Translations under genes and position numbers: made by a program
Assembly (NCBI GenBank): GCA_029834535.1
Contig: JAQMWT010000351.1
Span: 186,001-250,000, forward strand
Direction of reading: 5' to 3'
Length of the DNA stretch: 64,000 nucleotides
Source: Chrysophaeum taylorii
Taxonomy: Eukaryota; Sar; Pelagophyceae; Pelagomonadales; Pelagomonadaceae
Notes under the pieces: generated by a model
What the model was told of the DNA's origin: nothing
What the model saw: only the letters and a program-made list of their open reading frames with translations
Databases searched by the model: none
Shown: positions 1 to 64,000 of the stretch, piece by piece
Numbering within the stretch: position 1 is the first letter of the stretch
Layout: the number at the start of each line of letters is the position of its first letter

Positions 1-145
1 AGTCCGCGTTGTAGTGGTGCAGCGCCACAAACGTCCAGTAGTGACCCTGCTCCGCGAGCTTGTTGACGGCCTCGATCCATAGCGCCTGATCCTCGGGCCT
101 CCAGCTCGACCACGCGCGCCGAACGCGAGGACCATCGCACGTCAT
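1..145 (-). CDS. Tyrosinase-like (polyphenol oxidase) protein, N-terminal fragment
   Basis: The frame opens with ATG at 145-143 and runs off the left edge after 48 codons. The peptide contains VRRAWSSWRPEDQALWIEAV followed by WTFVALHHYNAD. This resembles the start of the tyrosinase central domain, where an R-x-W motif and a helix precede the F-x-x-L-H segment that leads to the first copper-binding histidines. Members of that family oxidise phenols with a binuclear copper centre, but the copper-ligand helices lie outside the window, so activity cannot be judged. In-frame codons upstream of the ATG encode seven Asp residues, and the frame closes about 90 bases further up, so this ATG is the likely start. 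The call rests on a short match made by eye; another helical domain is possible. Confidence 0.4.
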   Translation of the reverse strand, partial: MTCDGPRVRRAWSSWRPEDQALWIEAVNKLAEQGHYWTFVALHHYNAD

Positions 146-282
146 GTCGTCGTCGTCGTCGTCGTCAACTTCTGGCCACGTCACCTTTCTTCTTCGGTCC
201 CAAAAAAGATATACTCGTCGGGCCCCAAATCTTAATTTCCGTGATCTCAGACTTCTCTTGCCGTTTGGATTGCCACAACAAC

Positions 283-383
283 TGTTACGAATGGTATGAG
301 GCGTTTTAGACTAGCGATAAGAGAAAGACTTAAGGATACTGGATACGTGGTGCAGGGGTAAGTGTCATCATAGCTTCCTCACA
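283..383 (-). repeat. 3' LTR of copia A
   Basis: This 101 bp repeat matches 5683-5778 apart from two small insertions (TT and ATC) and one substitution seen by eye. In minus sense it begins TGTGAGGAAGC and ends GTAACA. Confidence 0.93.
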
Positions 384-517
384 CAAGTGCTGGAAAAGAA
401 AGAAAAAAGGGGGAAGTGAGGTCCTCACACAGGTGCTGGAAAGAAAAAAAAAAGAAAGAAAAAGGAAAAAGGGGGAAGTGAGACGCTCAGAGAGGAGAAG
501 CTTTGAGGAAGACGTCA

Positions 518-588
518 CCCCACAAACCCACCCACATCCTTCATGCTCCCCACACACACCCCCCTCTTAGCAGTCGACATTTAAAGAC
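518..588 (-). repeat. 71 bp short interspersed repeat inserted in copia A
   Basis: Compared with the empty site in copia C near 14654, copia A has extra sequence here flanked by GACGTCA at 511-517 and 589-595. In minus sense the insert runs GTCTTTAAATGTCGAC to TTTGTGGGG. The same sequence occurs at 28350, 56284 and 61727. Confidence 0.7.
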
Positions 589-795
589 GACGTCACAGAG
601 GCGTTGTGCCAAGAAAAACAGCAGAGATCAGGGCGAAGATCACGAAGTGAGGTAACGAAGTCACGAAGCGGGAGAAAGGAAGGAGCTTCCGTACTGCGGG
701 TGAAGATATCGCTAAGGTTGTCAAGGCGAGGAATGTGTTGGAGATCAATGATGTGGTTGCGATGATGATATTCGGCGGTGCTGTAAAAGCGAATA

Positions 796-2601
796 TCAAT
801 CAATATGGCGGCGGGTGCGCCGCGTGAGACATTGGAGACGGACTTGGGTGACGGCGGTGCTATTATCGACATACATTGGTAGTACCGTGTGACGAGGGAG
901 ATCAAAGTCATCAAAAAGTTTGAGAAGCCAAGAGAGCTCCGCAGTAGCGGCGTAAAGAGCGAGCAATTCAGCTTCAAAAGAAGAGCGAGCAAGTAAGTAC
1001 TGCGAGCGGGAGCAGTAGGCTATCATAGAGCCAGCAAGGAGAAAGCAAAAACCAGTTGTAGAGTGGCGGTCATCAGGGTCGTCGGCCCAGCTGGAGTCGG
1101 AATAACCACAGAGATGAAGGGTAGAATCGCGACCAAGAATAAGGGCAAGATGTTGAGAACCATTGAGATAACGCAGAGTGTGGGATAAAGCGTGCCAGTG
1201 GGGTTTACCAGGATTGTGGGAAAAACGCGCACACTGATTGACGGACCAAGTGATATCAGGGCGAGTCATGATGGAGATGAAGAGGACACAGCCAACAATA
1301 CGGCGAAAAGGGATGCGTGCCATGAAAATGTGATCTGGAGAACCAGGAGGAGGACAATCAGCCGCAGAAAGATGAAGACCTTTGGGGGCGGGAGTGAGGA
1401 GTTCGGGTTTACTGTTGATGAAGCGATGTTCGGTAAGGATTTCACGGATAGCATGGGATTGGTCAAGAGTGAGGGTTCTCCGAGGGCGATCACGCGTAAT
1501 GCGAAGACCAACGTAAGAGGTGAGATCAAGTTCATTGACGTCAGTGAAAGCGCGGAAACGGAGGAAAAAGGCTTGGTAATGGCCAATGCAATGACGAGGG
1601 TGCGCCACAAGAAGATCATCAACGACTAAAACGAGACGGAAGACCACGGTAGAATTGAGCACGAGCTTGTACTGGCAAGTGTCACCAGATCCGCGGACGA
1701 AGCCACAATCATTGAGAAGGAAGCGTTCCAAATAAAGCCACCAATTGCGACAAGCTTGTTTGCAACCATACCAAGAGCGACGGAGCTTGTAAACGATTTT
1801 GGAACCATCGGTGGGTTGGCGAGGAGCATAGCCTTCAGGTGGCCAGACATAGATGTCTTCGTCAATGGGATCTTGGATAAAAGCGGAGCTGACATCCAAC
1901 TTGTGCAAATCCCAGTCATGAACAGCGACAAAGGTTAGAAAGAAACGGATCGTGACGATGTTGGCAACTGGGAAATAGGTATCGTGATAATCAATGCCGT
2001 GAACCTGGGTGTAACCGCGGACAACGAGGCGAGCCTTGTACGATTTGAAGCGGCCAGATTCATACTTCTTGCGGAGGATCCACTTGAGGGTACAAATGTT
2101 GCCAGAAAAAGTCGAAGGAAGGCGAACCACATCCCAGCAACCAAGCTGACCAAGAGAGCTGTATTCTTTAGCGATGGCTTGCAACCAGCCGGGACGCTCA
2201 GGATTGGTCGGAGCTAAAGCTTCACGTAAGTGGGTGGAAGTAATAGTAGTTTCGTCAAGGTCTGAATACTGAGACATTTCTTCGGAAGCAGAGTAATAAA
2301 CGTGTGCACGAGGATCAACAAGGGTGTTAGCTAAACAAAGGGGAAGGAAGACATAATGAACTAACAAACGAAAGCTAACAGACATACAAAGAGTTACAGG
2401 GGGAAACAGAAGCGACAGAGGAAACAGAATCAACATCGTGACAGGAGGTAACAGAATGGCCCGTATCGACATCAGAATGGTCCGTATCAACATTGTGACA
2501 GGATGAAACAGAATGACCCTTAAAAAAAATTGTTGGTTGTTGTAACGCGCGTTGGTCGACTTTGCGCGGTCGGCCCCGTTTGGCACGACGTAATGGTGCA
2601 C
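796..2601 (-). pseudogene. Copia A reverse transcriptase and RNase H
   Basis: This 601-codon frame contains an RVT_2-type reverse transcriptase. The domain starts at about residue 125 (HLREALAPTNPERPGW). KARLVVRGYTQ lies at 189-199, DVSSAFIQ at 236-243, and the polymerase active site VVDD at 326-329. RNase H follows with GYSDSSWADDPDDRHSTTGF and the SFEAEL helix. The frame stops at 796, and the last residues of RNase H (DIFTRSTEAPSF) continue in another frame to about 640. RT and RNase H look complete, so the decay is mild here. Confidence 0.9.
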
Positions 2602-3181
2602 GTTTCGTATTGTCCGGTAACAGTGTATTCAGTGACGGTTGAGTTGTTTCAGGGGTGATCAGTCCCGATAAGGCCGGCTCCGGAGCATCAAAAACAGAAG
2701 ACATTGGGGCTACGGCCGAAGATAAACGAGGGTCGTAATAAAACAAGTCAGGAAAGCGAGAATCCACGAGAGACGGAGGAAGGGGTTGAGTGGACAGTGA
2801 CTTACGCAGAGCGAAATTTTCGTCAAAAACAACATCAATCGAGGTGTGGATGACAGGACCTGTGGGGCGTTGAAGCAATATGCGATATCCAGGGCCTGCA
2901 GAGGGATACCCAACGAAGATGCCGGTTATAGCTTTGGTAGGCCATTTGTCGCCAGTAAGAATTGCAGCAGGACAGCCCCAAACACGAAGAAAATCGACAC
3001 GCGGGAGTGTTTCATGTAGCATTTCATATGGCGTCATATATCCAGGATTAGAGGCATTTGGCATACGCTCAGAGATGAAGTCAGCCGTTTCCATGGCCCA
3101 ACGCCAAAAATCAGGTGGACGGTGCGCATGTACCAAAAGAGTGCGAGTAATATCCGCGGTTGCGCGATGAGAGCGTTCCAC
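2375..3181 (-). pseudogene. Copia A integrase C-terminal part and linker
   Basis: This frame continues the integrase after the break: it starts in VERSHRATADITRTL, which holds the third catalytic acid (GVVER-type Glu), and continues through PPDFWRWAMETADFISERMP and GPVIHTSIDVVFDENFALRK. These segments recur in copies B and D. The last part is low-complexity Ser/Val sequence before a switch of frame into the RT frame around 2400-2600. Confidence 0.85.
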
Positions 3182-5572
3182 AACTCCGGAAAAAGCGTGC
3201 GCCTGTGAAGTTTTGGACTGTGCTGCCGGAGAGCGCGCCGAAGCGCAATATTGTTGCCCAGACTGAAGGTTTCGAATTGGCCCATAAGAGAGCGGTCACG
3301 ATCGGTGTAGATGAGGGCAATGCGATATCCGAATGGGCGAACCGCGGTAGACAGAAAAAGTTCGAGTTGACGAGCGTTCGTATGGGCATCGTGTCGTGGA
3401 GCAAAGTAACGCGTGCGGCGGCGCGTATGATCATCGACAAATGTGAGGATCGCGCGATCTTGATATATGTAGGATGGGGCGCCGGCAAACATGAGATCGG
3501 CGTGGATAATAAGGTAGGGCGCAACGGCATGTGGACGAGACAAAGGCTCGGAGGAAGGAGACGAAGTGGAAGCATGAGCTTCACGTTGGCCAACATGCGC
3601 AGCATGCATTTTACCGAGAGCACAAGCAGGACAAAAAGAAAGTGACGCGGAGCTCGGGAAAAACGGTGCGCCAACAGCAAGAGAAGACAAACGCCGAAGA
3701 TGGGGAGGACTATAATGACCAAGACGAGCATGCCAAAGGTCGAAAGTAAGTTGAGTGCGTTGAGACACAGCGGGACACGCACAAGGATCATGGACACGAG
3801 GGGAAGAAGAAAATGCCACAAAAGGTGAAACGTAGTCCGCGTAGGGCGCAGCGGTCGTATTGCCGATCCAACAGACGATCAAAAGAAGACCACAGCGACG
3901 AAGCAGGGGAATAACGTGATGCGTTTGGCGGTGACGTAAAATACGTTGCGGATAAGCAGGGCCAACGGCCTGAATGGTGTGGCAATCGTAACCAACTTGT
4001 TCAAGGGAATGATCCGAAAGAATCCGTTTGTCACCAAGGCCAGGAGAGATGAGGGTATGCGGGAACGCGACATGTATACCATGAGGGGCGGAAAGAGTGG
4101 GTGCAGGAGAAGGAAGACCACGATTGTCAAGGGGACCAATTGAAGGGAACGTTAAGTGAGCAGTGCCAGAACCAGACACAGAGCCAGTGCCGATAGCAGA
4201 AGTGATGGAATGCTGTTGACTGTTGTCAAGGTCAGTGAAGCCAGCGGGAGAATTAAAAAGACTGACGTTGGCGCCGGTATCATAGACAACGAGACGAAGG
4301 TTGGTGCTGTGAAGGTAGTCGCGCTCACGAGCGGTGAGCAGAGCGGTAAGGGCGTTGGTGGAGGAAAGGACTTGGTGAATGGAGGGGGAGATGGAAAGAA
4401 GTTGGAAATTGTAGGACGGGTAGGTAGGTGCAGAAAGGGATGGGTCAGGAAGGGTGACGGTGGTGGAAGGCGGGACAGAGGGTGTGGTGGAGGGTGGCAA
4501 CGCAAGGAGCGGCGGAGAGGATTGAGATGGAGGCAAGGGTGGATTGGGGGCGAAAAAATGGTGTTGGTAGAAGGGTGGATGGGGCCTAGGTGGGTATTGG
4601 GGAGTGGACCGAGGTGGGTATTGGGAATGCGACCGACGTGGGTATTGGTGTTGATGCCGAGGGCGGGCGGTAGCTTGTGAGAGCAAATAGCGCTGGCGCT
4701 TATGACAATCTTTCTGGTGATGGCCAGGAATACCACAAAAGTGACAAAGATCAGTATGGCGTTGGCGCTTGCGATGAAAACCACGTGAAGATGAAGGTGG
4801 GTTACGGAATGATGATCGAAAAGAGGGGCGTGGGCTAGAACGCTGTTGAGAGCGCAAAGCATTGAAGCGATGAAAGTACTTTTCAGATGGATGGCGACCG
4901 CAAAAGTTGGAACGTTCACGATGACGGGGACTTTCACGGAACGTAGCATGGACGTGCACAGACTTGGTCTGAAGATAATCAAAAACTTTACTGTGGAGGC
5001 GATCAACGAAACCATCATATGTGCGCAATTTAGGATCAAGTGCAATGAGATCCTTAGACAGGAGCGAGTCAGGGATTTTCGTCTGAAGCAATTGCAATGC
5101 ATTTGCGTCAGGGAAATCTTGATGATGCCGAGCAACTTGAACACCAGTGATGAACTTGTTAAGAAAAGACTCAAGTTCATCGATGTTGTTGCACACCACG
5201 GAGTGCAGTGAAGCAATTGCAGACTGAGCGACACGATCTCCATGACCCATGTAAACATCAGCAATGCGCTTGTAAAGCCCGCGTGAAGTTCATATCGCGG
5301 TTTTCACGGATATCCGCACGATCAGTATCATGCATTGGTAGCGCCATGAAGAGTGCACTGTATCAGCGTTGCTGCTTGAGACCAAATTCTTCTTCAGAGC
5401 AGCCAGAAGCGGAAATGCTAGTCCAAGTGTCAGTGGTCAAGATAATGCGATCACCGGTGGAAATGATCATGTTTTCCAGGCGCCGGGTCCATTGGTGAAA
5501 AAGATGTCGCTCACCACTGAAAGCATCGAGTTTTTGCGAAAGCTTGCTATCCTTAATTTCGATCGAGGACAT
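3180..5572 (-). pseudogene. Copia A gag - protease - integrase N-terminal and core region
   Basis: The gag start MSSIEIKDSKLSQK is at 5572. A frame break near 5360 separates the first 70 or so codons from a long frame at 3034-5250. In that 738-codon frame a CCHC zinc knuckle, CHFCGIPGHHQKDC, lies at residues 169-182, followed by a Pro-rich linker. The protease DTGA motif is at 324-327. The integrase zinc-binding His and Cys residues are WHARLGH near 506 and CPAC at 540-543. Two integrase catalytic aspartates follow, in IHADL (584) and YTDRD (650). A second frame break near 3200-3240 cuts the integrase before its catalytic Glu. The proteins package and process the element RNA and join its cDNA to the genome. 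Confidence 0.88.
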
Positions 5573-5673
5573 GATAAACGATAACGAACCGAACACGTAG
5601 CAATGAACTGAAGCCGAGGAGGAGTCGCCGTGAAGTCAAGCGCAGGTTCGATCGAAACGAACGAACGCTGCAC

Positions 5674-5682
5674 CTGCTACCA
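5674..5682 (-). other. Primer-binding site of copia A
   Basis: In minus sense the nine bases directly after the 5' LTR read TGGTAGCAG. They match the complement of the ...CUGCUACCA end of initiator-Met tRNA, the usual copia primer. Confidence 0.7.
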
Positions 5683-5778
5683 TGTTACGAATGGTATGAG
5701 GCGTTAGACTAGCGATAAGAGAAAGACGTAAGGATACTGGATACGTGGTGCAGGGGTAAGTGTCATAGCTTCCTCACA
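5683..5778 (-). repeat. 5' LTR of copia A
   Basis: This is a 96 bp LTR with TG...CA ends, unusually short for an LTR. The same sequence recurs at 25383, 30328, 46632 and 14784. Confidence 0.93.
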
Positions 5779-6285
5779 ACAACAACGACAACAACAACAA
5801 CATAATAACGGACCGTTTTTTTTGAAAAGGGCACACACACTTTGGGCATCGGTTCCCAGTCCTCAAATGGCGGGGGGGATTATTTGAGCTATCCCGTACG
5901 TCGTCGGGCTTCCTCGACAGCACTATGAAGAAAAGTTCCACGAGGCGCTCGGCTCTGCACTTCTTCTTGCCGCAAGGCCTCTCTCTCGAAGCAGGTCTCA
6001 CAGGCTGACTTGTCGCAAGTCCCCGCGCCGTGCGGGATATGTCTGGATGCTTGAATCTCGCACAGGAGGAGGCCAGATCCCTTGTCGTGCGGCGTTTCAA
6101 AAAAAAAAAGGCCCTTCTTGTGGACGTTTTTTGGCCTTAATATAGGCCGAGGGCCCGAGGCGAGGCGGCCGCCGCTGCAGACGTCAACTTGAACGTCGTC
6201 AACGACGGGCCCGCGGACTCCGACTAGGTCGACAAACATTGTGGTGTCCGGTTCCGTCAATAAAGACGATTTTTCGAAAATAAAT

Positions 6286-6329
6286 TTCTGCCGGTACCAA
6301 AAGCGGGTTCTGCCGGTACCAAAAGCGGG
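6286..6329. repeat. 22 bp tandem duplication
   Basis: Two perfect 22 bp copies lie head to tail; each contains TGCCGGTACCAAAAGCGGG. Confidence 0.85.
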
Positions 6330-6986
6330 GTGGCGGCGGACGACTTGGCTGCGGTGGCTGCCGTGCGACGGGATGGTGCGAGGCGTCCACCTGGGGGAAG
6401 GATCACTGCCGGTCGATACGCGATATTGACCAACCTCGCTCGTTTCCGGAGACGACGCCGAGCCGGAGACGGCCATCTCCACGTCGCCCTCCTATGGAAG
6501 GATGGTGGAAGACCTCTCTCCAGCGCTGCGAGTGTTGAACGACAGGGTACTCTTAGGACAGACGATCCACTAACTACTGAGGTGTTGCGGGAGGAAGGAA
6601 AGGAAAGAGCGAGCGAGGAGAGTTTGATGCCTGCCCCTCCCGCTCGCAATGCTCGCGAATGCGGTTTCGGTCATCGGCCGGAGCGACCCAGCCGGAAGGA
6701 ATTCGGCCGGACTGGAACTAGATGGAGTTGGAGCAGGTCGATGACCAATATGTGGCGGAGCCTAGTCTCGTCCACGCGAAGGGTGGTAATAATGAGCAAT
6801 CGAGGCGGGATTCGGACCAGTGCCGCAAGAACCGTACGGGTGTGGGGTCGGCCTGCCAGCGAGGACGGTCGGTGATGTCCGCCGCCGCCCTGAGATGCTC
6901 GTAGAAGGCGCTGACTCTGCGCGCGTGATGTTGACAACTAGCTCGTCAGGGATCCGCTCCGCGAGATCGTTGCATACGCCGACGCG

Positions 6987-7003
6987 CAAACAAACAAACA
7001 AAC

Positions 7004-7041
<38 letters not shown>

Positions 7042-7116
7042 GCTAACTAACTAACGAAAAAACAAACAAACGAACAAACAAACAAACAAACAAACTAACT
7101 AACTAACTAACTAACT
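6987..7116. repeat. Tetranucleotide microsatellite (CAAA)n/(CTAA)n
   Basis: About 130 bp of alternating CAAA and CTAA runs. The same two units recur beside the Helitron remnants at 46.5, 55.0 and 56.4 kb. Confidence 0.95.
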
Positions 7117-8076
7117 CGCAGCTGAGATGTTGATTGGCAAGCACCGGAGCTGCCCGATCCTGATGTGGATCTGCACAGTCGCTGCAAAACACCAGATCCT
7201 CGAGCCAGGTCCCGAGCTTCTCGCGAACCTTTTTGGCCGGCCGGCCGCCCTGTTCAAGAATGGGTAGAGTCAACAAGCGTCGTCGTCGTCGTCGGCGCGC
7301 GGCCTCATCAGCAATCGAGTCGTCACCACGAAGCAGGCCACGGCGAAGATCATGCTGCGGTTCTCGGTCCTCCCGGCGACGACATAGCTTGTACCTGCCG
7401 GTTTTTGGAAATAAATCGGCGACGAAGACTCAGAGACGTATGCCTACCAAGGGACCACAAGCCGAGGATGCCGAAGAAGATGCAAGTAAAAGAATTCTTG
7501 GTGCCCTCGCGCAAAGTAGACATCGACGACCGCCTCTTTATTATTTGCCGGTCCTCACCGGCGTTCTTCAGGCAGATGCGCTTTACGTTGTGGATCATGT
7601 CTTGGAACTCTAATAAGTCGCGAACTTTGGGGGTCTCTTGATATATCTTTTATCACGGCGGCCGGTGAAGAACGAGGTCACCGCCGTGGAGAGACGCGAG
7701 GGGCCTGGAAACAACATCATATGCTTTCGGCCGACCACGAAGACGGTTTATGGTGGCGTCCGTCCGTCCGCCGACAACGGCTCGCCGCCTTTGATTGCCG
7801 GTCGCTCGTGGACATTGAAGAGATAGTGTGCGAGCTCGCTCGCTCCTCCACTGTAGTAGGCCGTCGTCGCCTTAGTATGATTAAAAAAACGAATCCCAAG
7901 ACGGCATCGCCAAAAACATGCTTCCACGATCCGCTTCGTATTTTCTTTGCCGGCGACCGTCTTGGCCGAATCGCCAGCATGAAGTCGGCGCCGGACTTTG
8001 TCGCTGCCCCTCCCGCTCGCAAAGGCCCCCCGGTCATTCATTCAAACGGGAATTATTTGAGGCATCGTGGAAAGAA

Positions 8077-8868
8077 ATGCTTACCCTAATACTCCTCGGC
8101 GTATGGTCCGAGGCCGGGCACCGCATCATCGCGAACGACGGCGGCGGCCCGCGGGCCTTCGTTGAAGCGTTTCCAGGTGTGCGGTACACGGTGGTCCGCG
8201 TCTACGAGGGGGCCGTCCTGGGGCTCCCGCTCCACGCCGCACGGCTCGGTGTGAGCGAGGAACGCGTTCTGCGCGCCGTCCGCCGCGTAGGCGGCGACCT
8301 CGTCGCCATCGTCAGCGATGAGGAGAATGATCTTCTGTGCGCCAAGAGCTGGGCGTCGTCGTCGCCGCTCCGTATGAGGAAGCCGATGCGCGTCGGGTTG
8401 AGGGAAGGGCGGCGGTTGGCGCCAGACGTCAAGAACACGTCCTGGGCGATCTCGAGACGAAGGTACGAGGACAACAGCACCGACGAAACGATTTTGTGCT
8501 GGAAAGGAGAGATGCTCGAAGGGCTCGTCTCCAACGTCTGCGCGGTTTTCGACGCGACGACGATCGTTTCCCCGAAAGATGGGGTTTTGGAGGGCGTCGG
8601 CCTCGCGATGGCCCTCGACGCCGCGCGAACGTTAGGATTGAGAGTCGAGCGCCGCAGCCTGCGGTGCGAGGAGGTTTTTTCCGCCGCCGCCGCCGCCAAA
8701 GCCGCCGCCACCACCACCGAGCTGTTCCTCACCAACGCGAACTTCCTCGTCGCGCCCGTGGCTGAGATTGTTGTCTCCGACGATCACCGTCATTTTTTTC
8801 CCTTCGGCGACGACGTCGTCAGCACGAAAATCCGCGCGAGGATGGTGGACCTCCTTCATAAATACTAA
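8077..8868 (+). CDS. PLP-dependent class IV aminotransferase-like protein
   Basis: The 263-residue product matches fold-type IV PLP enzymes (branched-chain aminotransferase, D-amino acid aminotransferase and ADC lyase family). These transfer or eliminate the amino group of an amino acid through a PLP Schiff base. Visible landmarks: a substrate-loop-like segment PLHAARLGVS at 51-60; DVKNTSW with Lys119 as candidate PLP lysine; EGLVSN at 148-153, the conserved E-x-x-x-S-N before the phosphate site; SPKDGVLEGV at 165-174; and ELFLTNANFLVAPV at 215-228. An Ala run at 203-211 is an insertion. The ATG at 8077 gives a hydrophobic MLTLILLGVW start; the frame is open upstream to 7918, so a longer N-terminus is possible. 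The stop overlaps that of the convergent ankyrin gene. The substrate cannot be told from sequence. Confidence 0.75.
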   Translation: MLTLILLGVWSEAGHRIIANDGGGPRAFVEAFPGVRYTVVRVYEGAVLGLPLHAARLGVSEERVLRAVRRVGGDLVAIVSDEENDLLCAKSWASSSPLRMRKPMRVGLREGRRLAPDVKNTSWAISRRRYEDNSTDETILCWKGEMLEGLVSNVCAVFDATTIVSPKDGVLEGVGLAMALDAARTLGLRVERRSLRCEEVFSAAAAAKAAATTTELFLTNANFLVAPVAEIVVSDDHRHFFPFGDDVVSTKIRARMVDLLHKY

Positions 8869-9977
8869 GAGTCGGGCTGGGCTTGAACCCAGGCTCGGAC
8901 CTCGGCGTGGGCCGAGGCCGCGCAGCTTGGCTTGTCCCAGGGACAGCCGTTTGCCCTCGCCCACTTTAAAAGGTCGAGGTGGCCTCGGAGCGCGGCTCTG
9001 GTGCACGCGTCTACGGTCCACGCATAGTTGCGAGAACGGGCCCACTTCAAGACATCGAGATGACCGGCGTGCGCCGCCCACAAGCATATCACTTCCTCGC
9101 CGGGACAGCCCGCAGAGGTTGCCCACTCTAGGACTTCGAGTCGACCGAACTGCGCGGCGTTGGCCAACGTCAGAGGGTCCCAAAGACAGCCGTGATCGCG
9201 CGCCCACTTGAGAACTTCGAGATGGCCACCACGGGCCGCACCGTCGCACGTCAGCGAGTCCCAGGGACATCCCGAGAGGCGCGCCCAAGAGAGAACTTGG
9301 AGGTGTCCTCGAGCGGCCGCGCGAGCGCACGTCTCCGCGCTCCAAGGACAATCGTTCTCGCGGAGCCATTTTAGGCTCTCGAGGTTTCCAGCTCCGGCTG
9401 CGCTCGCGCACGCGAAGGCGTCCCAGGGATAGCCCTTCGCGCGCGCCCACTCGAGCACGCGGACGTCTCCCGTTTCGGCCGCCAAGTCGCACGCGGCGCG
9501 TCCTAGGATAGTGTTCTTCGCAAGGAACCACTCGATCCACTTGATGATGCCCATGTCCACCAATTCCTTCAGCTCTTCCTGCGTCCCCTCATCTTTCGGT
9601 TTCACGCCGCTCGGGAGCACGACGTTCTCGTCGATTCGCGGTTCGAACGGTTTTCCCGGGACCATCATCCTCAAAAGTTCCGGAACGTGGTTCTCCACCC
9701 CCACCTTGTCGAAGACCTTGGACACTTCCACCAGGACCCCTTGCGTCTCGATTTTTCTTTCGGCGATGGCCTCTAAAACTTCTTCCGAAGTTTCCCTCAC
9801 GAAATCCATAATCCATCCATTTTCGAAAATCGACCGTTCGAGGGCCCCCCTCTTGTCGTCGACCGACTCCTCCACCCCGTTCAACAACGCCACGGCGCCC
9901 ATCCCGATCAGCACTTCTAGAGCCCTTCTTCGCATCCGCTTATCCTCCTTCGCGCGTTTCGCTGGACGCTCCTCCAT
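8865..9977 (-). CDS. Ankyrin-repeat protein (CPWD-type repeats)
   Basis: The 370-residue product has a basic N-terminus (MEERPAKRAKEDKRMRR) that could act as a nuclear signal and a charged helical region to about residue 150. Seven repeats of about 27 residues plus a partial eighth then run to the C-terminus. The repeat pattern is C-x-x-A-A-x-x-G-H-L-x-V-L-K-W-A-R-x-x-G-C-P-W-D, for example GHLEVLKWARDHGCLWD. Such Trp-containing ankyrin arrays are common in stramenopile and haptophyte genomes and serve in protein binding; no partner can be inferred. The gene is intact. A copia element (9988-14879) sits 10 bp upstream of the start codon, so its original 5' region is now about 4.9 kb away. Confidence 0.88.
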   Translation of the reverse strand: MEERPAKRAKEDKRMRRRALEVLIGMGAVALLNGVEESVDDKRGALERSIFENGWIMDFVRETSEEVLEAIAERKIETQGVLVEVSKVFDKVGVENHVPELLRMMVPGKPFEPRIDENVVLPSGVKPKDEGTQEELKELVDMGIIKWIEWFLAKNTILGRAACDLAAETGDVRVLEWARAKGYPWDAFACASAAGAGNLESLKWLRENDCPWSAETCARAAARGHLQVLSWARLSGCPWDSLTCDGAARGGHLEVLKWARDHGCLWDPLTLANAAQFGRLEVLEWATSAGCPGEEVICLWAAHAGHLDVLKWARSRNYAWTVDACTRAALRGHLDLLKWARANGCPWDKPSCAASAHAEVRAWVQAQPDS

Positions 9978-9987
9978 CTTCTACATC

Positions 9988-10059
9988 TGTGAGGAAGCTA
10001 TGACACTTACCCCCGCGCCACGTATCGTCCTAGAGTAACGCCCCATTCCAGTTGTCACA
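9988..10059 (+). repeat. 5' LTR of copia C
   Basis: TG...CA ends. It lacks about 24 bp from the middle relative to its 3' partner. The following TGGCAGCAG is a one-base variant of the primer-binding site of copies A, B and D. Confidence 0.88.
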
Positions 10060-10163
10060 TGGCAGCAGTGTTCGTTCGTTTCGATCGAACCTGTGCTTGC
10101 CTTCGCGGCGACTCCTCCTCGGCTTCAGTTCATTGCTACGTGTTCGGTTCGTTGTCGTCTATC

Positions 10164-12591
10164 ATGTCCTCGATCGAAATTCAATCTAGCAAACTTTCGC
10201 ACAAACCTTCAGCGGTGAGCGACATTTTTTTTTTCCCACCAATGGCACGTCGTCTTGAGAACATGATCATCTCCACCGGCGACCACATTATCTCGACCAA
10301 CGATCCTTGGACTAGCATCTCAGCATCTCGCTGCTCTGAAGAAGAATTTCTCAGCATCTCGCTGCTCTGAAGGCGAATTTCGCGTCAAGCAACAACGTTG
10401 ATATCCATGAAAACCGCGACATGAACTTCACGCGACTTTACAAGCGCATTACCGATGTCTACATGGGCCGTGGGGATCGCGTAGCGAACTTCCTCAACAA
10501 GTTCATCATCGGAGTATACAAGTTGCTAGGCATTGTACCTATCACCGGCGTTCAAGTTGCTCGGCATTTTACCTATCACCGGAGTTCAAGTTGCTCGGCA
10601 TTGTACCTGATCCGACGCACCCTCGAGTGTGTCCTCGCATTTGACTACGTGCATCGTGCTTCAAGCCTTACTGGCTTTGTTTTATCGTCTCGCGTTTCGT
10701 ACCGATGAATGTGGTTGTACCCTTGAGAAGTTCAACAACAACCAATTTCGATGGCATGCACAACCACTTCCGCCGCGCTATCCGCCGCGTCGTCAGCCAC
10801 GACTTCAGAATCTTCCAACTGACCTACCCTAGACTTTCCCCTTTCCCAACAGCCTGGCTCTACTCGATTCCGACGCACTACCCTATGTCCTTTTGGCGGC
10901 TGCAAGGATCACTTTAAGGGGGACTGCCGCAAGTTTCAAAGTTCCTAGCTATTCCACGACAACGCCCTACCCACCATCGCCGTTCTTCTCAACAGCGCAA
11001 CACTTCCAATGACTCCAAAAACACCCAACAACACCAACCCAAACCCACCACCACTAACACTACCTTTTCTGCTCCTATGCCTACTCCCACCTTGACTGAT
11101 TCTAGTTCCACTCCGCCGCTTTTCTTAATACCACCACCTATTACACCCCCCTTCACCGCCTTAAACGGCCACACCCACCGTCTCACATACACTTCCCGAT
11201 TCTCTATCTTATCATCTTTGCACCTTTCTGCCAATCAAGATAATTCCAAGTCAGCGTGTGTACCGCCGAATGTCTGATGCAAGCACATCAACAACCCCAT
11301 CCCACGGAAGCCCCTCGTTTTTGTTTTTAGCTCCCATTGCACAGGCGCCCCGTTCTGTATTTTCCGCTATTCGTTGCTCAACCCCTCGTTCTGTATTTTC
11401 ACCTCGTCGTTGCTCCACCCCTCGTTCTGTATTTTCCCCTCGTCGTTGCTCCTCTCCTCGTTCTGTCTTTCCACCTCGTCGTTGCTCCCCTCCTCGTTCT
11501 GTATTTTGCCTATTCGTTGCTCCACTCCCCGTTGTGCATTTTCAGCTATTCGTTGATCCACTCCCCGTTGTGCATTTTCACCTATTCGTTGATCCACTCC
11601 TCGTTGTGCTTGTCGGTTTTGGTAAAACCAGCGAATCACGTTCCATCGCGCATTTCACCTGCCACAACTAAGCTGTGCGTGTCAATTTTTCGCGTGCGCA
11701 GTTTTCGTGCTTCCTATGTGGTTGGATCGCTCATCTTCGGGATCCTGGACAGACGCTTCTTTGCTGTGTGATTTGTGGTTCTCCTTCGCGCACTCTCGCC
11801 TTTTCGCCGTTTTTCTGACCTTTAAAATCCGGTTTTGCTATCGCAATGAATTCCGTGCTCAGCACCCGCGACGCTATCTGCAATGTTCTTACGTGCCACA
11901 ACTGTTTTGCCACTGTCGCCAACTTCTACCGCAGTCTATTCGAGTATGACGCGAAGCTCGCCGCTTGCTCCTCCAACGTTGGCCCATATGGCAACTTCGT
12001 TCTTGCGAATGCGAAAACGGGCCACTTTCTTATCTGTCACAGCAGGCTGGCATACAGCAGCCTGGTCTACCCGTGTTCGTTCCTTACACCGCTGGCGCGT
12101 CCGAAGTCTTCCATTTTCGCGTACAGGACGCGGTCGTGCCCATGGCAACTTGCTCGCGCCACCACAACCAAACACCCAACGTTCGCATCAACCCTGTTTA
12201 CGCCTGTTTTGCTTCAGTCGCCTCCGACCATCGTCATAACCTGGTCACCATACAACATATCTGCCCAAAGGCAACGTTCTCATCAGACGTCTGGTACACC
12301 GCCATCATATGTACCAGCCTGTGTTTCCGCTATCTTTGCCCCGCTGCGATTCTCAGTGGCCACAATCGTCTAACGCACGTCATCTCAGGCACTTTTGTCG
12401 CTATTGTTCTTCAGACCTCGATTTTGCTGACAGTTTCGCTTATCAGATTTCCTGCAATGTCAACCACCGAAGGAACTTCAACGTTGTTCTGACTCGAATC
12501 ACGCTTCCCAGCTCTCGTCTACGGTTGCCCCATTGTCAACTGTTCCTGCTGTTGCCCGATTGTCACCTGTTCTTCTTCCGCTGTTGCCCCC
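10164..12591 (+). pseudogene. Degenerate gag-integrase region of copia C
   Basis: The gag start MSSIEIQSSKLSHK is recognisable at 10164, and fragments such as NFTRLYKRITDVYMGRGDRV appear near 10425. A unit of roughly 35 bp containing GTTCAAGTTGCTCGGCATT is then repeated around 10510-10610. No protease DTGA or integrase motif survives in frame. Much of the region is Ser/Pro-rich low-complexity sequence. Confidence 0.75.
11380..11620 (+). repeat. Minisatellite of about 34-36 bp units in copia C
   Basis: About seven diverged units each contain CGTTGCTCC(A/C)CTCC followed by CGTTCTGTATTTTC or CGTTGTGCATTTTC. Copy E has only about four units at 58565-58700, so the array has changed length between copies. 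Confidence 0.85.
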
Positions 12592-14610
12592 TTGTCCGCT
12601 GTTGCCCCCTTGCCCCCTGTGTTTGATGAGAATGCGCCGGTTTCACTGGGACTGATCACCCCATCACGTGAACCGACCATTCTACGAGCTCATAAACTCC
12701 GACGCACCAAAGAGAGAAAACAACAGAAAGTGCAAAAAGCACCAAAGAGAGAAAACAACAGAAAGTGCAAAAGAGAGAAAACAACAGAAAGTGCAAAACA
12801 AAGTCGCGCCAAACGGAGCCGACCGCGCAAAGTCGACCAAAGCGCATTACAACAACCAACAAACTTTCATACTGGCGTTTGTCAACAACGCAATGTCGAT
12901 TCTGTTTCATCCTGTCACGATGTCGCTTCTGTTTCCTCCTGTAACTCTTTGTATGTCTCTTCTGTTAGCTTTCGTTTGTTAGTTCATTATGTCTTCCTTC
13001 CCCTTTGTTTTGCTAACACCCTTGTTGATCCCCATGCACACGTTTATTACTCTGCTTCCGAAGAAATCTCTCAGTATTACCTTGACGAAACTACTATTAC
13101 TTCCACCCATTTACGTGAAGCTTTAGCTCCGACCAATCCTGAGCGTCCTGGCTGGTTGCAAGCCATCGCTAAAGAATATAGCTCTCTTGGTCAGCTTGGT
13201 TGCTGGGATATTATTCGCCTTCCTTCGACTTTTTCTGGCAACATTTGTACCCTCAAGTGGATCCTCCGCAAAAAGTATGACTCTGGCCGCTTCAAATCGT
13301 ACAAGGCTCGCCTCGTTGTCCGCGGTTACACCCAGGTTCACGGCATTGATTATCACGTCACCTACTCGCCGGTTGCTAACATCGTCACGATCCGTTTCTT
13401 TCTAACCTTTGTCGCTGTTCATGACTGGGATTTGCACAAGTTGGATGTCAGCTCCGCTTTTATCCAAGCTCCCATTGACGAAGACATCTATGTCTGGCCA
13501 CCCGAAGGCTATGCTCCTCGCCAACCCACTGATGGTTCCAAAATCGTTTACAAGCTCCGTCGCTCTTGGTATGGTTGCAAACAAGCTCGTCGCAATTGGT
13601 GGCTTTATTTGGAACGCTTCCTTCTCAATGACTGTGGCTTCGTCCGCGGATCTGGTGACACTTGCAATTACAAGCTCGTGCTCAATTCTACCGTTGTCCT
13701 ACGTCTCGTTCTTGTCGTTGATGATCTTCTTGTGGCGCACCCTCGTCATTGTATTGGCCATTACCAAGCCTTTTTCCTCCGTTTCAGAACCTTCACTGAC
13801 GTCAATGAGCTTGATCTCACCACTTACGTTGGTCTCCGCATGACGCGTGATCGCGCACAACCAGACTTGACTCCCGCTCCCAAAGTTCTTCCTCTTTCTG
13901 CGGCTGATTGTCCTGCTCCTGGTTCTCCAGATCACATCTTCATGGCGCGCATCCCTTTTCGTCGTATTTTCCGTTGTGTCTTGTTTCCTTCTGTTATGCC
14001 TCGCCCTGATATCACTTGGTTCGTCAATCAGTGTGCGCGTTTTTCCCACAATCCTGGTAAACCCCACTGGCACGCTTTATCCCACACTCTGCGTGATCTC
14101 AACGGTTCTCAGGATCTTGCCCTTATTCTTGGTCGCGATTCTACCCTTCATCTCTGTGGTTATTCCGACTCCAGCTGGGCCGACGACCCTGATGACCGCC
14201 ACTCTACAACTGGTTTTTGTTTTCTCCTTGCTGGCTCTATGATAGCCTACTGCTCCCGCTCGCAATACTTACTTGCTCGCTCTTCTTTTGAAGCTGAATT
14301 GCTCGCTCTTTACGCCGCTACTGCTGAGCTCTCTTGGCTTCTCAAAATTTTTGATGACTTTGATCTCCCTCGTCACACGGTACCAATGTACGTCGATAAT
14401 AGCACCACCGTCACCCAAGTCCGTCTCCAATGTCTCACACGGCGCACCCGCCATATTGACATTCGCTTTTACAGCACCGCCGAATATCATCGCAACCACA
14501 TCATTAATCTCCAACACATTACTCGTCTTGACAACCTTAGCGATATTTTCACCCGCCGTACGGAAGCTCCTTCCTTCCTCCGGCTTCGTGCTCGTTACCT
14601 CACCTCGTGA
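12592..14610 (+). CDS. Copia C reverse transcriptase - RNase H
   Basis: This 672-codon open frame has a low-complexity N-terminal part (27 bp repeat products) and then an RVT_2 reverse transcriptase. Seen are HLREALAPTNPERPGW, KARLVVRGYTQ, KLDVSSAFIQAPIDED and the VVDD active site. RNase H follows with GYSDSSWADDPDDRHSTTGF and SSFEAELLALY. Compared with copies A and B it lacks about 28 residues between RT and RNase H in frame (after GLRMTRDR), which removes part of the connection region and probably impairs activity. Gag and integrase are missing, so it could be mobilised only in trans. Confidence 0.88.
   Translation: MSAVAPLPPVFDENAPVSLGLITPSREPTILRAHKLRRTKERKQQKVQKAPKRENNRKCKREKTTESAKQSRAKRSRPRKVDQSALQQPTNFHTGVCQQRNVDSVSSCHDVASVSSCNSLYVSSVSFRLLVHYVFLPLCFANTLVDPHAHVYYSASEEISQYYLDETTITSTHLREALAPTNPERPGWLQAIAKEYSSLGQLGCWDIIRLPSTFSGNICTLKWILRKKYDSGRFKSYKARLVVRGYTQVHGIDYHVTYSPVANIVTIRFFLTFVAVHDWDLHKLDVSSAFIQAPIDEDIYVWPPEGYAPRQPTDGSKIVYKLRRSWYGCKQARRNWWLYLERFLLNDCGFVRGSGDTCNYKLVLNSTVVLRLVLVVDDLLVAHPRHCIGHYQAFFLRFRTFTDVNELDLTTYVGLRMTRDRAQPDLTPAPKVLPLSAADCPAPGSPDHIFMARIPFRRIFRCVLFPSVMPRPDITWFVNQCARFSHNPGKPHWHALSHTLRDLNGSQDLALILGRDSTLHLCGYSDSSWADDPDDRHSTTGFCFLLAGSMIAYCSRSQYLLARSSFEAELLALYAATAELSWLLKIFDDFDLPRHTVPMYVDNSTTVTQVRLQCLTRRTRHIDIRFYSTAEYHRNHIINLQHITRLDNLSDIFTRRTEAPSFLRLRARYLTS
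12706..12808 (+). repeat. 27 bp tandem repeat in copia C
   Basis: Three copies of a unit containing AGAGAAAACAACAGAAAGTG. The related array in copy E (59830-59945) has four or more. Confidence 0.88.
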
Positions 14611-14679
14611 CTTCGCCCTGATCTCGCCTGTTTCTTTCTGCCACAATGCCTCTATTGACGTCTTCCTCAAAGCTTCTCC

Positions 14680-14783
14680 TATGTGAGGACCTCACTTACC
14701 CCATTTTCCTTTTCTTTCTTTTCCAGCACCTGTGTGAGGACCTCACTTACCCCTTTTTCCTTTTCTTTCTTTTCCAGCACCTG
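14680..14783 (+). repeat. Tandem polypyrimidine-AG repeats before the copia C 3' LTR
   Basis: Two units of about 53 bp each contain GTGAGGACCTCACTTACCCC, a T/C tract ending CTTTCTTTTCCAG, then CACCTG. Copia normally has a purine tract just before the 3' LTR; here the sense strand is pyrimidine-rich. Single or double units lie at the same place in copies A (384-480) and B (30240-30327). Confidence 0.8.
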
Positions 14784-14879
14784 TGTGAGGAAGCTATGAC
14801 ACTTACCCCTGCACCACGTATCTAGTATCCCTACGTCATTCCCTTGTCGCTAGAGTAACGCCCCATTCCAGTTGTCACA
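14784..14879 (+). repeat. 3' LTR of copia C
   Basis: 96 bp, begins TGTGAGGAAGC and ends TTGTCACA. Confidence 0.9.
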
Positions 14880-14884
14880 ACATC

Positions 14885-17800
14885 ACCAGGTCTTAATTGA
14901 AGGTTGTTTGGGGGGGGTAAGCGCCTTGCCGTGGGCCTCGAGAACGACGACATCAGAGGAGGGTCCAGAATGCCCCCGACCAAGCTAGCTGGAGAAGGGG
15001 GGGGGGGGCAAAGTATCGGCCACACATCTCGGCTCAGCAATGCGCTGGGCGATGCACAGTAGCGGCCTAAGGAGCAGTGGATAGAGGCGTTCTGGAGCTG
15101 CTTGGTATGAATGGTGGTCAGTCATAGAGCAAGCCCGATGGGCACACCAAAAGATTACGAAGCCGTTGGCGACAACGGGGATTATTTATTACCAGCAACA
15201 AGAGTGCCGTCGGTGCCGGGTCTGGCGCCCAACTTGGACGTGGTGGTGTTGGACATCGGGGTGATCGAGGAGGAGACCCATCGTGCCAAGTGCCGGACAG
15301 AACGCGCTTGTCGAGGCGGAGCTCCTCGCCGCTATAGCTTGGATGTCGCGGGCGTACTGCAGGAGACCGTCGACAACAACCGAACCTGAGATGACGCCGT
15401 CGTCCATAATGCCAAATCGTGCGCGTAGCCGCCGCGCGAGCGTCAAGGGCCCGTGCGGCGTCATGCGTTGCCAAGCAATACGCTGGCGGGGTCGCCTTGC
15501 TGGCCGCCTTCTTGAGAGTCGTCGAAGGGGGCGCGACCGTTGCCGGTAGGGCCATGAAGTGCGACCCAGGCTGCCGGCCGTATATAGTTGCTTATCACCA
15601 CAAAACTGCTCTTACGAGACACCGCCTAGGACATAGTGTTAGTGTTGCGCCCCCACCCCCGCCGCAGTCATGGCGGCGAGGATGCCGGCTCTACAAGCCC
15701 CGAGGCTATCCTCGCTTTTTCCAGCCGCATGGTCCGCTGGCTCCATCGGCCGCGCGGCGGTCATCGAGTCGGTAGACGCCTCGTTTGGCCTGTCCGGTAG
15801 GGCATCATCCAAGGCCACCACCACAAGTCCAGACATTCACGAGGCCAGCAGCGCGCCGCAGTCTTCGTTGTTCTATAAGCCGTCCCCATGAATTTTAGAG
15901 CACCATCGAAGAAGACGTTCTGCGCGAAAGTCGACGACAAGCTCTACGCAGCAACTTTACGTCGAGCACCTCCTCCTCTGCAGAATTCAATTCAATTCAA
16001 TTCAATTCAATTCAATTCAATTCAATCAATCTTTGAGATGATCACGGCCTGACGTGCGAGGGGCCGCCTTGGCTTCGATCCCGACGTCTATATGGACGTC
16101 GCGCCGCCCTTCCAGTCGCTGATGTCGATAGTCCAGCCGTCGATACGATGCGCTGAGCTTTGCTGCTGCCGTCCGTCGCTTAGGAGCTCCTGCGGCCGTT
16201 CTTGCGGTGCCAGGTCATCGGCGATCCAGCGACGCAGCAGCCAGAGCGCGGGTCTTCCACGCACAGCGGCCTCTTCTTCGGCAGCCGTCCCTCCCCGATA
16301 ACCCGCTTTTGGTGGTTGTGGATGAGCTTGCCAGACGCGGCGCTGAAGGTGACGACGATGTCTTGGTCCCCTGCGCTCAGGGGGCGTGCAGTTGCCTCTA
16401 TGGTTACGGCATGCCGCGCCGTCCTTCCGGGTCAATTTTGTCAGCCCGCGAACCACGTTATTTATACGCGTTGAGCGGGATCACTCTCCCGCCTGAGTAC
16501 AAGCGGCGGACTTGGTTGGTAATGTCGGCGGCTCTGCCTCTGAGCCAAATCCCCCCCCCCCCCCCCCTGTGCTCTGATCGCATTGACCCTCAGTTATTTG
16601 TGACGCAAAAAGGACCCGGCTTCGAGATGTGCTATAGGCGTGCGCGCAATAATCTTGTAGCGCCCGTACGTAACTAGTTTCGTAAGCTGCTGCCTGTTGG
16701 CCGAATACGCGCGATGCGATACTTGCCATCCATACTCCCCATCGTGCACCTCGAGCGTCTGATGCGTGCTCTTATCACATATTGACCCACCTCACTAGAC
16801 GACGCGCCGCTTCGCCGGACCGTCCAACCTCCCAGCATCACGGAAAGCGACAACGAGCCAGCTACCAAGAGCCCTCTCCGACATGCTCCATCACCGACCA
16901 TCATTCCTGGCTGCGCAACAGCCTAGTCTATCCGCGTAATTTATCTCGAGCTCGCAACGCGTCCGAGCCCCTGATCGGGCTGCCCAGCGGCTCCACCTGC
17001 CGAACCAAGCCACCAGAGTGCCGAACTAGGCCTCGCCCAGCATCGCATACGCTCCGGGGTGCGTCGTTTCAGTGGTTGGGACAGCACGAATCATGTCAAA
17101 TCCATTTTGATAGACACGACTCCGACCTACCTGCCGGATTTCCACCCCGCCCTAGCATCGGTTCGGGTACGACCACTATGTCGGTACAGCAAGGCAAGCG
17201 GCGGGGACAACAAACTTCACCCTCTCTCTCTGCACGAGTAGTTTTGATGACACAGAACTCTCTCTCCTTCTCTGGGGTAAATATTAGATAGGTAACTGAC
17301 TGGCCTTGAAGTACAACAACGGTTCTTCTCTACGTACGTACGTTTAAACTTGCCACAGCCAAAACAAAAATTTGGCCATAGCCTACAGGAAGTCAGTCCA
17401 TATCCCAAAGCTTTCATATTTTAGCGAACCTCCAAGCCCTCTGTGTCCTCTTGCTCGCTGTATCCACCGCGGCGACCCGACGAAACTTACGCTTCCGTGT
17501 GATGCGCGGCGAGGAAGTCATCACTTTTGATGACGCTGATACTTGCCTGCGGACCTGGTCGGACGGGATTGTGACGATAGTTCCCCCCCCCTCTTGGTAG
17601 ATTGCGCCTACACGGCCGCGGCCAAACATCGACGACCTCTACGCGTACGACATTGTTGGGGAAGGGAACTCCGTGCTCTTTAAGCCAACTCTTGCGTCTG
17701 AGCACCCCTTCCGCCCGACCTTTGGCGCGGAGCGCTCTCATACTTCGTTGCCAACCCGGCAGAGGAAGGCTACTTCGAAGAAGACAACGGATTTGCCATC

Positions 17801-19402
17801 ACACCATACACTTCGGTGCGCTATGAGATTCCTGGTGTTTTTCTGGATTCAGACTCGGCCACTGCAATGGGAGAGTACTGGTTCACAGGCCTCGATGGCA
17901 ACGAGACCAAAGTCGAGTACGTTGTGTCCTTACTACTCCTGTTTTCGCACCGACGATGTCACTATCGGTGCAGGTGTACATTTCAATACATTATCAATCC
18001 GGATCCCAGCACCGACTGCAAGCTCAAGATTGTCACCCACCACTCGTCCTTGCCGTACTCTCTCCTTGAGCGAACAACAATTCTCCACCTCCCCAGTCTG
18101 GCACTTGTCCGTCATGCGCTTTGGTTACCCTCCAAGGTCATTCTTCGACATCCCTCGCTTGTTCGACGTGCCCTCACCTTCTGCGCCGGCTACAGAGTCT
18201 GATGAGGGTCATGCCCATGCCGTGATGATGTTGTATGATCGTCTGCTCATCTCTGGCAACACCCACCACCTGGGCCCTCATGGTTGATCCCTACCTTAGA
18301 GTCACCATGATGTGGCAACTATGGTCGTCTGGCGGTGGTCGACCGGCCGCTCATTTAGTACTACTACCTGTTATTGCAGGGCATGTTTTGACCGCGAATT
18401 ATGATGACGCAAACGGCGCCCCTAGCGTCCGTCCGTATACGCGTCTCATCGCTGACATCGATCCGACGACCAAACGCCGCGAGAAAATTAATTTCGCGAA
18501 CACCAAGCAAGCAGCCGGTGGTCGGTCACAAGGAAGACATTAAAGGAGGATCCGTCCAACTTCCAGCGGCCGTGCGAAAATAAGGGCCTCAGCGGGTAAG
18601 AGCGCTAACATACCCAGAACGCTCCTATCGAAAAGACGTGGACTGAACGAAATCGGACGCGTGCTGTGCTGAAGAATCTTAAGTTCTATGTGGGCCAGTC
18701 ACTTGGTATGAGAAGGGACGAAACCGGGCAATTGACAGGACGTTGCGTTTAAGAACGACGCTCGCGCTCCCGATTCTTACGGCAGAATCTCCACTAGACA
18801 CTTCGAAAAAGACGCTGACCTATTCAAGGACGACCGCAACGACCTCCTCGTCACGAACCTCACGCGCCAGGGACCGCTGCGACGTACTTTGCTGCATTTC
18901 AAGGACGAGAGGGCCTCTTACGACGACGCCAACTATGATACGCGACGTATAACACTCGTCTCAGCCGCATCGCTAAGAATATTCTCATCGAACCATCAAG
19001 GAATCGTCGTGCGCGGCGAGTGTTCAAGCCGCTCATCTACGCAGGTGAAAAAGGTCTTCTGGTGCGAAAAAAAGAGCGATGGTACCTCTTCGACAAGTAG
19101 ACTCCAAACGAACGGTGAGAATGATTCGGGCTCGGCACTAATGGCCGATCTCACTCTGAGGCTAGCTGATCAAAATGGCGGACGCTTGTCTCGAAGGGAA
19201 CAACTCAGTGAAATACTCAGGCGGCGCCGAACCCAAGCACGGACCTTGAAACAACCGACCCTACTCGAAGTCGGAAGATTGCACTGAAATTCCTCGAAGG
19301 CGAAAGAAAAAAAAAAACACCGTCCGTCGACAGAAGGGGCTCGACCGAGACGATCCGATGTCTTCTGCTGGCAATTTATTTATTTCAGTGGAAAAAACAG
19401 CG
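14885..19402. other. Gene-poor region with decayed coding fragments
   Basis: No intact gene is recognised. The region has a G run near 15000, a TTCAA microsatellite, a 17-base C run at 16551-16567 and ACGT repeats near 17330. Around 17.62-18.29 kb the plus strand reads like an old coding sequence broken by frameshifts (IDDLYAYDIVGEGNSVLFKP, then YFEEDNGFAITPYTSVRYE in another frame). Another such stretch with many acidic and basic residues is at 18.7-19.1 kb. Neither matches a family I can name. The 16.46-16.55 kb segment resembles 25.06-25.16 kb, suggesting an uncharacterised dispersed repeat. Confidence 0.45.
15985..16030. repeat. Pentanucleotide microsatellite (TTCAA)n
   Basis: About nine near-perfect copies of TTCAA. 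Confidence 0.95.
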
Positions 19403-19432
19403 TAGGGAATTCACTGGGCTCACTTCACTAGG

Positions 19433-20002
19433 TTGTTCACTGAATTTGGTTCACTTCACTTCCCCGAAAATTTTCGTCCGAAGTCCAACGTTCACTTCAC
19501 GTTCATTCACTTTGGCAGACGGCCAAGTCTGATGAGCCAAGTCGAACCGCGCTACCTCTGGAGGTGGAGGATAATGTTGATGATGAGGAGGAATTTAAAC
19601 GCGGTGTTAACAGAAGGAGGAAGTTCACAAGAACGAGCCGATTGCGACGTCGATGTTGTGACGTGGAACACACACCCGGCAACAAAAGTGGACGAGGGTT
19701 TTCCAAGGTGTGGTGGGACTGCGTGCGTCGACCGAAGGAAAATCATCCTGACCACCGCGTTGACCAGTGGGAAGGCGACGACGCATGTGTGTATCCGGTG
19801 CTTGGAGCGCCTGAAGGTGACGAGAGACTTCAAGAAAAGGGCACATGGCAGACGACTAAGCCCTCTTGGGGCCCACTTCAAGGCTGCGCATCCGGAGGAC
19901 GAGCTGGGACGTCAACAACTCACCAAGAAACAGAAGACAGACCAAGAAAAGGAGGGCGTTTTTTATGACGGCCGTGGGCGTTCTGGCAGCCTCGAAGGGT
20001 AA
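19433..20002 (+). pseudogene. hAT transposase N-terminal region with BED-like finger
   Basis: Within this 189-codon frame, residues about 115-160 read THVCIRCLERLKVTRDFKKR and then LGAHFKAAHPED. That gives the C-x2-C ... H-x4-H spacing of a BED zinc finger, which binds transposon ends. The first third of the frame is translated terminal repeat rather than protein. The frame does not join the core frame at 20754 without shifts or introns. Confidence 0.5.
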
Positions 20003-20753
20003 ATCGGATATTACGAGATACTTCATGGCCATGCCCAGCCAGGCAAAGCACTCTTCCCCGATGGCGACGTTCTCGGCTCGGCACTACGTGTACACGTCGC
20101 AGCGGATTTTTTCCAAGCGCACCTTTGACGACGAAGATCATCGCAACCTAATCGAGGCGTAGTATTACCGCGGCGGTGGCGGCGGAAAAGGCAAGCGCCC
20201 TCGTTCATGACTCGAAAGGCGCTGTTTGATGAATGGGTGGACGCTGAATATCGTTGTTTTGTTGTTCGAATCTTGAAGCACGTCGTTACGGGGTGTTATG
20301 AAGCCGCTTTCGGCAATCCATTCGCCCAGGTGCTGCATGACGGCGGGACACTCAAGGATAAGTTCAAGCGACAGGCCATTGGCCTATCCTTCATCTTGTC
20401 CGATTGGAGTGGCGTTGAGACGGTGTGCGTGGGCCTTGTTCCAGCTGACGAGAACCGATTCCGGCACGGCTTCTCTGCTACGTTCTGTGGTTGCGGAGCG
20501 TGCGGGAATCGATATCGATTTGGCGGCCGCAACCATTGTTTAAGACCGGGCTGCAATTGGCGTCGCCGAAGAAATTTTTGTTGAAGTCGAAGCGTGTGAT
20601 AAATCTCAAAAATCTCGGCAGCGGCATGTGGCGACTTGACACGATCCAGAGGCAAGCAGGTGATCAATCCATTCCCAGCTTGCCAGGAGCTGCTGAACAG
20701 TGCCCACGATGGAGCCAAGTACTTTTCTTACGGCACACGTTTGAAGGATTTGC

Positions 20754-21368
20754 ATGCGCTTTTGCCATTACAGCCGGGGAAATAAATCGCCGAAGCTCAA
20801 GCTCGACCTCAATAAGACGAGGTTCCGGGCGCGATACCAACTTATTCGTTCCTTGCTGCCTATGCACCAAGTGCTCAAACTGTACACGGCTACCAACATT
20901 GGACTCCCCTGGACAATCAGTGATGAGCAATGGGTGGCGTTTGCTGAATTCGAGGCGATTTTTGCTATAACGGATGAGGCCGTTGTTTTCGTGCAACATG
21001 AACGCTTATACATGGGGGCGTGCGCCGTATTGATCAAGCACAACATGATCGAGTTTCTGCGAGCTGGGACGCTAGAAGTCATTGATCTCCCGAACATAAC
21101 TGCGAAATCCATGCCACGTAAGACTGTCGATGTTGACGACCTCAGCGAGACCGGCAAAATCTGTCTTGAACGGGCTATTCTCGAATGTGAGCGTCGGTTT
21201 TGCGGGAATAATGAAAACTACGTGCATCACGTCGACTACGAATTATTCAACGATCGTGAGCTGATTGCCTTCCTTCTTGACTTTCGGACTATCAACTGCC
21301 GGCACCTGTCGTCCAATCAAAGAGCTCAGGCCAGCAAGTTGCTTGCTCAAGGAAGAATATGTGATTGA
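20754..21368 (+). pseudogene. hAT transposase core fragment
   Basis: This 204-codon frame contains LNKTRFRARYQLIRSLLPMH, which matches the hAT N-x-T-R-W region, then WTISDEQWVAFAEFEAIFAI, matching the segment where hAT transposases have E-W-x-x-L-x-E-I-x-x-I-L. A charged helical region follows. The typical Trp is Phe here, and no continuous frame links it to the BED or C-terminal parts, so it is inactive as it stands. The identification is by motif order and linkage to the C-terminal remnant. Confidence 0.6.
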
Positions 21369-21511
21369 CGCACGGATTGCATTCCACCACGAAAAGGCAA
21401 AGAGACTTCCTCCTTCGAGTCTGCGCCGTCCTCCGAGCCTGCGCCTGCCCGCAGCCTCTTGGCGGCACTAGAAGTACACGACGCTTGGGACGACGACATT
21501 AAAGTGGCGAC

Positions 21512-21990
21512 GTGCCTTCTTTTTCTATGCCTGAGAACCAGATGCCCGATTTCAATGTGGAGGAGTTTGAACAGGTCTTCACTCAATGGGTCAGGCTCTC
21601 GAGATCGCCCAACTGGAAAGTGCATTATCCTGAACTTGAGAAGAAAGATGAAGTCGGCTTCACAGATCTGGCCGCTGTGCTCGACGTTGGAAAGCTGTAT
21701 CGACCGCTCACCAAGGAGCAGTATGGGTTCCTTCCTTCCGGACATGGCGAGAGCCTCCTCTCAGGGTTTTTTCAATTGGTACACATGGCGCGCAGAGCTA
21801 CTGTGAGCGCTGCCTGAGCATTGGAAATCTTGTCCTGACCGAGGGAAAGAAACACGTAGCTGCTCCGCGCGGACGAGACGGACAAAGTTGCTCTACTGCG
21901 CATGAACAAGAATTTCTTCATTGCGGCGGCGGCCCGGATTAAGTACAGGGACCTCGGACACGAGACCGAGTTTTTCAAAAAACGCCGGGA
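21512..21990 (+). pseudogene. hAT transposase C-terminal dimerisation remnant
   Basis: A frame from 21512 (MPDFNVEEFEQVFTQWVRL) is followed, after small shifts, by SYCERCLSIGNLVLTEGKKH near 21796 and LLRADETDKVALLRMNKNFF near 21860. The S-x-x-E-R ... L-x-x-x-E ... L-R-M-N pattern is the hAT dimerisation domain. A related stretch is at 33.5-34.0 kb, so at least two members of this family lie in the window. Confidence 0.6.
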
Positions 21991-22371
21991 GCACCATGAT
22001 TCCCCGAAGACTCTTTGGAGATGAAGGTTGATGATGAAGAACCAGGGCGAAGGTACCGAGGTCGTTCGTTCACATCGCCTAAAAAAGTAAGAAACACTGA
22101 ACCCCATCCACGGTACCTCCTCCTTCGTCCCGAATTTAACGCGAATGAATCTAAGAGCACCAGACCAAGGAGTCAATAGCGCGCGGGGGGCACGGAACTG
22201 ACGGGGCAGGGACCGGCGCTGGCGTTAAAAGAAAAAAAGTGGCGTTCACTACTTCACAAAGGTTCGCGATGGCCACGTAGGGTGACGTGTTCGCTTCAAA
22301 TCACTTCACCAAATATTTTGCGTGGCTGCTGGTGAAGTGGTTCACGTTCACTCGCTGAAGTGAATTCCCAT

Positions 22372-23176
22372 GCTCCGGGAAAAAAGGTATTTCCCTATCG
22401 ACGGGAGGACAATCAACGCGAGGGAGACGTAGCTACTGCTCAAGCAGTAGTTATCGGAGTTGAAGCGCACTTTGGCGAAGAAAGACCCGACAAAGAGTAT
22501 AGATCGTTGTCTTTAAATGTCAATATAGGATGTTGTTGTTGGTACTAAAAACAAAAAATCAGTTTGTTTGTCAATCGTGCGTTTCAAAGGCTGTCGATCC
22601 TACTGCTTCAAACGGCAACGATGGACACGGGAATCGTCGTCGAACAACAAATGGGTCGAAAGAACAGAAGGCGCCGCATTGAGCTCGATGCGGAGTCCTA
22701 AGAGGGACGATGGTGCTTCTTCTCGCAACTCCTCTGCTGGTGAGACCGCAGCGGCTCTCGTGCATCGTCTCACACCGGAAAAATAGAAAATCGGTGGTGT
22801 CAGCCTGAGTCCTCGTCGGTGATATCATCTCTCCTGCCGCGCGTTGCGTATTCCGGAACCCACCCCACTAGGGGTTGGTTGAAAAATTTAAGTCAAAATT
22901 AGCACGGCTTTCGTCGTAGGAGGTCCTCGAACAATCCGCCAAGTCCAAGCCGGGCGCGAGCGGCACTACGCTGTGGAAGGTGGCAGTGTACTACGAGCCG
23001 TGTTGGACAGTGCTCTTGCTGTCTCGAGCCGCGAATCTCACGGTCAACACAGGTGGAATGCCTGTCGAATGACGCACGCCCCTTGACCGGCTTCCGCTGA
23101 AATCAACGGAAGTCCCATGCCACTAAAAATCCGCAAGACATCATGTCGCAAAAAGTCCCGAGTACGTATAGTTATA
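22372..23176. other. Intergenic region, no gene seen
   Basis: This is the 3' flank of the esterase gene and the outer flank of the hAT element. Only short frames without motifs are present. Confidence 0.5.
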
Positions 23177-24043
23177 TTAATCAGCCTCGTATCGATCGAT
23201 CAACCGTGCAAAGGCTTGCTGGAAGAAGGCAAGGGTGTCCCTGAGTTCGGGGCCGAGGTTGCTCGAAGAAGAAGGAGGAAAGTGGCGGCGGGAGAAGCCC
23301 CTTTGTCTCAAACCAGGGACGGCGTGTCCGAGGTTTTTGTGTATGCACATAGTGGTGTTCGCCGCGCAGCCCAAGGCCGCGCGACAGGTTTGCCTCTCGG
23401 TATCCCGCGTCTTGACGACTCTGCCCGGCGCGCACCTGTTGGCGGCCGCCCAGCGCTCGAAGACCGCCTCGGTCGAGACGCAGGGTTTCCCCCAGCGTTC
23501 CCCGATACCGCAGCAGCACTTTTTTCCCGGACAACAGCCGTCGCTTCTTACCACCGCATCTCTGTCGCCGTGGTGCAGAAAGACCGGCGTCGGTCGCGTT
23601 GCGTTGACCGCATATCCATAGCCGCCAAAAGCCGCGACACCGACGAACGGAACGCCAACGTCCGTAACCATAAACCCGCCGTTCGAGAAACCGAGGCCAA
23701 CAGCGGGTACGCCGAGGCGCGCTACGAGAGCTCTCAAAAAGCCAACGTCGTCCTTCTGCGTCGCGACCGCGTCGCCGCAGCAGTACTTTCCGTTCCACGA
23801 TTTCGCAAAGCCGAACGGCGCCGCCAGCGTCCAGCCGAGCTCCGCCGTTGAAGGTGCCAAGGACGCCCAGTTCATTGGACTCCCCCCGAACCCGTGGAGC
23901 GCGACGACGGCGCGGGACCCGATGCAGGACTTGGGCGACCACAGCACGACGCTCCGCTCCTCGCCGCCAAACGGAATCTTCAACGACGACCCGCACACCT
24001 CGCTCGCCCACGCGACGACGGGAAATAACAGCAACGTCGTCAT
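23177..24043 (-). CDS. Secreted LpqC/PHB-depolymerase-like esterase (alpha/beta hydrolase)
   Basis: The 288-residue product begins MTTLLLFPVVAWASEVCG, a short signal peptide, so it is probably secreted or enters the ER. It fits the LpqC family (polyhydroxybutyrate depolymerase and feruloyl esterase relatives), serine hydrolases that cleave ester bonds. The oxyanion loop is LHGFGGSP (49-56) and the nucleophile Ser120 is in GFSNGG. Candidate acid Asp162 is in HHGDRDAVV and base His240 in NLGHAVPG. A Cys cluster (CCPGKKCCCG, 170-179) and other cysteines suggest disulfides. The frame also has an ATG at 24094 adding 17 residues; the later start was chosen because it puts the hydrophobic segment at the N-terminus. 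The substrate is unknown. Confidence 0.82.
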   Translation of the reverse strand: MTTLLLFPVVAWASEVCGSSLKIPFGGEERSVVLWSPKSCIGSRAVVALHGFGGSPMNWASLAPSTAELGWTLAAPFGFAKSWNGKYCCGDAVATQKDDVGFLRALVARLGVPAVGLGFSNGGFMVTDVGVPFVGVAAFGGYGYAVNATRPTPVFLHHGDRDAVVRSDGCCPGKKCCCGIGERWGKPCVSTEAVFERWAAANRCAPGRVVKTRDTERQTCRAALGCAANTTMCIHKNLGHAVPGLRQRGFSRRHFPPSSSSNLGPELRDTLAFFQQAFARLIDRYEAD

Positions 24044-25382
24044 CCGTTCGGGGTAAGGAAGGGTGCGTTGCTTCCGAGAAGTGGATGACGTCATTCGCAG
24101 TATCCCCTAACATAACACTCCCACCAAACCTGCGTCTAAATCTAACAACACGTGCGGCCCACGGCCTTGCCAGACTGTGGCGAAACTGAAAATCCAGAGG
24201 CGTCGGATGACGATGCCAATGACCCGAAGCGGCTCTGATCTGCGGTGACCAAGCCGAGAACAGCTTCGTGAACCAATTGGCCGAGGCGAAGGCAATAGTG
24301 CGCGATATATATCGTGGTCTCTGCAGTTGGAGGGAGGCGCTCCAATGCATAGCTCGCACGATGGTCAGTCATCCGGCGCAGCTTGGATTTTTGACGTCCC
24401 GAGGAGGAGACCCGTGCCGAGCTATAGTCAGGGCGGAGCTCCTCGCCGCTGGACCGGACGTCATGTTGCTGCTGAAAAGCATCGATATTTGGATTAGATT
24501 GCACACTTCATTCCGCATCTTGCTGATAGCCATGCGGCGCGCGGTCGGCGTACCATCTCAGTCGTGCGCCACCTTCTTCCCAGCCACGATGGGATTTGCT
24601 CGACTACTACCTACTAGGCATTGAGCGCTTCTGCAAAAATGTTCCTCCCTTTTTGCGCAATTTTTAAAGCACACTGCATGTGGGGGTTTGTTTGTTTTCC
24701 AAGAATATTTGGCTCTTTCGTCCAAGTCCATTTTTTGACTACGTGCCCACACACCACGGCAGTGATGTGGCTCCACTGCTGCTGCTGCTGCTTATCCATG
24801 ACTTTACAGCTCTTTGCATCCCTTCATCATTTACGACAGCGACGCTCTCCCCGTTCTTGGGGAGTCTGGCATCATGCTGCGACCGCGGGTCTTAGAACTC
24901 GTCTCTTTCTTCATAGCCACACTCTGTCCTTCGTGGTCTATCCCTTTGAGGTCCCCGCGTGATTCGCGTGCCACGGGGCCAGTCGACGTCATAATGGTGG
25001 GTTGTCTCCAGCTTCGCTTGAGATCACCGTCACTCCCTTTGGGTAATACAGGTTAATCTGCTTTGAGCTGGATCAATCTCCCGCCGTATTAAAAGCGGCG
25101 GACTTGAATTGCAGTTTGTTTCATGGGTGGTAACGGCGGCCCTGCCTCTAAACCATCTTCTGAACACCCTGCCTTCTTACCTTGCCGTTCTCATCATTCT
25201 TCTCTTTGCGTTTCCCTACTCGTTTCTACTACAATCTCCTTTGCGCTTTCTACTACTACTAATCTCCTTTGCGCTTTCTTTGCTGTCTTCTTCGTCGTCC
25301 TCTCGAGGTTTCTTCCTCATCCATCATTCTGGCTATTTGAGGACGGGAGTTGCTCACAAAACGAAAATCATAACACCTGAAG
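24044..25382. other. Intergenic region between esterase gene and copia B
   Basis: No gene is recognised. Before copia B inserted, the right end of this stretch was continuous with the upstream region of the FCP gene now at 30556. A CTG run lies at about 24779-24791. Confidence 0.5.
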
Positions 25383-25478
25383 TGTGAGGAAGCTATGACA
25401 CTTACCCCTGCACCACGTATCCAGTATCCATACGTCTTTCTCTTATCGCTAGTCTAACGCCTCATTCCATCCGGTACA
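25383..25478 (+). repeat. 5' LTR of copia B
   Basis: 96 bp with TG...CA ends. It differs from the 3' LTR by about five bases, by eye. Confidence 0.93.
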
Positions 25479-25487
25479 TGGTAGCAG
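25479..25487 (+). other. Primer-binding site of copia B
   Basis: TGGTAGCAG directly after the LTR, as in copies A and D, matching initiator-Met tRNA. Confidence 0.7.
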
Positions 25488-25586
25488 CTGTCGTTCGCGG
25501 TCGAACGACTGCTTGACTTCACGGATAACGGCGACTCCTCCTCGGCTTCAGTTCATTGCTACGTGTTCGGTTCGTTATCGTTTATC

Positions 25587-27560
25587 ATGTCCTCGATCGA
25601 AATTAAGGATAGCAAGCTTTCGCAAAAACTCGATGCCTTCAGTGGTGAGCGACATCTTTTTCACCAATGGACCCGGCGCCTGGAAAACATGATCATTTCC
25701 ACCGGTGATCGCATTATCTTGACCACTGACACTTGGACTAGCATTTCCGCCTCTGGCTGCTCTGAAGAAGAATTTGGTCTCAAGCAGCAACGCTGGTACA
25801 GTGCACTCTTCATGGCGCTACCAATGCATGATACTGATCGTGCGGATATCCGTGAAAACCGCGGTATGAACTTCACGCGGTTTTTTTTACAAGCGCATTA
25901 CTGATGTTTACATGGGTCATGGAGATCGTGTCGCTCAGTCTGCAATTGCTTCACTGCATTCCTTGGTGTGCAACAATATCGATGAACTTGAGTCTTTTCT
26001 TAACAAGTTCATCACTGGTGTTCAAGTTGCTCGGCATCATCAAGATTTCTCTGACACACATGCATTGCAATTGCTTCAGACGAAAGAAAATCCCCGACTC
26101 GATCTTGTCTAAGCATCTCATTGCACTTGATCCTAAACTGCGCACATATGATGGTTTCGTTTATCGCCTCCACAGTAAAGTTTTTGATTATCTTCAGACC
26201 AAGTCTGCGCATGTCCATGCTACGTTCCGTGAAAGTCCCCGTCATCGTGAATACTCCAACTTTTACGGTCGTCCCAACCATCCTTCAGATAAGTACTTTC
26301 ATCGCTTCAATGCTTTGCGCTCTCAACAACGTTCTAGCCCTCGCCCACCTTCTCGATCATCATTCCGTAACCCACCTTCATCTTCACGTGGTTTCCATCG
26401 CAAGCGCCCACGCTATACTGATCTTTGTCACTTTTGTGGTATTCCTGGCCATCACCAGAAAGATTGTCATAAGCGCCAGCGCTATTTGCTCTCACAAGCC
26501 ACCGCCCGCCCTCGGCATCAACACCAATACCCACGTCGGTCAAATTCCCAATACCCACCTCGGTCCAATCCCCAATACCCACCTAGACCCCATCCACCCT
26601 TCTACCAAAACTACCTTTCCGCCCCCATTCCACTCTTGCCTCCATCTCAATCCTCTCCGCCGCTCCTTGCGTTGCCACCCTCCACCACACCCTCTGTCCC
26701 GCCTTCCACCGCTGTCACCCTTCCTGACCCATCCCTTTCAGCACCCACCTACCCGTCTTTCAATTTCCATCTTCTCTCAATATCTCCCTCCATTCACCAA
26801 GTCCTTTCCTCCACCAACGCCCTTACCGCTCTGCTCACCGCTCGTGAGCGCGACTACCTTCACAGCACCAACCTTCGTCTCGTTGTCTATGATACCGGCG
26901 CCAACGTCAACCTTTTTAACTCTGCCACTGGTTTCACTGACCTTGACAATACTCAGCATCACTCCATCACTTCTGCACTCGGCACTGGCTTGGTTTCTGG
27001 TTCCGGCACTGCCCACTTAACGTTTCCTTCAATTGGTCCTCTTGACAATCGTGGTCTTCCTTCTCCTGCACCCACTCTTTCCGCCCCTCATGGTATCCAT
27101 GTCGCGTTCCCGCATACCCTCATCTCTCCTGGCCTTGGTGACAAACGGATTCTTTCGGATCATGCCCTTGAGCAAGTTGGTTACGATTGCCACACCATTG
27201 AGGCCGTTGGCCCTGCTTATCCGCAACGTATTTTACGTCACCGCCAAACGCATCACGTTATTCCCCTGCTTCGTCGCTGTGGTCTTCTTTTGATCGTCTG
27301 TTGGATCGGCAACACGACCGCTGCGCCCTACGCGGACTACGTTTCACCTTTTGTGGCATTTTCTTCTTGCCCCCGTGTCCATGACCCTTGTGCGTTTCCC
27401 GCTGTGTCTCAACGCACTCGACTTACCTTCGACCTTTGGCATGCTCGTCTTGGTCATTATAGTCCTCCCTATCTTCGGCGCTTGTCTTCTCTTGCTGTTG
27501 GCGCACCGTTTTTCCCGAGCTCCGCGTCGCTTTCTTTTTGTCCTGCTTGTGCTCTCGGTA
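25587..27560 (+). pseudogene. Copia B gag - protease - pre-integrase
   Basis: The gag starts at MSSIEIKDSKLSQKLDAFSG (25587). A run of eight Ts near 25882 breaks the frame after NFTR. Further shifts occur near 26090 (extra bases after LLQTKE). The rest of the region is open in the 25904-27745 frame: zinc knuckle CHFCGIPGHHQKDC near 26430, Pro-rich linker, protease DTGA near 26896, and WHARLGHYSPP with CPACAL (zinc-binding part of integrase) ending near 27556. Directly after CPACALG the sequence jumps to the segment that follows the integrase core in copy D. Confidence 0.88.
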
Positions 27561-28299
27561 ATCCAAAACTTCACAGGCGCACGCTTTTTCCGGTGTTGTG
27601 GAGCGTTCTCATCGCGCAACCGCTGATATTACTCGCACTCTTTCGGTACATGCGCACAGTCCACCTGATTTTCGGCGTTGGGCCATGGAAACGGCTGACT
27701 TCATCTCTGAGCGTATGCCAAATGCCTCTAATCCTGGATATATGACGCCATATGAAGTGCTACATGAAACTCTCCCACGCGTCGATTTTCTTCGTGTTTG
27801 GGTCTGTCCTGCTGCAATTCTTACTGGCGACAAATGGCCTACCAAAGCTATAACCGGCATCTTCATTGGGTGTCCCTCTGCAGGCCCTGGATATCGCATA
27901 TTGCTTCAACGCCCCACAGATCCTGTCATCCACACCTCGATTGATGTTGTTTTTGACGAAAATTTCGCTCTGCGTAAGTCACTGTCCTCTCAACCCCTTC
28001 CTCCGTCTCTAGTGCATTCTCGTTTTCCTGACTTATTTTATTACGACCCTCGTTAATCTTCCGCCGTGGCCCCCATGTCTTCTGTTTTTGATGCTCCGGA
28101 GCCGGCCTTATCGGGACTGATCACCCCTGAAACAACTCAACCGTCACTGAATACACTGTCACCGGACAATACGAAACGTGCACCATTACATCGCGCTAGA
28201 CGGGGCCGACCGCGCAAAGTCGAACAACACCAACGCGCGTTACAACAACCAACAAACTTTTTTTACGGGCGATTCTGTTTCCTCCTGTCACGATGTTGA
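27561..28299 (+). pseudogene. Copia B integrase C-terminal remnant and linker
   Basis: The segment starts with the end of the integrase (VERSHRATADITRTL, holding the catalytic Glu region) and runs through RRWAMETADFISERMP and DVVFDENFALRK. It has a stop at 28054-28056 and a frame change into the linker. The block with both catalytic aspartates is missing, an estimated 0.4 kb deletion relative to copy D. Confidence 0.82.
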
Positions 28300-28349
28300 T
28301 TCTGTTTCCTCTGTCGCTTCTGTTTCCTCCTGTAACTCTTTGTATGTCT

Positions 28350-28423
28350 TTAAATGTCGACTGCTAAGAGGGGGGTGTGTGTGGGGAGCATGAAGGATGT
28401 GGGTGGGTTTGTGGGGTATCTCA
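28350..28423 (+). repeat. 71 bp short interspersed repeat inserted in copia B
   Basis: Compared with other copies, extra sequence lies between two copies of TTGTATGTCT (28340-28349 and 28424-28433). The insert is nearly identical to that at 518-588. Confidence 0.75.
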
Positions 28424-30150
28424 TTGTATGTCTCTTCTGTTAGCTTTCGTTTGATAGTTCATTATGTCTTCCTTCCCCTTTGTTTAGCTAACACCCTTGT
28501 TGATCCCCATGCACACGTTTATTACTCTGCTTCCGAAGAAATGTCTCAGTATTCAGACCTTGACGAAACTACTATTACTTCCACCCACTTACGTGAAGCT
28601 TTAGCTCCGACCAATCCTGAGCGTCCTGGCTGGTTGCAAGCCATCGCTAAAGAATACAGCTCTCTTGGTCAGCTTGGTTGCTGGGATGTGGTTCGCCTTC
28701 CTTCGACTTTTTCTGGCAACATTTGTACCCTCAAGTGGATCCTCCGCAAGAAGTATGACTCTGGCCGCTTCAAATCGTACAAGGCTCGCCTCGTCGTCCG
28801 CGGTTACACCCAGGTTCACGGCATTGATTATCATGACACCTACTCACCGGTTGCCAACATCGTCACTTTCTAACCTTTGTCGCTGTTCATGACTGGGATT
28901 TGCACAAGTTGGATGTCAGCTCCGCTTTTATTCAAGCTCCCATTGACGAAGACATCTATGTCTGGCCACCCGAAGGCTATGCTCCTCGCCAGCCCACCGA
29001 TGGTTCCAAAATCGTTTACAAGCTCCGTCGCTCTTGGTATGGTTGCAAACAAGCTTGTCGCAATTGGTGGCTTTATTTGGAACGCTTCCTTCTCAATGAT
29101 TGTGGCTTCGTCCGCGGATCTGGTGACACTTGCCACTACAAGCTCGTGCTCAATTCTACCGTCGTGCTACGTCTCGTTTTGGTCGTTGATGATCTTCTTG
29201 TGGCGCACCCTCGTCATTGCATTGGCCATTACCAAGCCTTTTTCCTCCGTTTCCGCGCTTTCACTGACGTCAATGAATTTGATCTCACCTCTTACGTTGG
29301 TCTTCGCATTACGCGTGATCGCCCTAGGAGAACCCTCACTCTTGACCAATCCCATGCTATCCGTGAAATCCTTACCGAACATCGCTTCATCAACAGTAAA
29401 CCCGAACTCACTCCCGCTCCCAAAGGTCTTCATCTTTCTGCGGCTGATTGTCCTACTCCTGGTTCTCCTGATCTCATTTTCATGGCACGCATCCCTTTTC
29501 GCCGTATTGTTGGCTGTGTCCTCTTCATCTCCATCATGACTCGCCCTGATATCACTTGGTCCGTCAATCAGTGTGCGCGTTCTTCCCACAATCCTGGTAA
29601 ACCCCACTGGCACGCTTTATCCCACACTGTGCGTTATCTCAACGGTTCTCAGGATCTTGCCCCTATTCTTGGTCGCGATTCTACCCTTCGTCTCTATGGT
29701 TATTCCGACTCCAGCTGGGCCGACGACCCTGATGACCGCCACTCTACAACTGGTTTTTGTTTTCTCCTTGCTGGCTCTATGATTGCCTACTGCTCCCGCT
29801 CGCAATACTTACTTGCTCGCTCTTCTTTTGAAGCTGAATTGCTCGCTCTTTACGCTGCTACTGCTGAGCTCTCTTGGCTTCTCAAACTTTTTGATGACTT
29901 TGATCTCCCTCGTCACACGGTCCCAATGTATGTTGATAATAGCACCACCGTCACCCAAGTCCGTCTCCAATGTCTCACACGGCGCACCCGCCATATTGAC
30001 ATTCGCTTTTACAGTACCGCCGAATATCATCGCAACCACATCATTGATCTCAAACACATACCCCGCCTTCACAATCTTAGCGACATTTTCACCCGCAGTA
30101 CGGAAGCTCCTTCCTTCCTCCGGCTTCGTGCTCTTTACCTCACTTCGTGA
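28397..30150 (+). pseudogene. Copia B reverse transcriptase and RNase H
   Basis: The RT begins in the 28397-28873 frame (HLREALAPTNPERPGW, KARLVVRGYTQ, DYHDTYSPVANIV). About 10 bases are missing at 28865-28875, where copies A and C encode TIRFFLTF, so the frame breaks there. The 416-codon frame 28900-30150 carries the rest: KLDVSSAFIQAPIDED, VVDD active site, the connection region missing from copy C, and RNase H with GYSDSSWADDPDDRHSTTGF and SSFEAELLALY, ending at TEAPSFLRLRALYLTS. A single small deletion disables an otherwise well-kept RT. Confidence 0.88.
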
Positions 30151-30327
30151 TCTTCGCCCTGATCTCTGTTGTTTTTCTTTCTTGCCACAATGCCTCTATG
30201 ACATCTTCCTCAAAGCTTCTCCTCTGTGAGCGTCTCACTTACCCCTTTTTCCTTTTCTTTCTTTTTCCAGCACCTGTGTAAGGACCACACTTATCCCTTT
30301 TTCCTTTTCTTTCTTATCCAGCACCTG

Positions 30328-30423
30328 TGTGCGGAAGCTATGACACTTACCCCTGCACCATGTATCCAGTATCCATACGTCTTTCTCTTATCGCTAGTCT
30401 AACGCCTCATTCCATTCGTAACA
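30328..30423 (+). repeat. 3' LTR of copia B
   Basis: 96 bp, starts TGTGCGGAAGC and ends CGTAACA. Confidence 0.93.
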
Positions 30424-30555
30424 TGAAGTGGTGGCTTTTAAAAACTGCCAATATACTGCCGAATAGCCGTCTATTCGATTATGAGATCTTGAAGTGAGAA
30501 AGATCGAGCTTTTAAAACCCTTGAGCATCATCTAAAGCTTGCACGATCAAAAAGC
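30424..30555 (+). promoter_or_regulatory. Remaining upstream region of the FCP gene
   Basis: Only 132 bp separate the copia B LTR from the FCP start codon. Two TTTTAAAA motifs occur, at about 30437 and 30513; the second lies about 40 bp before the ATG and is a candidate AT-rich core element. Assignment is by position only. Confidence 0.3.
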
Positions 30556-31167
30556 ATGTTCTCCAAGGTCGTCGTCGCGCTCTGTCTCACCTCGGCTGCT
30601 GCCTTCGCGCCCGTGGCCTCCCACGCAGCCCCCAAGACCGTCGTCAAGGCCTTCGAAACCGAGCTCGGCGTCCAGCCTCCGCTTGGCTTCTTTGACCCTC
30701 TCGGCCTCCTCGCGGATGCCGACCAGGAGAAATTCGAGCGCCTCCGTTACGTCGAGATCAAGCACGGCCGCATCTCGATGCTTGCCGTCCTCGGCCAGAT
30801 CGTGACCAAGGCGGGGATCTTCCTCCCGGGCACCATCGACTACTCGGGCACCAAGTTCTCCGACGTCCCGACGGGCTTTGGTGCCTTCTCCGCGATCCAA
30901 CCGGCAGGCATCGCCCAGATCGTCGCCTTCGTCGGCTTCCTCGAGCTCTTCGTGATGAAGGACTCGGCCAACGGCGCCGCTCCCGGCGAGTTCCCTGGCG
31001 ACTTCCGCAACGGCGCGCTGGACTTTGGGTGGGACTCGTTCTCGGCCGAGGAGAAGCTGAGCAAACGTGCGATCGAGCTCAACAACGGCCGCGCTGCCAT
31101 GATGGGCATCCTCGCGCTCATGGTCCACGAGGAGCTCGGTGTTTCCCTCTGGCCGGGCGGCATCTAA
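30556..31167 (+). CDS. Fucoxanthin chlorophyll a/c-binding protein (light-harvesting antenna)
   Basis: The 203-residue product is a three-helix LHC protein of the FCP type. It binds chlorophylls a and c plus fucoxanthin in the thylakoid and passes energy to the photosystems. The N-terminus MFSKVVVALCLTSAAAFAP is a signal peptide ending in the A-FAP cleavage motif, the start of the bipartite targeting signal used with secondary red plastids. Helix 1 (about 58-87) has the chlorophyll-ligand motif EIKHGR (67-72). Helix 2 lies at about 115-135. Helix 3 has ELNNGR (174-179) and continues to about 195. Length, motif spacing and the short C-terminus fit the family. No intron interrupts it. High GC3 and a clean frame contrast with the neighbouring transposons. 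Copia B inserted 132 bp upstream. Confidence 0.95.
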   Translation: MFSKVVVALCLTSAAAFAPVASHAAPKTVVKAFETELGVQPPLGFFDPLGLLADADQEKFERLRYVEIKHGRISMLAVLGQIVTKAGIFLPGTIDYSGTKFSDVPTGFGAFSAIQPAGIAQIVAFVGFLELFVMKDSANGAAPGEFPGDFRNGALDFGWDSFSAEEKLSKRAIELNNGRAAMMGILALMVHEELGVSLWPGGI

Positions 31168-31186
31168 GTGCAATCCCAGCATCGCT

Positions 31187-31203
31187 GCGGCCGCGACGGC
31201 CGC
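31187..31203 (+). other. GC-rich hairpin in the FCP 3' region
   Basis: A perfect 7 bp stem (GCGGCCG / CGGCCGC) with a 3-base loop lies about 20 bp after the stop codon and is followed by a T6 run. It may affect 3' processing; no function is shown. Confidence 0.35.
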
Positions 31204-32128
31204 GCCTTTTTTATTGCGCGTAGACCCAAGAGTACAATGTGAACCGAGTGCAGAGTAATCTACGGTGCAGTGGTATAAATTCGCCTAAGAACCATCCGGT
31301 CTCACCGTGTGAGTCTGGCAAGTTGGCGTTCGGGGAACAGGTTACTTCCCCTCGCTAACGTGCCAACAACAACCTGTTCCCCTCGCTTACGTACCTACGG
31401 GACGCGCTAGACCATAATGATGAGCGTGAGCACAAATCAGAGGACTTTGGATTGTGGAAAACCCATGAAGAGGCTCAGGTCTGAGCACAAGTCGGAACTA
31501 GAGTTCAGGCATGGCGGCGACACGAGCCTGCACAAGAGCTTGGACATTGACGACTAAAAGATCTCTGGAGCGCGCTGCGGTCCCACGCGTTTGTGTGATT
31601 GAAAGTTCTTCTTGGGTTACGTCGTCGTGTCCAAACCCGCCATCCGCATGATCAAGGCGGGCCTCCTGCGCAGGCAGGCCTTAATTGACGGCGCTGGCTG
31701 CGTCGACAACCAGGTGATAATTTCTGTGACGCCAACAACCGCCTCGTCATGATATCGGTGGAACATGATCGAGTCTGCGGAATCGATTGGCAAGGTCATC
31801 AAACTGACCGTCGCGAGCATCCCGCAGATATACACTCCGGGATTTGTCGTGATACAGGACTTCCGAAGGAGACGCATCATAGCACACGTAACCGTGAGCG
31901 TCTTCGCCAGCACCTTTTAATTCCTCCTCCAATTCCGATTCCTGCACAGCATACGCCCGAGGCCGACGCCTTTTCGTGAAGTAGGTCTTTGATGAGCTTT
32001 TAAGTCGCATACTGCTCTTCATAAATACGTCCTATTCACAATGCAGCGAGAACATCGCGAAACTCGCGGATTCGGGGGGGGGTAAAAAACTCTGTCGCTT
32101 TGTCGAGGCGCCTAAGAAAGCGGCAAGC
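31204..32128. other. Intergenic region, no gene seen
   Basis: A duplicated segment around 31335-31395 (CAACCTGTTCCCCTCGCT-like, two copies) is visible. A minus-strand frame at 31747-32022 (91 codons) has no recognisable motif. The right end may contain more of the decayed MULE described next. Confidence 0.4.
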
Positions 32129-32480
32129 GACGCTTTGCGTGCCCAGCTATCTGCTAAAGGCCAACGTTGGGTGAGTCATAATCTCCTCGTGGCATTGAGT
32201 TTTCTGGCACTACAGGTTGCCAGTCGGCGCGCATATGCGCGAAAAAATGTCAACGGCCAAAAAGCGGACACCCTCACACTGTTACACGGGCCCAGGGCAC
32301 TCCTTGGCATGAGTACAAAAAACCCGGCAGAGGCTTTCAACAAGAAGCACATCAACACTCGGTCATGCAACGGGCCCCATTTCATTCCCTCCAGACCATA
32401 TGGTTTGCTGAGGAGGCAAAGAGCTACGTGGATAAGAGCGCAGAGGCCCCTTCGGTGCTCAAAGTCCGGCGAGAGGCTCA
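32129..32480 (+). pseudogene. MULE transposase fragment
   Basis: The plus strand encodes LLGMSTKNPAEAFNKKHINT, which matches LMGMTTTNMAESHNNMNINA of the MULE gene at 52.5 kb and the M-T-T-N-x-x-E-x-x-N signature of the family. A putative 45-nt intron at 32171-32215 (GTGAGT...TACAG) follows the codon for Trp in QRW, the same place as the 40-nt intron in the 52.8 kb copy (KEW). Flanking parts are missing. Confidence 0.6.
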
Positions 32481-33276
32481 CGCGAGTGTTCCTCGTGTTC
32501 GGATGTGTATCTTGTTGTGTCATTAACTTTGTCTTGTCTTTGATCAAAAATGTGAATTTTTCGGCAAACAACCTCAGCCCTCTCAAATACGTACCGGGCT
32601 CTGTCTTTTCAGATCAAACTTCCGATATTATGTTCAAACTTGTCGGGTTGTCACCAAGCATATAGTATGGTGTGTGGTCTCTAAGCGTATGCTGTAGGCC
32701 CAACTGCAAGAATGATGCCCATGTCAAGGTTGAAAAATCCAAGACACACATAATCAGAGTTCGGCCTTACGGCGGCGGCGCTGGGGCCAATAAGGGGACA
32801 GACATTCTCGGTGTATGAGAAAGCTGACGACAAGCGGCAACTTACGTCCCTCGTTGTTACCGGACAAACGGGCTACGTGAATTTTGAAGATTTTTTGATC
32901 TGCTCGAAACACTTTCTCTTGTAGCTGTGGCAACTACGCGCTCTCTCGCTTACCGCGCGTTTGCATGGTTGGAGCTCAGCTAGCTCGCGGTGAGCCTGTT
33001 GAGGATCTCTATCCAATTTGGACCACGAGGCAGCATTGGGAAAATCAGTATTGGGTCGGGGGGGTCGTTTCCGATGGGGTGCCCATGCCGTGCGTGTAAC
33101 GCCACGGCAAAATATGCGTAGCCGCAGCACCAAGCTCTCGTACTTAAAGCCAGAGTTGGGCATTTATTACTCAAACATTACAATTGTAGTAAAAAGAAAC
33201 AAATTGCAGCGATGGTAAAGTACATTTTTTACACTACGACATCCGTCCGATACGTCACCCAAGTCGACCAATCAAA
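32481..33276. other. Intergenic region, no gene seen
   Basis: Only short frames are found, and nothing matches the repeat families described elsewhere in the window. Confidence 0.4.
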
Positions 33277-33512
33277 TTGTTCGACGCTTCTGGGCCTAGC
33301 CTCTGGACGATGTCTGCGTTACGGACCCCGGATGCGACGGCCAGGCCGGCCGACGCGGAGCGGTCGCCTCCGGTGGCGTGCCACAACGTGGAGGATGGGA
33401 GCGAGGGTGGTGCTGATGACGACGGTGAGGAGGAGGACGGCAACGCCTTCGTGCCACCAGTGCGGCGACAACACGCCAAGAAAGGAGGTCAACATCAAGC
33501 CATTCCTCGGCC

Positions 33513-33544
<32 letters not shown>

Positions 33545-34017
33545 CTGGAGAATCGGAAGGGGCGATGCCGGACTTCAATGTGGAGTTCGAACGCGTCTTC
33601 GTGAAGTGGGTCCAGTTGCTCGCAGCATCGATTGGCTTAAGGAATTTCCTGACGACCTATCGGATATCTCAAAAAACTACCAGGATCCCTAAGCTCTTGG
33701 ACCTGATGATGCTCAACGTCAGCAAGCTCTACACGCGTATCGAAGGCAACCAGGAGTGCGGCTACCTTTCAGACATGGCTCGAGGTTCGAGGGGCCAATA
33801 TCGGCTCGCTGCCTGCTTAGAGCTTCTGCGGGCGCATCATCTCAGCTGCCGACATCGTCATGAAAAAAGGCAACACCCTCCAAAGCAACCAGGAGCTGAA
33901 CATGCTGGTGACCCTGCGCATGACGGCCACATCCTCAAGAAGGTCGAATTCAAGTCCGAGATCATTCCATTCCCCTCGAAGAAAACAAAGGAGACGACGA
34001 TAAACCATCAAAGCTAA
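33277..34017 (+). pseudogene. hAT transposase C-terminal fragment, second copy
   Basis: The 246-codon frame has an acidic linker (GADDDGEEEDG), a Gln run and MPDFNVEFERVFVKWVQL, which matches MPDFNVEEFEQVFTQWVRL in the hAT element at 21.5 kb. From 33790 a second frame encodes SFCGRIISAADIVMKKGNTL and NQELNMLVTLRMT, the hAT dimerisation pattern. One shift separates the two. No terminal repeats are evident, so this is a fragment. Confidence 0.6.
33513..33541. repeat. AGC trinucleotide repeat (poly-Gln in frame)
   Basis: About nine AGC units encode a Gln run in the hAT-derived frame. Confidence 0.9.
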
Positions 34018-34159
34018 TCCTGTTCGCTCATCACATCGTTGTAAAATGCACGAGGCGGGGGTCCGAGCGTCGAGCGGAAAGGAGAAAAGGAATGAGTGGA
34101 AGGAAGGACGTGGACGCAAGCCGCTAAGAGGGGTGTTGGGGGCTTGGGGGTTTTGGTGC

Positions 34160-34473
34160 TGTGGCGTAAGGAGAATTTAGGGGCTTCCTGGCGTGCCTTC
34201 GAATCCTGGCTCGCCGCTCGCGTCCGTGCCCTTGGTGGAGTCACTGGACGAGGATGGCCGTTCTCCCGCCACACAACCACTAACAACTTCCGTGCCTGGT
34301 CCTCACAACTTGAGGATCGGCTGTTGCTTTATGATTAAGAACACTTGAATCACAGAAATCAGGGAAGATGATGTCATAGAGAAAACTGACATCATCAGAA
34401 CGGAGTAGGGTGCCCGTGATAAGGGGGGCCCTAGAAGAGGGGTAAGCCTTAGGAGGCGGGAGTTGCCGCCACA
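34160..34473 (-). repeat. 3' LTR of the gypsy element
   Basis: 314 bp, TGTGGCG to CGCCACA; nearly identical to 44056-44369. Confidence 0.95.
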
Positions 34474-34513
34474 GAACTCCCCTGGTAAGAATTCGAGCTG
34501 CCTCAGCGAGGTG

Positions 34514-35587
34514 CTAGCGCGAGGAGCGCGGCTTCGCCTTACGAGCATCTCGTGAACGAATCTTCTGGTAAACGCGGGTGATGACCGGTTCAGGAACTCG
34601 GCCACTGCGCAAAGTAAACTTGGGGATCAACACATCATTCTCGTGCGGATCGAAATCCGTGACACAAGGAGTTGTGTTGGAGGAAATTCTGGACTTGTTG
34701 GTGAAACTTCGACCTTCAACGTCCTTGAACTCGGGCTTGAGTTTGCGGTGCGAAAGGTGAGAGGTCGGCTTGAAATAAGCCACATCATCGTTCGGACCCA
34801 AATCGGAATAGAAATGTAGAGCAACACGATCATTTTGGTAATCGTAAGGCTCACAAACTTCAGCAACATAAATCTTCTTGCGCCAATCAGAGCGCTTCCG
34901 GTCAGGAATCCGGAAAACAACAAACTTACCGTGCTGATAATCATCACGGAAGGTTTCTTCGGGTTTGCGGATGGCTTCATCAACGATCGGAGGTACCATC
35001 ACAGGCGTGATTTGACTAACATGAACACGTCGTTCTTCGGGCGGAGAGTCGAGAGACTCAATCCTATAGGTGACCGGGGAAAGGCGTTCCTTGATAATAA
35101 ACGGGCCGCGCCATTCCGGTCGAAGTTTGTTCTGGAGGAAAGGAATGTAGAGCAAAACGTGCGATCCTTCCTTGTATTCAACATCAACATGATCGGCATT
35201 GTAGGCCAATCGTTGTTTCTTCAAAGCTTTATCACGAGCCTCGCGGACGATCTTCGTATAATACTTCAATCGTTCACGAGTTTCGGCGACTGCATCAGAG
35301 CGAGTCTTCGGCAACAATCGCGTATCAAAGTCCATAAGCGTGTAGTCAGTAGGTAACATCGGCTGACGGTTCAGGCGCAGCATAAAGGGAGAAATCTGCG
35401 TGCCTGGAATAAACTTGCGGTTATAACAAAGCGCAATATAATGAGCAAAGTCAGGCCAATCCGTGATGTTCCGGCCCTGAAGGCAAGCACGGAGGAAGGC
35501 CTTGATAAATCGGTTTACACGCTCAGCCGGGTTCGACTGGGCATGATAAGGAATCGTAGTTTGGTATCGTGTGTTAAGAGATGGCAA
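34514..35587 (-). pseudogene. Gypsy integrase C-terminal part with long tail
   Basis: This 357-codon frame starts SLNTRYQTTIPYHAQSNPAE, which holds the third catalytic acid (Glu in NPAERVNR), then a GPY/F module (LRPEWRGPFIIKERLSPVTY). About 200 further residues extend beyond it. Within them KFVVFRIPDRKRSDWRKKIY and VAEVCEPYDY resemble a small beta-barrel (SH3 or chromo-like) fold, but I cannot assign it. The frame ends 40 bases before the 3' LTR. Confidence 0.85.
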
Positions 35588-36933
35588 AACTCGCGCATCA
35601 ACTTGTTCACGAACTCTTTACCGTTGTCGGTACGAATCATCTGGGGCAAGTAGCCCTTGAGGAGAATGTTAATGACAAAAGACTCGAGGACAGACTCAGC
35701 AGTCTTATCGTTCAAAACATCCAGAATCAAGAAATGCGAGAACGGATCAAAAAATACTAGAAGATACGTCTCGGGACCAGCGCTGGGCAAGGGTCCAAAT
35801 AAATCCATGCAAAGAACAGCACCATCACCATCGTAGACGGGCTGCTGCAAGAGTCCAGCTCGTTTCGGCTCAGGCGTACGAGCTTTCTGGCAAACTAAAC
35901 ATTCAGCAATGAAGACTCCAACTTCGTTCGACATGTGAGGCCACCAAAATCGTTCTTGGATAGCCTGGACGGTACTGTGACGTCCCATATGACCACCGTT
36001 AACCGGAGTGTCATGGTAGAGTCGAATAATGCGCTTGCGCAACGTAGCAGGTGCAACAATCATCGGGTGCAAATCAGCAGAAATGCGGTAAAGAACGTCT
36101 TTAACGACTTCGAATCGTTCGTTCGCTCGGGAACGTCGCGGCGTCTGACCTTGGGCCATTCGGTAGCGAATATCCTCGCAAGTAGCATCAGATTCTTGCT
36201 CACGTGCGATCTCAGCGAGCGTCATATTATCGGGTATCTTATCGATATAATCTTTGTAAGCGGCTGCGTCCTTGAAGATCTGTGGCTCATCGCGCGCACG
36301 GTTCTTCCGACGTTGTCTCGTAGCGTGAGACGTAGCCAATTTCATCGGATCCTTTTCAGGATCTTCTTCCTCGTCTTCCGGCAGTTCGGTCGTAATAAAC
36401 GACATTATGAAGTGGCAGCCGGAGGCGGGAACTCCTCGGTCATCAACGGGTCGGGGAAGCTCTTGGAACACCAAATAAGCGTGGTTCAATGGTTCTCCAA
36501 ACTCGTCAGTCTCGATGACGTGATCTATCGGATTGCGGGAGAGACAGTCAGGGATACTCATTCCCGGTGACTTTCCCGGCTTGTAACCAAGTTCAGGGTC
36601 AAAATTGGCGAGGCGCATCGCCCAACGAGCAAGCTGCCCAGACGAGTGCGTCGCCTTACGTAAAAACGTCAAATTTCGGTGATCGGTCTCCAAAACAGTA
36701 CGGTGCCCTTCGATGTAGGCTCGAAAGTGCTCTAGAGAAAGTATAACTGCCAGCAGCTCTAACCGACGGGGCTCATAATTGCGCATCTCCTTCGGCACAG
36801 CTCGGCTCCAATATTCAATCACTCGTTCTTCTCGAGTCACTCTTCCGGCATCGTCCTTGACTTCGACAATCTGGAAGAGATATGCTCCAAGTCCATCCTT
36901 GGAAGCATCGGATCGGATCTGAAATGGCAGATC
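35515..36933 (-). pseudogene. Gypsy RNase H and integrase N-terminal and core
   Basis: This continues the RT frame: DLPFQIRSDASKDGLGAYLF starts RNase H, and LETDHRNLTFLRK is its conserved DHxNL segment. After a linker the integrase zinc site follows (H...H in YHDTPVNGGHMGRH, C-x2-C in ECLVCQ). The catalytic aspartates are in LCMDLFGPLP and MIRTDNGKEF. The frame is lost just after HLL, about 35 codons past the second Asp, and the homologous sequence resumes in another frame at about 35587. Confidence 0.87.
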
Positions 36934-38262
36934 TTAATCGGGATGGTAGACACCACGGGAATCAACCAAAGCTTCAATAATCGTATCCCAAGCTTTCTGA
37001 CACTCGGGCGTCCACTCGAACTTTACACCTTCGAGGCATAATCGTCTCAGCGGTTCCACGATCTTCGAGTAGCCCTTCACATATCGCCGGCAGTAATTAC
37101 TCATGCCGATGAAAGAGCGTATCTGGGTCTTCGGGGAAGTATTCGGTAAAGTACCTGGAATCGGCATCTTCTGCAGTGCTTCCAGCGTCTTCGGATTCGG
37201 CTTAAAGCCGTCTGGGGTAGAAATGTGTCCCATAAATTCTATATCATCCTTGAGAAGGTGGAACTTCGCGGTTCGACCGCTGTACCCTCTCTGTGCCAAA
37301 TGACACATCACTTCGATCAAAACTTGTAAATGTCGATGAAGATCGTCGGATCCCATCATAATATCGTCAACAAACGCAACCAAGTCTCGATACATCCATT
37401 TCGAAAGGTCGCTCGCCATTTGCTTGCAGAAAAGAGCTCCGGCCGTCTTCACACCTAGAGGTAATCGCAAGAAACTATGAGCGCCAAGTGGGCTAACCAT
37501 CGTGACAGCGTCTTGCGCTGCCGGATCCAGACGAAGGTTGTGGTATCCCCATCTAATATCAATGCATGTCCGCCATCGTCGCATAGCGAGAAAAGCTAAA
37601 GCATCATCTTGTCGAATGTTCGGCCAACTGTCATTGACCAATTGATCGTTGAGCTGACGTAAGTCAACTGCAGCACGGAACGCGTTTGACGTTCCAATCT
37701 CAGCTCCTTTCTTCGGAAGCATCAACACAGGAAAGCCCCAAGGTGAGTTGGCCGGACGAATGACTCCATCCCGGCACCACTCGCTGATCTGCTTACGGAG
37801 ACAATCGAGCTTCGCAGGCGTCAATCGGTAGGGCGTCATCTTAATCGGTCGCGGATTCGCGTCTTTGAATCGTAGAGACACAGGAGGTGAGTCCACAGGC
37901 CTCATAATCGGGTCGAAAAAGGCCCAAGAATACTGCACACAGTGACGGAGCATCCGTTTCGCCTCGTCATCTCAGTGCGGATTGTCAGGAATTCCTAACT
38001 CCTGAACAATCCTATCGACTTCTTCCTTCGTAGGAATTTGAACTTTCATGGCTTCGTTGTCCTTGACATGCTCGGGAGTTTGCGGCAGCGGTGCACCCTC
38101 AGCATCGCGCGGCGCATCTTTCCATGGCACATCAAACTTCTTCTCATATTTTAGTCTCACTTCCGGGTGGCTTTTGTTGATCCTCTCGCCTTTGACACGA
38201 ACACTCGGCTCGCTCTTAATCTTCGGTTCCCGATCTCGCTCAGGATCTGGCGGAACGTCCAA
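36934..38262 (-). pseudogene. Gypsy reverse transcriptase
   Basis: The frame begins near 38262 overlapping the end of the methyltransferase frame, runs 96 codons (LDVPPDPERDREPKIKSEPS) to a TGA at 37974-37972, and continues in the same frame to a TAA at 36936-36934. In the 339-codon part the RT motifs are complete: GFPVLMLPKKG (73-83), AAVDLRQLN (94-102), DIRWGYHNLRL (132-142), LPLGVKTAGALFC (164-176) and active site FVDD (194-197). Thumb sequence IGMSNYCRRYVKGYSKI follows. Two nonsense codons make the pol non-functional unless read through. Confidence 0.88.
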
Positions 38263-39962
38263 ATTTGGTTGTCGGGGGCAGCAAAAGAAGCATGAGACGT
38301 CCCCGGCTCATCTGTTGCAGGCGGAATCAACGGTACCTCTGGAGGTTTCCATTTGGTGCGATCTTGGAGATCATCAGTCGACACCCATCTTACGACACGT
38401 GTGCGCGTGTTTAACAGCGGAACTTGTACGTGACGAAGGGTGGTTTCATCAATTTGCAAATAATAATCAAACGGTCGGTCTGCAGGACTCAACGCTGACG
38501 GCAAAGCTTCGCCGCTCAGGTGAAAATCCTTGGTCACAGAGTTGTGCAGATCGAGTACTAATAAGGTCATCGTGTCTGGTGGCACGACGGACGCCAAGTG
38601 TTTCAACGAGGTCGTCCTGGAGAAGCCGGCCCAATCAAAATCAAGGGGCATCGTCAGCAACTCCGAAGTCATTTTCAGATTCAGAGATCTGTAATCGGAA
38701 CGGTGCGGTCCTACGCGAAGCGGGACACGCGTAACGGTATAAGCTGCGTCTGTCGCGGCTCGTGATGATCCTAAATTGTTCATCTGAAGTAAATGTCGTT
38801 CGTCGGCGTAGCCAAGCGCAGCGGCGAACTCTTGTTGCATATTCTTGCAAGTCTTTGGAACTGCGCGCAAATGGAGCGGATGGCTGGAAACCAACAATCG
38901 CACGCGACAGCTCATCAAACTGGGCGTTATGTCGTAAAAATTGACGACGTACACGTAAGGGTGCAAACGTGCAACGTAAGAAATAATCGAGGCCTCCTGC
39001 TCTATCAACCACATGAAGAAACCAGCCATCTTGCATAATTTCATCGTCCAGTGGGTAGCGGTGACTCCCTTGCCAACATCTCTGGAAGTCAAGTTGCACA
39101 GAGCGGAGTGTACGCAGGGTGGCGACGCGACACACATCGACGACGACCATTCCGCGTAGGGTAAATAAGATTCGATCAACCGTAAGGTTGTAACATAGCG
39201 ACCACACAGTGTGTGCTGCACCACAGGAATGTTCGGAAAATTCTTATGGTGGATTTGGTTGGCGGTGTCCGACGCATCGAGTGCTAGCACGACTCGAAAC
39301 GACGTCCCACAGAATTCGTTGGCTCTTTGGAGACCTAAAGTACTGCCTCCGGCTCCACTGAACAACATCACCACCTTGCGATAAGTGATTGGAAGCCATT
39401 GAACCTTTTCGTATCGGCGGCGGATCTCCGCTTCGGTGATCTCGCGGCACTTCTTTTCGTCTTCTTCCGGCCTTCGAGCGAAATCGTCGCTGCCTTCGGG
39501 TCGTTTGAGGGTGGACTTGTCCCCCATAGCGGTCGTAGCGTCCTTCTGCGCCGTGCTCAACAACATCGGCGGGGGAGACGCGTCGCAATGCGTCAAATGA
39601 CTAGCGACGGAAACGGTGAAAGAAAGGTTCCCCTTGTCGTATCCTTCTTCACATTCTTTCGTAAGTTCGTTGATCGTAGAGACGTTCAACTCATCTTCGT
39701 ACCTAACGATATCGCCAATCGCAAGGACTTCGCCTTGAGTGACGACCGTCGGCACTTCTTCCGCGGCAGTAACCGCAACCCGAGCAGCGGACCGGTCGTG
39801 CTCTTCGCAAGAAGAACACATTCCTTCGACAACTCCCAACTGCTCGTTCTCAGCAAACGTAGCGACGAAAACCTGTCCCATTTCCATAGGTTTCGACAAA
39901 ATAACCGGTAGATTGTAAGTTCGACCGGGTTCGATTTGAAGCGTGCGCGCAGCGTAAGCCAC
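38157..39962 (-). CDS. C5 cytosine DNA methyltransferase encoded within the gypsy element
   Basis: This 601-codon frame lies between protease and RT. Residues about 195-460 carry the ordered motifs of cytosine-5 DNA methyltransferases, which transfer methyl from SAM to C5 of cytosine through a Cys adduct. Motif I is VVMLFSGAGGSTLGLQRA (197-214, SAM binding). Motif II is LALDAS (226-231), followed by NFPN (241-244). Motif IV is ASPPC (279-283) with Cys283 as nucleophile. A motif VIII-like segment SCRVRLLVSS is at 351-360. A target-recognition-like segment follows, then RSLNLKMTSELLTMPLDFDW (425-444), like motif IX. ENV (motif VI) is not canonical: WLIEQEAS near 318-325. The first codon is GTG, the first in-frame ATG being at residue 26. 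The frame is -1 to the protease, so frameshifting or a separate message is likely. Confidence 0.82.
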   Translation of the reverse strand: MAYAARTLQIEPGRTYNLPVILSKPMEMGQVFVATFAENEQLGVVEGMCSSCEEHDRSAARVAVTAAEEVPTVVTQGEVLAIGDIVRYEDELNVSTINELTKECEEGYDKGNLSFTVSVASHLTHCDASPPPMLLSTAQKDATTAMGDKSTLKRPEGSDDFARRPEEDEKKCREITEAEIRRRYEKVQWLPITYRKVVMLFSGAGGSTLGLQRANEFCGTSFRVVLALDASDTANQIHHKNFPNIPVVQHTLCGRYVTTLRLIESYLPYAEWSSSMCVASPPCVHSALCNLTSRDVGKGVTATHWTMKLCKMAGFFMWLIEQEASIISYVARLHPYVYVVNFYDITPSLMSCRVRLLVSSHPLHLRAVPKTCKNMQQEFAAALGYADERHLLQMNNLGSSRAATDAAYTVTRVPLRVGPHRSDYRSLNLKMTSELLTMPLDFDWAGFSRTTSLKHLASVVPPDTMTLLVLDLHNSVTKDFHLSGEALPSALSPADRPFDYYLQIDETTLRHVQVPLLNTRTRVVRWVSTDDLQDRTKWKPPEVPLIPPATDEPGTSHASFAAPDNQIWTFRQILSEIGNRRLRASRVFVSKARGSTKATRK

Positions 39963-41059
39963 TACTCCTCGCGCGTCTTCTCCCGGAGCTGGGAGAATTT
40001 GTTCGTAGCATGTCCCCGCGTAGCCAAGGCTACCGTACGTTCCGGCGGCGGGCTTCGGAGATCTTTAATCGTGCTCAAACGAGCGTAAACTCGAGTCTTG
40101 ACCAGGTCGAGACTCTTCCGAAAGGCATCGTGTTGTTGATTGTAAATCGGTACGGTTATCGGATCTCGATCGTAAATAGATCGAAAGGCCACGATTGGTG
40201 CATCGATTCGTCCATCCTTGAACTTAATCTTCTTGCGCCCGTAGACGACTTGGGTTCGATAAAAACATATTCGATCGTGGGGGTAGTCCACGACGGCTCC
40301 TAAAACTCGTATATCGCGCCCTCCCAACAGGAACAGATAGTTCGTATCGGCCACAATAGCGACAATGGGGGCAGCGATGTTGTCGGCGAGGGCGACCCGA
40401 ATCGCGATCCAACGAAAGATCGTCGTCGTATTCAACCCTGATCCGTACAGCTTGCGCTTAATCGGAAGTTCGCCTTCATCGAAAATCAGCTGATCTTTGG
40501 CCAACTTTCTGACCATTTCTCGGCAAATATAAGAAACATCTGCCATTCCATCGACACCGATGGTCGTCGAGAATTTCGGTCCGTCACGATTCCTGTAGAT
40601 GTGACAGGCCATAAACGTAAGAGTACCCGTATCTAAACAACTGAGGGTAACCAAATCATCTTCGATCGTCTTGCCATCTCGCGGCGTCAACGAAGTGTGA
40701 GCACATCGGGCTCTGACTCGCTCGTCTCCGGGGTTGGGCATCGATACCGCGGCTTGAGCTTTCGTATCATTCGTTGTTGGCGTCATCGACATAACGCTCG
40801 CGGCAGCCTCTTTATCTGGCGGCTTCCGCTCTTCCTCCAAGACAATCTCGGAGGGAATCAACGCTGGTAGGGGATCCTGGTCTTCATAGTTCTTGGAAGC
40901 AAAGGACCCCTCCCATAAATCATTCATTTCGTCTTTCCAGAATGCATCTGTAAATTCATTCGTCATCGGTTGATCATCACCATCATCGGCGATCGGTTCC
41001 GTGTCGGCTGCAGCTTCGAGTACGTAGCTGAGCGGTTGTTCTGGTAGCTTCTTAAGCAA
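39962..41059 (-). CDS. Aspartic protease region of the gypsy element
   Basis: This 365-residue frame has a disordered acidic first half. Residues about 165-265 look like a retroviral aspartyl protease: STTIGVDGMADVSYICREMV holds the position of the catalytic loop, and LLGGRDIRVLGAVVDYPHDR matches the I-L-G-x-D-x-L ... V-D-Y flap and C-terminal strand. The usual D-T/S-G-A loop reads D-G-M-A here (Asp170 kept, TG replaced by GM), which is odd and could reduce activity. The stop codon overlaps the start of the methyltransferase frame, one base back. Confidence 0.65.
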   Translation of the reverse strand: MLKKLPEQPLSYVLEAAADTEPIADDGDDQPMTNEFTDAFWKDEMNDLWEGSFASKNYEDQDPLPALIPSEIVLEEERKPPDKEAAASVMSMTPTTNDTKAQAAVSMPNPGDERVRARCAHTSLTPRDGKTIEDDLVTLSCLDTGTLTFMACHIYRNRDGPKFSTTIGVDGMADVSYICREMVRKLAKDQLIFDEGELPIKRKLYGSGLNTTTIFRWIAIRVALADNIAAPIVAIVADTNYLFLLGGRDIRVLGAVVDYPHDRICFYRTQVVYGRKKIKFKDGRIDAPIVAFRSIYDRDPITVPIYNQQHDAFRKSLDLVKTRVYARLSTIKDLRSPPPERTVALATRGHATNKFSQLREKTREE

Positions 41060-41121
41060 GAAGTTCCGAGTTCTCGTCCACCAATCCTGCAGGTTCCACG
41101 TCGGCTCGTCTTCGTCCCAAT

Positions 41122-43590
41122 TCAGAACGCTGCTAATCTTTTTCTTAAATCTATCCTTTTTTTTTCTGGCGGCGTGTCCATGGCTCGATCCGTCGTGACC
41201 GAAACCGTTTCGGGGGGGTCCGCAGGAAAAGATGGCGTCGTCCCCGACGTCAACTCTATCGTAAGCTCGTCGTCTGCATTACTCGCGCTGGTCATCGTCT
41301 CGTTCGTCGAATGATCACACGAGCTATCACTGCAGAAATCCATGTCTGGCTCACAGCCAGTTTGGTCGCCAAAGGTCGTCTCTGGAAGGTCCAAAGATAA
41401 GCCGATAGCGTCGAGGGCTTCCTCGTCAAAAACAAACGGTGCGTCGTCCGTGGACGACTCGTCAAGTAGCGTAATCGCGGACACTGGTTCACAAGGTGTA
41501 GCTTCTTCTTCTTCCGAGTCTGAATCGCCTTCCCAGTATCGTGGAGCTTCGAGGTCATCGCTCGAATCTTCGAGTTCATCGCTCAACATCTCCTCATAAA
41601 TCTGTGCTAAAGACCGACGATTGGTCAGCACGTCGTTGGGTGGCTCGTCCATCGGCGGGCGAGCAAGATCTTCGAATGCGGCCGCGGCAAGGGCGTCGGC
41701 TGCGTCGTCGGGGCGGGTGTCCGTGTTCGGGTACACCATCACTCCTAATGGTAACTGTTGACCGCAAGGGGTCGTAAACGCGAGCGTTGCGCTCGAAAAA
41801 CCCAAATTATATTGGTGTCGGCCTCCGTCGTATTCGTCGTCGTGCGATCGGCGTCGTCTGTGCCGGCGCGAACTTCGACTTGGGCTCTTGTTATCTTTGT
41901 CTCTCTCTGGCGTCAGTTCGGCAGGTCCTAGTACCTCTGGATCGTCCCTGTAGGCGACTGGCGCTCCCAAGCCTATCCGAACTGTCTCAATCTTCTCGTC
42001 TATTGGAACATCGACAAATGCGTCGTCTTCTTGACAAAACTCCGACCAAACGTAAATTAACTCTCCGTTGGCGAATAAATCCATGCCTCGGGGTCGGAAT
42101 TGCACTTCTTTCCGCTCTGGCGGTTTCTTCCTCAGGAAACAGTGAGCTCGTATCCATATCGTCGGTACGCTCATCTTCCTCTTATCCATGCTGATCGTCC
42201 CATCCAAATTCGATTCCGGGCGGCAGCTATACTCATCCCTCATGGTATGTTCGGGATCTTTCTTTATCACATAGCCATCATCATATGCAGGCTGAAAATC
42301 TTTGAACTCTTCGTTCGTGAGTAATACGCCAGGGCTTTCACTGAGCTCCAAAGGCAGTTCATGCGTTATAAGATTCTTCGCCTCTTCCGCTTCCGTATTC
42401 ATTTTCTCGGCCGTTTCACTCGGCCTATCATCCACTCCATCGCTTAGAATATCGGCAATCGCCTCGTCACTAAAAGTGTCGGCACACGAAATGTCTGCCA
42501 TCATCAAAGGGAATAAAACATCTGCAAAAACGTCGGCAGTCGGTTCGTCGGGAGGCCCTGCAAAAGAAGAAGGCGTCGTCCCCGACGTCATATCTTTCAA
42601 GAAATGGCCACCAAGGGGCACGTGACGTTCGATGGGCGTGTAAACAGGTGCGCGCTTATCATTCGAGATAGTCATCTGCGACGCATCGTCGATCGATCGT
42701 GGAGACGAAGTGTCATCCACTTGAATGTCCGGAGGTAGACTCATAGCATCGAGCGTAGCAGCGGCGGGCCCGTTCCTTTGGGCGTCATCGGCTGCACGGG
42801 GCTCGTGAATCGGATTCACACATAACTCCGGCGCGTCGTCGAAACCGAGGGTTGTGTCAGCTGACGACAAACCATATCGTGCCACCAACGGTGACACCGG
42901 GTCAGAAGCCGTTGTCGGCTTCGGCCCGTAGTTTAACGACGTTTCTGTCAGGTTCTCCGATTCTGTGGGGATTTTGGTTTGGGTGAGCTCCTTCGACTTA
43001 GATTGCTCTTGCTCGTAGTTTAACGACGTTTCGGTCATCTCGGACGACTCGTCGTCGTCGTCGCGCGGCTTCCTAACTTTCGCTCGCGTTCGAGTGGGCG
43101 GCGGTACCTCCGAGGGTCGGAATTCTCCCTCAAGACTGCTCGCTCGCCTCGAGCGACTTGGCGTGCGCAATTCATCCTTCTCGCGGGTCAACCATCGTAC
43201 TTGCTCGTGTATTTTATCTAATCGAGCGTGTTCGTGCCGCATTTGCTCTTGCATTATTCTTATCTTCTTCTGGTGTAGCCATTCACACCGCATCTCTTCT
43301 TCTATCAGCTGGATGAGGATTTCTTGTGCGCGCTTATTTTCTCGGCGTATCTCGCGTAAATGGGCTTTGTAAAGCTTTGACAACGGTTCATCATCTCGCG
43401 CACGTTCTGGATAGGCTGCCGGTTGTCTCGCCGGCGGCGCCCTCGGCAGTTCATCGCCGTTGTAGTTCAGTTCTTCTTCCTCATCATCATAATCAGTATC
43501 ATCATCATCGTCCCCCTCGCTCGTCTCATCCTGGCGGCTTGGCGGTTCGTCATATCGCGTCTGCTCGACGGCAGCATCATCGTCTTCCAT
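41122..43590 (-). CDS. Gag-like acidic coiled-coil protein of the gypsy element
   Basis: This 822-residue open frame starts MEDDDAAVEQTRYDEPPS and is strongly acidic (EGDDDDDTDYDDEEEE). Residues about 70-150 form a charged heptad-like coiled coil (LREIRRENKRAQEILIQLIE, then HARLDKIHEQVRWL). Later parts contain the repeated phrases ETSLNY (twice) and TSGTTPS (twice). No CCHC zinc knuckle or major homology region is visible, so it is called gag by position and assembly-like coiled coil only. Its length is large for a gypsy gag, and the acidic character is unusual for an RNA-packaging protein. It may hold extra domains that I do not recognise. Confidence 0.6.
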   Translation of the reverse strand: MEDDDAAVEQTRYDEPPSRQDETSEGDDDDDTDYDDEEEELNYNGDELPRAPPARQPAAYPERARDDEPLSKLYKAHLREIRRENKRAQEILIQLIEEEMRCEWLHQKKIRIMQEQMRHEHARLDKIHEQVRWLTREKDELRTPSRSRRASSLEGEFRPSEVPPPTRTRAKVRKPRDDDDESSEMTETSLNYEQEQSKSKELTQTKIPTESENLTETSLNYGPKPTTASDPVSPLVARYGLSSADTTLGFDDAPELCVNPIHEPRAADDAQRNGPAAATLDAMSLPPDIQVDDTSSPRSIDDASQMTISNDKRAPVYTPIERHVPLGGHFLKDMTSGTTPSSFAGPPDEPTADVFADVLFPLMMADISCADTFSDEAIADILSDGVDDRPSETAEKMNTEAEEAKNLITHELPLELSESPGVLLTNEEFKDFQPAYDDGYVIKKDPEHTMRDEYSCRPESNLDGTISMDKRKMSVPTIWIRAHCFLRKKPPERKEVQFRPRGMDLFANGELIYVWSEFCQEDDAFVDVPIDEKIETVRIGLGAPVAYRDDPEVLGPAELTPERDKDNKSPSRSSRRHRRRRSHDDEYDGGRHQYNLGFSSATLAFTTPCGQQLPLGVMVYPNTDTRPDDAADALAAAAFEDLARPPMDEPPNDVLTNRRSLAQIYEEMLSDELEDSSDDLEAPRYWEGDSDSEEEEATPCEPVSAITLLDESSTDDAPFVFDEEALDAIGLSLDLPETTFGDQTGCEPDMDFCSDSSCDHSTNETMTSASNADDELTIELTSGTTPSFPADPPETVSVTTDRAMDTPPEKKRIDLRKRLAAF

Positions 43591-43683
43591 ATCGGCTCTG
43601 GCTCGTTCTAGTCGGCCGAGATCAGAGCGAGTCCAAAATGGTTGAGTCGTCGTCGTTCTCGTGCTCCTTCGACACTGGGACTT

Positions 43684-44004
43684 CTACTCGTCCACGACAC
43701 GCGTAATATCGTCGTTGCGTGCGTCTTCCACCGACAAATCTATCAGTCCGGTGGGCGGCAGAATTCGTCTCTGCCCGGCAATCAATGCCTTATCAGTGAG
43801 TTGCGATCTCACTCCGCTCGCCTGCGGCAGCGGTACCCGGGTTGCGCGTCGGCTAGCACCGAATCGCGCGTCGTCACTTCCGACGACTAACGTATCCGGC
43901 CGGGGGACTTTCCCACGGCAGTGGTCCTTCTGGAATTCCTTGTCGGCGCGCTTGATCAGGGCGCGCACGGCTTGTCCGGACCGTGTAGAGAATGCAAGAT
44001 GCAC
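43684..44004 (-). CDS. Leader open reading frame of the gypsy element
   Basis: A 106-codon frame starts MHLAFSTRSGQAVRALIKRA, 51 bases inside the 5' LTR, and is basic with no known domain. It stops before the gag-like frame. It could be a true N-terminal gag piece separated by a stop, or a chance frame. Confidence 0.35.
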   Translation of the reverse strand: MHLAFSTRSGQAVRALIKRADKEFQKDHCRGKVPRPDTLVVGSDDARFGASRRATRVPLPQASGVRSQLTDKALIAGQRRILPPTGLIDLSVEDARNDDITRVVDE

Positions 44005-44029
44005 TCGTTCGCTGCGACCGATATAGTCG

Positions 44030-44055
44030 CTCGAATCTCGTATTCCTCCACCACC
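44030..44055 (-). other. Candidate primer-binding site of the gypsy element
   Basis: In minus sense the sequence starting two bases inside the 5' LTR reads TGGTGGAGGAATACGAG and continues into TTCGAGC. The TGG start fits a tRNA CCA end, and TTCGAGC resembles the complement of a T-loop, but the tRNA cannot be named from this. Confidence 0.4.
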
Positions 44056-44369
44056 TGTGGCGTAAGGAGAAGTTAGGGGCTACCTGGCGTGCCTTCGAAT
44101 CCTGGCTCGCCGCTCGCGTCCGTGCCCTTGGTGGAGTCACTAGACGAGGATGGCCGTTCTCCCGCCACACAACCACAAACAACTTCCGTGCCTGGTCCTC
44201 ACAACTTGAGGATCGGCTGTTGCTTTATGATTAAGAACACTTGAATCACAGAAATCAGGGAAGATGATGTCATATAGAAAACTGACATCATCAGAACGGA
44301 GTAGGGTGCCCGTGATAAGGGGGGCCCTAGAAGAGGGGTAAGCCTTAGGAGGCGGGAGTTGCCGCCACA
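44056..44369 (-). repeat. 5' LTR of the gypsy element
   Basis: 314 bp partner of 34160-34473. About five substitutions were seen by eye. Confidence 0.95.
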
Positions 44370-44656
44370 AGTGCGTTGACAACGCCGTTGTGTGTGGGGG
44401 TATGAGGGATGCCTGCCTGGAAGGCTGATGTGGGTATACTCAGGTTGTTGTTGTCACCCTCATCGAGCAGCCAAATCTCAGAGGCCTCCGCCCTCTCTTT
44501 ACCACTAATCCCCAATGCCTCTCGGCAAGCATCCTTTAGGCGAGTTCGGCGGCGCGAACAACCACCACCGCGATGTTCTGTCCTTCGCCGCGACCATCGA
44601 AGAACACCAGGGCTCTATCGAAGAAGAACAGCAGAACCGGAAAAACGGCTCTCTCT
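44370..44656. other. Short flank between gypsy 5' LTR and EF-hand gene
   Basis: This is the presumed 3' untranslated region of the EF-hand gene. It carries no motif I recognise. Confidence 0.4.
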
Positions 44657-45553
44657 CTAGCAAGCGGCGAGGAAAGCCCGGATAGAGACGCGGTGCGAGG
44701 CGGCCCACCGGACGACGAAGTCCTTGAGCTCGGCTTCTTGGATGGTACCGTCTCCGTCTCCGTCGATCTGCACCCTAAACTTGTCGCGGCCCGCCTTGTC
44801 CAACTCGTCCTCCTCGATCCCGAAGTGGCGGGCGAATGCGGCAACGAAAGCATCGTTCCACTCGATCGAGGCGCGCTTCTTCAACCCGAGTTCCTTTTTG
44901 AGTCCCTCGTAAACGGAGGCGGCGTCGCCAACGAGGAACGTACGGAACTCGCCGAGGACAGTCACGTAGTTAGTCTTCTGGTGCGGCGGATCGAAGGAAA
45001 AGTAGACGAAGCCTCCGCTCTTGCGGTTGTTGAACAGGCACGAAATCTCAAACATTTCTGGGGCCGTCTCCTTGAAGTAGTCGTACTCGCCGTCCCCGCT
45101 AAAGGTGTGCGACAGAAGCTTGGAAAAGTCTGAGACGCCGCCGGTGGGGGTGACACCGTGGGTCTCGAGTCTTTGGAGCCTGCCGTGGCTCTCGTCCGCG
45201 GCAAAATCCGAGCCGATCAAGATGGCGGCGCCAGCGCGATTGTTGCTCGCTCCGCCGGCGAAGCGCCCGCTCGACAACATGCATACGTAGTCGCGGTCCT
45301 TGATTCGCGCCGTCATGGCCACGCACGCTTGCGACGCGTACGACGACACGGTGCCGAGCGAGAGCGAGGCGTAGACGTAGGGTCCCGACGTCAGCTCGAC
45401 GTTATAAAAAACGCGTTCACCCGCTTCGACGCCGGTTCGGCACTTATGCTCCATCTCCTCGCTCACTTTGCGAAACCGACCGCATCCCGCGGTCGCTGCC
45501 TTGTGCTGGAGCACAAGGCCGTCGACGTTGTTCGTGATCACCACCTTATACAT
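44657..45553 (-). CDS. EF-hand calcium-binding domain protein of unknown function
   Basis: The 298-residue product has one clear EF-hand loop near the C-terminus: DGDGDGTIQEAE (264-275), with acids at loop positions 1, 3, 5 and 12, Gly at 6 and Ile at 8, followed by a helix (LKDFVVRWA). A weaker partner may lie at 245-262. The first 230 residues form a mixed alpha/beta region with repeated Tyr and Gly (TSGPYVYASLSLGTVSSYAS) that I cannot assign. The start was set at MYKVVITNNV (45553); the frame also opens upstream, but that part is Helitron-derived minisatellite. The frame is clean and GC-rich, unlike its neighbours. The Helitron 3' end lies about 17 bp upstream of the ATG and a gypsy LTR about 290 bp downstream of the stop. 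Confidence 0.72.
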   Translation of the reverse strand: MYKVVITNNVDGLVLQHKAATAGCGRFRKVSEEMEHKCRTGVEAGERVFYNVELTSGPYVYASLSLGTVSSYASQACVAMTARIKDRDYVCMLSSGRFAGGASNNRAGAAILIGSDFAADESHGRLQRLETHGVTPTGGVSDFSKLLSHTFSGDGEYDYFKETAPEMFEISCLFNNRKSGGFVYFSFDPPHQKTNYVTVLGEFRTFLVGDAASVYEGLKKELGLKKRASIEWNDAFVAAFARHFGIEEDELDKAGRDKFRVQIDGDGDGTIQEAELKDFVVRWAASHRVSIRAFLAAC

Positions 45554-45570
45554 AACTAAACTTAGTATAT

Positions 45571-46480
45571 ACAAGTGCAGGCCAGTAAGTTCACCTAGCC
45601 CCAATCTCTAACCCTAGTAAGTTCGGCGTAAACCCACTCGTGCTCACACCCACACACCCCACTCTCATTTGAGCTCGTCGCTCTCACCCCCGCCAACCCA
45701 AGCTGCTTTGATCCGCACGCGCCGCCAACCCTTGAGTTTACTCTAAACACCCCAGTAAGTTCACCTGGTCCCAGTTAGTTCACCTGGTCCCAGTAAGTTC
45801 ACCTGGTCACTAAGCTCACCTAGTCCCAATCTCAAACCCCAGTAAGTTCACCTGGTCCCAGTAAGTTCACCTATAGTGCGCGTGTAGACGCCGGGAGGGG
45901 GCTTATCGGTATTGCGCAGCACGTGTGAGGTAGGGTGGAGTCGTCGACCCAGAAGAGGATATCCTCGGGGTTGCCGATCGACAGAGAGCCACGTAGAGCT
46001 GGACGTGGCAGAAGACGGGCTTCGCCAAGAGGACGCCGACCTCGCGGGGCGTCTGGCCCTGGCTCTTGTCGATCGTTTGGCGTCGGCGGGCCTTAAGGGA
46101 TACAGGTTGGAGGAGCCTCGGCGACACCACACGATCAATCACGTATCTGGTACCGTTGCAGTGGCCGTGCGACGGGTCGAGGTTGCGAAGACTTTAAGCT
46201 CGCGATCAAAGTCAGCATGCCGTTGGTTGTCAGGGAGTTCAAAACTCGACTGTAAAGAGCGAGGCGTCGGCTTCCGACCCAACCTAGTCGGCCGAAAAGA
46301 ACTCCGACGCCTCGTCTCCGGGAAAAAAAAGGCCGCGGTCATGCGCGCGTTGTCAGCATCGACAACATCGTTTCGACGGGGCGTGAGAATGGCGCGCCGA
46401 AAGAGCCGCCGCGGGTCGTGGAAATAGTCTGCGAGGTCGCCGTAGACGGCTTGGAGGATCACTGTCTGGTTCTCGCACCT
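45571..46480 (-). mobile_element. Helitron remnant 1: PIF1-like helicase C-terminus and 3' end
   Basis: Minus-strand fragments in shifting frames read ILQAVYGDLADYFHDPRRLF, RRAILTPRRNDVVDADNARM, then KSQGQTPREVGVLLAKPVF and a LYVAL segment. These match the Helitron PIF1-type helicase (A-I-L-x-P-x-N, K-S-Q-G-Q-T, Q-L-Y-V-A-L-S-R motifs). Frameshifts and stops make it a pseudogene. Downstream comes a minisatellite with AGTAAGTTCACCTGG units, ending at ACAAGTGCAG (45571-45580). The same unit occurs at 55271-56283 and inverted at 61792-62803. Confidence 0.78.
45581..45880. repeat. Helitron-linked minisatellite (CCAGTAAGTTCACCTGGT)
   Basis: About eight units of 17-19 bp in two blocks, separated by about 150 bp of unique-looking sequence that is itself shared with 55.4 kb. 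Confidence 0.88.
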
Positions 46481-46631
46481 ACATGATCCTTACTCTCGCG
46501 CCTACCTGATCCTTACCCTAAATCGAGGGACAAACAGACAAACAGACAAAGAGACAAACAGACAAACATCTGTCGATTAGTAGTTAGGATTTTTTTTTTT
46601 GGGGGTCGTCGTCGTCGTCACAATGACTTAG
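46481..46631. other. Short spacer with GACAAACA repeat
   Basis: GACAAACA-type units lie at 46528-46568, followed by ATCTGTCGATTAGTAGTTA, which also occurs at 56509. The same layout upstream of two Helitron remnants suggests it is part of the element. Confidence 0.5.
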
Positions 46632-46727
46632 TGTGAGGAAGCTATGACACTTACCCCTGCACCACGTATCTAGTTTCCCTACGTCATTCCCTTATCGCGA
46701 GTCTAACGCCCCATTCCAGTTGTAACA
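46632..46727 (+). repeat. 5' LTR of copia D
   Basis: 96 bp, TGTGAGGAAGC to TTGTAACA. Confidence 0.92.
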
Positions 46728-46736
46728 TGGTAGCAG
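46728..46736 (+). other. Primer-binding site of copia D
   Basis: TGGTAGCAG directly after the LTR. Confidence 0.7.
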
Positions 46737-46838
46737 GTGCAGCGTTCGTTCGTTCCGATCGAACCTGTGCTTGACTTCGTGGCGACTCCTCCTCGGCTTC
46801 AGTTCATTGCTACGTGTTCGGTTCGTTATCGTCTAACA

Positions 46839-47563
46839 TGTCCTCGATCGAAATTAAAGATAGCAAGCTTTCGCAAAAACAAACTTGATGCCTTCAGTGG
46901 TGAGCGACATCTTTTTCATCAATGGACCCGGCGCCTGGAAAACATGATCATTTCCACCGGTGATCGCATTATCTTGACCAATGACACTTGGACTAGCATT
47001 TCCGCCTCTGGCTGCTCTGAAGAAGAATCTGGTGTTAAGCAGCAACATTGGTACTCTGCACTGTTCATGGCGCTACCAATGCATGATACTGATCGTGCGG
47101 ATATCCGTGAAAACCGCGATATGGACTTCACGCGGCTTTACAAGCGCATTACCGACATTTACATGGGCCATGGAGATCGTGTCGCTCAGTCTGCAATTGC
47201 TTCCTTGCATTCCTTGGTATGCAACAATATCGATGAACTTGAGTCTTTTCTCAACAAGTTCATCACTGGTGTTCAAGTTGCTCGGCATCATCAAGATTTC
47301 CCTGACACTCTTGCATTGCAATTGCTTCAGACGAAAATCCGCGACTCGATCTTGTCTAAGGATCTCATTGCACTTGACCCTAAACTGCGCACATATGATG
47401 GTTTCGTTGATCGCCTCAGCAGTAAGGTTTTCGATTATCTTCAGAGACCAGGTCTGCGCTTGTCCATGCTACGTTCCGTGAAAGTCCCCGCCATCGTGAA
47501 CGTTGCAGCTTTTGCGGTCGTACCAACCATCCTTCTGATAAATGCCTTCATCGCCTCAATGCT
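46839..47563 (+). pseudogene. Copia D gag N-terminal region
   Basis: The start MSSIEIKDSKLSQK is present at 46839, but a 4-base insertion (extra CAAA near 46880) shifts the frame. The rest of the gag core (LDAFSGERHLFHQWTRRLEN to KVFDYLQ) is open in the 46737-48266 frame, which then leaves frame near 47450. Confidence 0.85.
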
Positions 47564-49384
47564 TTGCGCTCCCAACAACGTTCTACATCTTTTCGCCCAT
47601 CTTTCCGTAACCGACCTTCGTCTTCATTTTCCCGTGGTTTCCATCGCAAGCGCCCACGCCCTACTGACCTTTGTCACTTTTGTGGTATTCCTGGCCATCA
47701 CCAGAAAGATTGTCGTAAGCGCCAGCGCTATTTGCTCTCACAAGCCACCGCCCGCCCTCGCCCTCGGCCTCAATTCCCACCTCGGTCCAATCCCCGATAC
47801 CCACCTCGGTCCAATCCCCAATACCCACCTCGGCTCCATCCACCATTCTACCAAAACTATCTTTCCGCCCCCATCCCACTCTTGCCTCCATCTCAACCCT
47901 CTCCGCCGCTTCTTGCTTTGCCACCCTCCACCACACCCCCTGTCCCGCCTTCCACTGCCATCTCCCCTCCGGACCCATCTCTTTCTGCACCCACCTACCC
48001 GTCTTTCAATTACCATCTTCTTTCTATATCCCCCTCCATTCATCAAGTTCTTTCCTCCACCAATGCTCTTACCGCTCCGCTCACCGCTCCTGAGCGCGAC
48101 TACCTGCACAGCAACAACCTTCGCCTCGTCGTCTACGATACCGGCGCAAACGTCAATCTCTTCAATTCTTCAGCTGGTTTCACTGACCTTGACAATACTC
48201 AGCAGCACTCCATCACTTCTGCACTCGGCACTGGCTCTGTTTCTGGTTCCGGCACTGCTCACTTAACGTTTCCTTCAATTGGTCCTCTCGACAATCGTGG
48301 TCTTCCTTCTCCTCCACCTACTCTTTCCGCCCCTCATGGTATCCATGTCGCGTTCCCGCATACCCTCATTTCTCCTGGCCTTGGTGACAAACGGGTTCTT
48401 TCGGATCATGCCCTTGAGCAAGTTGGTTATGATTGCCACACAATTCAGGCTGTTGGCCCTGCTCATCCGCAACGCATTTTACGTCACCGCCAAACGCATC
48501 ACGTTATTCCCCTGCTTCGTCGCTGTGGTCTTCTTTTGATCGTCTGTTGGATCGGCAATACGACCGCTGCGCCCAACGCGGACTTCGTTTCACCTTTTGT
48601 GGCATTTTCTCCTTGCCCTCGCGTCCATGACTCTTGTGCGTTTTCCGCTGTGTCTCAACGCACTCACCTTACCTTCGACCTTTGGCATGCTCGTCTTGGT
48701 CACTACAGTCCCTCTTATATCCGACGTTTGTCTTCTCTCGCTGTTGGCGCACCGCTTTTCCCGAGCTCCGCGTCTCTTTCTTTTTGTCCTGCTTGTGCTC
48801 TATGTAAAATGCATGCTGCGCATGTTGGCCAACGTAAAGCACATGCTTCCACTTCCACTTCGCTTCCTGCCTCCGAGCCTTTGTCTCGTCCACGTGCCGT
48901 TGCGCCCTACCTTATTATCCACGCCGATCTCATGTTTGCAGGCGCCCCATCCTTCATTTATCAAGACCGAGCGGTCCTCGCGTTTGTCGATGATCATACG
49001 CGCCGCCGCACACGTTACTTTGCTCCACGACGCGACGCACTTACGAACGCTCGTCAACTCGAACTTTTTCTGTCTACCGTGGTTCGCCCATTTGGATATC
49101 GCATTGCCCTCATCTACACCGATCGTGACCGCTCTCTTAAGGGCCCATTCGAAACCTTCTGTCTGGGCAACAACATCGCTCTCAAACGTGCTCCTGCAGC
49201 TCAGTCCAAAACTTCACAGGCGCACGCTTTTTCTGGTGTTGTGGAACGCTCTCATCGCGCTGATATTACTCGCACTCTTTTGGCGCATGCGCACCGTCCA
49301 CCTGATTTTTGGCGTTGGGCCATGGAAACGGCTGACTTCATCTTTGAGCGCATGCCAAACGCGCCTCTAACCCTGGATATATGA
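47564..49384 (+). CDS. Copia D gag zinc knuckle - protease - integrase
   Basis: This 606-codon open frame carries a CCHC zinc knuckle (CHFCGIPGHHQKDC, 37-50), a Pro-rich linker (60-150) and the aspartic protease DTGA loop at 192-195. The integrase zinc residues are WHARLGH (374-380) and CPAC (408-411). All three integrase catalytic acids are present: Asp454 (IHADL), Asp520 (YTDRD) and Glu561 (GVVERSHR), so protease and integrase look functional. The frame ends at TLDI just as the next frame (49381) starts, a small shift relative to the family sequence. Gag N-terminal codons lie in another frame. Confidence 0.88.
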   Translation: MRSQQRSTSFRPSFRNRPSSSFSRGFHRKRPRPTDLCHFCGIPGHHQKDCRKRQRYLLSQATARPRPRPQFPPRSNPRYPPRSNPQYPPRLHPPFYQNYLSAPIPLLPPSQPSPPLLALPPSTTPPVPPSTAISPPDPSLSAPTYPSFNYHLLSISPSIHQVLSSTNALTAPLTAPERDYLHSNNLRLVVYDTGANVNLFNSSAGFTDLDNTQQHSITSALGTGSVSGSGTAHLTFPSIGPLDNRGLPSPPPTLSAPHGIHVAFPHTLISPGLGDKRVLSDHALEQVGYDCHTIQAVGPAHPQRILRHRQTHHVIPLLRRCGLLLIVCWIGNTTAAPNADFVSPFVAFSPCPRVHDSCAFSAVSQRTHLTFDLWHARLGHYSPSYIRRLSSLAVGAPLFPSSASLSFCPACALCKMHAAHVGQRKAHASTSTSLPASEPLSRPRAVAPYLIIHADLMFAGAPSFIYQDRAVLAFVDDHTRRRTRYFAPRRDALTNARQLELFLSTVVRPFGYRIALIYTDRDRSLKGPFETFCLGNNIALKRAPAAQSKTSQAHAFSGVVERSHRADITRTLLAHAHRPPDFWRWAMETADFIFERMPNAPLTLDI

Positions 49385-50366
49385 CGCCATATGAAATGAT
49401 ACATGAAACTCTCCCCCGTGTCGATTTTCTTCGTGTTTGGGGCTGTCCTGCTGCAATTCTTACTGGCGACAAATGGCCTACCAAAGCTATAACAGGTATC
49501 TTCATTGGGTATCCCTCTGGAGGCCCTGGATATCGCACATTGCTTCAACGCACCACTGGTCCCGTCATCCACACCTCGATTGACGTTGTTTTTGACGAAA
49601 ATTTTGCTCTGCGTAAGTCTCTGTCCTCTCAACCCCTTCCTCCGCCTCTTGTGGATTCTCGTCTTCCTGACTTATTATTTTATTACGACCCTCGTTTATC
49701 TTCCGCAGTTGCTCCCTTGTCTTCTGTTTGTGATGCTCAGGAGCCGGCCTTATCGGGACTGATCACCCCTGAAACAATACCACAACCGTCAACGGACAAT
49801 ACGAAACGTGCACCATTACGTCGAGCCAAACGGGGCCGACCGCGCAAAGTCGACCAAAGCGCATTACAACAACCAACAAACTTTCACACTGGCGTTTGTC
49901 AACAACGCAATGTTACTGGCGTTTGTCAACAACGCAATGTCGATTCTGATTCATCCTGTCACAATGTCGATTCTGTTTCCTCTGTCGCTTCTGTTTCCTC
50001 CTGTAACTCTTTTTGTGTCTCTTATGCTAGCTTTCGTTTGTTAGTTCATTATGTCTTCCTTCCCCTTTGTTTAGCTAACACTCTTGTTGATCCCCATGCA
50101 CATGTTTATTACTCTGCTTCCGAAGAAACCTCTCAGTATTCATACATTGACGAGACCACAGTTACTTCCACTCATTTACGTGAGGCTTTCGCTCAGACCA
50201 ATCCTGAGCGTCCTGGCTGGTTGCAAGCCATCGCCAAAGAGTATCACTCCCTTGGTCAGCTTGGTTGCTGGGATGTTGTTCGCCTTCCTTCGACTTTTTC
50301 TGGCAACATTTGTACCCTCAAGTGGATCCTCCGGAAGAAGTATGACTCTGGCCGCTTCAAATCGTA
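49381..50366 (+). pseudogene. Copia D integrase tail - linker - reverse transcriptase start
   Basis: This frame runs from YEMIHETLPRVDFLRVWGCP through DVVFDENFALRK and a linker that contains a duplicated segment (GVCQQRNV twice, bases 49893-49940). The RT start HLREAFAQTNPERPGW leads to LRKKYDSGRFKSY, where it is cut by the junction with MULE sequence. The polymerase active site and RNase H are absent. Confidence 0.87.
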
Positions 50367-50829
50367 CTAGGCCGTAACAATCCAGTGTTCATTCTTTTCA
50401 GCCATGTTTAGCCGGTTTCAGCCGTCAAACTACGTCAATTTCGACCTATCGAATATTATGTTGAAACATCGCCATGCTGTACCATTCATGCATGTATACG
50501 CGGTGTTTGCGCAGGATCGGATCTTCGTCTTCAAGGATCTCGCCGGGAAACAAGGTTTCCGCGTCAAGATCCTCCTCTCGACACAGCAGGAACTCAAGGC
50601 CCGCTTCATTAATCGGTGCAAGAAGGACTTCGCGAAGGCGGAAAACCAGGCTTCGAACTTCGACGAAAAGCAAGTGGACTTTCCCGAGCAGCTCATTGAC
50701 CCCGAGTTCGAAGATGTCAAGTCTGTGTCAGGCTGGCTAATAACTGTGCCGCACGCGGATCGATTCACCAAAGCAGGCCTTTGGAGCCAGCGGACGGAAG
50801 TCGACGCTGCGCACACCATACTAGACGAC
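50364..50829 (+). pseudogene. Inverted partial copy of the MULE transposase gene
   Basis: This segment is an inverted copy of 53265-53732 with few differences. On the plus strand it begins with the candidate intron 3' end (TTCATTCTTTTCAG, ending at 50402) and then encodes FSRFQPSNYVNFDLSNIMLK, RIFVFKDLAGKQGFRVKILL and ADRFTKAGLWSQRTEVDAAH, the region up to the first catalytic Asp of the MULE transposase. Its frame is open here, whereas the matching stretch at 53.4 kb has a frameshift. Confidence 0.85.
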
Positions 50830-50869
50830 TTGCAGAAGTCAGTTAGTAAGCATCGGCTGACGGTCAATC

Positions 50870-51234
50870 GTGATCCTGGGCTTACCTTGTCTACCGGCGC
50901 TTCCTAGAAGGATTGGCAGACGGCTTGGCAGACGGCTTTGCAGGCGGCTTGGCAGACAGCCAAGTTGCACGCGATTTCTCGGCGGCGGCGCGAAGCGAGC
51001 GTGTGCGTCCGGCGGCCTAGTGAGCTGCGAGGTTGTGGAGAATTCGAGGACAGTCGACTCACGGATCCAATAGCCGTCGGCTGGTCCTGCAAAATGGTTT
51101 TACCCAAACGACATATTGCCTGAGACGCACTTTGGCTGGTAGGTAGTAGCCCATGGCAATCTCGCTGGTGATGCAACGGTCGCCTCCCCATTCGTGGGAG
51201 TCGGCAGTGGAGCCGTCGTCATACTCGACGATGA
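50870..51234. other. Junction region with short CGGCTTGGCAGA repeats
   Basis: Between the inverted MULE piece and the gypsy fragment lie four or five units of about 16 bp (GGCAGACGGCTTGGCAGACG) at 50914-50965. No gene is seen. Confidence 0.5.
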
Positions 51235-51645
51235 GCTACATGCGTCTACCTTTGGGAGTCAAACCAGCCGGAAGTTTGTTTTGCAAGCAGTTGAACACTG
51301 ACTTGTCGCAATGGCTATATCGTGATCTCGTGGCATATATCGACGATATTCTCGCCGGTCACGCAGATACAAAGAATCACTTGCAGTGCCTTGTGCAAGT
51401 TATTCCCCATCTCGCCTTGAAGGGGTACAGCGCCAAGATCAAGAAGATTCATTTTATGCAAGAAGTCATTGAGTTTTTGGGTCATTTATCTACCCCGAAC
51501 GGACTTCTTCCATCACCAAGGTATTTAGAAGCCATCAGACACATGCCAATTTCTGGCACTTTGTCGGATGCTGACCCTAAGAAGCAAGTGCGATCTTTCC
51601 TTGGAATTGGGAGTTTTTGCCGGCGTTATGTAAGGGATGTTCCAG
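51235..51645 (+). pseudogene. Ty3/gypsy reverse transcriptase fragment inside MULE sequence
   Basis: The plus frame 51153-51650 contains YMRLPLGVKPAGSLFCKQLN, YRDLVAYIDDILAGHADTKN with the YIDD-type active site, EFLGHLSTPNGLLPSPRYLE and RSFLGIGSFCRRYVRD. It is clearly related to, but distinct from, the RT of the 10 kb gypsy element (FVDD there). Only the palm and thumb part remains; the MULE exon on the other strand begins at the right edge. Confidence 0.85.
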
Positions 51646-52287
51646 ACTGAGCTCTGCACCTGGGCCTTTCTCTGCGACGGGACACCAGCAAGTCCGCTGA
51701 TTATGCCCTTCCTTGCTTTCTGCGTTTTGCGCTGCGACTTTTTAGAGTCCTGACCTCGTCCACGCTTGGTCTTGACAATCTGCGCTCGAGCAGGGTCCTC
51801 GAAACGCTGATGCTTCTTAGGCCGCCCTGATTGCTTCGGCTTGATACAGGGTGGCAAGACAGAGTCCTTCAAGTCGCCACTTTCGAGTCGCCCCTGATAT
51901 GCGGCTTCGACGTCATCTTTGTCCAGAATTCGAAGTGGCTCCAGGCCTTCGTACTGCAAACTATGGTAGTTGTTGGTGCACCACCTCGCATAGAGGCTGG
52001 CGGGATCCTTAGCTCGCGATTCCTGGGCGATGATCATGCACCTACATGGCAGTCCCGTAGTTGAGAAGCGGCCGCAAGCGCAGCTGAAATTCACAGATGC
52101 CTGGCCTCCATAGTCAGCTTCGTTAATGAAGTCTCGGGGGCCAATGATGACCGAGTTAATCTTCTCGCGAGTATTGTCGGCCAAGGGCCATTTAATAGCA
52201 AAACCACCTTCGTCTTCGCTGACCATACGCACAGTGGCACGCGACGCGGCTGCGCGTTGTGTCACCAGATCCTCGTAGGCTGCCGTC

Positions 52288-52501
52288 CTGCGAAGTTCCC
52301 CGCGCAGGTGTCACGTGGCTAAGTCCAGTCAAAAAAAAAGTGTTCCTTCGATCAAAATAAGCTCAGATAGATGTCCTGGCTGCGACTTTTTTTATTCAAA
52401 TGTAACTTTGTTTGATTCAAATGCAATTTTGTTTGATACAAAACAAATTACTTTGATACAATAAGACTTAGTTTGATACAGTTACACTTCATAGCACTTA
52501 C
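52288..52501 (-). other. 214-nt intron in the MULE gene
   Basis: GTAAGTGC...CGCAG. Removal joins SMRLT to TAAYEDLVTQR in frame. The intron contains several TTTGATTCAAATG and TTTGATACA units, which also occur at 54.85-54.9 kb. Confidence 0.6.
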
Positions 52502-52761
52502 GTCAGACGCATCGAGCTTTTCTTCGCCTCAGCTGCGGCAGCGAGTGGTTGGTTGAATCGCTGGCTTGTTTCCTTGATGGCGACGAACAGCGACCTCGGC
52601 ATGTTGGTCAGCCGGGCATTTATGTTCATGTTGTTGTGCGACTCGGCCATGTTTGTCGTCGTCATGCCCATGAGGTTCTTCCCCGCGTTTAGAGCGCTGA
52701 AGATGATATTGGCTCGGTGCTTCGAGGCGGTGTCGTTGGCGGTTTTCAGGCGGTGTGCGAG

Positions 52762-52801
52762 CTGTAGAAGCGGAGTGAGCAGCACTTTGGTTGACACTTA
52801 C
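52762..52801 (-). other. 40-nt intron in the MULE gene
   Basis: GTAAGT...TACAG. Removing it joins KEW to LAHRLKTAND in frame. The position matches the 45-nt candidate intron at 32171-32215. Confidence 0.7.
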
Positions 52802-54428
52802 CCATTCCTTTGCCAGTCTTGACATCTGGCCACGAGCCCGATCCATCTCGTGGATTGTCGTTGCCGTCGCCCACTCGCGGTGGTTCTCGCCGTCACCCGG
52901 CTTGCCTGACTTGGAGCAGTTCTCTCCGCCGTGGTTTCCTGCACAAGAGCACTGTCAGATGGCGCCGCCTTTCGGTCCAGGGCATACTGCAGCCAAGAAG
53001 CTCTGCCGCCGGCATGACCTACGGCGCGCGCGAAGCTGAGGATGCTGAAGGTTGTATTCCATCGTACCTTTACATGCGCAGTGATGCCGCCCTTTGCAGC
53101 ATCGGCGACGGAGATGTGCGGCGGCTCTTGAGCTCGGGCATGACGCTTGCGCAGAACTTGTTGAACATAGTCGCCGTCGTGGCATTTTCAGTGTCGCTGA
53201 ATAGTGCCATTCCAAGCGTGACGATACGATCATTGGCGTCGGCGGTGACCCGGGAAAAGAGCGTGTCGTCTAGCATGGTGTGCGCAGCGTCGACTTCCGT
53301 CCGCAGGCTCCAAAGGCCTGCTTTGGTGAATCGATCCGCGTGCGGCACAGTTATTAGCCAGCCTGACACAAACTTGACATCTTCGAACTCGGGGTCAATG
53401 AGCTGCTCCGGCGAAAGTCCGCTTGCTTTTCGTCGAAGTTCGAAGCCTGGTTTTCCGCCTTCGCGAAGTCCTTCTTGCACCGATTAATGAAGCGGGCCTT
53501 GAGTTCCTGCTGTGTCGAGAGGAGGATCTTGACGCGGAAACCTTGATTTTCGGTGAGATCCTTGAAGACGAAGATCCGATCCTGCGCAAACACCGCGTAT
53601 ACATGCATGAATGGTACAGCATGGCGATGTTTCAACATAATATTCGATAGGTCGAAATTGACGTAGTTTGACGGCTGAAACCGGCTAAAAATGGCTGAAA
53701 AGAATGAACACTGGATTGTTACGGCCTAGTACTCCCCATCCCCGACCCAGTTCTTGTACACTAATTCTTTGATGTTCTGAGCACGCTTCGGACATACTTC
53801 GCAGTACAAATATGGCTTGAGAATCGCGGCGAGCACCTTGTTCGTGACGTCGATCTCGGTCTTTTTCTCGTGGTTGCCGCATTGCTGGCCGTCGATGGAT
53901 GCTAGGACGGCGTCCTTGAGAATATTTTCAAGGTGCCAGGCCGAATAGTTGGACTTGGCCTGGGTGGCCATTGGCTTGAAATCCCCAGAAATGCAGGTAT
54001 GAGGTACGGCGGCCGTGCACGTGTCGGCAGGGCCGTCACACCCGCGTGGCACCTGGAAGACGCGTAAGAACTCGCAGTCTTTGGCCTTGCAGACAATGTC
54101 CATCCGCCGCTTTGTGGACCTGGAATTCTCGAGAGAAGGTGGCCGTCTTTCTCGGCTTCCTCCAGGACGTGTAACTGAAAGTCCCACTTTGATTTGAAGC
54201 CATTCCCCACGGTCACCACCTCGTGGTCGATCTCCCTCAGATGAGCCAATTTCCGCGGCTCGCGGCCTTCGTAAGTTTCGGTGCAGTCGCGAGACGTGCC
54301 TGTCCCCTCCTAACGGGCCTTTTCCTTCGGTCTTCATCCACAGCCTTCTCGAATGCCAATTGAATGTCATCTTCGTCGCTGTCCCCGAACTCCATCGTAC
54401 ACCCGAGGGACTCCTGCCGTGCCTCCAT

Positions 54429-55270
54429 GGCGCTCCCACACCTCCCTGACCTGTCAGCCTCGCGAACAGGCTACCGTTGTCGTGGACAATCCAGGGTTAA
54501 TGCGCGGTGCCGCTCATCGTCGCGTCTGAAGACTATGCAAAGAACACGACATTCTCGTCGTATCCCGCGTGAATCGCGAGTCCATCGAATAAGCCCGCGC
54601 GCAGTACGGACATCTCCTGCGCGGGCGCCTCAAGAAAACGTCGGAGGTCCCCTCGGAACCGAACGGAGAGCCACCACCCGAAGACCTATAACAAGTGCGC
54701 GTGGGCGGCCTAGCGATTTTAGTACATAACTTCTGTGACCGTGCCATGCAGCTTTCAGGGCGGCACGGTTTCACCATGCCGTGCGGATGTGACGGGTGGC
54801 ATGGCACGGAAACTGGCGTGCGGGTTATTTTGGTCCCAACGCTCCAGCTTAGTTTGAACCACTTGGGCTTAGTTTGATATCATCATTTGAATCAAACAAA
54901 GCCATCGACGTTCCCCCAACTAAGTCATGATGAAGCTCTAATTACACCACAGAATAACTAACTAACTGACTAACTAACTTCAGACCTCTCCCGAGCATGG
55001 GAGCCAGGCCGGACCGACAGGAGCCTGTGCGGAATCACGGGCCTGTAGACGAGGGGCGCCGAAAGGTGGGTCGGCGGAGAGTGATCATCAAGCTTGTCGC
55101 CATGCGACGAGGAGACCGCGATGTGACTGACAACCAACTCGTCGATAACCTTCCGTCTGCGCCCCCCGGCCATACCCCGTCCCACTACGAACGTTCCGGC
55201 TGCCAACCGGCCCGCCCGGGAGGCGAATAGGTGCCAACACCACAGAATAGTTGGATCTAACTAATCCATA
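54429..55270. other. Non-coding stretch of the left arm
   Basis: It contains two CTTAGTTTGA units near 54850-54880, a CTAA repeat at 54957-54979 and a dispersed block (CCCGAGCATGGGAGCCAGGC to GGGCCTGTAGACGAG, 54991-55055) that recurs at 56406-56470. The stretch 54743-54810 is GC-rich with internal inverted repeats around GGCACGG. No gene is seen. Confidence 0.5.
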
Positions 55271-56283
55271 ACAAGTGCAGGCCAGTAAGTTCACCTAGTC
55301 CCAATCTCTAACCCCAGTAAGTTCACCTGGTCCCAATAAGTTCACCTGGTCAGTAAGTTCACCTAGTCCAAATCTCTAACCCCAGTAAGTTCGACGTAAA
55401 CCCACTCGTGCTCACACCACTCCTTCGACTCAAGTTCGAGCTCGTCGCTCTCGCCTCCGCCAATCTAAGCTGCTTTGATCCACACACGCCGCTAGCCTTT
55501 GAGTTTACTCTAAAAACCCCAGTAAGTTCACCTGGTCCCAGTAAGTTCACCTGGTCACTATATTCACCTAGTCCCAATCTCAAACCCCAGTAAGTTCACC
55601 TGGCAGTAAGTTCACCTACAGTGCGCGCGTAGATGCCGGGAGGGGGATTATAGGTATTGCGCAGCACGTGTGGAGTAGGGTGGAGTCGTCGACTCAGAAG
55701 AGGATATCCTCGGGGTTGCCGATCGACAGAGAGCCACGTAGAGCTGGACGTGGCAGAAGACGGGCTTCGCCAAGAGGACGCCGACCTCGCGGGGCGTCTG
55801 GCCCTGGCTCTTGGTGATCGTTTGGCGTCGGCGGGCCTTAAGGGATACAGGTTGGAGGTGCCTCGGTGACAACGACACGATCGATCATGTATCTGGTACC
55901 GTTGCAGTGGCCGTGCGACGGGTCGAGGTTGCGAAGACTTTAAGCTCGCGATCAAAGTCAGCATGCCGTTGGTTGTCAGGGAGTTGAAAACTCGACTGTA
56001 AAGAGCGAGGTGTCGTCTTCCGATCCAACCTAGTCGGCCGAAAAGAACTCCGACGCCTCGTCTCCGGGAAAAAAAGGCCGCGGTCATGCGCGCGGCGTTG
56101 TCAGCATCGACAACATCGTTTCGACGGGGCGTGAGAGTGGCGCGCTGAAAGAGCCGCCGCGGGTCGTGGAAATAGTCTGCGAGGTCGCCGTAGACGGTTT
56201 GGAGGATCACTGTCTGCCTGGCTCGCGCGCCCACCTGATCCTTACTCTCACGCCTACCTGATCCTTACCCTAAATCGAGGAAC
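55271..56283 (-). mobile_element. Helitron remnant 2: helicase C-terminus and 3' end
   Basis: This is the same unit as 45571-46480 and its inverted copy at 61792-62803. In minus sense it encodes TVILQTVYGDLADYFHDPRR, a LNSLTTNGM-like segment, KSQGQTPREVGVLLAKPVF and LYVAL. Frameshifts and stops interrupt it. The 3' side is the AGTAAGTTCACCTGG minisatellite, ending at ACAAGTGCAG (55271-55280). Confidence 0.78.
55281..55615. repeat. Helitron-linked minisatellite, second array
   Basis: About nine AGTAAGTTCACCTGGTCCC-type units in two blocks, with the same intervening 130 bp as at 45.65 kb. Confidence 0.88.
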
Positions 56284-56346
56284 AACCCACCCACATCCTT
56301 CATGCTCACCACACACACCCCCCTCTTAGCAGTCGACATTTAAAGA
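56284..56346 (-). repeat. Short interspersed repeat, third copy
   Basis: In minus sense it runs GTCTTTAAATGTCGAC to GGGTTG, about 63 bp, matching the inserts at 518 and 28350. It is followed by GACAAACA repeats. Confidence 0.75.
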
Positions 56347-56596
56347 CAAACAAACAGACAAACAAAAAAACAAACAACTAACTAACTAACTAACTTCAGA
56401 CCTCTCCCGAGCATGGGAGCCAGGCCGGACCGACAGGTGCCAGTCCGGAATCACGGGCCTGTAGACGAGACAAACAAACAAACAAACAAACAAACAAACA
56501 AACAAACATCTGTCGATTAGTAGTTAAGATTGCGATTTCCCCTCGTTTTTTTCTGGGCAGCAGCACCAGCAGCGTTGTGAGGGCAGCAGAAGAAGA
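56347..56596. other. Microsatellites and dispersed block before the 278-codon gene
   Basis: ACAAACAAAC and CTAA repeats lie at 56347-56392 and 56468-56508, with the CCCGAGCATGGGAGCC block between them. ATCTGTCGATTAGTAGTTA at 56509 is shared with 46569. Confidence 0.7.
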
Positions 56597-57433
56597 ATGG
56601 CGCCGCGCGGTCCGCGGTCAGGGCGGACTGCGACGAGCGCCCGCGGGCCGCAGTCCTCGCACCTCGTCGTCGACGGAAGCCACGTTCCCGGCGGTGCGAC
56701 GCGCAGCGCCGCCTCGAGCAGCCTGGTGGGCGTGAGTACGCGCGATTTCGCGTCGACGAGTGTCGAAGTCTCGTCGCACGCTGTCCTGGAGCTCATGCGG
56801 ACGCACCCGTGCTGGGTCGGCAGCCTGGAAGATCCCGAGCTCGACAGGGTCTTCGCAGCGGTCGCCGACCTCGTTCTCGCCGGCGCGGGCGTCGGTCTAA
56901 TCGTGCTCAGCGCCGGGGCGTCGGCACCCGCCGTCGTCGTCGTCGCGGCGGCGGCGGGCGGCCTCGCGGCGGGGGGCGCGATCGACGGGGCCTTTTACGC
57001 CGCCTCGGTCCCCGTCTCGCAGTTCTCGCTTCGACGCTGGGCGAGCGCGGTCGCGCGCGGTGCCGCTCGAGGCGCCGTCGCCGCCGGCGGAGCTTTCGAA
57101 GCCCTCGAGTTCGGCGAGAAGGCGGCTACGCTCATTTCCAAGGTTCTTCACGGCGCGGTCGAGGGCGCCGCCACGACGACGGCGGCGTCGCTCGCGACCG
57201 CCGCGACCGGCGCCGCATGCGGCAGCGCGTCTACGGGGGCGTCTAGGCGCGCGATCGTCCCCGATGCTGCCCAAGGGGGCGTGGAGGGGGCCGGCGAAAA
57301 AGGTATGCAGGAGGGGGTCGAGTTCGGCAAGTTTTTGTTCGTCGACTCAACGCCCCCCGACGTCGCCTATGACATCGCTGACAAGGACAAGGTCGTCGAC
57401 ATCTTCTTCAAGGTCGCCGGGGCGTTTTCGTAG
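56597..57433 (+). CDS. Ala/Gly-rich hypothetical protein, intact copy
   Basis: The 278-residue product is intact. Residues 85-135 are a long hydrophobic Ala/Gly/Val stretch (VFAAVADLVLAGAGVGLIVL and VVVVAAAAGGLAAGGAID) with small-residue spacing like a glycine-zipper membrane hairpin. A second Ala/Gly segment runs 155-215 (ARGAARGAVAAGGAFEALEF). The C-terminal third (VEFGKFLFVDSTPPDVAYDI) is more conventional. No family is recognised. GC content is much higher than in the nearby transposons, and the frame is free of stops, which supports a host gene. The inverted-repeat copy at 60653-61476 is frameshifted. A Helitron 3' end begins 23 bp after the stop codon. Confidence 0.6.
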   Translation: MAPRGPRSGRTATSARGPQSSHLVVDGSHVPGGATRSAASSSLVGVSTRDFASTSVEVSSHAVLELMRTHPCWVGSLEDPELDRVFAAVADLVLAGAGVGLIVLSAGASAPAVVVVAAAAGGLAAGGAIDGAFYAASVPVSQFSLRRWASAVARGAARGAVAAGGAFEALEFGEKAATLISKVLHGAVEGAATTTAASLATAATGAACGSASTGASRRAIVPDAAQGGVEGAGEKGMQEGVEFGKFLFVDSTPPDVAYDIADKDKVVDIFFKVAGAFS

Positions 57434-57455
57434 ATGACAAAGGCCTAGAGTTAAG

Positions 57456-57536
57456 ACAAGTGCAGAGTTCACCTAGTCCCAATCTCTAACCCCAGTAAGT
57501 TCACCTAAACCCAGTAAGTTTCATATAAGTTCACCT
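57456..57536 (-). repeat. Solo Helitron 3' end
   Basis: ACAAGTGCAG followed by about four AGTTCACCTAGTCCC / AGTAAGTTCACC units, without helicase sequence. Confidence 0.6.
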
Positions 57537-57611
57537 TGTGAGGAAGCAATGACACTTACCCCTGCACCACGTCCCCATTATAGTTCTCTCATCTCCATTT
57601 CAGTTCTCACA
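57537..57611 (+). repeat. 5' LTR of copia E
   Basis: 75 bp, TGTGAGGAAGC to TTCTCACA, shortened in the middle; inverted duplicate at 60476-60550. Confidence 0.85.
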
Positions 57612-60160
57612 TGGCAGCAGTGTTCGTTCGTTTCGATCGAACCTGTGCTTGCCTTCGCGGCGACTCCTCCTCGGCTTCAGTTCATTGCTACGTGTTCGGT
57701 TCGTTGTCGTCTATCATGTCCTCGATCGAAATTCAAGCTAGCAAACTTTCGCACAAACTTGATGCCTTCAGCGGTGAGCGACATTTTTTTTTTCTTTCCC
57801 ACCAAGGCCACGTCGTCTTGAGAACATGATCATCTCCACCGGCGATCACATTATCTCGACCAACGATCCTTGGACTAGCATCTCAGCATCTCGCTGCTCT
57901 GACGAAGAATTTCTCAGCATCTCGCTGCTCTGAAGAAGACTTTCGCGTCAAGCAACGTTGATATCCATGAAAACCGCGACATGAACTTCACGCGAACAAC
58001 ATGACAACCGCGACATGAACTTCACGCGACTTTACAAGCGCATTACCGATGTCTACATGGGCCGTGGGGATCGCGTAGCGAACTCCTCAACAAGTTCATC
58101 ATCGGAGTATACAAGTTGCTCGGCATTGTACCTATCACCGGCGTTCAAATTTCTCGGCATTTTACCTATCACCGGAGTTCAAGTTGCTCGGCATTGTACC
58201 TGATCCGACGCACCTCGAGTGTGTCTTCGCATTTGACTACGTGCATCGTGCTTCAAGCCTTACTGGCTTTATCGTCTCGCGTTTCGTACCGATGAATGTG
58301 GTTGTACCCTTGAGAAATTCACCAACAATCAATTTCGATGGCATGCACAACCACTTCCGCCGCGCTATCCGCCGCGTCGTCAGCCACGACTTCAGACTCT
58401 TCCAACTGACCTACCCTAGACGCACCCCTTTCCCAACAACCTGGCTCTACTCGATTCCGACGCACTACCCAATGTCATTTTGGCGGCTGCAAGGATCACT
58501 TTAAGGGGGACTGCCGCAAGTTTCAAAGTTCCTAGCTATTCCACGACAACGCCCTACCCATCCATTCGCTGCTCCTCTCCACGTTCTGTCTTTTCACCTC
58601 GTCGTTGCTCCCCTCCTCGTTCTGTATTTCGCCTATTCGTTGCTCCACTCCCCGTTGTGCAGTTTCACGTATTCGTTGATCCACTCCTCGTTGTGCTTGT
58701 CGGTTTTGGTAAAACCAGCGAATCACGTTCCATCGCGCATTACACCTGCCACAACTAAGCTGTGCCTGTCAATTTTTCGCGTGCGCAGTTTTCGTGCTTC
58801 CTATGTGGTTGGATCGCTCATCTTCGGGATCCTGGACAGACGCTTCTTTGCTGTGTGATTTGTGGTTCTCCTTCGCGCACTCTCGCCTTTTCGCCGCTTT
58901 TCTGACCTTTAGAATTCGGTTTTGCTATCGACGTGAATTCCGTGCTCAGCACCCGCGACGCTATCTGCAATGTTCTTTCGTGCCACTGCGACGCTATCTG
59001 CAGGCTATCTGCAACGTTCTTACGTGCCACAACTGTTTTGCCACTGTCGCCAACTTCTACCGCAGCCTATTCGAGTATGACGAGCGAAGCTCGCCGCTTG
59101 CTCCTCCAACGTTGGCCCATATGGCAATTTCGTTCTTGCGAATGCGAAAACGGGCCACTTTCTTATCTGTCACAGCAGGCTGGCATACAGCAGCCTGGTC
59201 TACCTGTGTTCGTTCCTTACACCGCTGGCGCGTCCGAAGTCTTCCATCTTCGCGTACAGGACGCGGTCGTGCCCATGGCAACTTGCTCGCGCCACAACAA
59301 CCAAACACCCAACGTTCGCATCAACCCTGTTTACGCCTGTTTTTTTTTTTTTTTGATGCAGTCGCCTCCGACCATCGTCATAACCTGGTCACCATACAAC
59401 ATATCTGCCCAAAGGCAACGTTCTCATCAGACGTCTGGTACACCGCCATCATATGCACCAGCCTGTGTTTCCGCTATCTTTGCCCCGCTGCGATCCTCAG
59501 TGGCAACAATCGTCTAACGCACGTCATCCCAGGCACTTTTGTCGCTATTGTTCTTCAGACCTTGATTTTGCTGACAGTTTCACTTACCCGATTTCCTGCA
59601 ATGTCAACCAAAGAAGGAACTTCAACGTTGTTCTGACTTTCTCGAATCACGCTTCCAAGCTCTCGTCTTTGTTGCCCCATTGTCACCTGTTCCTGCTGTT
59701 GCCCGATTGTCACCTGTTCTTCCGCTGTTGCCCCCTTGTCCGCCGTTGCCCCCTTGCCCCTTGTTTGATGAGAATGCGCCGGTTTCACTGGGACTGATCA
59801 CCCCATCACGTGAACCGACCATTCTACGAGCTCGAGAGAAAACAACAGAAAGTGCAAAAGAGAGAAAACAACAGAAAGTGCAAAAGAGCACCAAAGAGAG
59901 AAAACAACAGAAAGTGCAAAACAGAGAAAACAACAAGTGCAAAACGAAGTCGCGCCAAACGGAGCCGACCGCGCAAAGTCGACCAAAGCGCATTACAACA
60001 ACCAACAAACTTTCATACTGGCGTTTGTCAACAACGCAATGTCGATTCTGTTTCATCCTGTCACGATGTTGATTCTGTTTCCTCTGTCGCTTCTGTTTCC
60101 TCCTGTAACTCTTTGTATGTCTCTTCTGTTAGCTTTCGTTTGTTAGTTCATCATGTCTTC
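57537..60160 (+). mobile_element. Ty1/copia copy E, core of the inverted repeat (no 3' LTR)
   Basis: It starts with a 75 bp LTR (57537-57611) and a TGGCAGCAG site. It follows copia C through the scrambled gag region, shorter minisatellites (58565-58700 and 59830-59945) and the linker, and stops at the RT leader (TTTCGTTTGTTAGTTCA). Beyond 60161 its own 5' end follows in reverse. No polymerase remains. Confidence 0.88.
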
Positions 60161-60550
60161 CTTCAGAGCAGCTTGATGCTGAGAAATTCTTCGTCAGAGC
60201 AGCGAGATGCTGAGATGCTAGTCCAAGGAATCGTTGGTCGAGATAATGTGATCGCCGGTGGAGATGATCATGTTCTCAAGACGACGTGGCCTTGCGGGAA
60301 AATGTCGCTCTCACCGCTGAAGGCATCAAGTTTGTGCGAAAGTTTGCTAGCTTGAATTTCGATCGAGGACATGATAGACGACAACGAACCGAACACGTAG
60401 CAATGACTGAAGCCGAGGAGGAGTCGCCGCGAAGGCAAGCACAGGTTCGATCGAAACGAACGATCACTGCTGCCATGTGAGAATTGAAATGGAGATGAGA
60501 GAACTATAATGGGACGTGGTGCAGGGGTAAGTGTCATTGCTTCCTCACAA
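60161..60550 (-). mobile_element. Inverted copy of the copia E 5' end
   Basis: Reverse complement of 57537-57935: gag start, then an LTR at 60476-60550. The two copia ends therefore face each other in inverted orientation. Confidence 0.9.
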
Positions 60551-60652
60551 GGTAACCATGCGAAACTTACTGGGTTTAGGTGAACTTACTGGGGGTTAGA
60601 GATTGGGACTAGGTGAACTCTGCACTTTGTCTTAACTCTAGGCCTTTGTCAT

Positions 60653-61476
60653 CTACGAAAACGCCCCGGCGACCTTGAAGAAGATGTCGACGACCTTGTC
60701 CTTGTCAGCGATGTCATAGGCGACGTCGGGGCGTTGAGTCGACGAACAAAACTTGCCGAAACTCGACCCCTCCTGCATACCTTTCGCCGGCTCCCTCCAC
60801 GCCCCCTTGGGCAGCATCAGACGATCGCGCGCCTAGACGCCCCTGCAGACGCGTTGCCGCATGCGGCGCCGGTCGCGGCGGTCGCGAGCGACGCCGCCGT
60901 CGTGGCGGCGCCCTCGACCGCGCCGTGAAGAACCTTTGGAAATGAGCGCGTAGCCGCCTTCTGCCGAACTCGAGGGCTTCGAAAGCTCCGCCGGTGGCGA
61001 CGGCGCTCGAGCGGCACCGCGCGCGACCGCGCTCGCCCAGCGTCGAAGCGAGAACTGCGAGACGGGGACCGAGGCGGCGTAAAAGCGTCTTCGTCGATCG
61101 CCTCCCCGCCGCGAGGCCGCCCGCCGCCGCCGCGACGACGACGACGGCGGGTGCCGACGCCCCGGCTGAGCACGATTAGACCGACGCCCGCGCCGGCGAG
61201 AACGAGGTCGGCGACCGCTGCGAAGACCCTGTCGAGCTCGGGATCTTCCAGGCTGCCGACCCAGCACGGTGCGTCCGCATGAGCTCCAGGACAGCGTGCG
61301 ACGAGACTTCGACACTCGTCGACGCGAAATCGCGCGTATTTCACGCCCACCAGGCTGCTCGAGGCGGCGTTGCGTCGCACCGCCGGGAACGTGGCTTCCG
61401 TCGACGACGAGGTGCGAGGATCAGGCCCGCGGGCGCTCGTCGCAGTCCGCCCTGACCGCGGACCGCGCGGCGCCAT
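60653..61476 (-). pseudogene. Broken inverted copy of the 278-codon gene
   Basis: It keeps the start (MAPRGPRSGRTATSARG) and much of the sequence, but several 1-2 base indels split it into frames. One piece reads CWVGSLEDPELDRVFAAVAD, the same as the intact copy, and then leaves frame after GVGLIVLSRG. It pairs with 56597-57433. Confidence 0.85.
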
Positions 61477-61560
61477 TCTTCTTCTGCTGCCTCACAACGC
61501 TGCTTTCGGTGCTGCTGCCTGTGAAAAACGAGGGGAAATCGCAATCTTAACTACTAATCG

Positions 61561-61604
61561 ACAGATGTTTGTTTGTTTGTTTGTTTGTTTGTTTGTTTGT
61601 TTGT
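61561..61604. repeat. TTTG microsatellite
   Basis: About ten TTTG units; inverted partner of the CAAA run at 56.47 kb. Confidence 0.95.
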
Positions 61605-61726
61605 CTCGTCTACAGGCCCGTGATTCCGGACTGGCACCTGTCGGTCCGGCCTGGCTCCCATGCTCGGGAGAGGTCTGAAGTTAGTTAGTTAGTTAGTTGT
61701 TTGTTTTTTTGTTTGTCTGTTTGTTT

Positions 61727-61791
61727 GTCTTTAAATGTCGACTGCTAAGAGGGGGGTGTGTGGTGAGCATGAAGGATGTGGGGTGGGTTGT
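61727..61791 (+). repeat. Short interspersed repeat, fourth copy
   Basis: GTCTTTAAATGTCGAC to GGGTTG, partner of 56284-56346. Confidence 0.75.
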
Positions 61792-62803
61792 TCCTCGATT
61801 TAGGTAAGGATCAGGTAGGCGAGAGTAAGGATCAGGTGGGCGCGCGAGCCAGGCAGACAGTGATCCTCCAAGCCGTCTACGGCGACCTCGCAGACTATTT
61901 CCACGACCCGCGGCGGCTCTTTCAGCGCGCCATTCTCACGCCCCGTCGAAACGATGTTGTCGATGCTGACAACGCGCGCATGACCGCGGCCTTTTTTCCC
62001 GGAGACGAGGCGTCGGAGTTCTTTTCGGCCGACTAGGCTGGGTCGGAAGACGACGCCTCGCTCTTTACAGTCGAGTTTTCAACTCCCTGACAACCAACGG
62101 CATGCTGACTTTGATCGCGAGCTTAAAGTCTCCCAACCTCGACCCGTCGCACGGCCACTGCAACGGTACCAGATACATGATCGATCGTGTCGTTGTCACT
62201 GTCGTTGTCACCGAGGCACCTCCAACCTGTATCCCTTAAGGCCCGCCGACGCCAAACGATCACCAAGAGCCAGGGCCAGACGCCCCGCGAGTTCGGCGTC
62301 CTCTTGGCCAAGCCCGTCTTCTGCCACGTCCAGCTCTACGTGGCTCTGTCGATCGGCAACCCCGAGGATATCCTCTTCTGAGTCGACGACTCCACCCTAC
62401 TCCACACGTGCTGCGCAATACCGATAACCCTCCCGGCGTCTACACGCGCACTGTAGGTGAACTTACTGCCAGGTGAACTGAACTTACTGGGGTTTGAGAT
62501 TGGGACTAGGTGAATATAGTGACCAGGTGAACTTACTGGGACCAGGTGAACTTACTGGGTTTTTAGAGAACTCAAAGCCTAGCGGCGTGTGTGGATCAAA
62601 GCAGCTTAGATTGGCGGAGGCGAGAGCGACGAGTCAACTTGAGTCGAAGGAGTGGTGTGAGCACGAGTGGTTTACGTCGAACTTACCTGGGGTTAGAGAT
62701 TTGGACTAGGTGAACTTACTGACCAGGTGAACTTGCTGGGGCCAGGTGAACTTACTGGGGTTAGAGATTGGGACTAGGTGAACTTACTGGCCTGCACTTG
62801 TTA
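61792..62803 (+). mobile_element. Helitron remnant 3 (inverted-repeat partner of remnant 2)
   Basis: On the plus strand it reads TVILQAVYGDLADYFHDPRR, QRAILTPRRNDVVDADNARM, FFPGDEASEFFSAD (stop), then in another frame NLDPSHGHCNGTRYMIDRV and finally TITKSQGQTPREFGVLLAKP with LYVALS (62187-62381). These are consecutive motifs of the PIF1-type Helitron helicase. The minisatellite and CTGCACTTGT end (62794-62803) follow. Confidence 0.82.
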
Positions 62804-63620
62804 TGGATTAGTTAGATCCAACTATTCTGTGGTGTTGGCACCTATTCGCCTCCCGGGCGGGCCGGTTGGCAGCCGGAACGTTCGTAGTGGGACGGGTATG
62901 GCCGGGGGCGGTGACGGAAGGTTATCGACGAGTTGGTTGTCAGTCACATCGCGGTCTCCGTCGCATGGCGACAAGCTTGATGATCACTTCCGCCGACCCA
63001 CCTTCGGCGCCCTCGTCTACAGGCCCGTGATTCCGCACAGGTTCTGTCGGTCCGGCCTGGCTCCCATGCTCGGGAGAGGTCTGAAGTTAGTTAGTCAGTT
63101 AGTTAGTTATTCTGTGTGTAATTAGAGCTTCATCAGACTTAGTTGGGGGAATGTCGATGGCTTTGTTTGATTCAAATGATGATATCAAACTAAGCCCAAG
63201 TGGTTCAAACTAAGCTGGAGCGTTGGGACCAAAATAACCCGCACGCCAGTTTCCGTGCCATGCCACCCGTCACATCCGCACGGCATGGTGAAACCGTGCC
63301 GCCCTGAAAGCTGCATGGCACGGTCACAAAGTTATGTACTAAAATCGCTAGGCCGCCCACGCGCACTTGTTATAGGTCTTCGGGTGGCTCCGTTCGGTTC
63401 CGAGGGACCTCCGACGTTTTCTTGAGGCGCCCGCGGGAGATGTCCGTACTGCGCGCGGGCTTATTCGATGGACTCGCGATTCACGCGGGATACGACGAGA
63501 ATGTCGTGTTCTTTCATAGTCTTCAGACGCGACGATGAGCGGCACCGCGCATTAACCCTGGATTGTCCACGACAACGGTAGCCTGTTCGCGAGGCTGACA
63601 GGCCAGGGTGTGGGAGCGCC
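62804..63620. other. Non-coding stretch of the right arm
   Basis: Mirror of 54429-55270, with the same dispersed block, TTAG repeat and CTTAGTTTGA-like units. No gene is seen. Confidence 0.5.
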
Positions 63621-64000
63621 ATGGAGGCACGGCGGGAGTCCCTCGGGTGTACGATGGAGTTCGGGGACAGCGACGAAGATGACATTCAGTTGGCGTTCGA
63701 GAAGGCTGTGAATGAAGACCGAAGGAAAAGGCCCGTTAGGAGGACAGGCAAGTCTCGCGACTGCACCGAAACTTACGAAGGCCGCGAGCCGCGGAAATTG
63801 GCTCATCTGAGGGAGATCGACCACGAGGTGACCGTGGGGAATGGCTTCAAATCAAAGTGGGACTTTCAGTTACACGTCCTGGAAGCCGAGAAAGACGGCC
63901 ACCTTCTCTCGAGAATTCCAGGTCCACAAAGCGGCGGATGGACATTGTCTGCAAGGCCAAAGACTGCGAGTTCTACGCGTCTTCCAGGTGCCACGCGGGT
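63621..64000 (+). pseudogene. MULE transposase N-terminal part (inverted-repeat copy, runs off the window)
   Basis: It starts MEARRESLGCTMEFGDSDED and stays open through VGNGFKSKWDFQLHVLEAEK where the left copy is frameshifted. The zinc region RRMDIVCKAKDCEFYASSRC is intact but in a different frame from the preceding helix; both arms share that break, so it may mark an intron or an old shift. Only the first 130 or so codons are inside the window. Confidence 0.75.

Follow-up and report, generated by a model that had tools for sequence, protein, structure and literature searches.

Architecture of the element

The window, i.e., the whole stretch of 64 kb of Chrysophaeum taylorii DNA that was analyzed, contains a Ty3/gypsy LTR retrotransposon whose pol region carries a C5-methyltransferase-related domain (Table 1). 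The two LTRs are identical at 310 of 315 positions, and both have TG...CA ends. The frame with the methyltransferase domain lies between them and is flanked by a protease-like frame and by RVT_1, in agreement with an earlier reading of this DNA made from the sequence alone. The frame of 601 codons named there (38157–39962) exists and is located on the minus strand, but its GTG start is arbitrary and the open frame comprises 635 codons (40064–38160). The 19-nucleotide core of the primer binding site was found at 99 places in the genome, compared to 0 for the reversed control. The pol domains recognized by Pfam follow the order RVT_1, RT_RNaseH, H2C2, and rve, as in Ty3/gypsy elements.

Table 1. 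Features of the Ty3/gypsy element in the window.
Feature	Position	Strand	Remarks
Ty3/gypsy LTR element	34159–44369	minus	C5-methyltransferase-related domain between protease-like region and reverse transcriptase
5' LTR, 315 bases	44055–44369	minus	TGTGGCGG...CGCCACA; base 44055 outside the TG...CA ends
3' LTR, 315 bases	34159–34473	minus	Base 34159 outside the TG...CA ends
Probable target-site duplication	44370–44374 (GCACT), 34155–34159 (GCACC)	minus	4 of 5 bases match
Primer binding site	44031–44053	minus	After 5' LTR; complementary to tRNA-like 3' end (TCGAATCTCGTATTCCTCCACCA)
Putative gag-like open frame, 853 codons	41125–43683	minus	Suggested by position; no Pfam match
Putative protease-like open frame, 438 codons	39965–41278	minus	VDGMAD...FLLGGRDIRVLGA pattern recognized by eye; no Pfam match
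Open frame with methyltransferase domain, 635 codons	38160–40064	minus	Previously named ORF, 38157–39962
Methyltransferase core, ORF residues 186–482	38517–39407	minus	PF00145, phrog_116, phrog_363, own C5-methyltransferase profile
Motif I FSGAGG, residues 201–206	39345–39362	minus	Putative AdoMet binding, by analogy
Motif IV PPC, residues 281–283	39114–39122	minus	Candidate catalytic Cys283
Reverse transcriptase (RVT_1)	36934–37953	minus	PF00078, 48.2 bits
RNase H and integrase (RT_RNaseH, H2C2, rve)	35515–36933	minus	Pfam matches
Integrase C-terminal part (Integrase_p58_C)	34514–35617	minus	Separate frame in window copy; Pfam match

In the window copy, protease, methyltransferase, and reverse transcriptase (RT) are encoded in three different frames. 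In two other copies, methyltransferase, RT, and RNase H lie together in a single open frame (3,063 or 3,067 codons), so that a polyprotein is the probable natural product and the copy in the window a broken one. Two nonsense codons had been reported in pol, and two stops are indeed present (36934–36936 and 35515–35517). The latter, however, is apparently located beyond a shift of reading frame, given that the integrase carries on in a different one, open from position 35617.

Family size, subfamilies, and selection

A DNA pattern for motif I occurred at 173 places in the genome (control, 0). The family consists of two old subfamilies, A and B, which both carry the domain and whose cores are about 82% identical; of 133 places scored against the subfamily B core, 67 had an identity of at least 84% and 66 of 80–83% (hand count). 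Some copies are nearly identical to each other. Among 30 subfamily A loci, all had protease-like sequence next to the domain and 28 had RT, with no RT found in the 1.5 kb downstream at the other two (L035, L038), and in subfamily B an RT adjoined the domain in all four copies for which this stretch was fetched.

Two further scenarios were considered and rejected. The existence of many RT copies devoid of the domain, suggested by RT places that were missing among the domain matches listed, was not supported, as both of the two such places fetched had it, one of them from residue 161 on only; the mismatch stems at least partly from the listing of the best-scoring candidates. Domain swapping between the subfamilies, an idea based on one copy whose RT was 95% but whose domain only 74% identical by protein, was dismissed because synonymous divergence is equal in RT and domain (pS 0.69 and 0.70).

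Of the 41 copies fetched, 30 were the best-scoring matches rather than a random draw. Synonymous sites between the subfamilies are near saturation (pS about 0.70), and the dN/dS ratio of the core in this comparison, a kind of survey that the sequence-only reading had proposed, was 0.047–0.058, compared to 0.019–0.051 for RT and 0.094–0.122 for the protease-like region. Shifted-frame controls for the core gave ratios of 1.6 and 5.5. The most constrained 20-codon stretches were residues 281–300 with motif IV (pN 0.009, the lowest of the frame), residues 321–340 (0.022), and motif I (0.043). The domain is thus under purifying selection close to that acting on RT. Selection had originally been suggested on the basis of the missing stop in a single copy, which lends it no support (5 of the 41 copies have a stop codon in the core); it is the comparison between copies that bears the claim out. 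A passenger role without selection, in which conservation would merely reflect the youth of the copies, would fit the near identity of some of them, but the core dN/dS of about 0.05 against almost saturated synonymous sites, with ratios above 1 in the wrong frames, renders this extremely improbable, provided that the subfamilies are correctly aligned.

Homology and motifs of the methyltransferase domain

Searches with the Pfam profile PF00145 (324 positions; curated cut-off, 22 bits) yielded 27.0 bits (E = 3.9e-6) for the methyltransferase core and 24.2 bits for the 601-codon ORF, and 10 of 10 family copies given passed the cut-off (22.8–27.4 bits). The core also matched phrog_116 (E = 9.9e-7) and phrog_363 (E = 2.1e-6) of the PHROGs database, and our own C5-methyltransferase profile matched 13 of 13 copies (E = 5.5e-10 to 1.2e-7). 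All three resources hit the same block, which in PF00145 corresponds to profile positions 2–52 in nine of the ten copies and 3–71 in one; no significant match past motifs I–III was obtained in the profile searches of the family copies. Judged from these profiles, homology to C5 methyltransferases is statistically firm only for motifs I–III. A chance occurrence of motifs, without any kinship to these enzymes, could be argued from the mere 50 or so residues that match known profiles; it is nevertheless very improbable given that Pfam, PHROGs, and our own profile agree on one block and that the nearly invariant PPC follows next in the right order. At the sequence level, at least the presumed AdoMet-binding lobe of the domain shares ancestry with C5 methyltransferases; the domain has kept the PPC and is situated between the protease-like region and RT in nearly all copies examined. 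These findings support the view that a photosynthetic eukaryote harbors a gypsy element with a C5-methyltransferase-derived domain.

Motif I (FSGAGG) fits the FxGxGG pattern, with Gly203 conserved in 41 of 41 copies and Gly205 and Gly206 in 40 of 41, and the cysteine of the motif IV PPC is present in 40 of 41 copies, the exception (L045) being an interrupted copy. At the site of motif VI (ENV, with the catalytic Glu), for which the earlier reading gave no candidate, two alignments place EQE or VSS, and VNF was picked by eye; as three placements are possible, the view that this motif has certainly been lost was given up. An RVR at residues 353–355, a candidate for motif VIII (QxRxR), is conserved in 40, 40, and 41 of 41 copies, respectively, and the sub-profile of motifs VI–VIII matches elsewhere, with fractions of 0.021 (window copy) and 0.041 (subfamily B copy) of 2000 shuffles scoring as well. 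Candidate motifs IX/X were aligned at the expected place by MAFFT and hhalign; their sub-profile alone found no match in the window copy, and 0.33 of shuffles equaled a subfamily B copy. Of the motif series reported earlier, statistical homology thus covers motifs I–III, whereas the segments named as motifs VIII (RVRLLVSS) and IX are plausible candidates that do not reach significance when scored alone.

The closest sequence matches in the PDB were DNMT2 proteins with non-significant E-values of 0.16–0.19, and in a search with the family profile DNMT2 (E = 0.62–0.66) ranked below an unrelated GGA1 fragment (E = 0.39). Alignment identity to the gypsy domain was 15% for the DNMT5-like and 20–21% for the DNMT2-like enzyme of the host. 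The domain appears too diverged to be assigned to a class. No relatives outside the genome were found among viral contigs (queries A1, A2, and the DNMT2-like gene) or among bacterial and archaeal genomes (query A3) by scans that reach close relatives only; in the phage search, the DNMT2-like gene served as sole query to obtain reference enzymes.

Structure prediction

AlphaFold2 predicted the core with a pTM of 0.65 when bacterial methyltransferase rows were added to the alignment, and ten-residue means of pLDDT in this model were 71–94 at core residues 11–90 and 69–85 at residues 241–290, where motifs IX/X are modeled. With the family rows alone, mean pLDDT was 31.8, and the fold was steered by the added rows, which included a DNMT2-like row besides the bacterial ones. 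Among fold matches of this model in the PDB, DNMT2 was at the top, followed by other C5 methyltransferases; a DNMT3A2/3B3 structure had rank 37 among the 50 matches listed.

CpG footprint and possible function

CpG transitions between copies were hardly raised, with ratios of 0.85–1.29 overall and of 1.06, 1.17, 0.85, and 1.20 in the gypsy family (family 1; third positions, 1.02), which argues against the copies being heavily and lastingly methylated at CpG. Over its full length the element shows no CpG depletion (observed/expected ratio, 1.30; elsewhere in the window, 1.10 and 1.15), though the ratio was 0.72 in the LTR alone. There is no indication that CpG in the coding part is persistently methylated, and methylation of its own or rival copies by the element is a hypothetical function (ratios of 0.85–1.20 in this family).

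The interpretation we favor, with a probability of roughly 50%, is that a strongly diverged C5-methyltransferase domain was captured long ago into the pol polyprotein of this Ty3/gypsy family and has been carried there since. The domain would be a working AdoMet-dependent enzyme that acts while the element replicates, its most likely substrate being element cDNA, either inside the particle or at the time of integration. A new copy could then land already marked, and the DNMT5-like (maintenance-type) enzyme of the host could copy the mark on, or the mark might be read as ‘self’. Because motifs VI and VIII lack a confident assignment in the sequence, enzymatic activity is unproven. This lack of confident recognition, together with the slight CpG footprint and the little room left for a target-recognition domain, would also be expected if methyl transfer had been lost and the domain were kept, like other dead methyltransferase domains, because pol needs it to bind AdoMet or nucleic acid, for example as a cofactor of the particle, of RT, or of integration. 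We regard this as possible though rather unlikely, as motif I and the PPC cysteine, for which a dead domain would have no need, are among the most conserved residues, and the strongly constrained residues 321–360 may contain motifs VI and VIII in diverged form.

Alternatively, the domain might methylate cytosines in RNA, either the primer tRNA or the element RNA, as DNMT2 does on tRNA. The tRNA-like primer site, the slight footprint in DNA, and the leading position of DNMT2 in PDB sequence (although non-significant) and fold matches are in line with such a role, which we nonetheless consider distinctly unlikely since the family profile drops DNMT2 behind the GGA1 fragment and a DNMT2-like row was part of the alignment behind the fold model.

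A second retrotransposon family and the host enzymes

A Ty1/copia family is present in the genome as well (143 pattern places). Its methyltransferase is the clearer of the two, has PCQ and ENV motifs, and is located between protease and integrase, the latter recognized by eye only. One copia frame of 1,952 codons matched PF00145 with 32.1 bits at residues 349–475 and RVT_2 with 133.2 bits at residues 1686–1933. A recent common origin of the gypsy and copia cargoes is not supported, because hhalign found no match between the two methyltransferases (probability 0.5%). The C5 methyltransferases of the host include a DNMT2-like (L001) and a DNMT5-like (L002) gene with full motif sets, each at one place among the matches listed, and no DNMT3 was detected among these matches. 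A more far-reaching scenario rests on DNMT5 being the only kind of host DNA methyltransferase seen among the matches listed: elements of two unrelated superfamilies, gypsy and copia, would each have captured a C5 methyltransferase, and it would be their enzymes that supply the organism with de novo DNA methylation, leaving this arm of the host methylome to its parasites. We consider this very unlikely. If the enzymes were active, a host with a maintenance-type DNMT5 and high-copy methyltransferase elements would be a natural setting for the origin of new methylation.

Comparison with known retrotransposon methyltransferases

Retrotransposons with DNA methyltransferases (DNMTs) are already known from dinoflagellates (LINE and DIRS elements) and charophytes (gypsy; PMC5890265), and the C. 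taylorii element is likely a case separate from these. New here are the strong divergence of the enzyme and the joint presence of gypsy and copia methyltransferase families in one genome. The known occurrence of retrotransposon cytosine methyltransferases thereby widens to a copia element as well as to a photosynthetic host possessing a DNMT5-like gene. As a single genome contains both families, the question why elements keep a methyltransferase (marking of cDNA, RNA, or the insertion site) becomes testable, and the diverged yet constrained gypsy enzyme provides a test of how far a C5-methyltransferase active site can drift.

The most similar system described is KnitGypsy-Dnmt3 of Klebsormidium nitens, likewise a Ty3/gypsy element present in several copies with a cytosine methyltransferase in its pol polyprotein, for which a Ka/Ks below 0.2 is given (de Mendoza et al., 2018; PMC5890265). 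That account describes its enzyme as a DNMT3 whose key residues are conserved, whereas the C. taylorii gypsy enzyme has an ambiguous motif VI and is too diverged to class. The hosts differ as well, C. taylorii having a DNMT5-like gene, no DNMT3 among the matches listed, and an additional copia methyltransferase family. As for copia elements, those of Symbiodinium are described in the 2018 paper as lacking any DNMT domain (PMC5890265), and a survey from 2025 mentions, citing that paper, DNMT3 enzymes borne by DIRS and LTR copia elements, besides lineage-specific orphan DNMTs (PMC12344493); these statements of the survey concern streptophytes and dinoflagellates, not the kind of host studied here.

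SymbioDIRS-Dnmt3 and SymbioLINE-Dnmt of Symbiodinium are reported to share high copy number, old subfamilies, and RT-like purifying selection with the C. taylorii family, and two SymbioDIRS enzymes methylate CG de novo in yeast, a precedent for active retrotransposon DNMTs (PMC5890265). They belong to other retroelement classes, namely DIRS with a tyrosine recombinase and LINE (PMC5890265); instead of such a recombinase, the element in the window has an integrase core (rve) and H2C2, both recognized by Pfam.

Structure of the element and its surroundings

The host genome comprises 70.8 Mb in 697 contigs, and a gene of the chlorophyll a/b-binding family (PF00504, E 6.3e-39), located about 3 kb from the gypsy element, identifies the host as a photosynthetic eukaryote. 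The sequence-only reading had placed a 601-codon cytosine methyltransferase frame between matching LTRs, and the frame is indeed enclosed by them (see table). Pfam detected the pol domains in the gypsy order RVT_1, RT_RNaseH, Integrase_H2C2, rve, and Integrase_p58_C; the gag-like and protease-like frames of the element had no Pfam match and were labelled by position and by eye. The existence of the 601-codon frame was confirmed, with the correction that its borders are artificial: the true open frame around the domain has 635 codons. In the window copy, protease, methyltransferase, and RT each occupy a different one of the three frames, with frame changes at both borders of the domain and within the integrase, and one stop separates RT from RNase H. 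Since two other copies encode the domain, RT, and RNase H within one open frame (3,063 and 3,067 codons), the methyltransferase domain probably belongs to the pol polyprotein, and these interruptions represent damage to the window copy. Two related copia-type stretches, whose repeat pieces are 89–93% identical, flank the element; their tested frames contained RVT_2 and gag_pre-integrs and no methyltransferase match.

Features of the gypsy element and its surroundings in the window, and genomic loci of the copia family
Feature	Position or loci	Strand	Remark
5' LTR	44369-44055	minus	310/315 positions match 3' LTR
Primer binding site	44031-44053	minus	after 5' LTR; complementary to tRNA-like 3' end, TCGAATCTCGTATTCCTCCACCA
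Open frame around methyltransferase domain	40064-38160	minus	635 codons
3' LTR	34473-34159	minus	310/315 positions match 5' LTR
Chlorophyll a/b-binding-family gene	30556-31167		PF00504
Copia-type stretch	28033-30425		related to the stretch at 46631-50302
Copia-type stretch	46631-50302		related to the stretch at 28033-30425
Copia family loci	L003-L008, L048, L052, L053, L066-L071		C5 methyltransferase between protease and integrase

Relationship of the gypsy domain to C5 methyltransferases

The assignment of the frame to the C5 methyltransferases, originally made by motif order, was borne out by profile searches over motifs I–III. PF00145 matched the window ORF with 24.2 bits (cut-off 22), and its cut-off was exceeded by all 10 gypsy copies given as cores, over profile positions 2–52 in nine and 3–71 in one. 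The profiles phrog_116 and phrog_363 matched the domain with E ~1e-6 to 1e-7, and TIGR00675 (dcm) with E ~1e-3, far below its cut-off. A C5 methyltransferase profile built from 38 bacterial or phage sequences and the DNMT2-like and DNMT5-like proteins of the host (two genes being included twice under different ids, and one further locus without a usable frame being omitted) matched 13 of 13 gypsy copies across motifs I–III (E 5.5e-10 to 1.2e-7 in a search of 13 sequences). Past motif III, no piece of this profile was significant alone in the window copy: equally good scores were reached by 0.059 of 2000 shuffles for motifs IV–VI, by 0.021 for VI–VIII, and by 0.050 for IV–VIII, and the IX–X piece had no match. 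A forced global hhalign alignment of the profile with the gypsy family reached a probability of 93.8 (E 2.8e-8) and placed motifs IV and IX–X correctly. Motif VI is ambiguous, being aligned to EQE (Glu321) by MAFFT with few rows, to VSS with more bacterial rows, and possibly corresponding to VNF by eye.

Structure prediction by AlphaFold2 from family rows alone gave a mean pLDDT of 31.8. Once bacterial rows and the DNMT2-like protein were included, pTM was 0.65 and pLDDT averaged 56.9; confidence was good at both ends of the core, and values were <50 across most of the middle. All of the best 50 PDB fold matches of the latter model were C5 methyltransferases, with DNMT2 first (TM-scores 0.22–0.48 by query length), a result towards which the supplied rows bias the search.

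Copy number and selective constraint

With 73 of 1482 candidates scored, the 601-residue query matched the genome at 76 or more places, and a 30-base pattern for motif I that tolerated three mismatches occurred at 173 places (reversed control: 0). The core of subfamily B, the second of two gypsy subfamilies, was found at 133 or more places (133 of 1010 candidates scored), of which a hand count assigned 67 to ≥84% and 66 to 80–83% identity. The contig pairs C10/C297 and C25/C521 showed matches at near-equal offsets with equal identities, which suggests duplicated haplotype contigs that may inflate copy numbers somewhat. Of 30 subfamily A loci, all have protease-like sequence next to the domain and 28 have RT, which was also present in all four subfamily B copies with that stretch retrieved. 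L035 and L038 of subfamily A have the methyltransferase and the protease-like part and lack RT within the next 1.5 kb.

The suggestion that the frame had been kept by selection was upheld by a survey of other copies. When 13 subfamily A copies were compared with each of four subfamily B copies, the core had a dN/dS of 0.047–0.058 (pN 0.090–0.108, pS 0.689–0.702), RT 0.019–0.051, the protease-like frame 0.094–0.122 (three of four B copies), and the flanks 0.123–0.155 before and 0.24–0.28 after the core, as against 1.6 and 5.5 in shifted frames of the same bases; with dS near saturation, these values are rough. Within subfamily A, the core had a ratio of means of 0.20, RT one of 0.32 (0.43 under a looser filter), and the protease one of 0.48. 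Stops interrupted the core in 5 of 41 copies, a non-random sample including the 30 best-scoring matches of the 601-residue query. The low pN at residues 281–300 (0.009), 301–320 (0.062), 321–340 (0.022), and 341–360 (0.066) favours a putative catalytic role of residues 281–360. The gypsy pol domain is an old, selected relative of the C5 methyltransferases.

A second family and the host methyltransferases

PF00145 matched at least 57 places in the genome (123 of 474 candidates scored). One is a DNMT2-like host gene (L001 on contig C634; PDB 1g55, E 3.9e-39) and another a DNMT5-like host gene (L002 on contig C621), with 482 bits to chain 7r76_A, which is labelled Rad8 in the result table and which we take to be Cryptococcus DNMT5. 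By hand comparison, which used 100 of the 143 places of a motif IV pattern and a further set of family places, 52 of the remaining 55 overlap listed places of a Ty1/copia family and three lie outside those lists. No DNMT1-like or DNMT3-like gene was recognised among the PF00145 places listed (123 of 474 candidates scored; three places untraced). Two papers attribute to the DNMT5 of Cryptococcus a maintenance activity without de novo methylation, and state that DNMT5 preferences outside Cryptococcus are undetermined (PMC9246332; PMC10538959).

The copia motif IV pattern occurred at 143 places (controls: 1 and 1). One copia frame of 1,952 codons contains PF00145 (32.1 bits) and RVT_2 (133.2 bits), together with two parts recognised by eye, a protease-like motif (DGGAS) and a region resembling integrase. 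In the L052 frame, the several hundred residues that separate the methyltransferase from the integrase (residues ~480–900) have no Pfam match. Eight aligned rows of the copia enzyme have PCQ throughout and ENV in seven (ENA in one), and our profile matched 8 of 8 copies (E 2.1e-16 to 1.9e-13). Motifs I–VIII had a dN/dS of ~0.13 (76 retained pairs from 14 loci, of which L066 duplicates L052). Direct comparison detected no closeness of the gypsy and copia domains.

Retrotransposon-borne DNMTs as such are already known. A 2018 paper describes them in LINE and DIRS elements of dinoflagellates and in a gypsy element of a charophyte (PMC5890265), and a 2025 survey citing it speaks of LTR copia and DIRS (PMC12344493). 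No mention of a retrotransposon DNMT in stramenopiles was found in the accessible part of a diatom and SAR survey (PMC9998398), and a methyltransferase within a gypsy or copia element of a DNMT5-type alga was not encountered in titles and abstract starts of the open-licence literature.

Possible substrate and CpG composition

The gypsy domain may act on nucleic acid during replication of the element. Because it lies beside RT in one polyprotein, cDNA would be the simplest substrate, an argument made for DIRS elements by de Mendoza and colleagues; in their study, two of the retrotransposon enzymes carried out de novo CG methylation in yeast, and the result for the gypsy enzyme was inconclusive (PMC5890265).

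CpG observed/expected was 1.30 in the element, 1.10 and 1.15 in the flanking window parts, 0.72 in the LTR alone, and 1.03 and 1.00 in two copia stretches. Pairwise CpG versus non-CpG transition ratios in subfamily A were 1.06 for methyltransferase, 1.17 for RT, and 0.85 for protease; subfamily B had 1.20 and the copia domain 1.29 (all sites), and at third positions the ratio was 1.02 in both families. These data therefore give no indication that the coding parts have carried heavy, lasting CpG methylation accompanied by the usual deamination. They may be compatible with methylation that is transient on cDNA, confined to the LTR, or in other sequence contexts, with efficient repair, or with an RNA substrate.
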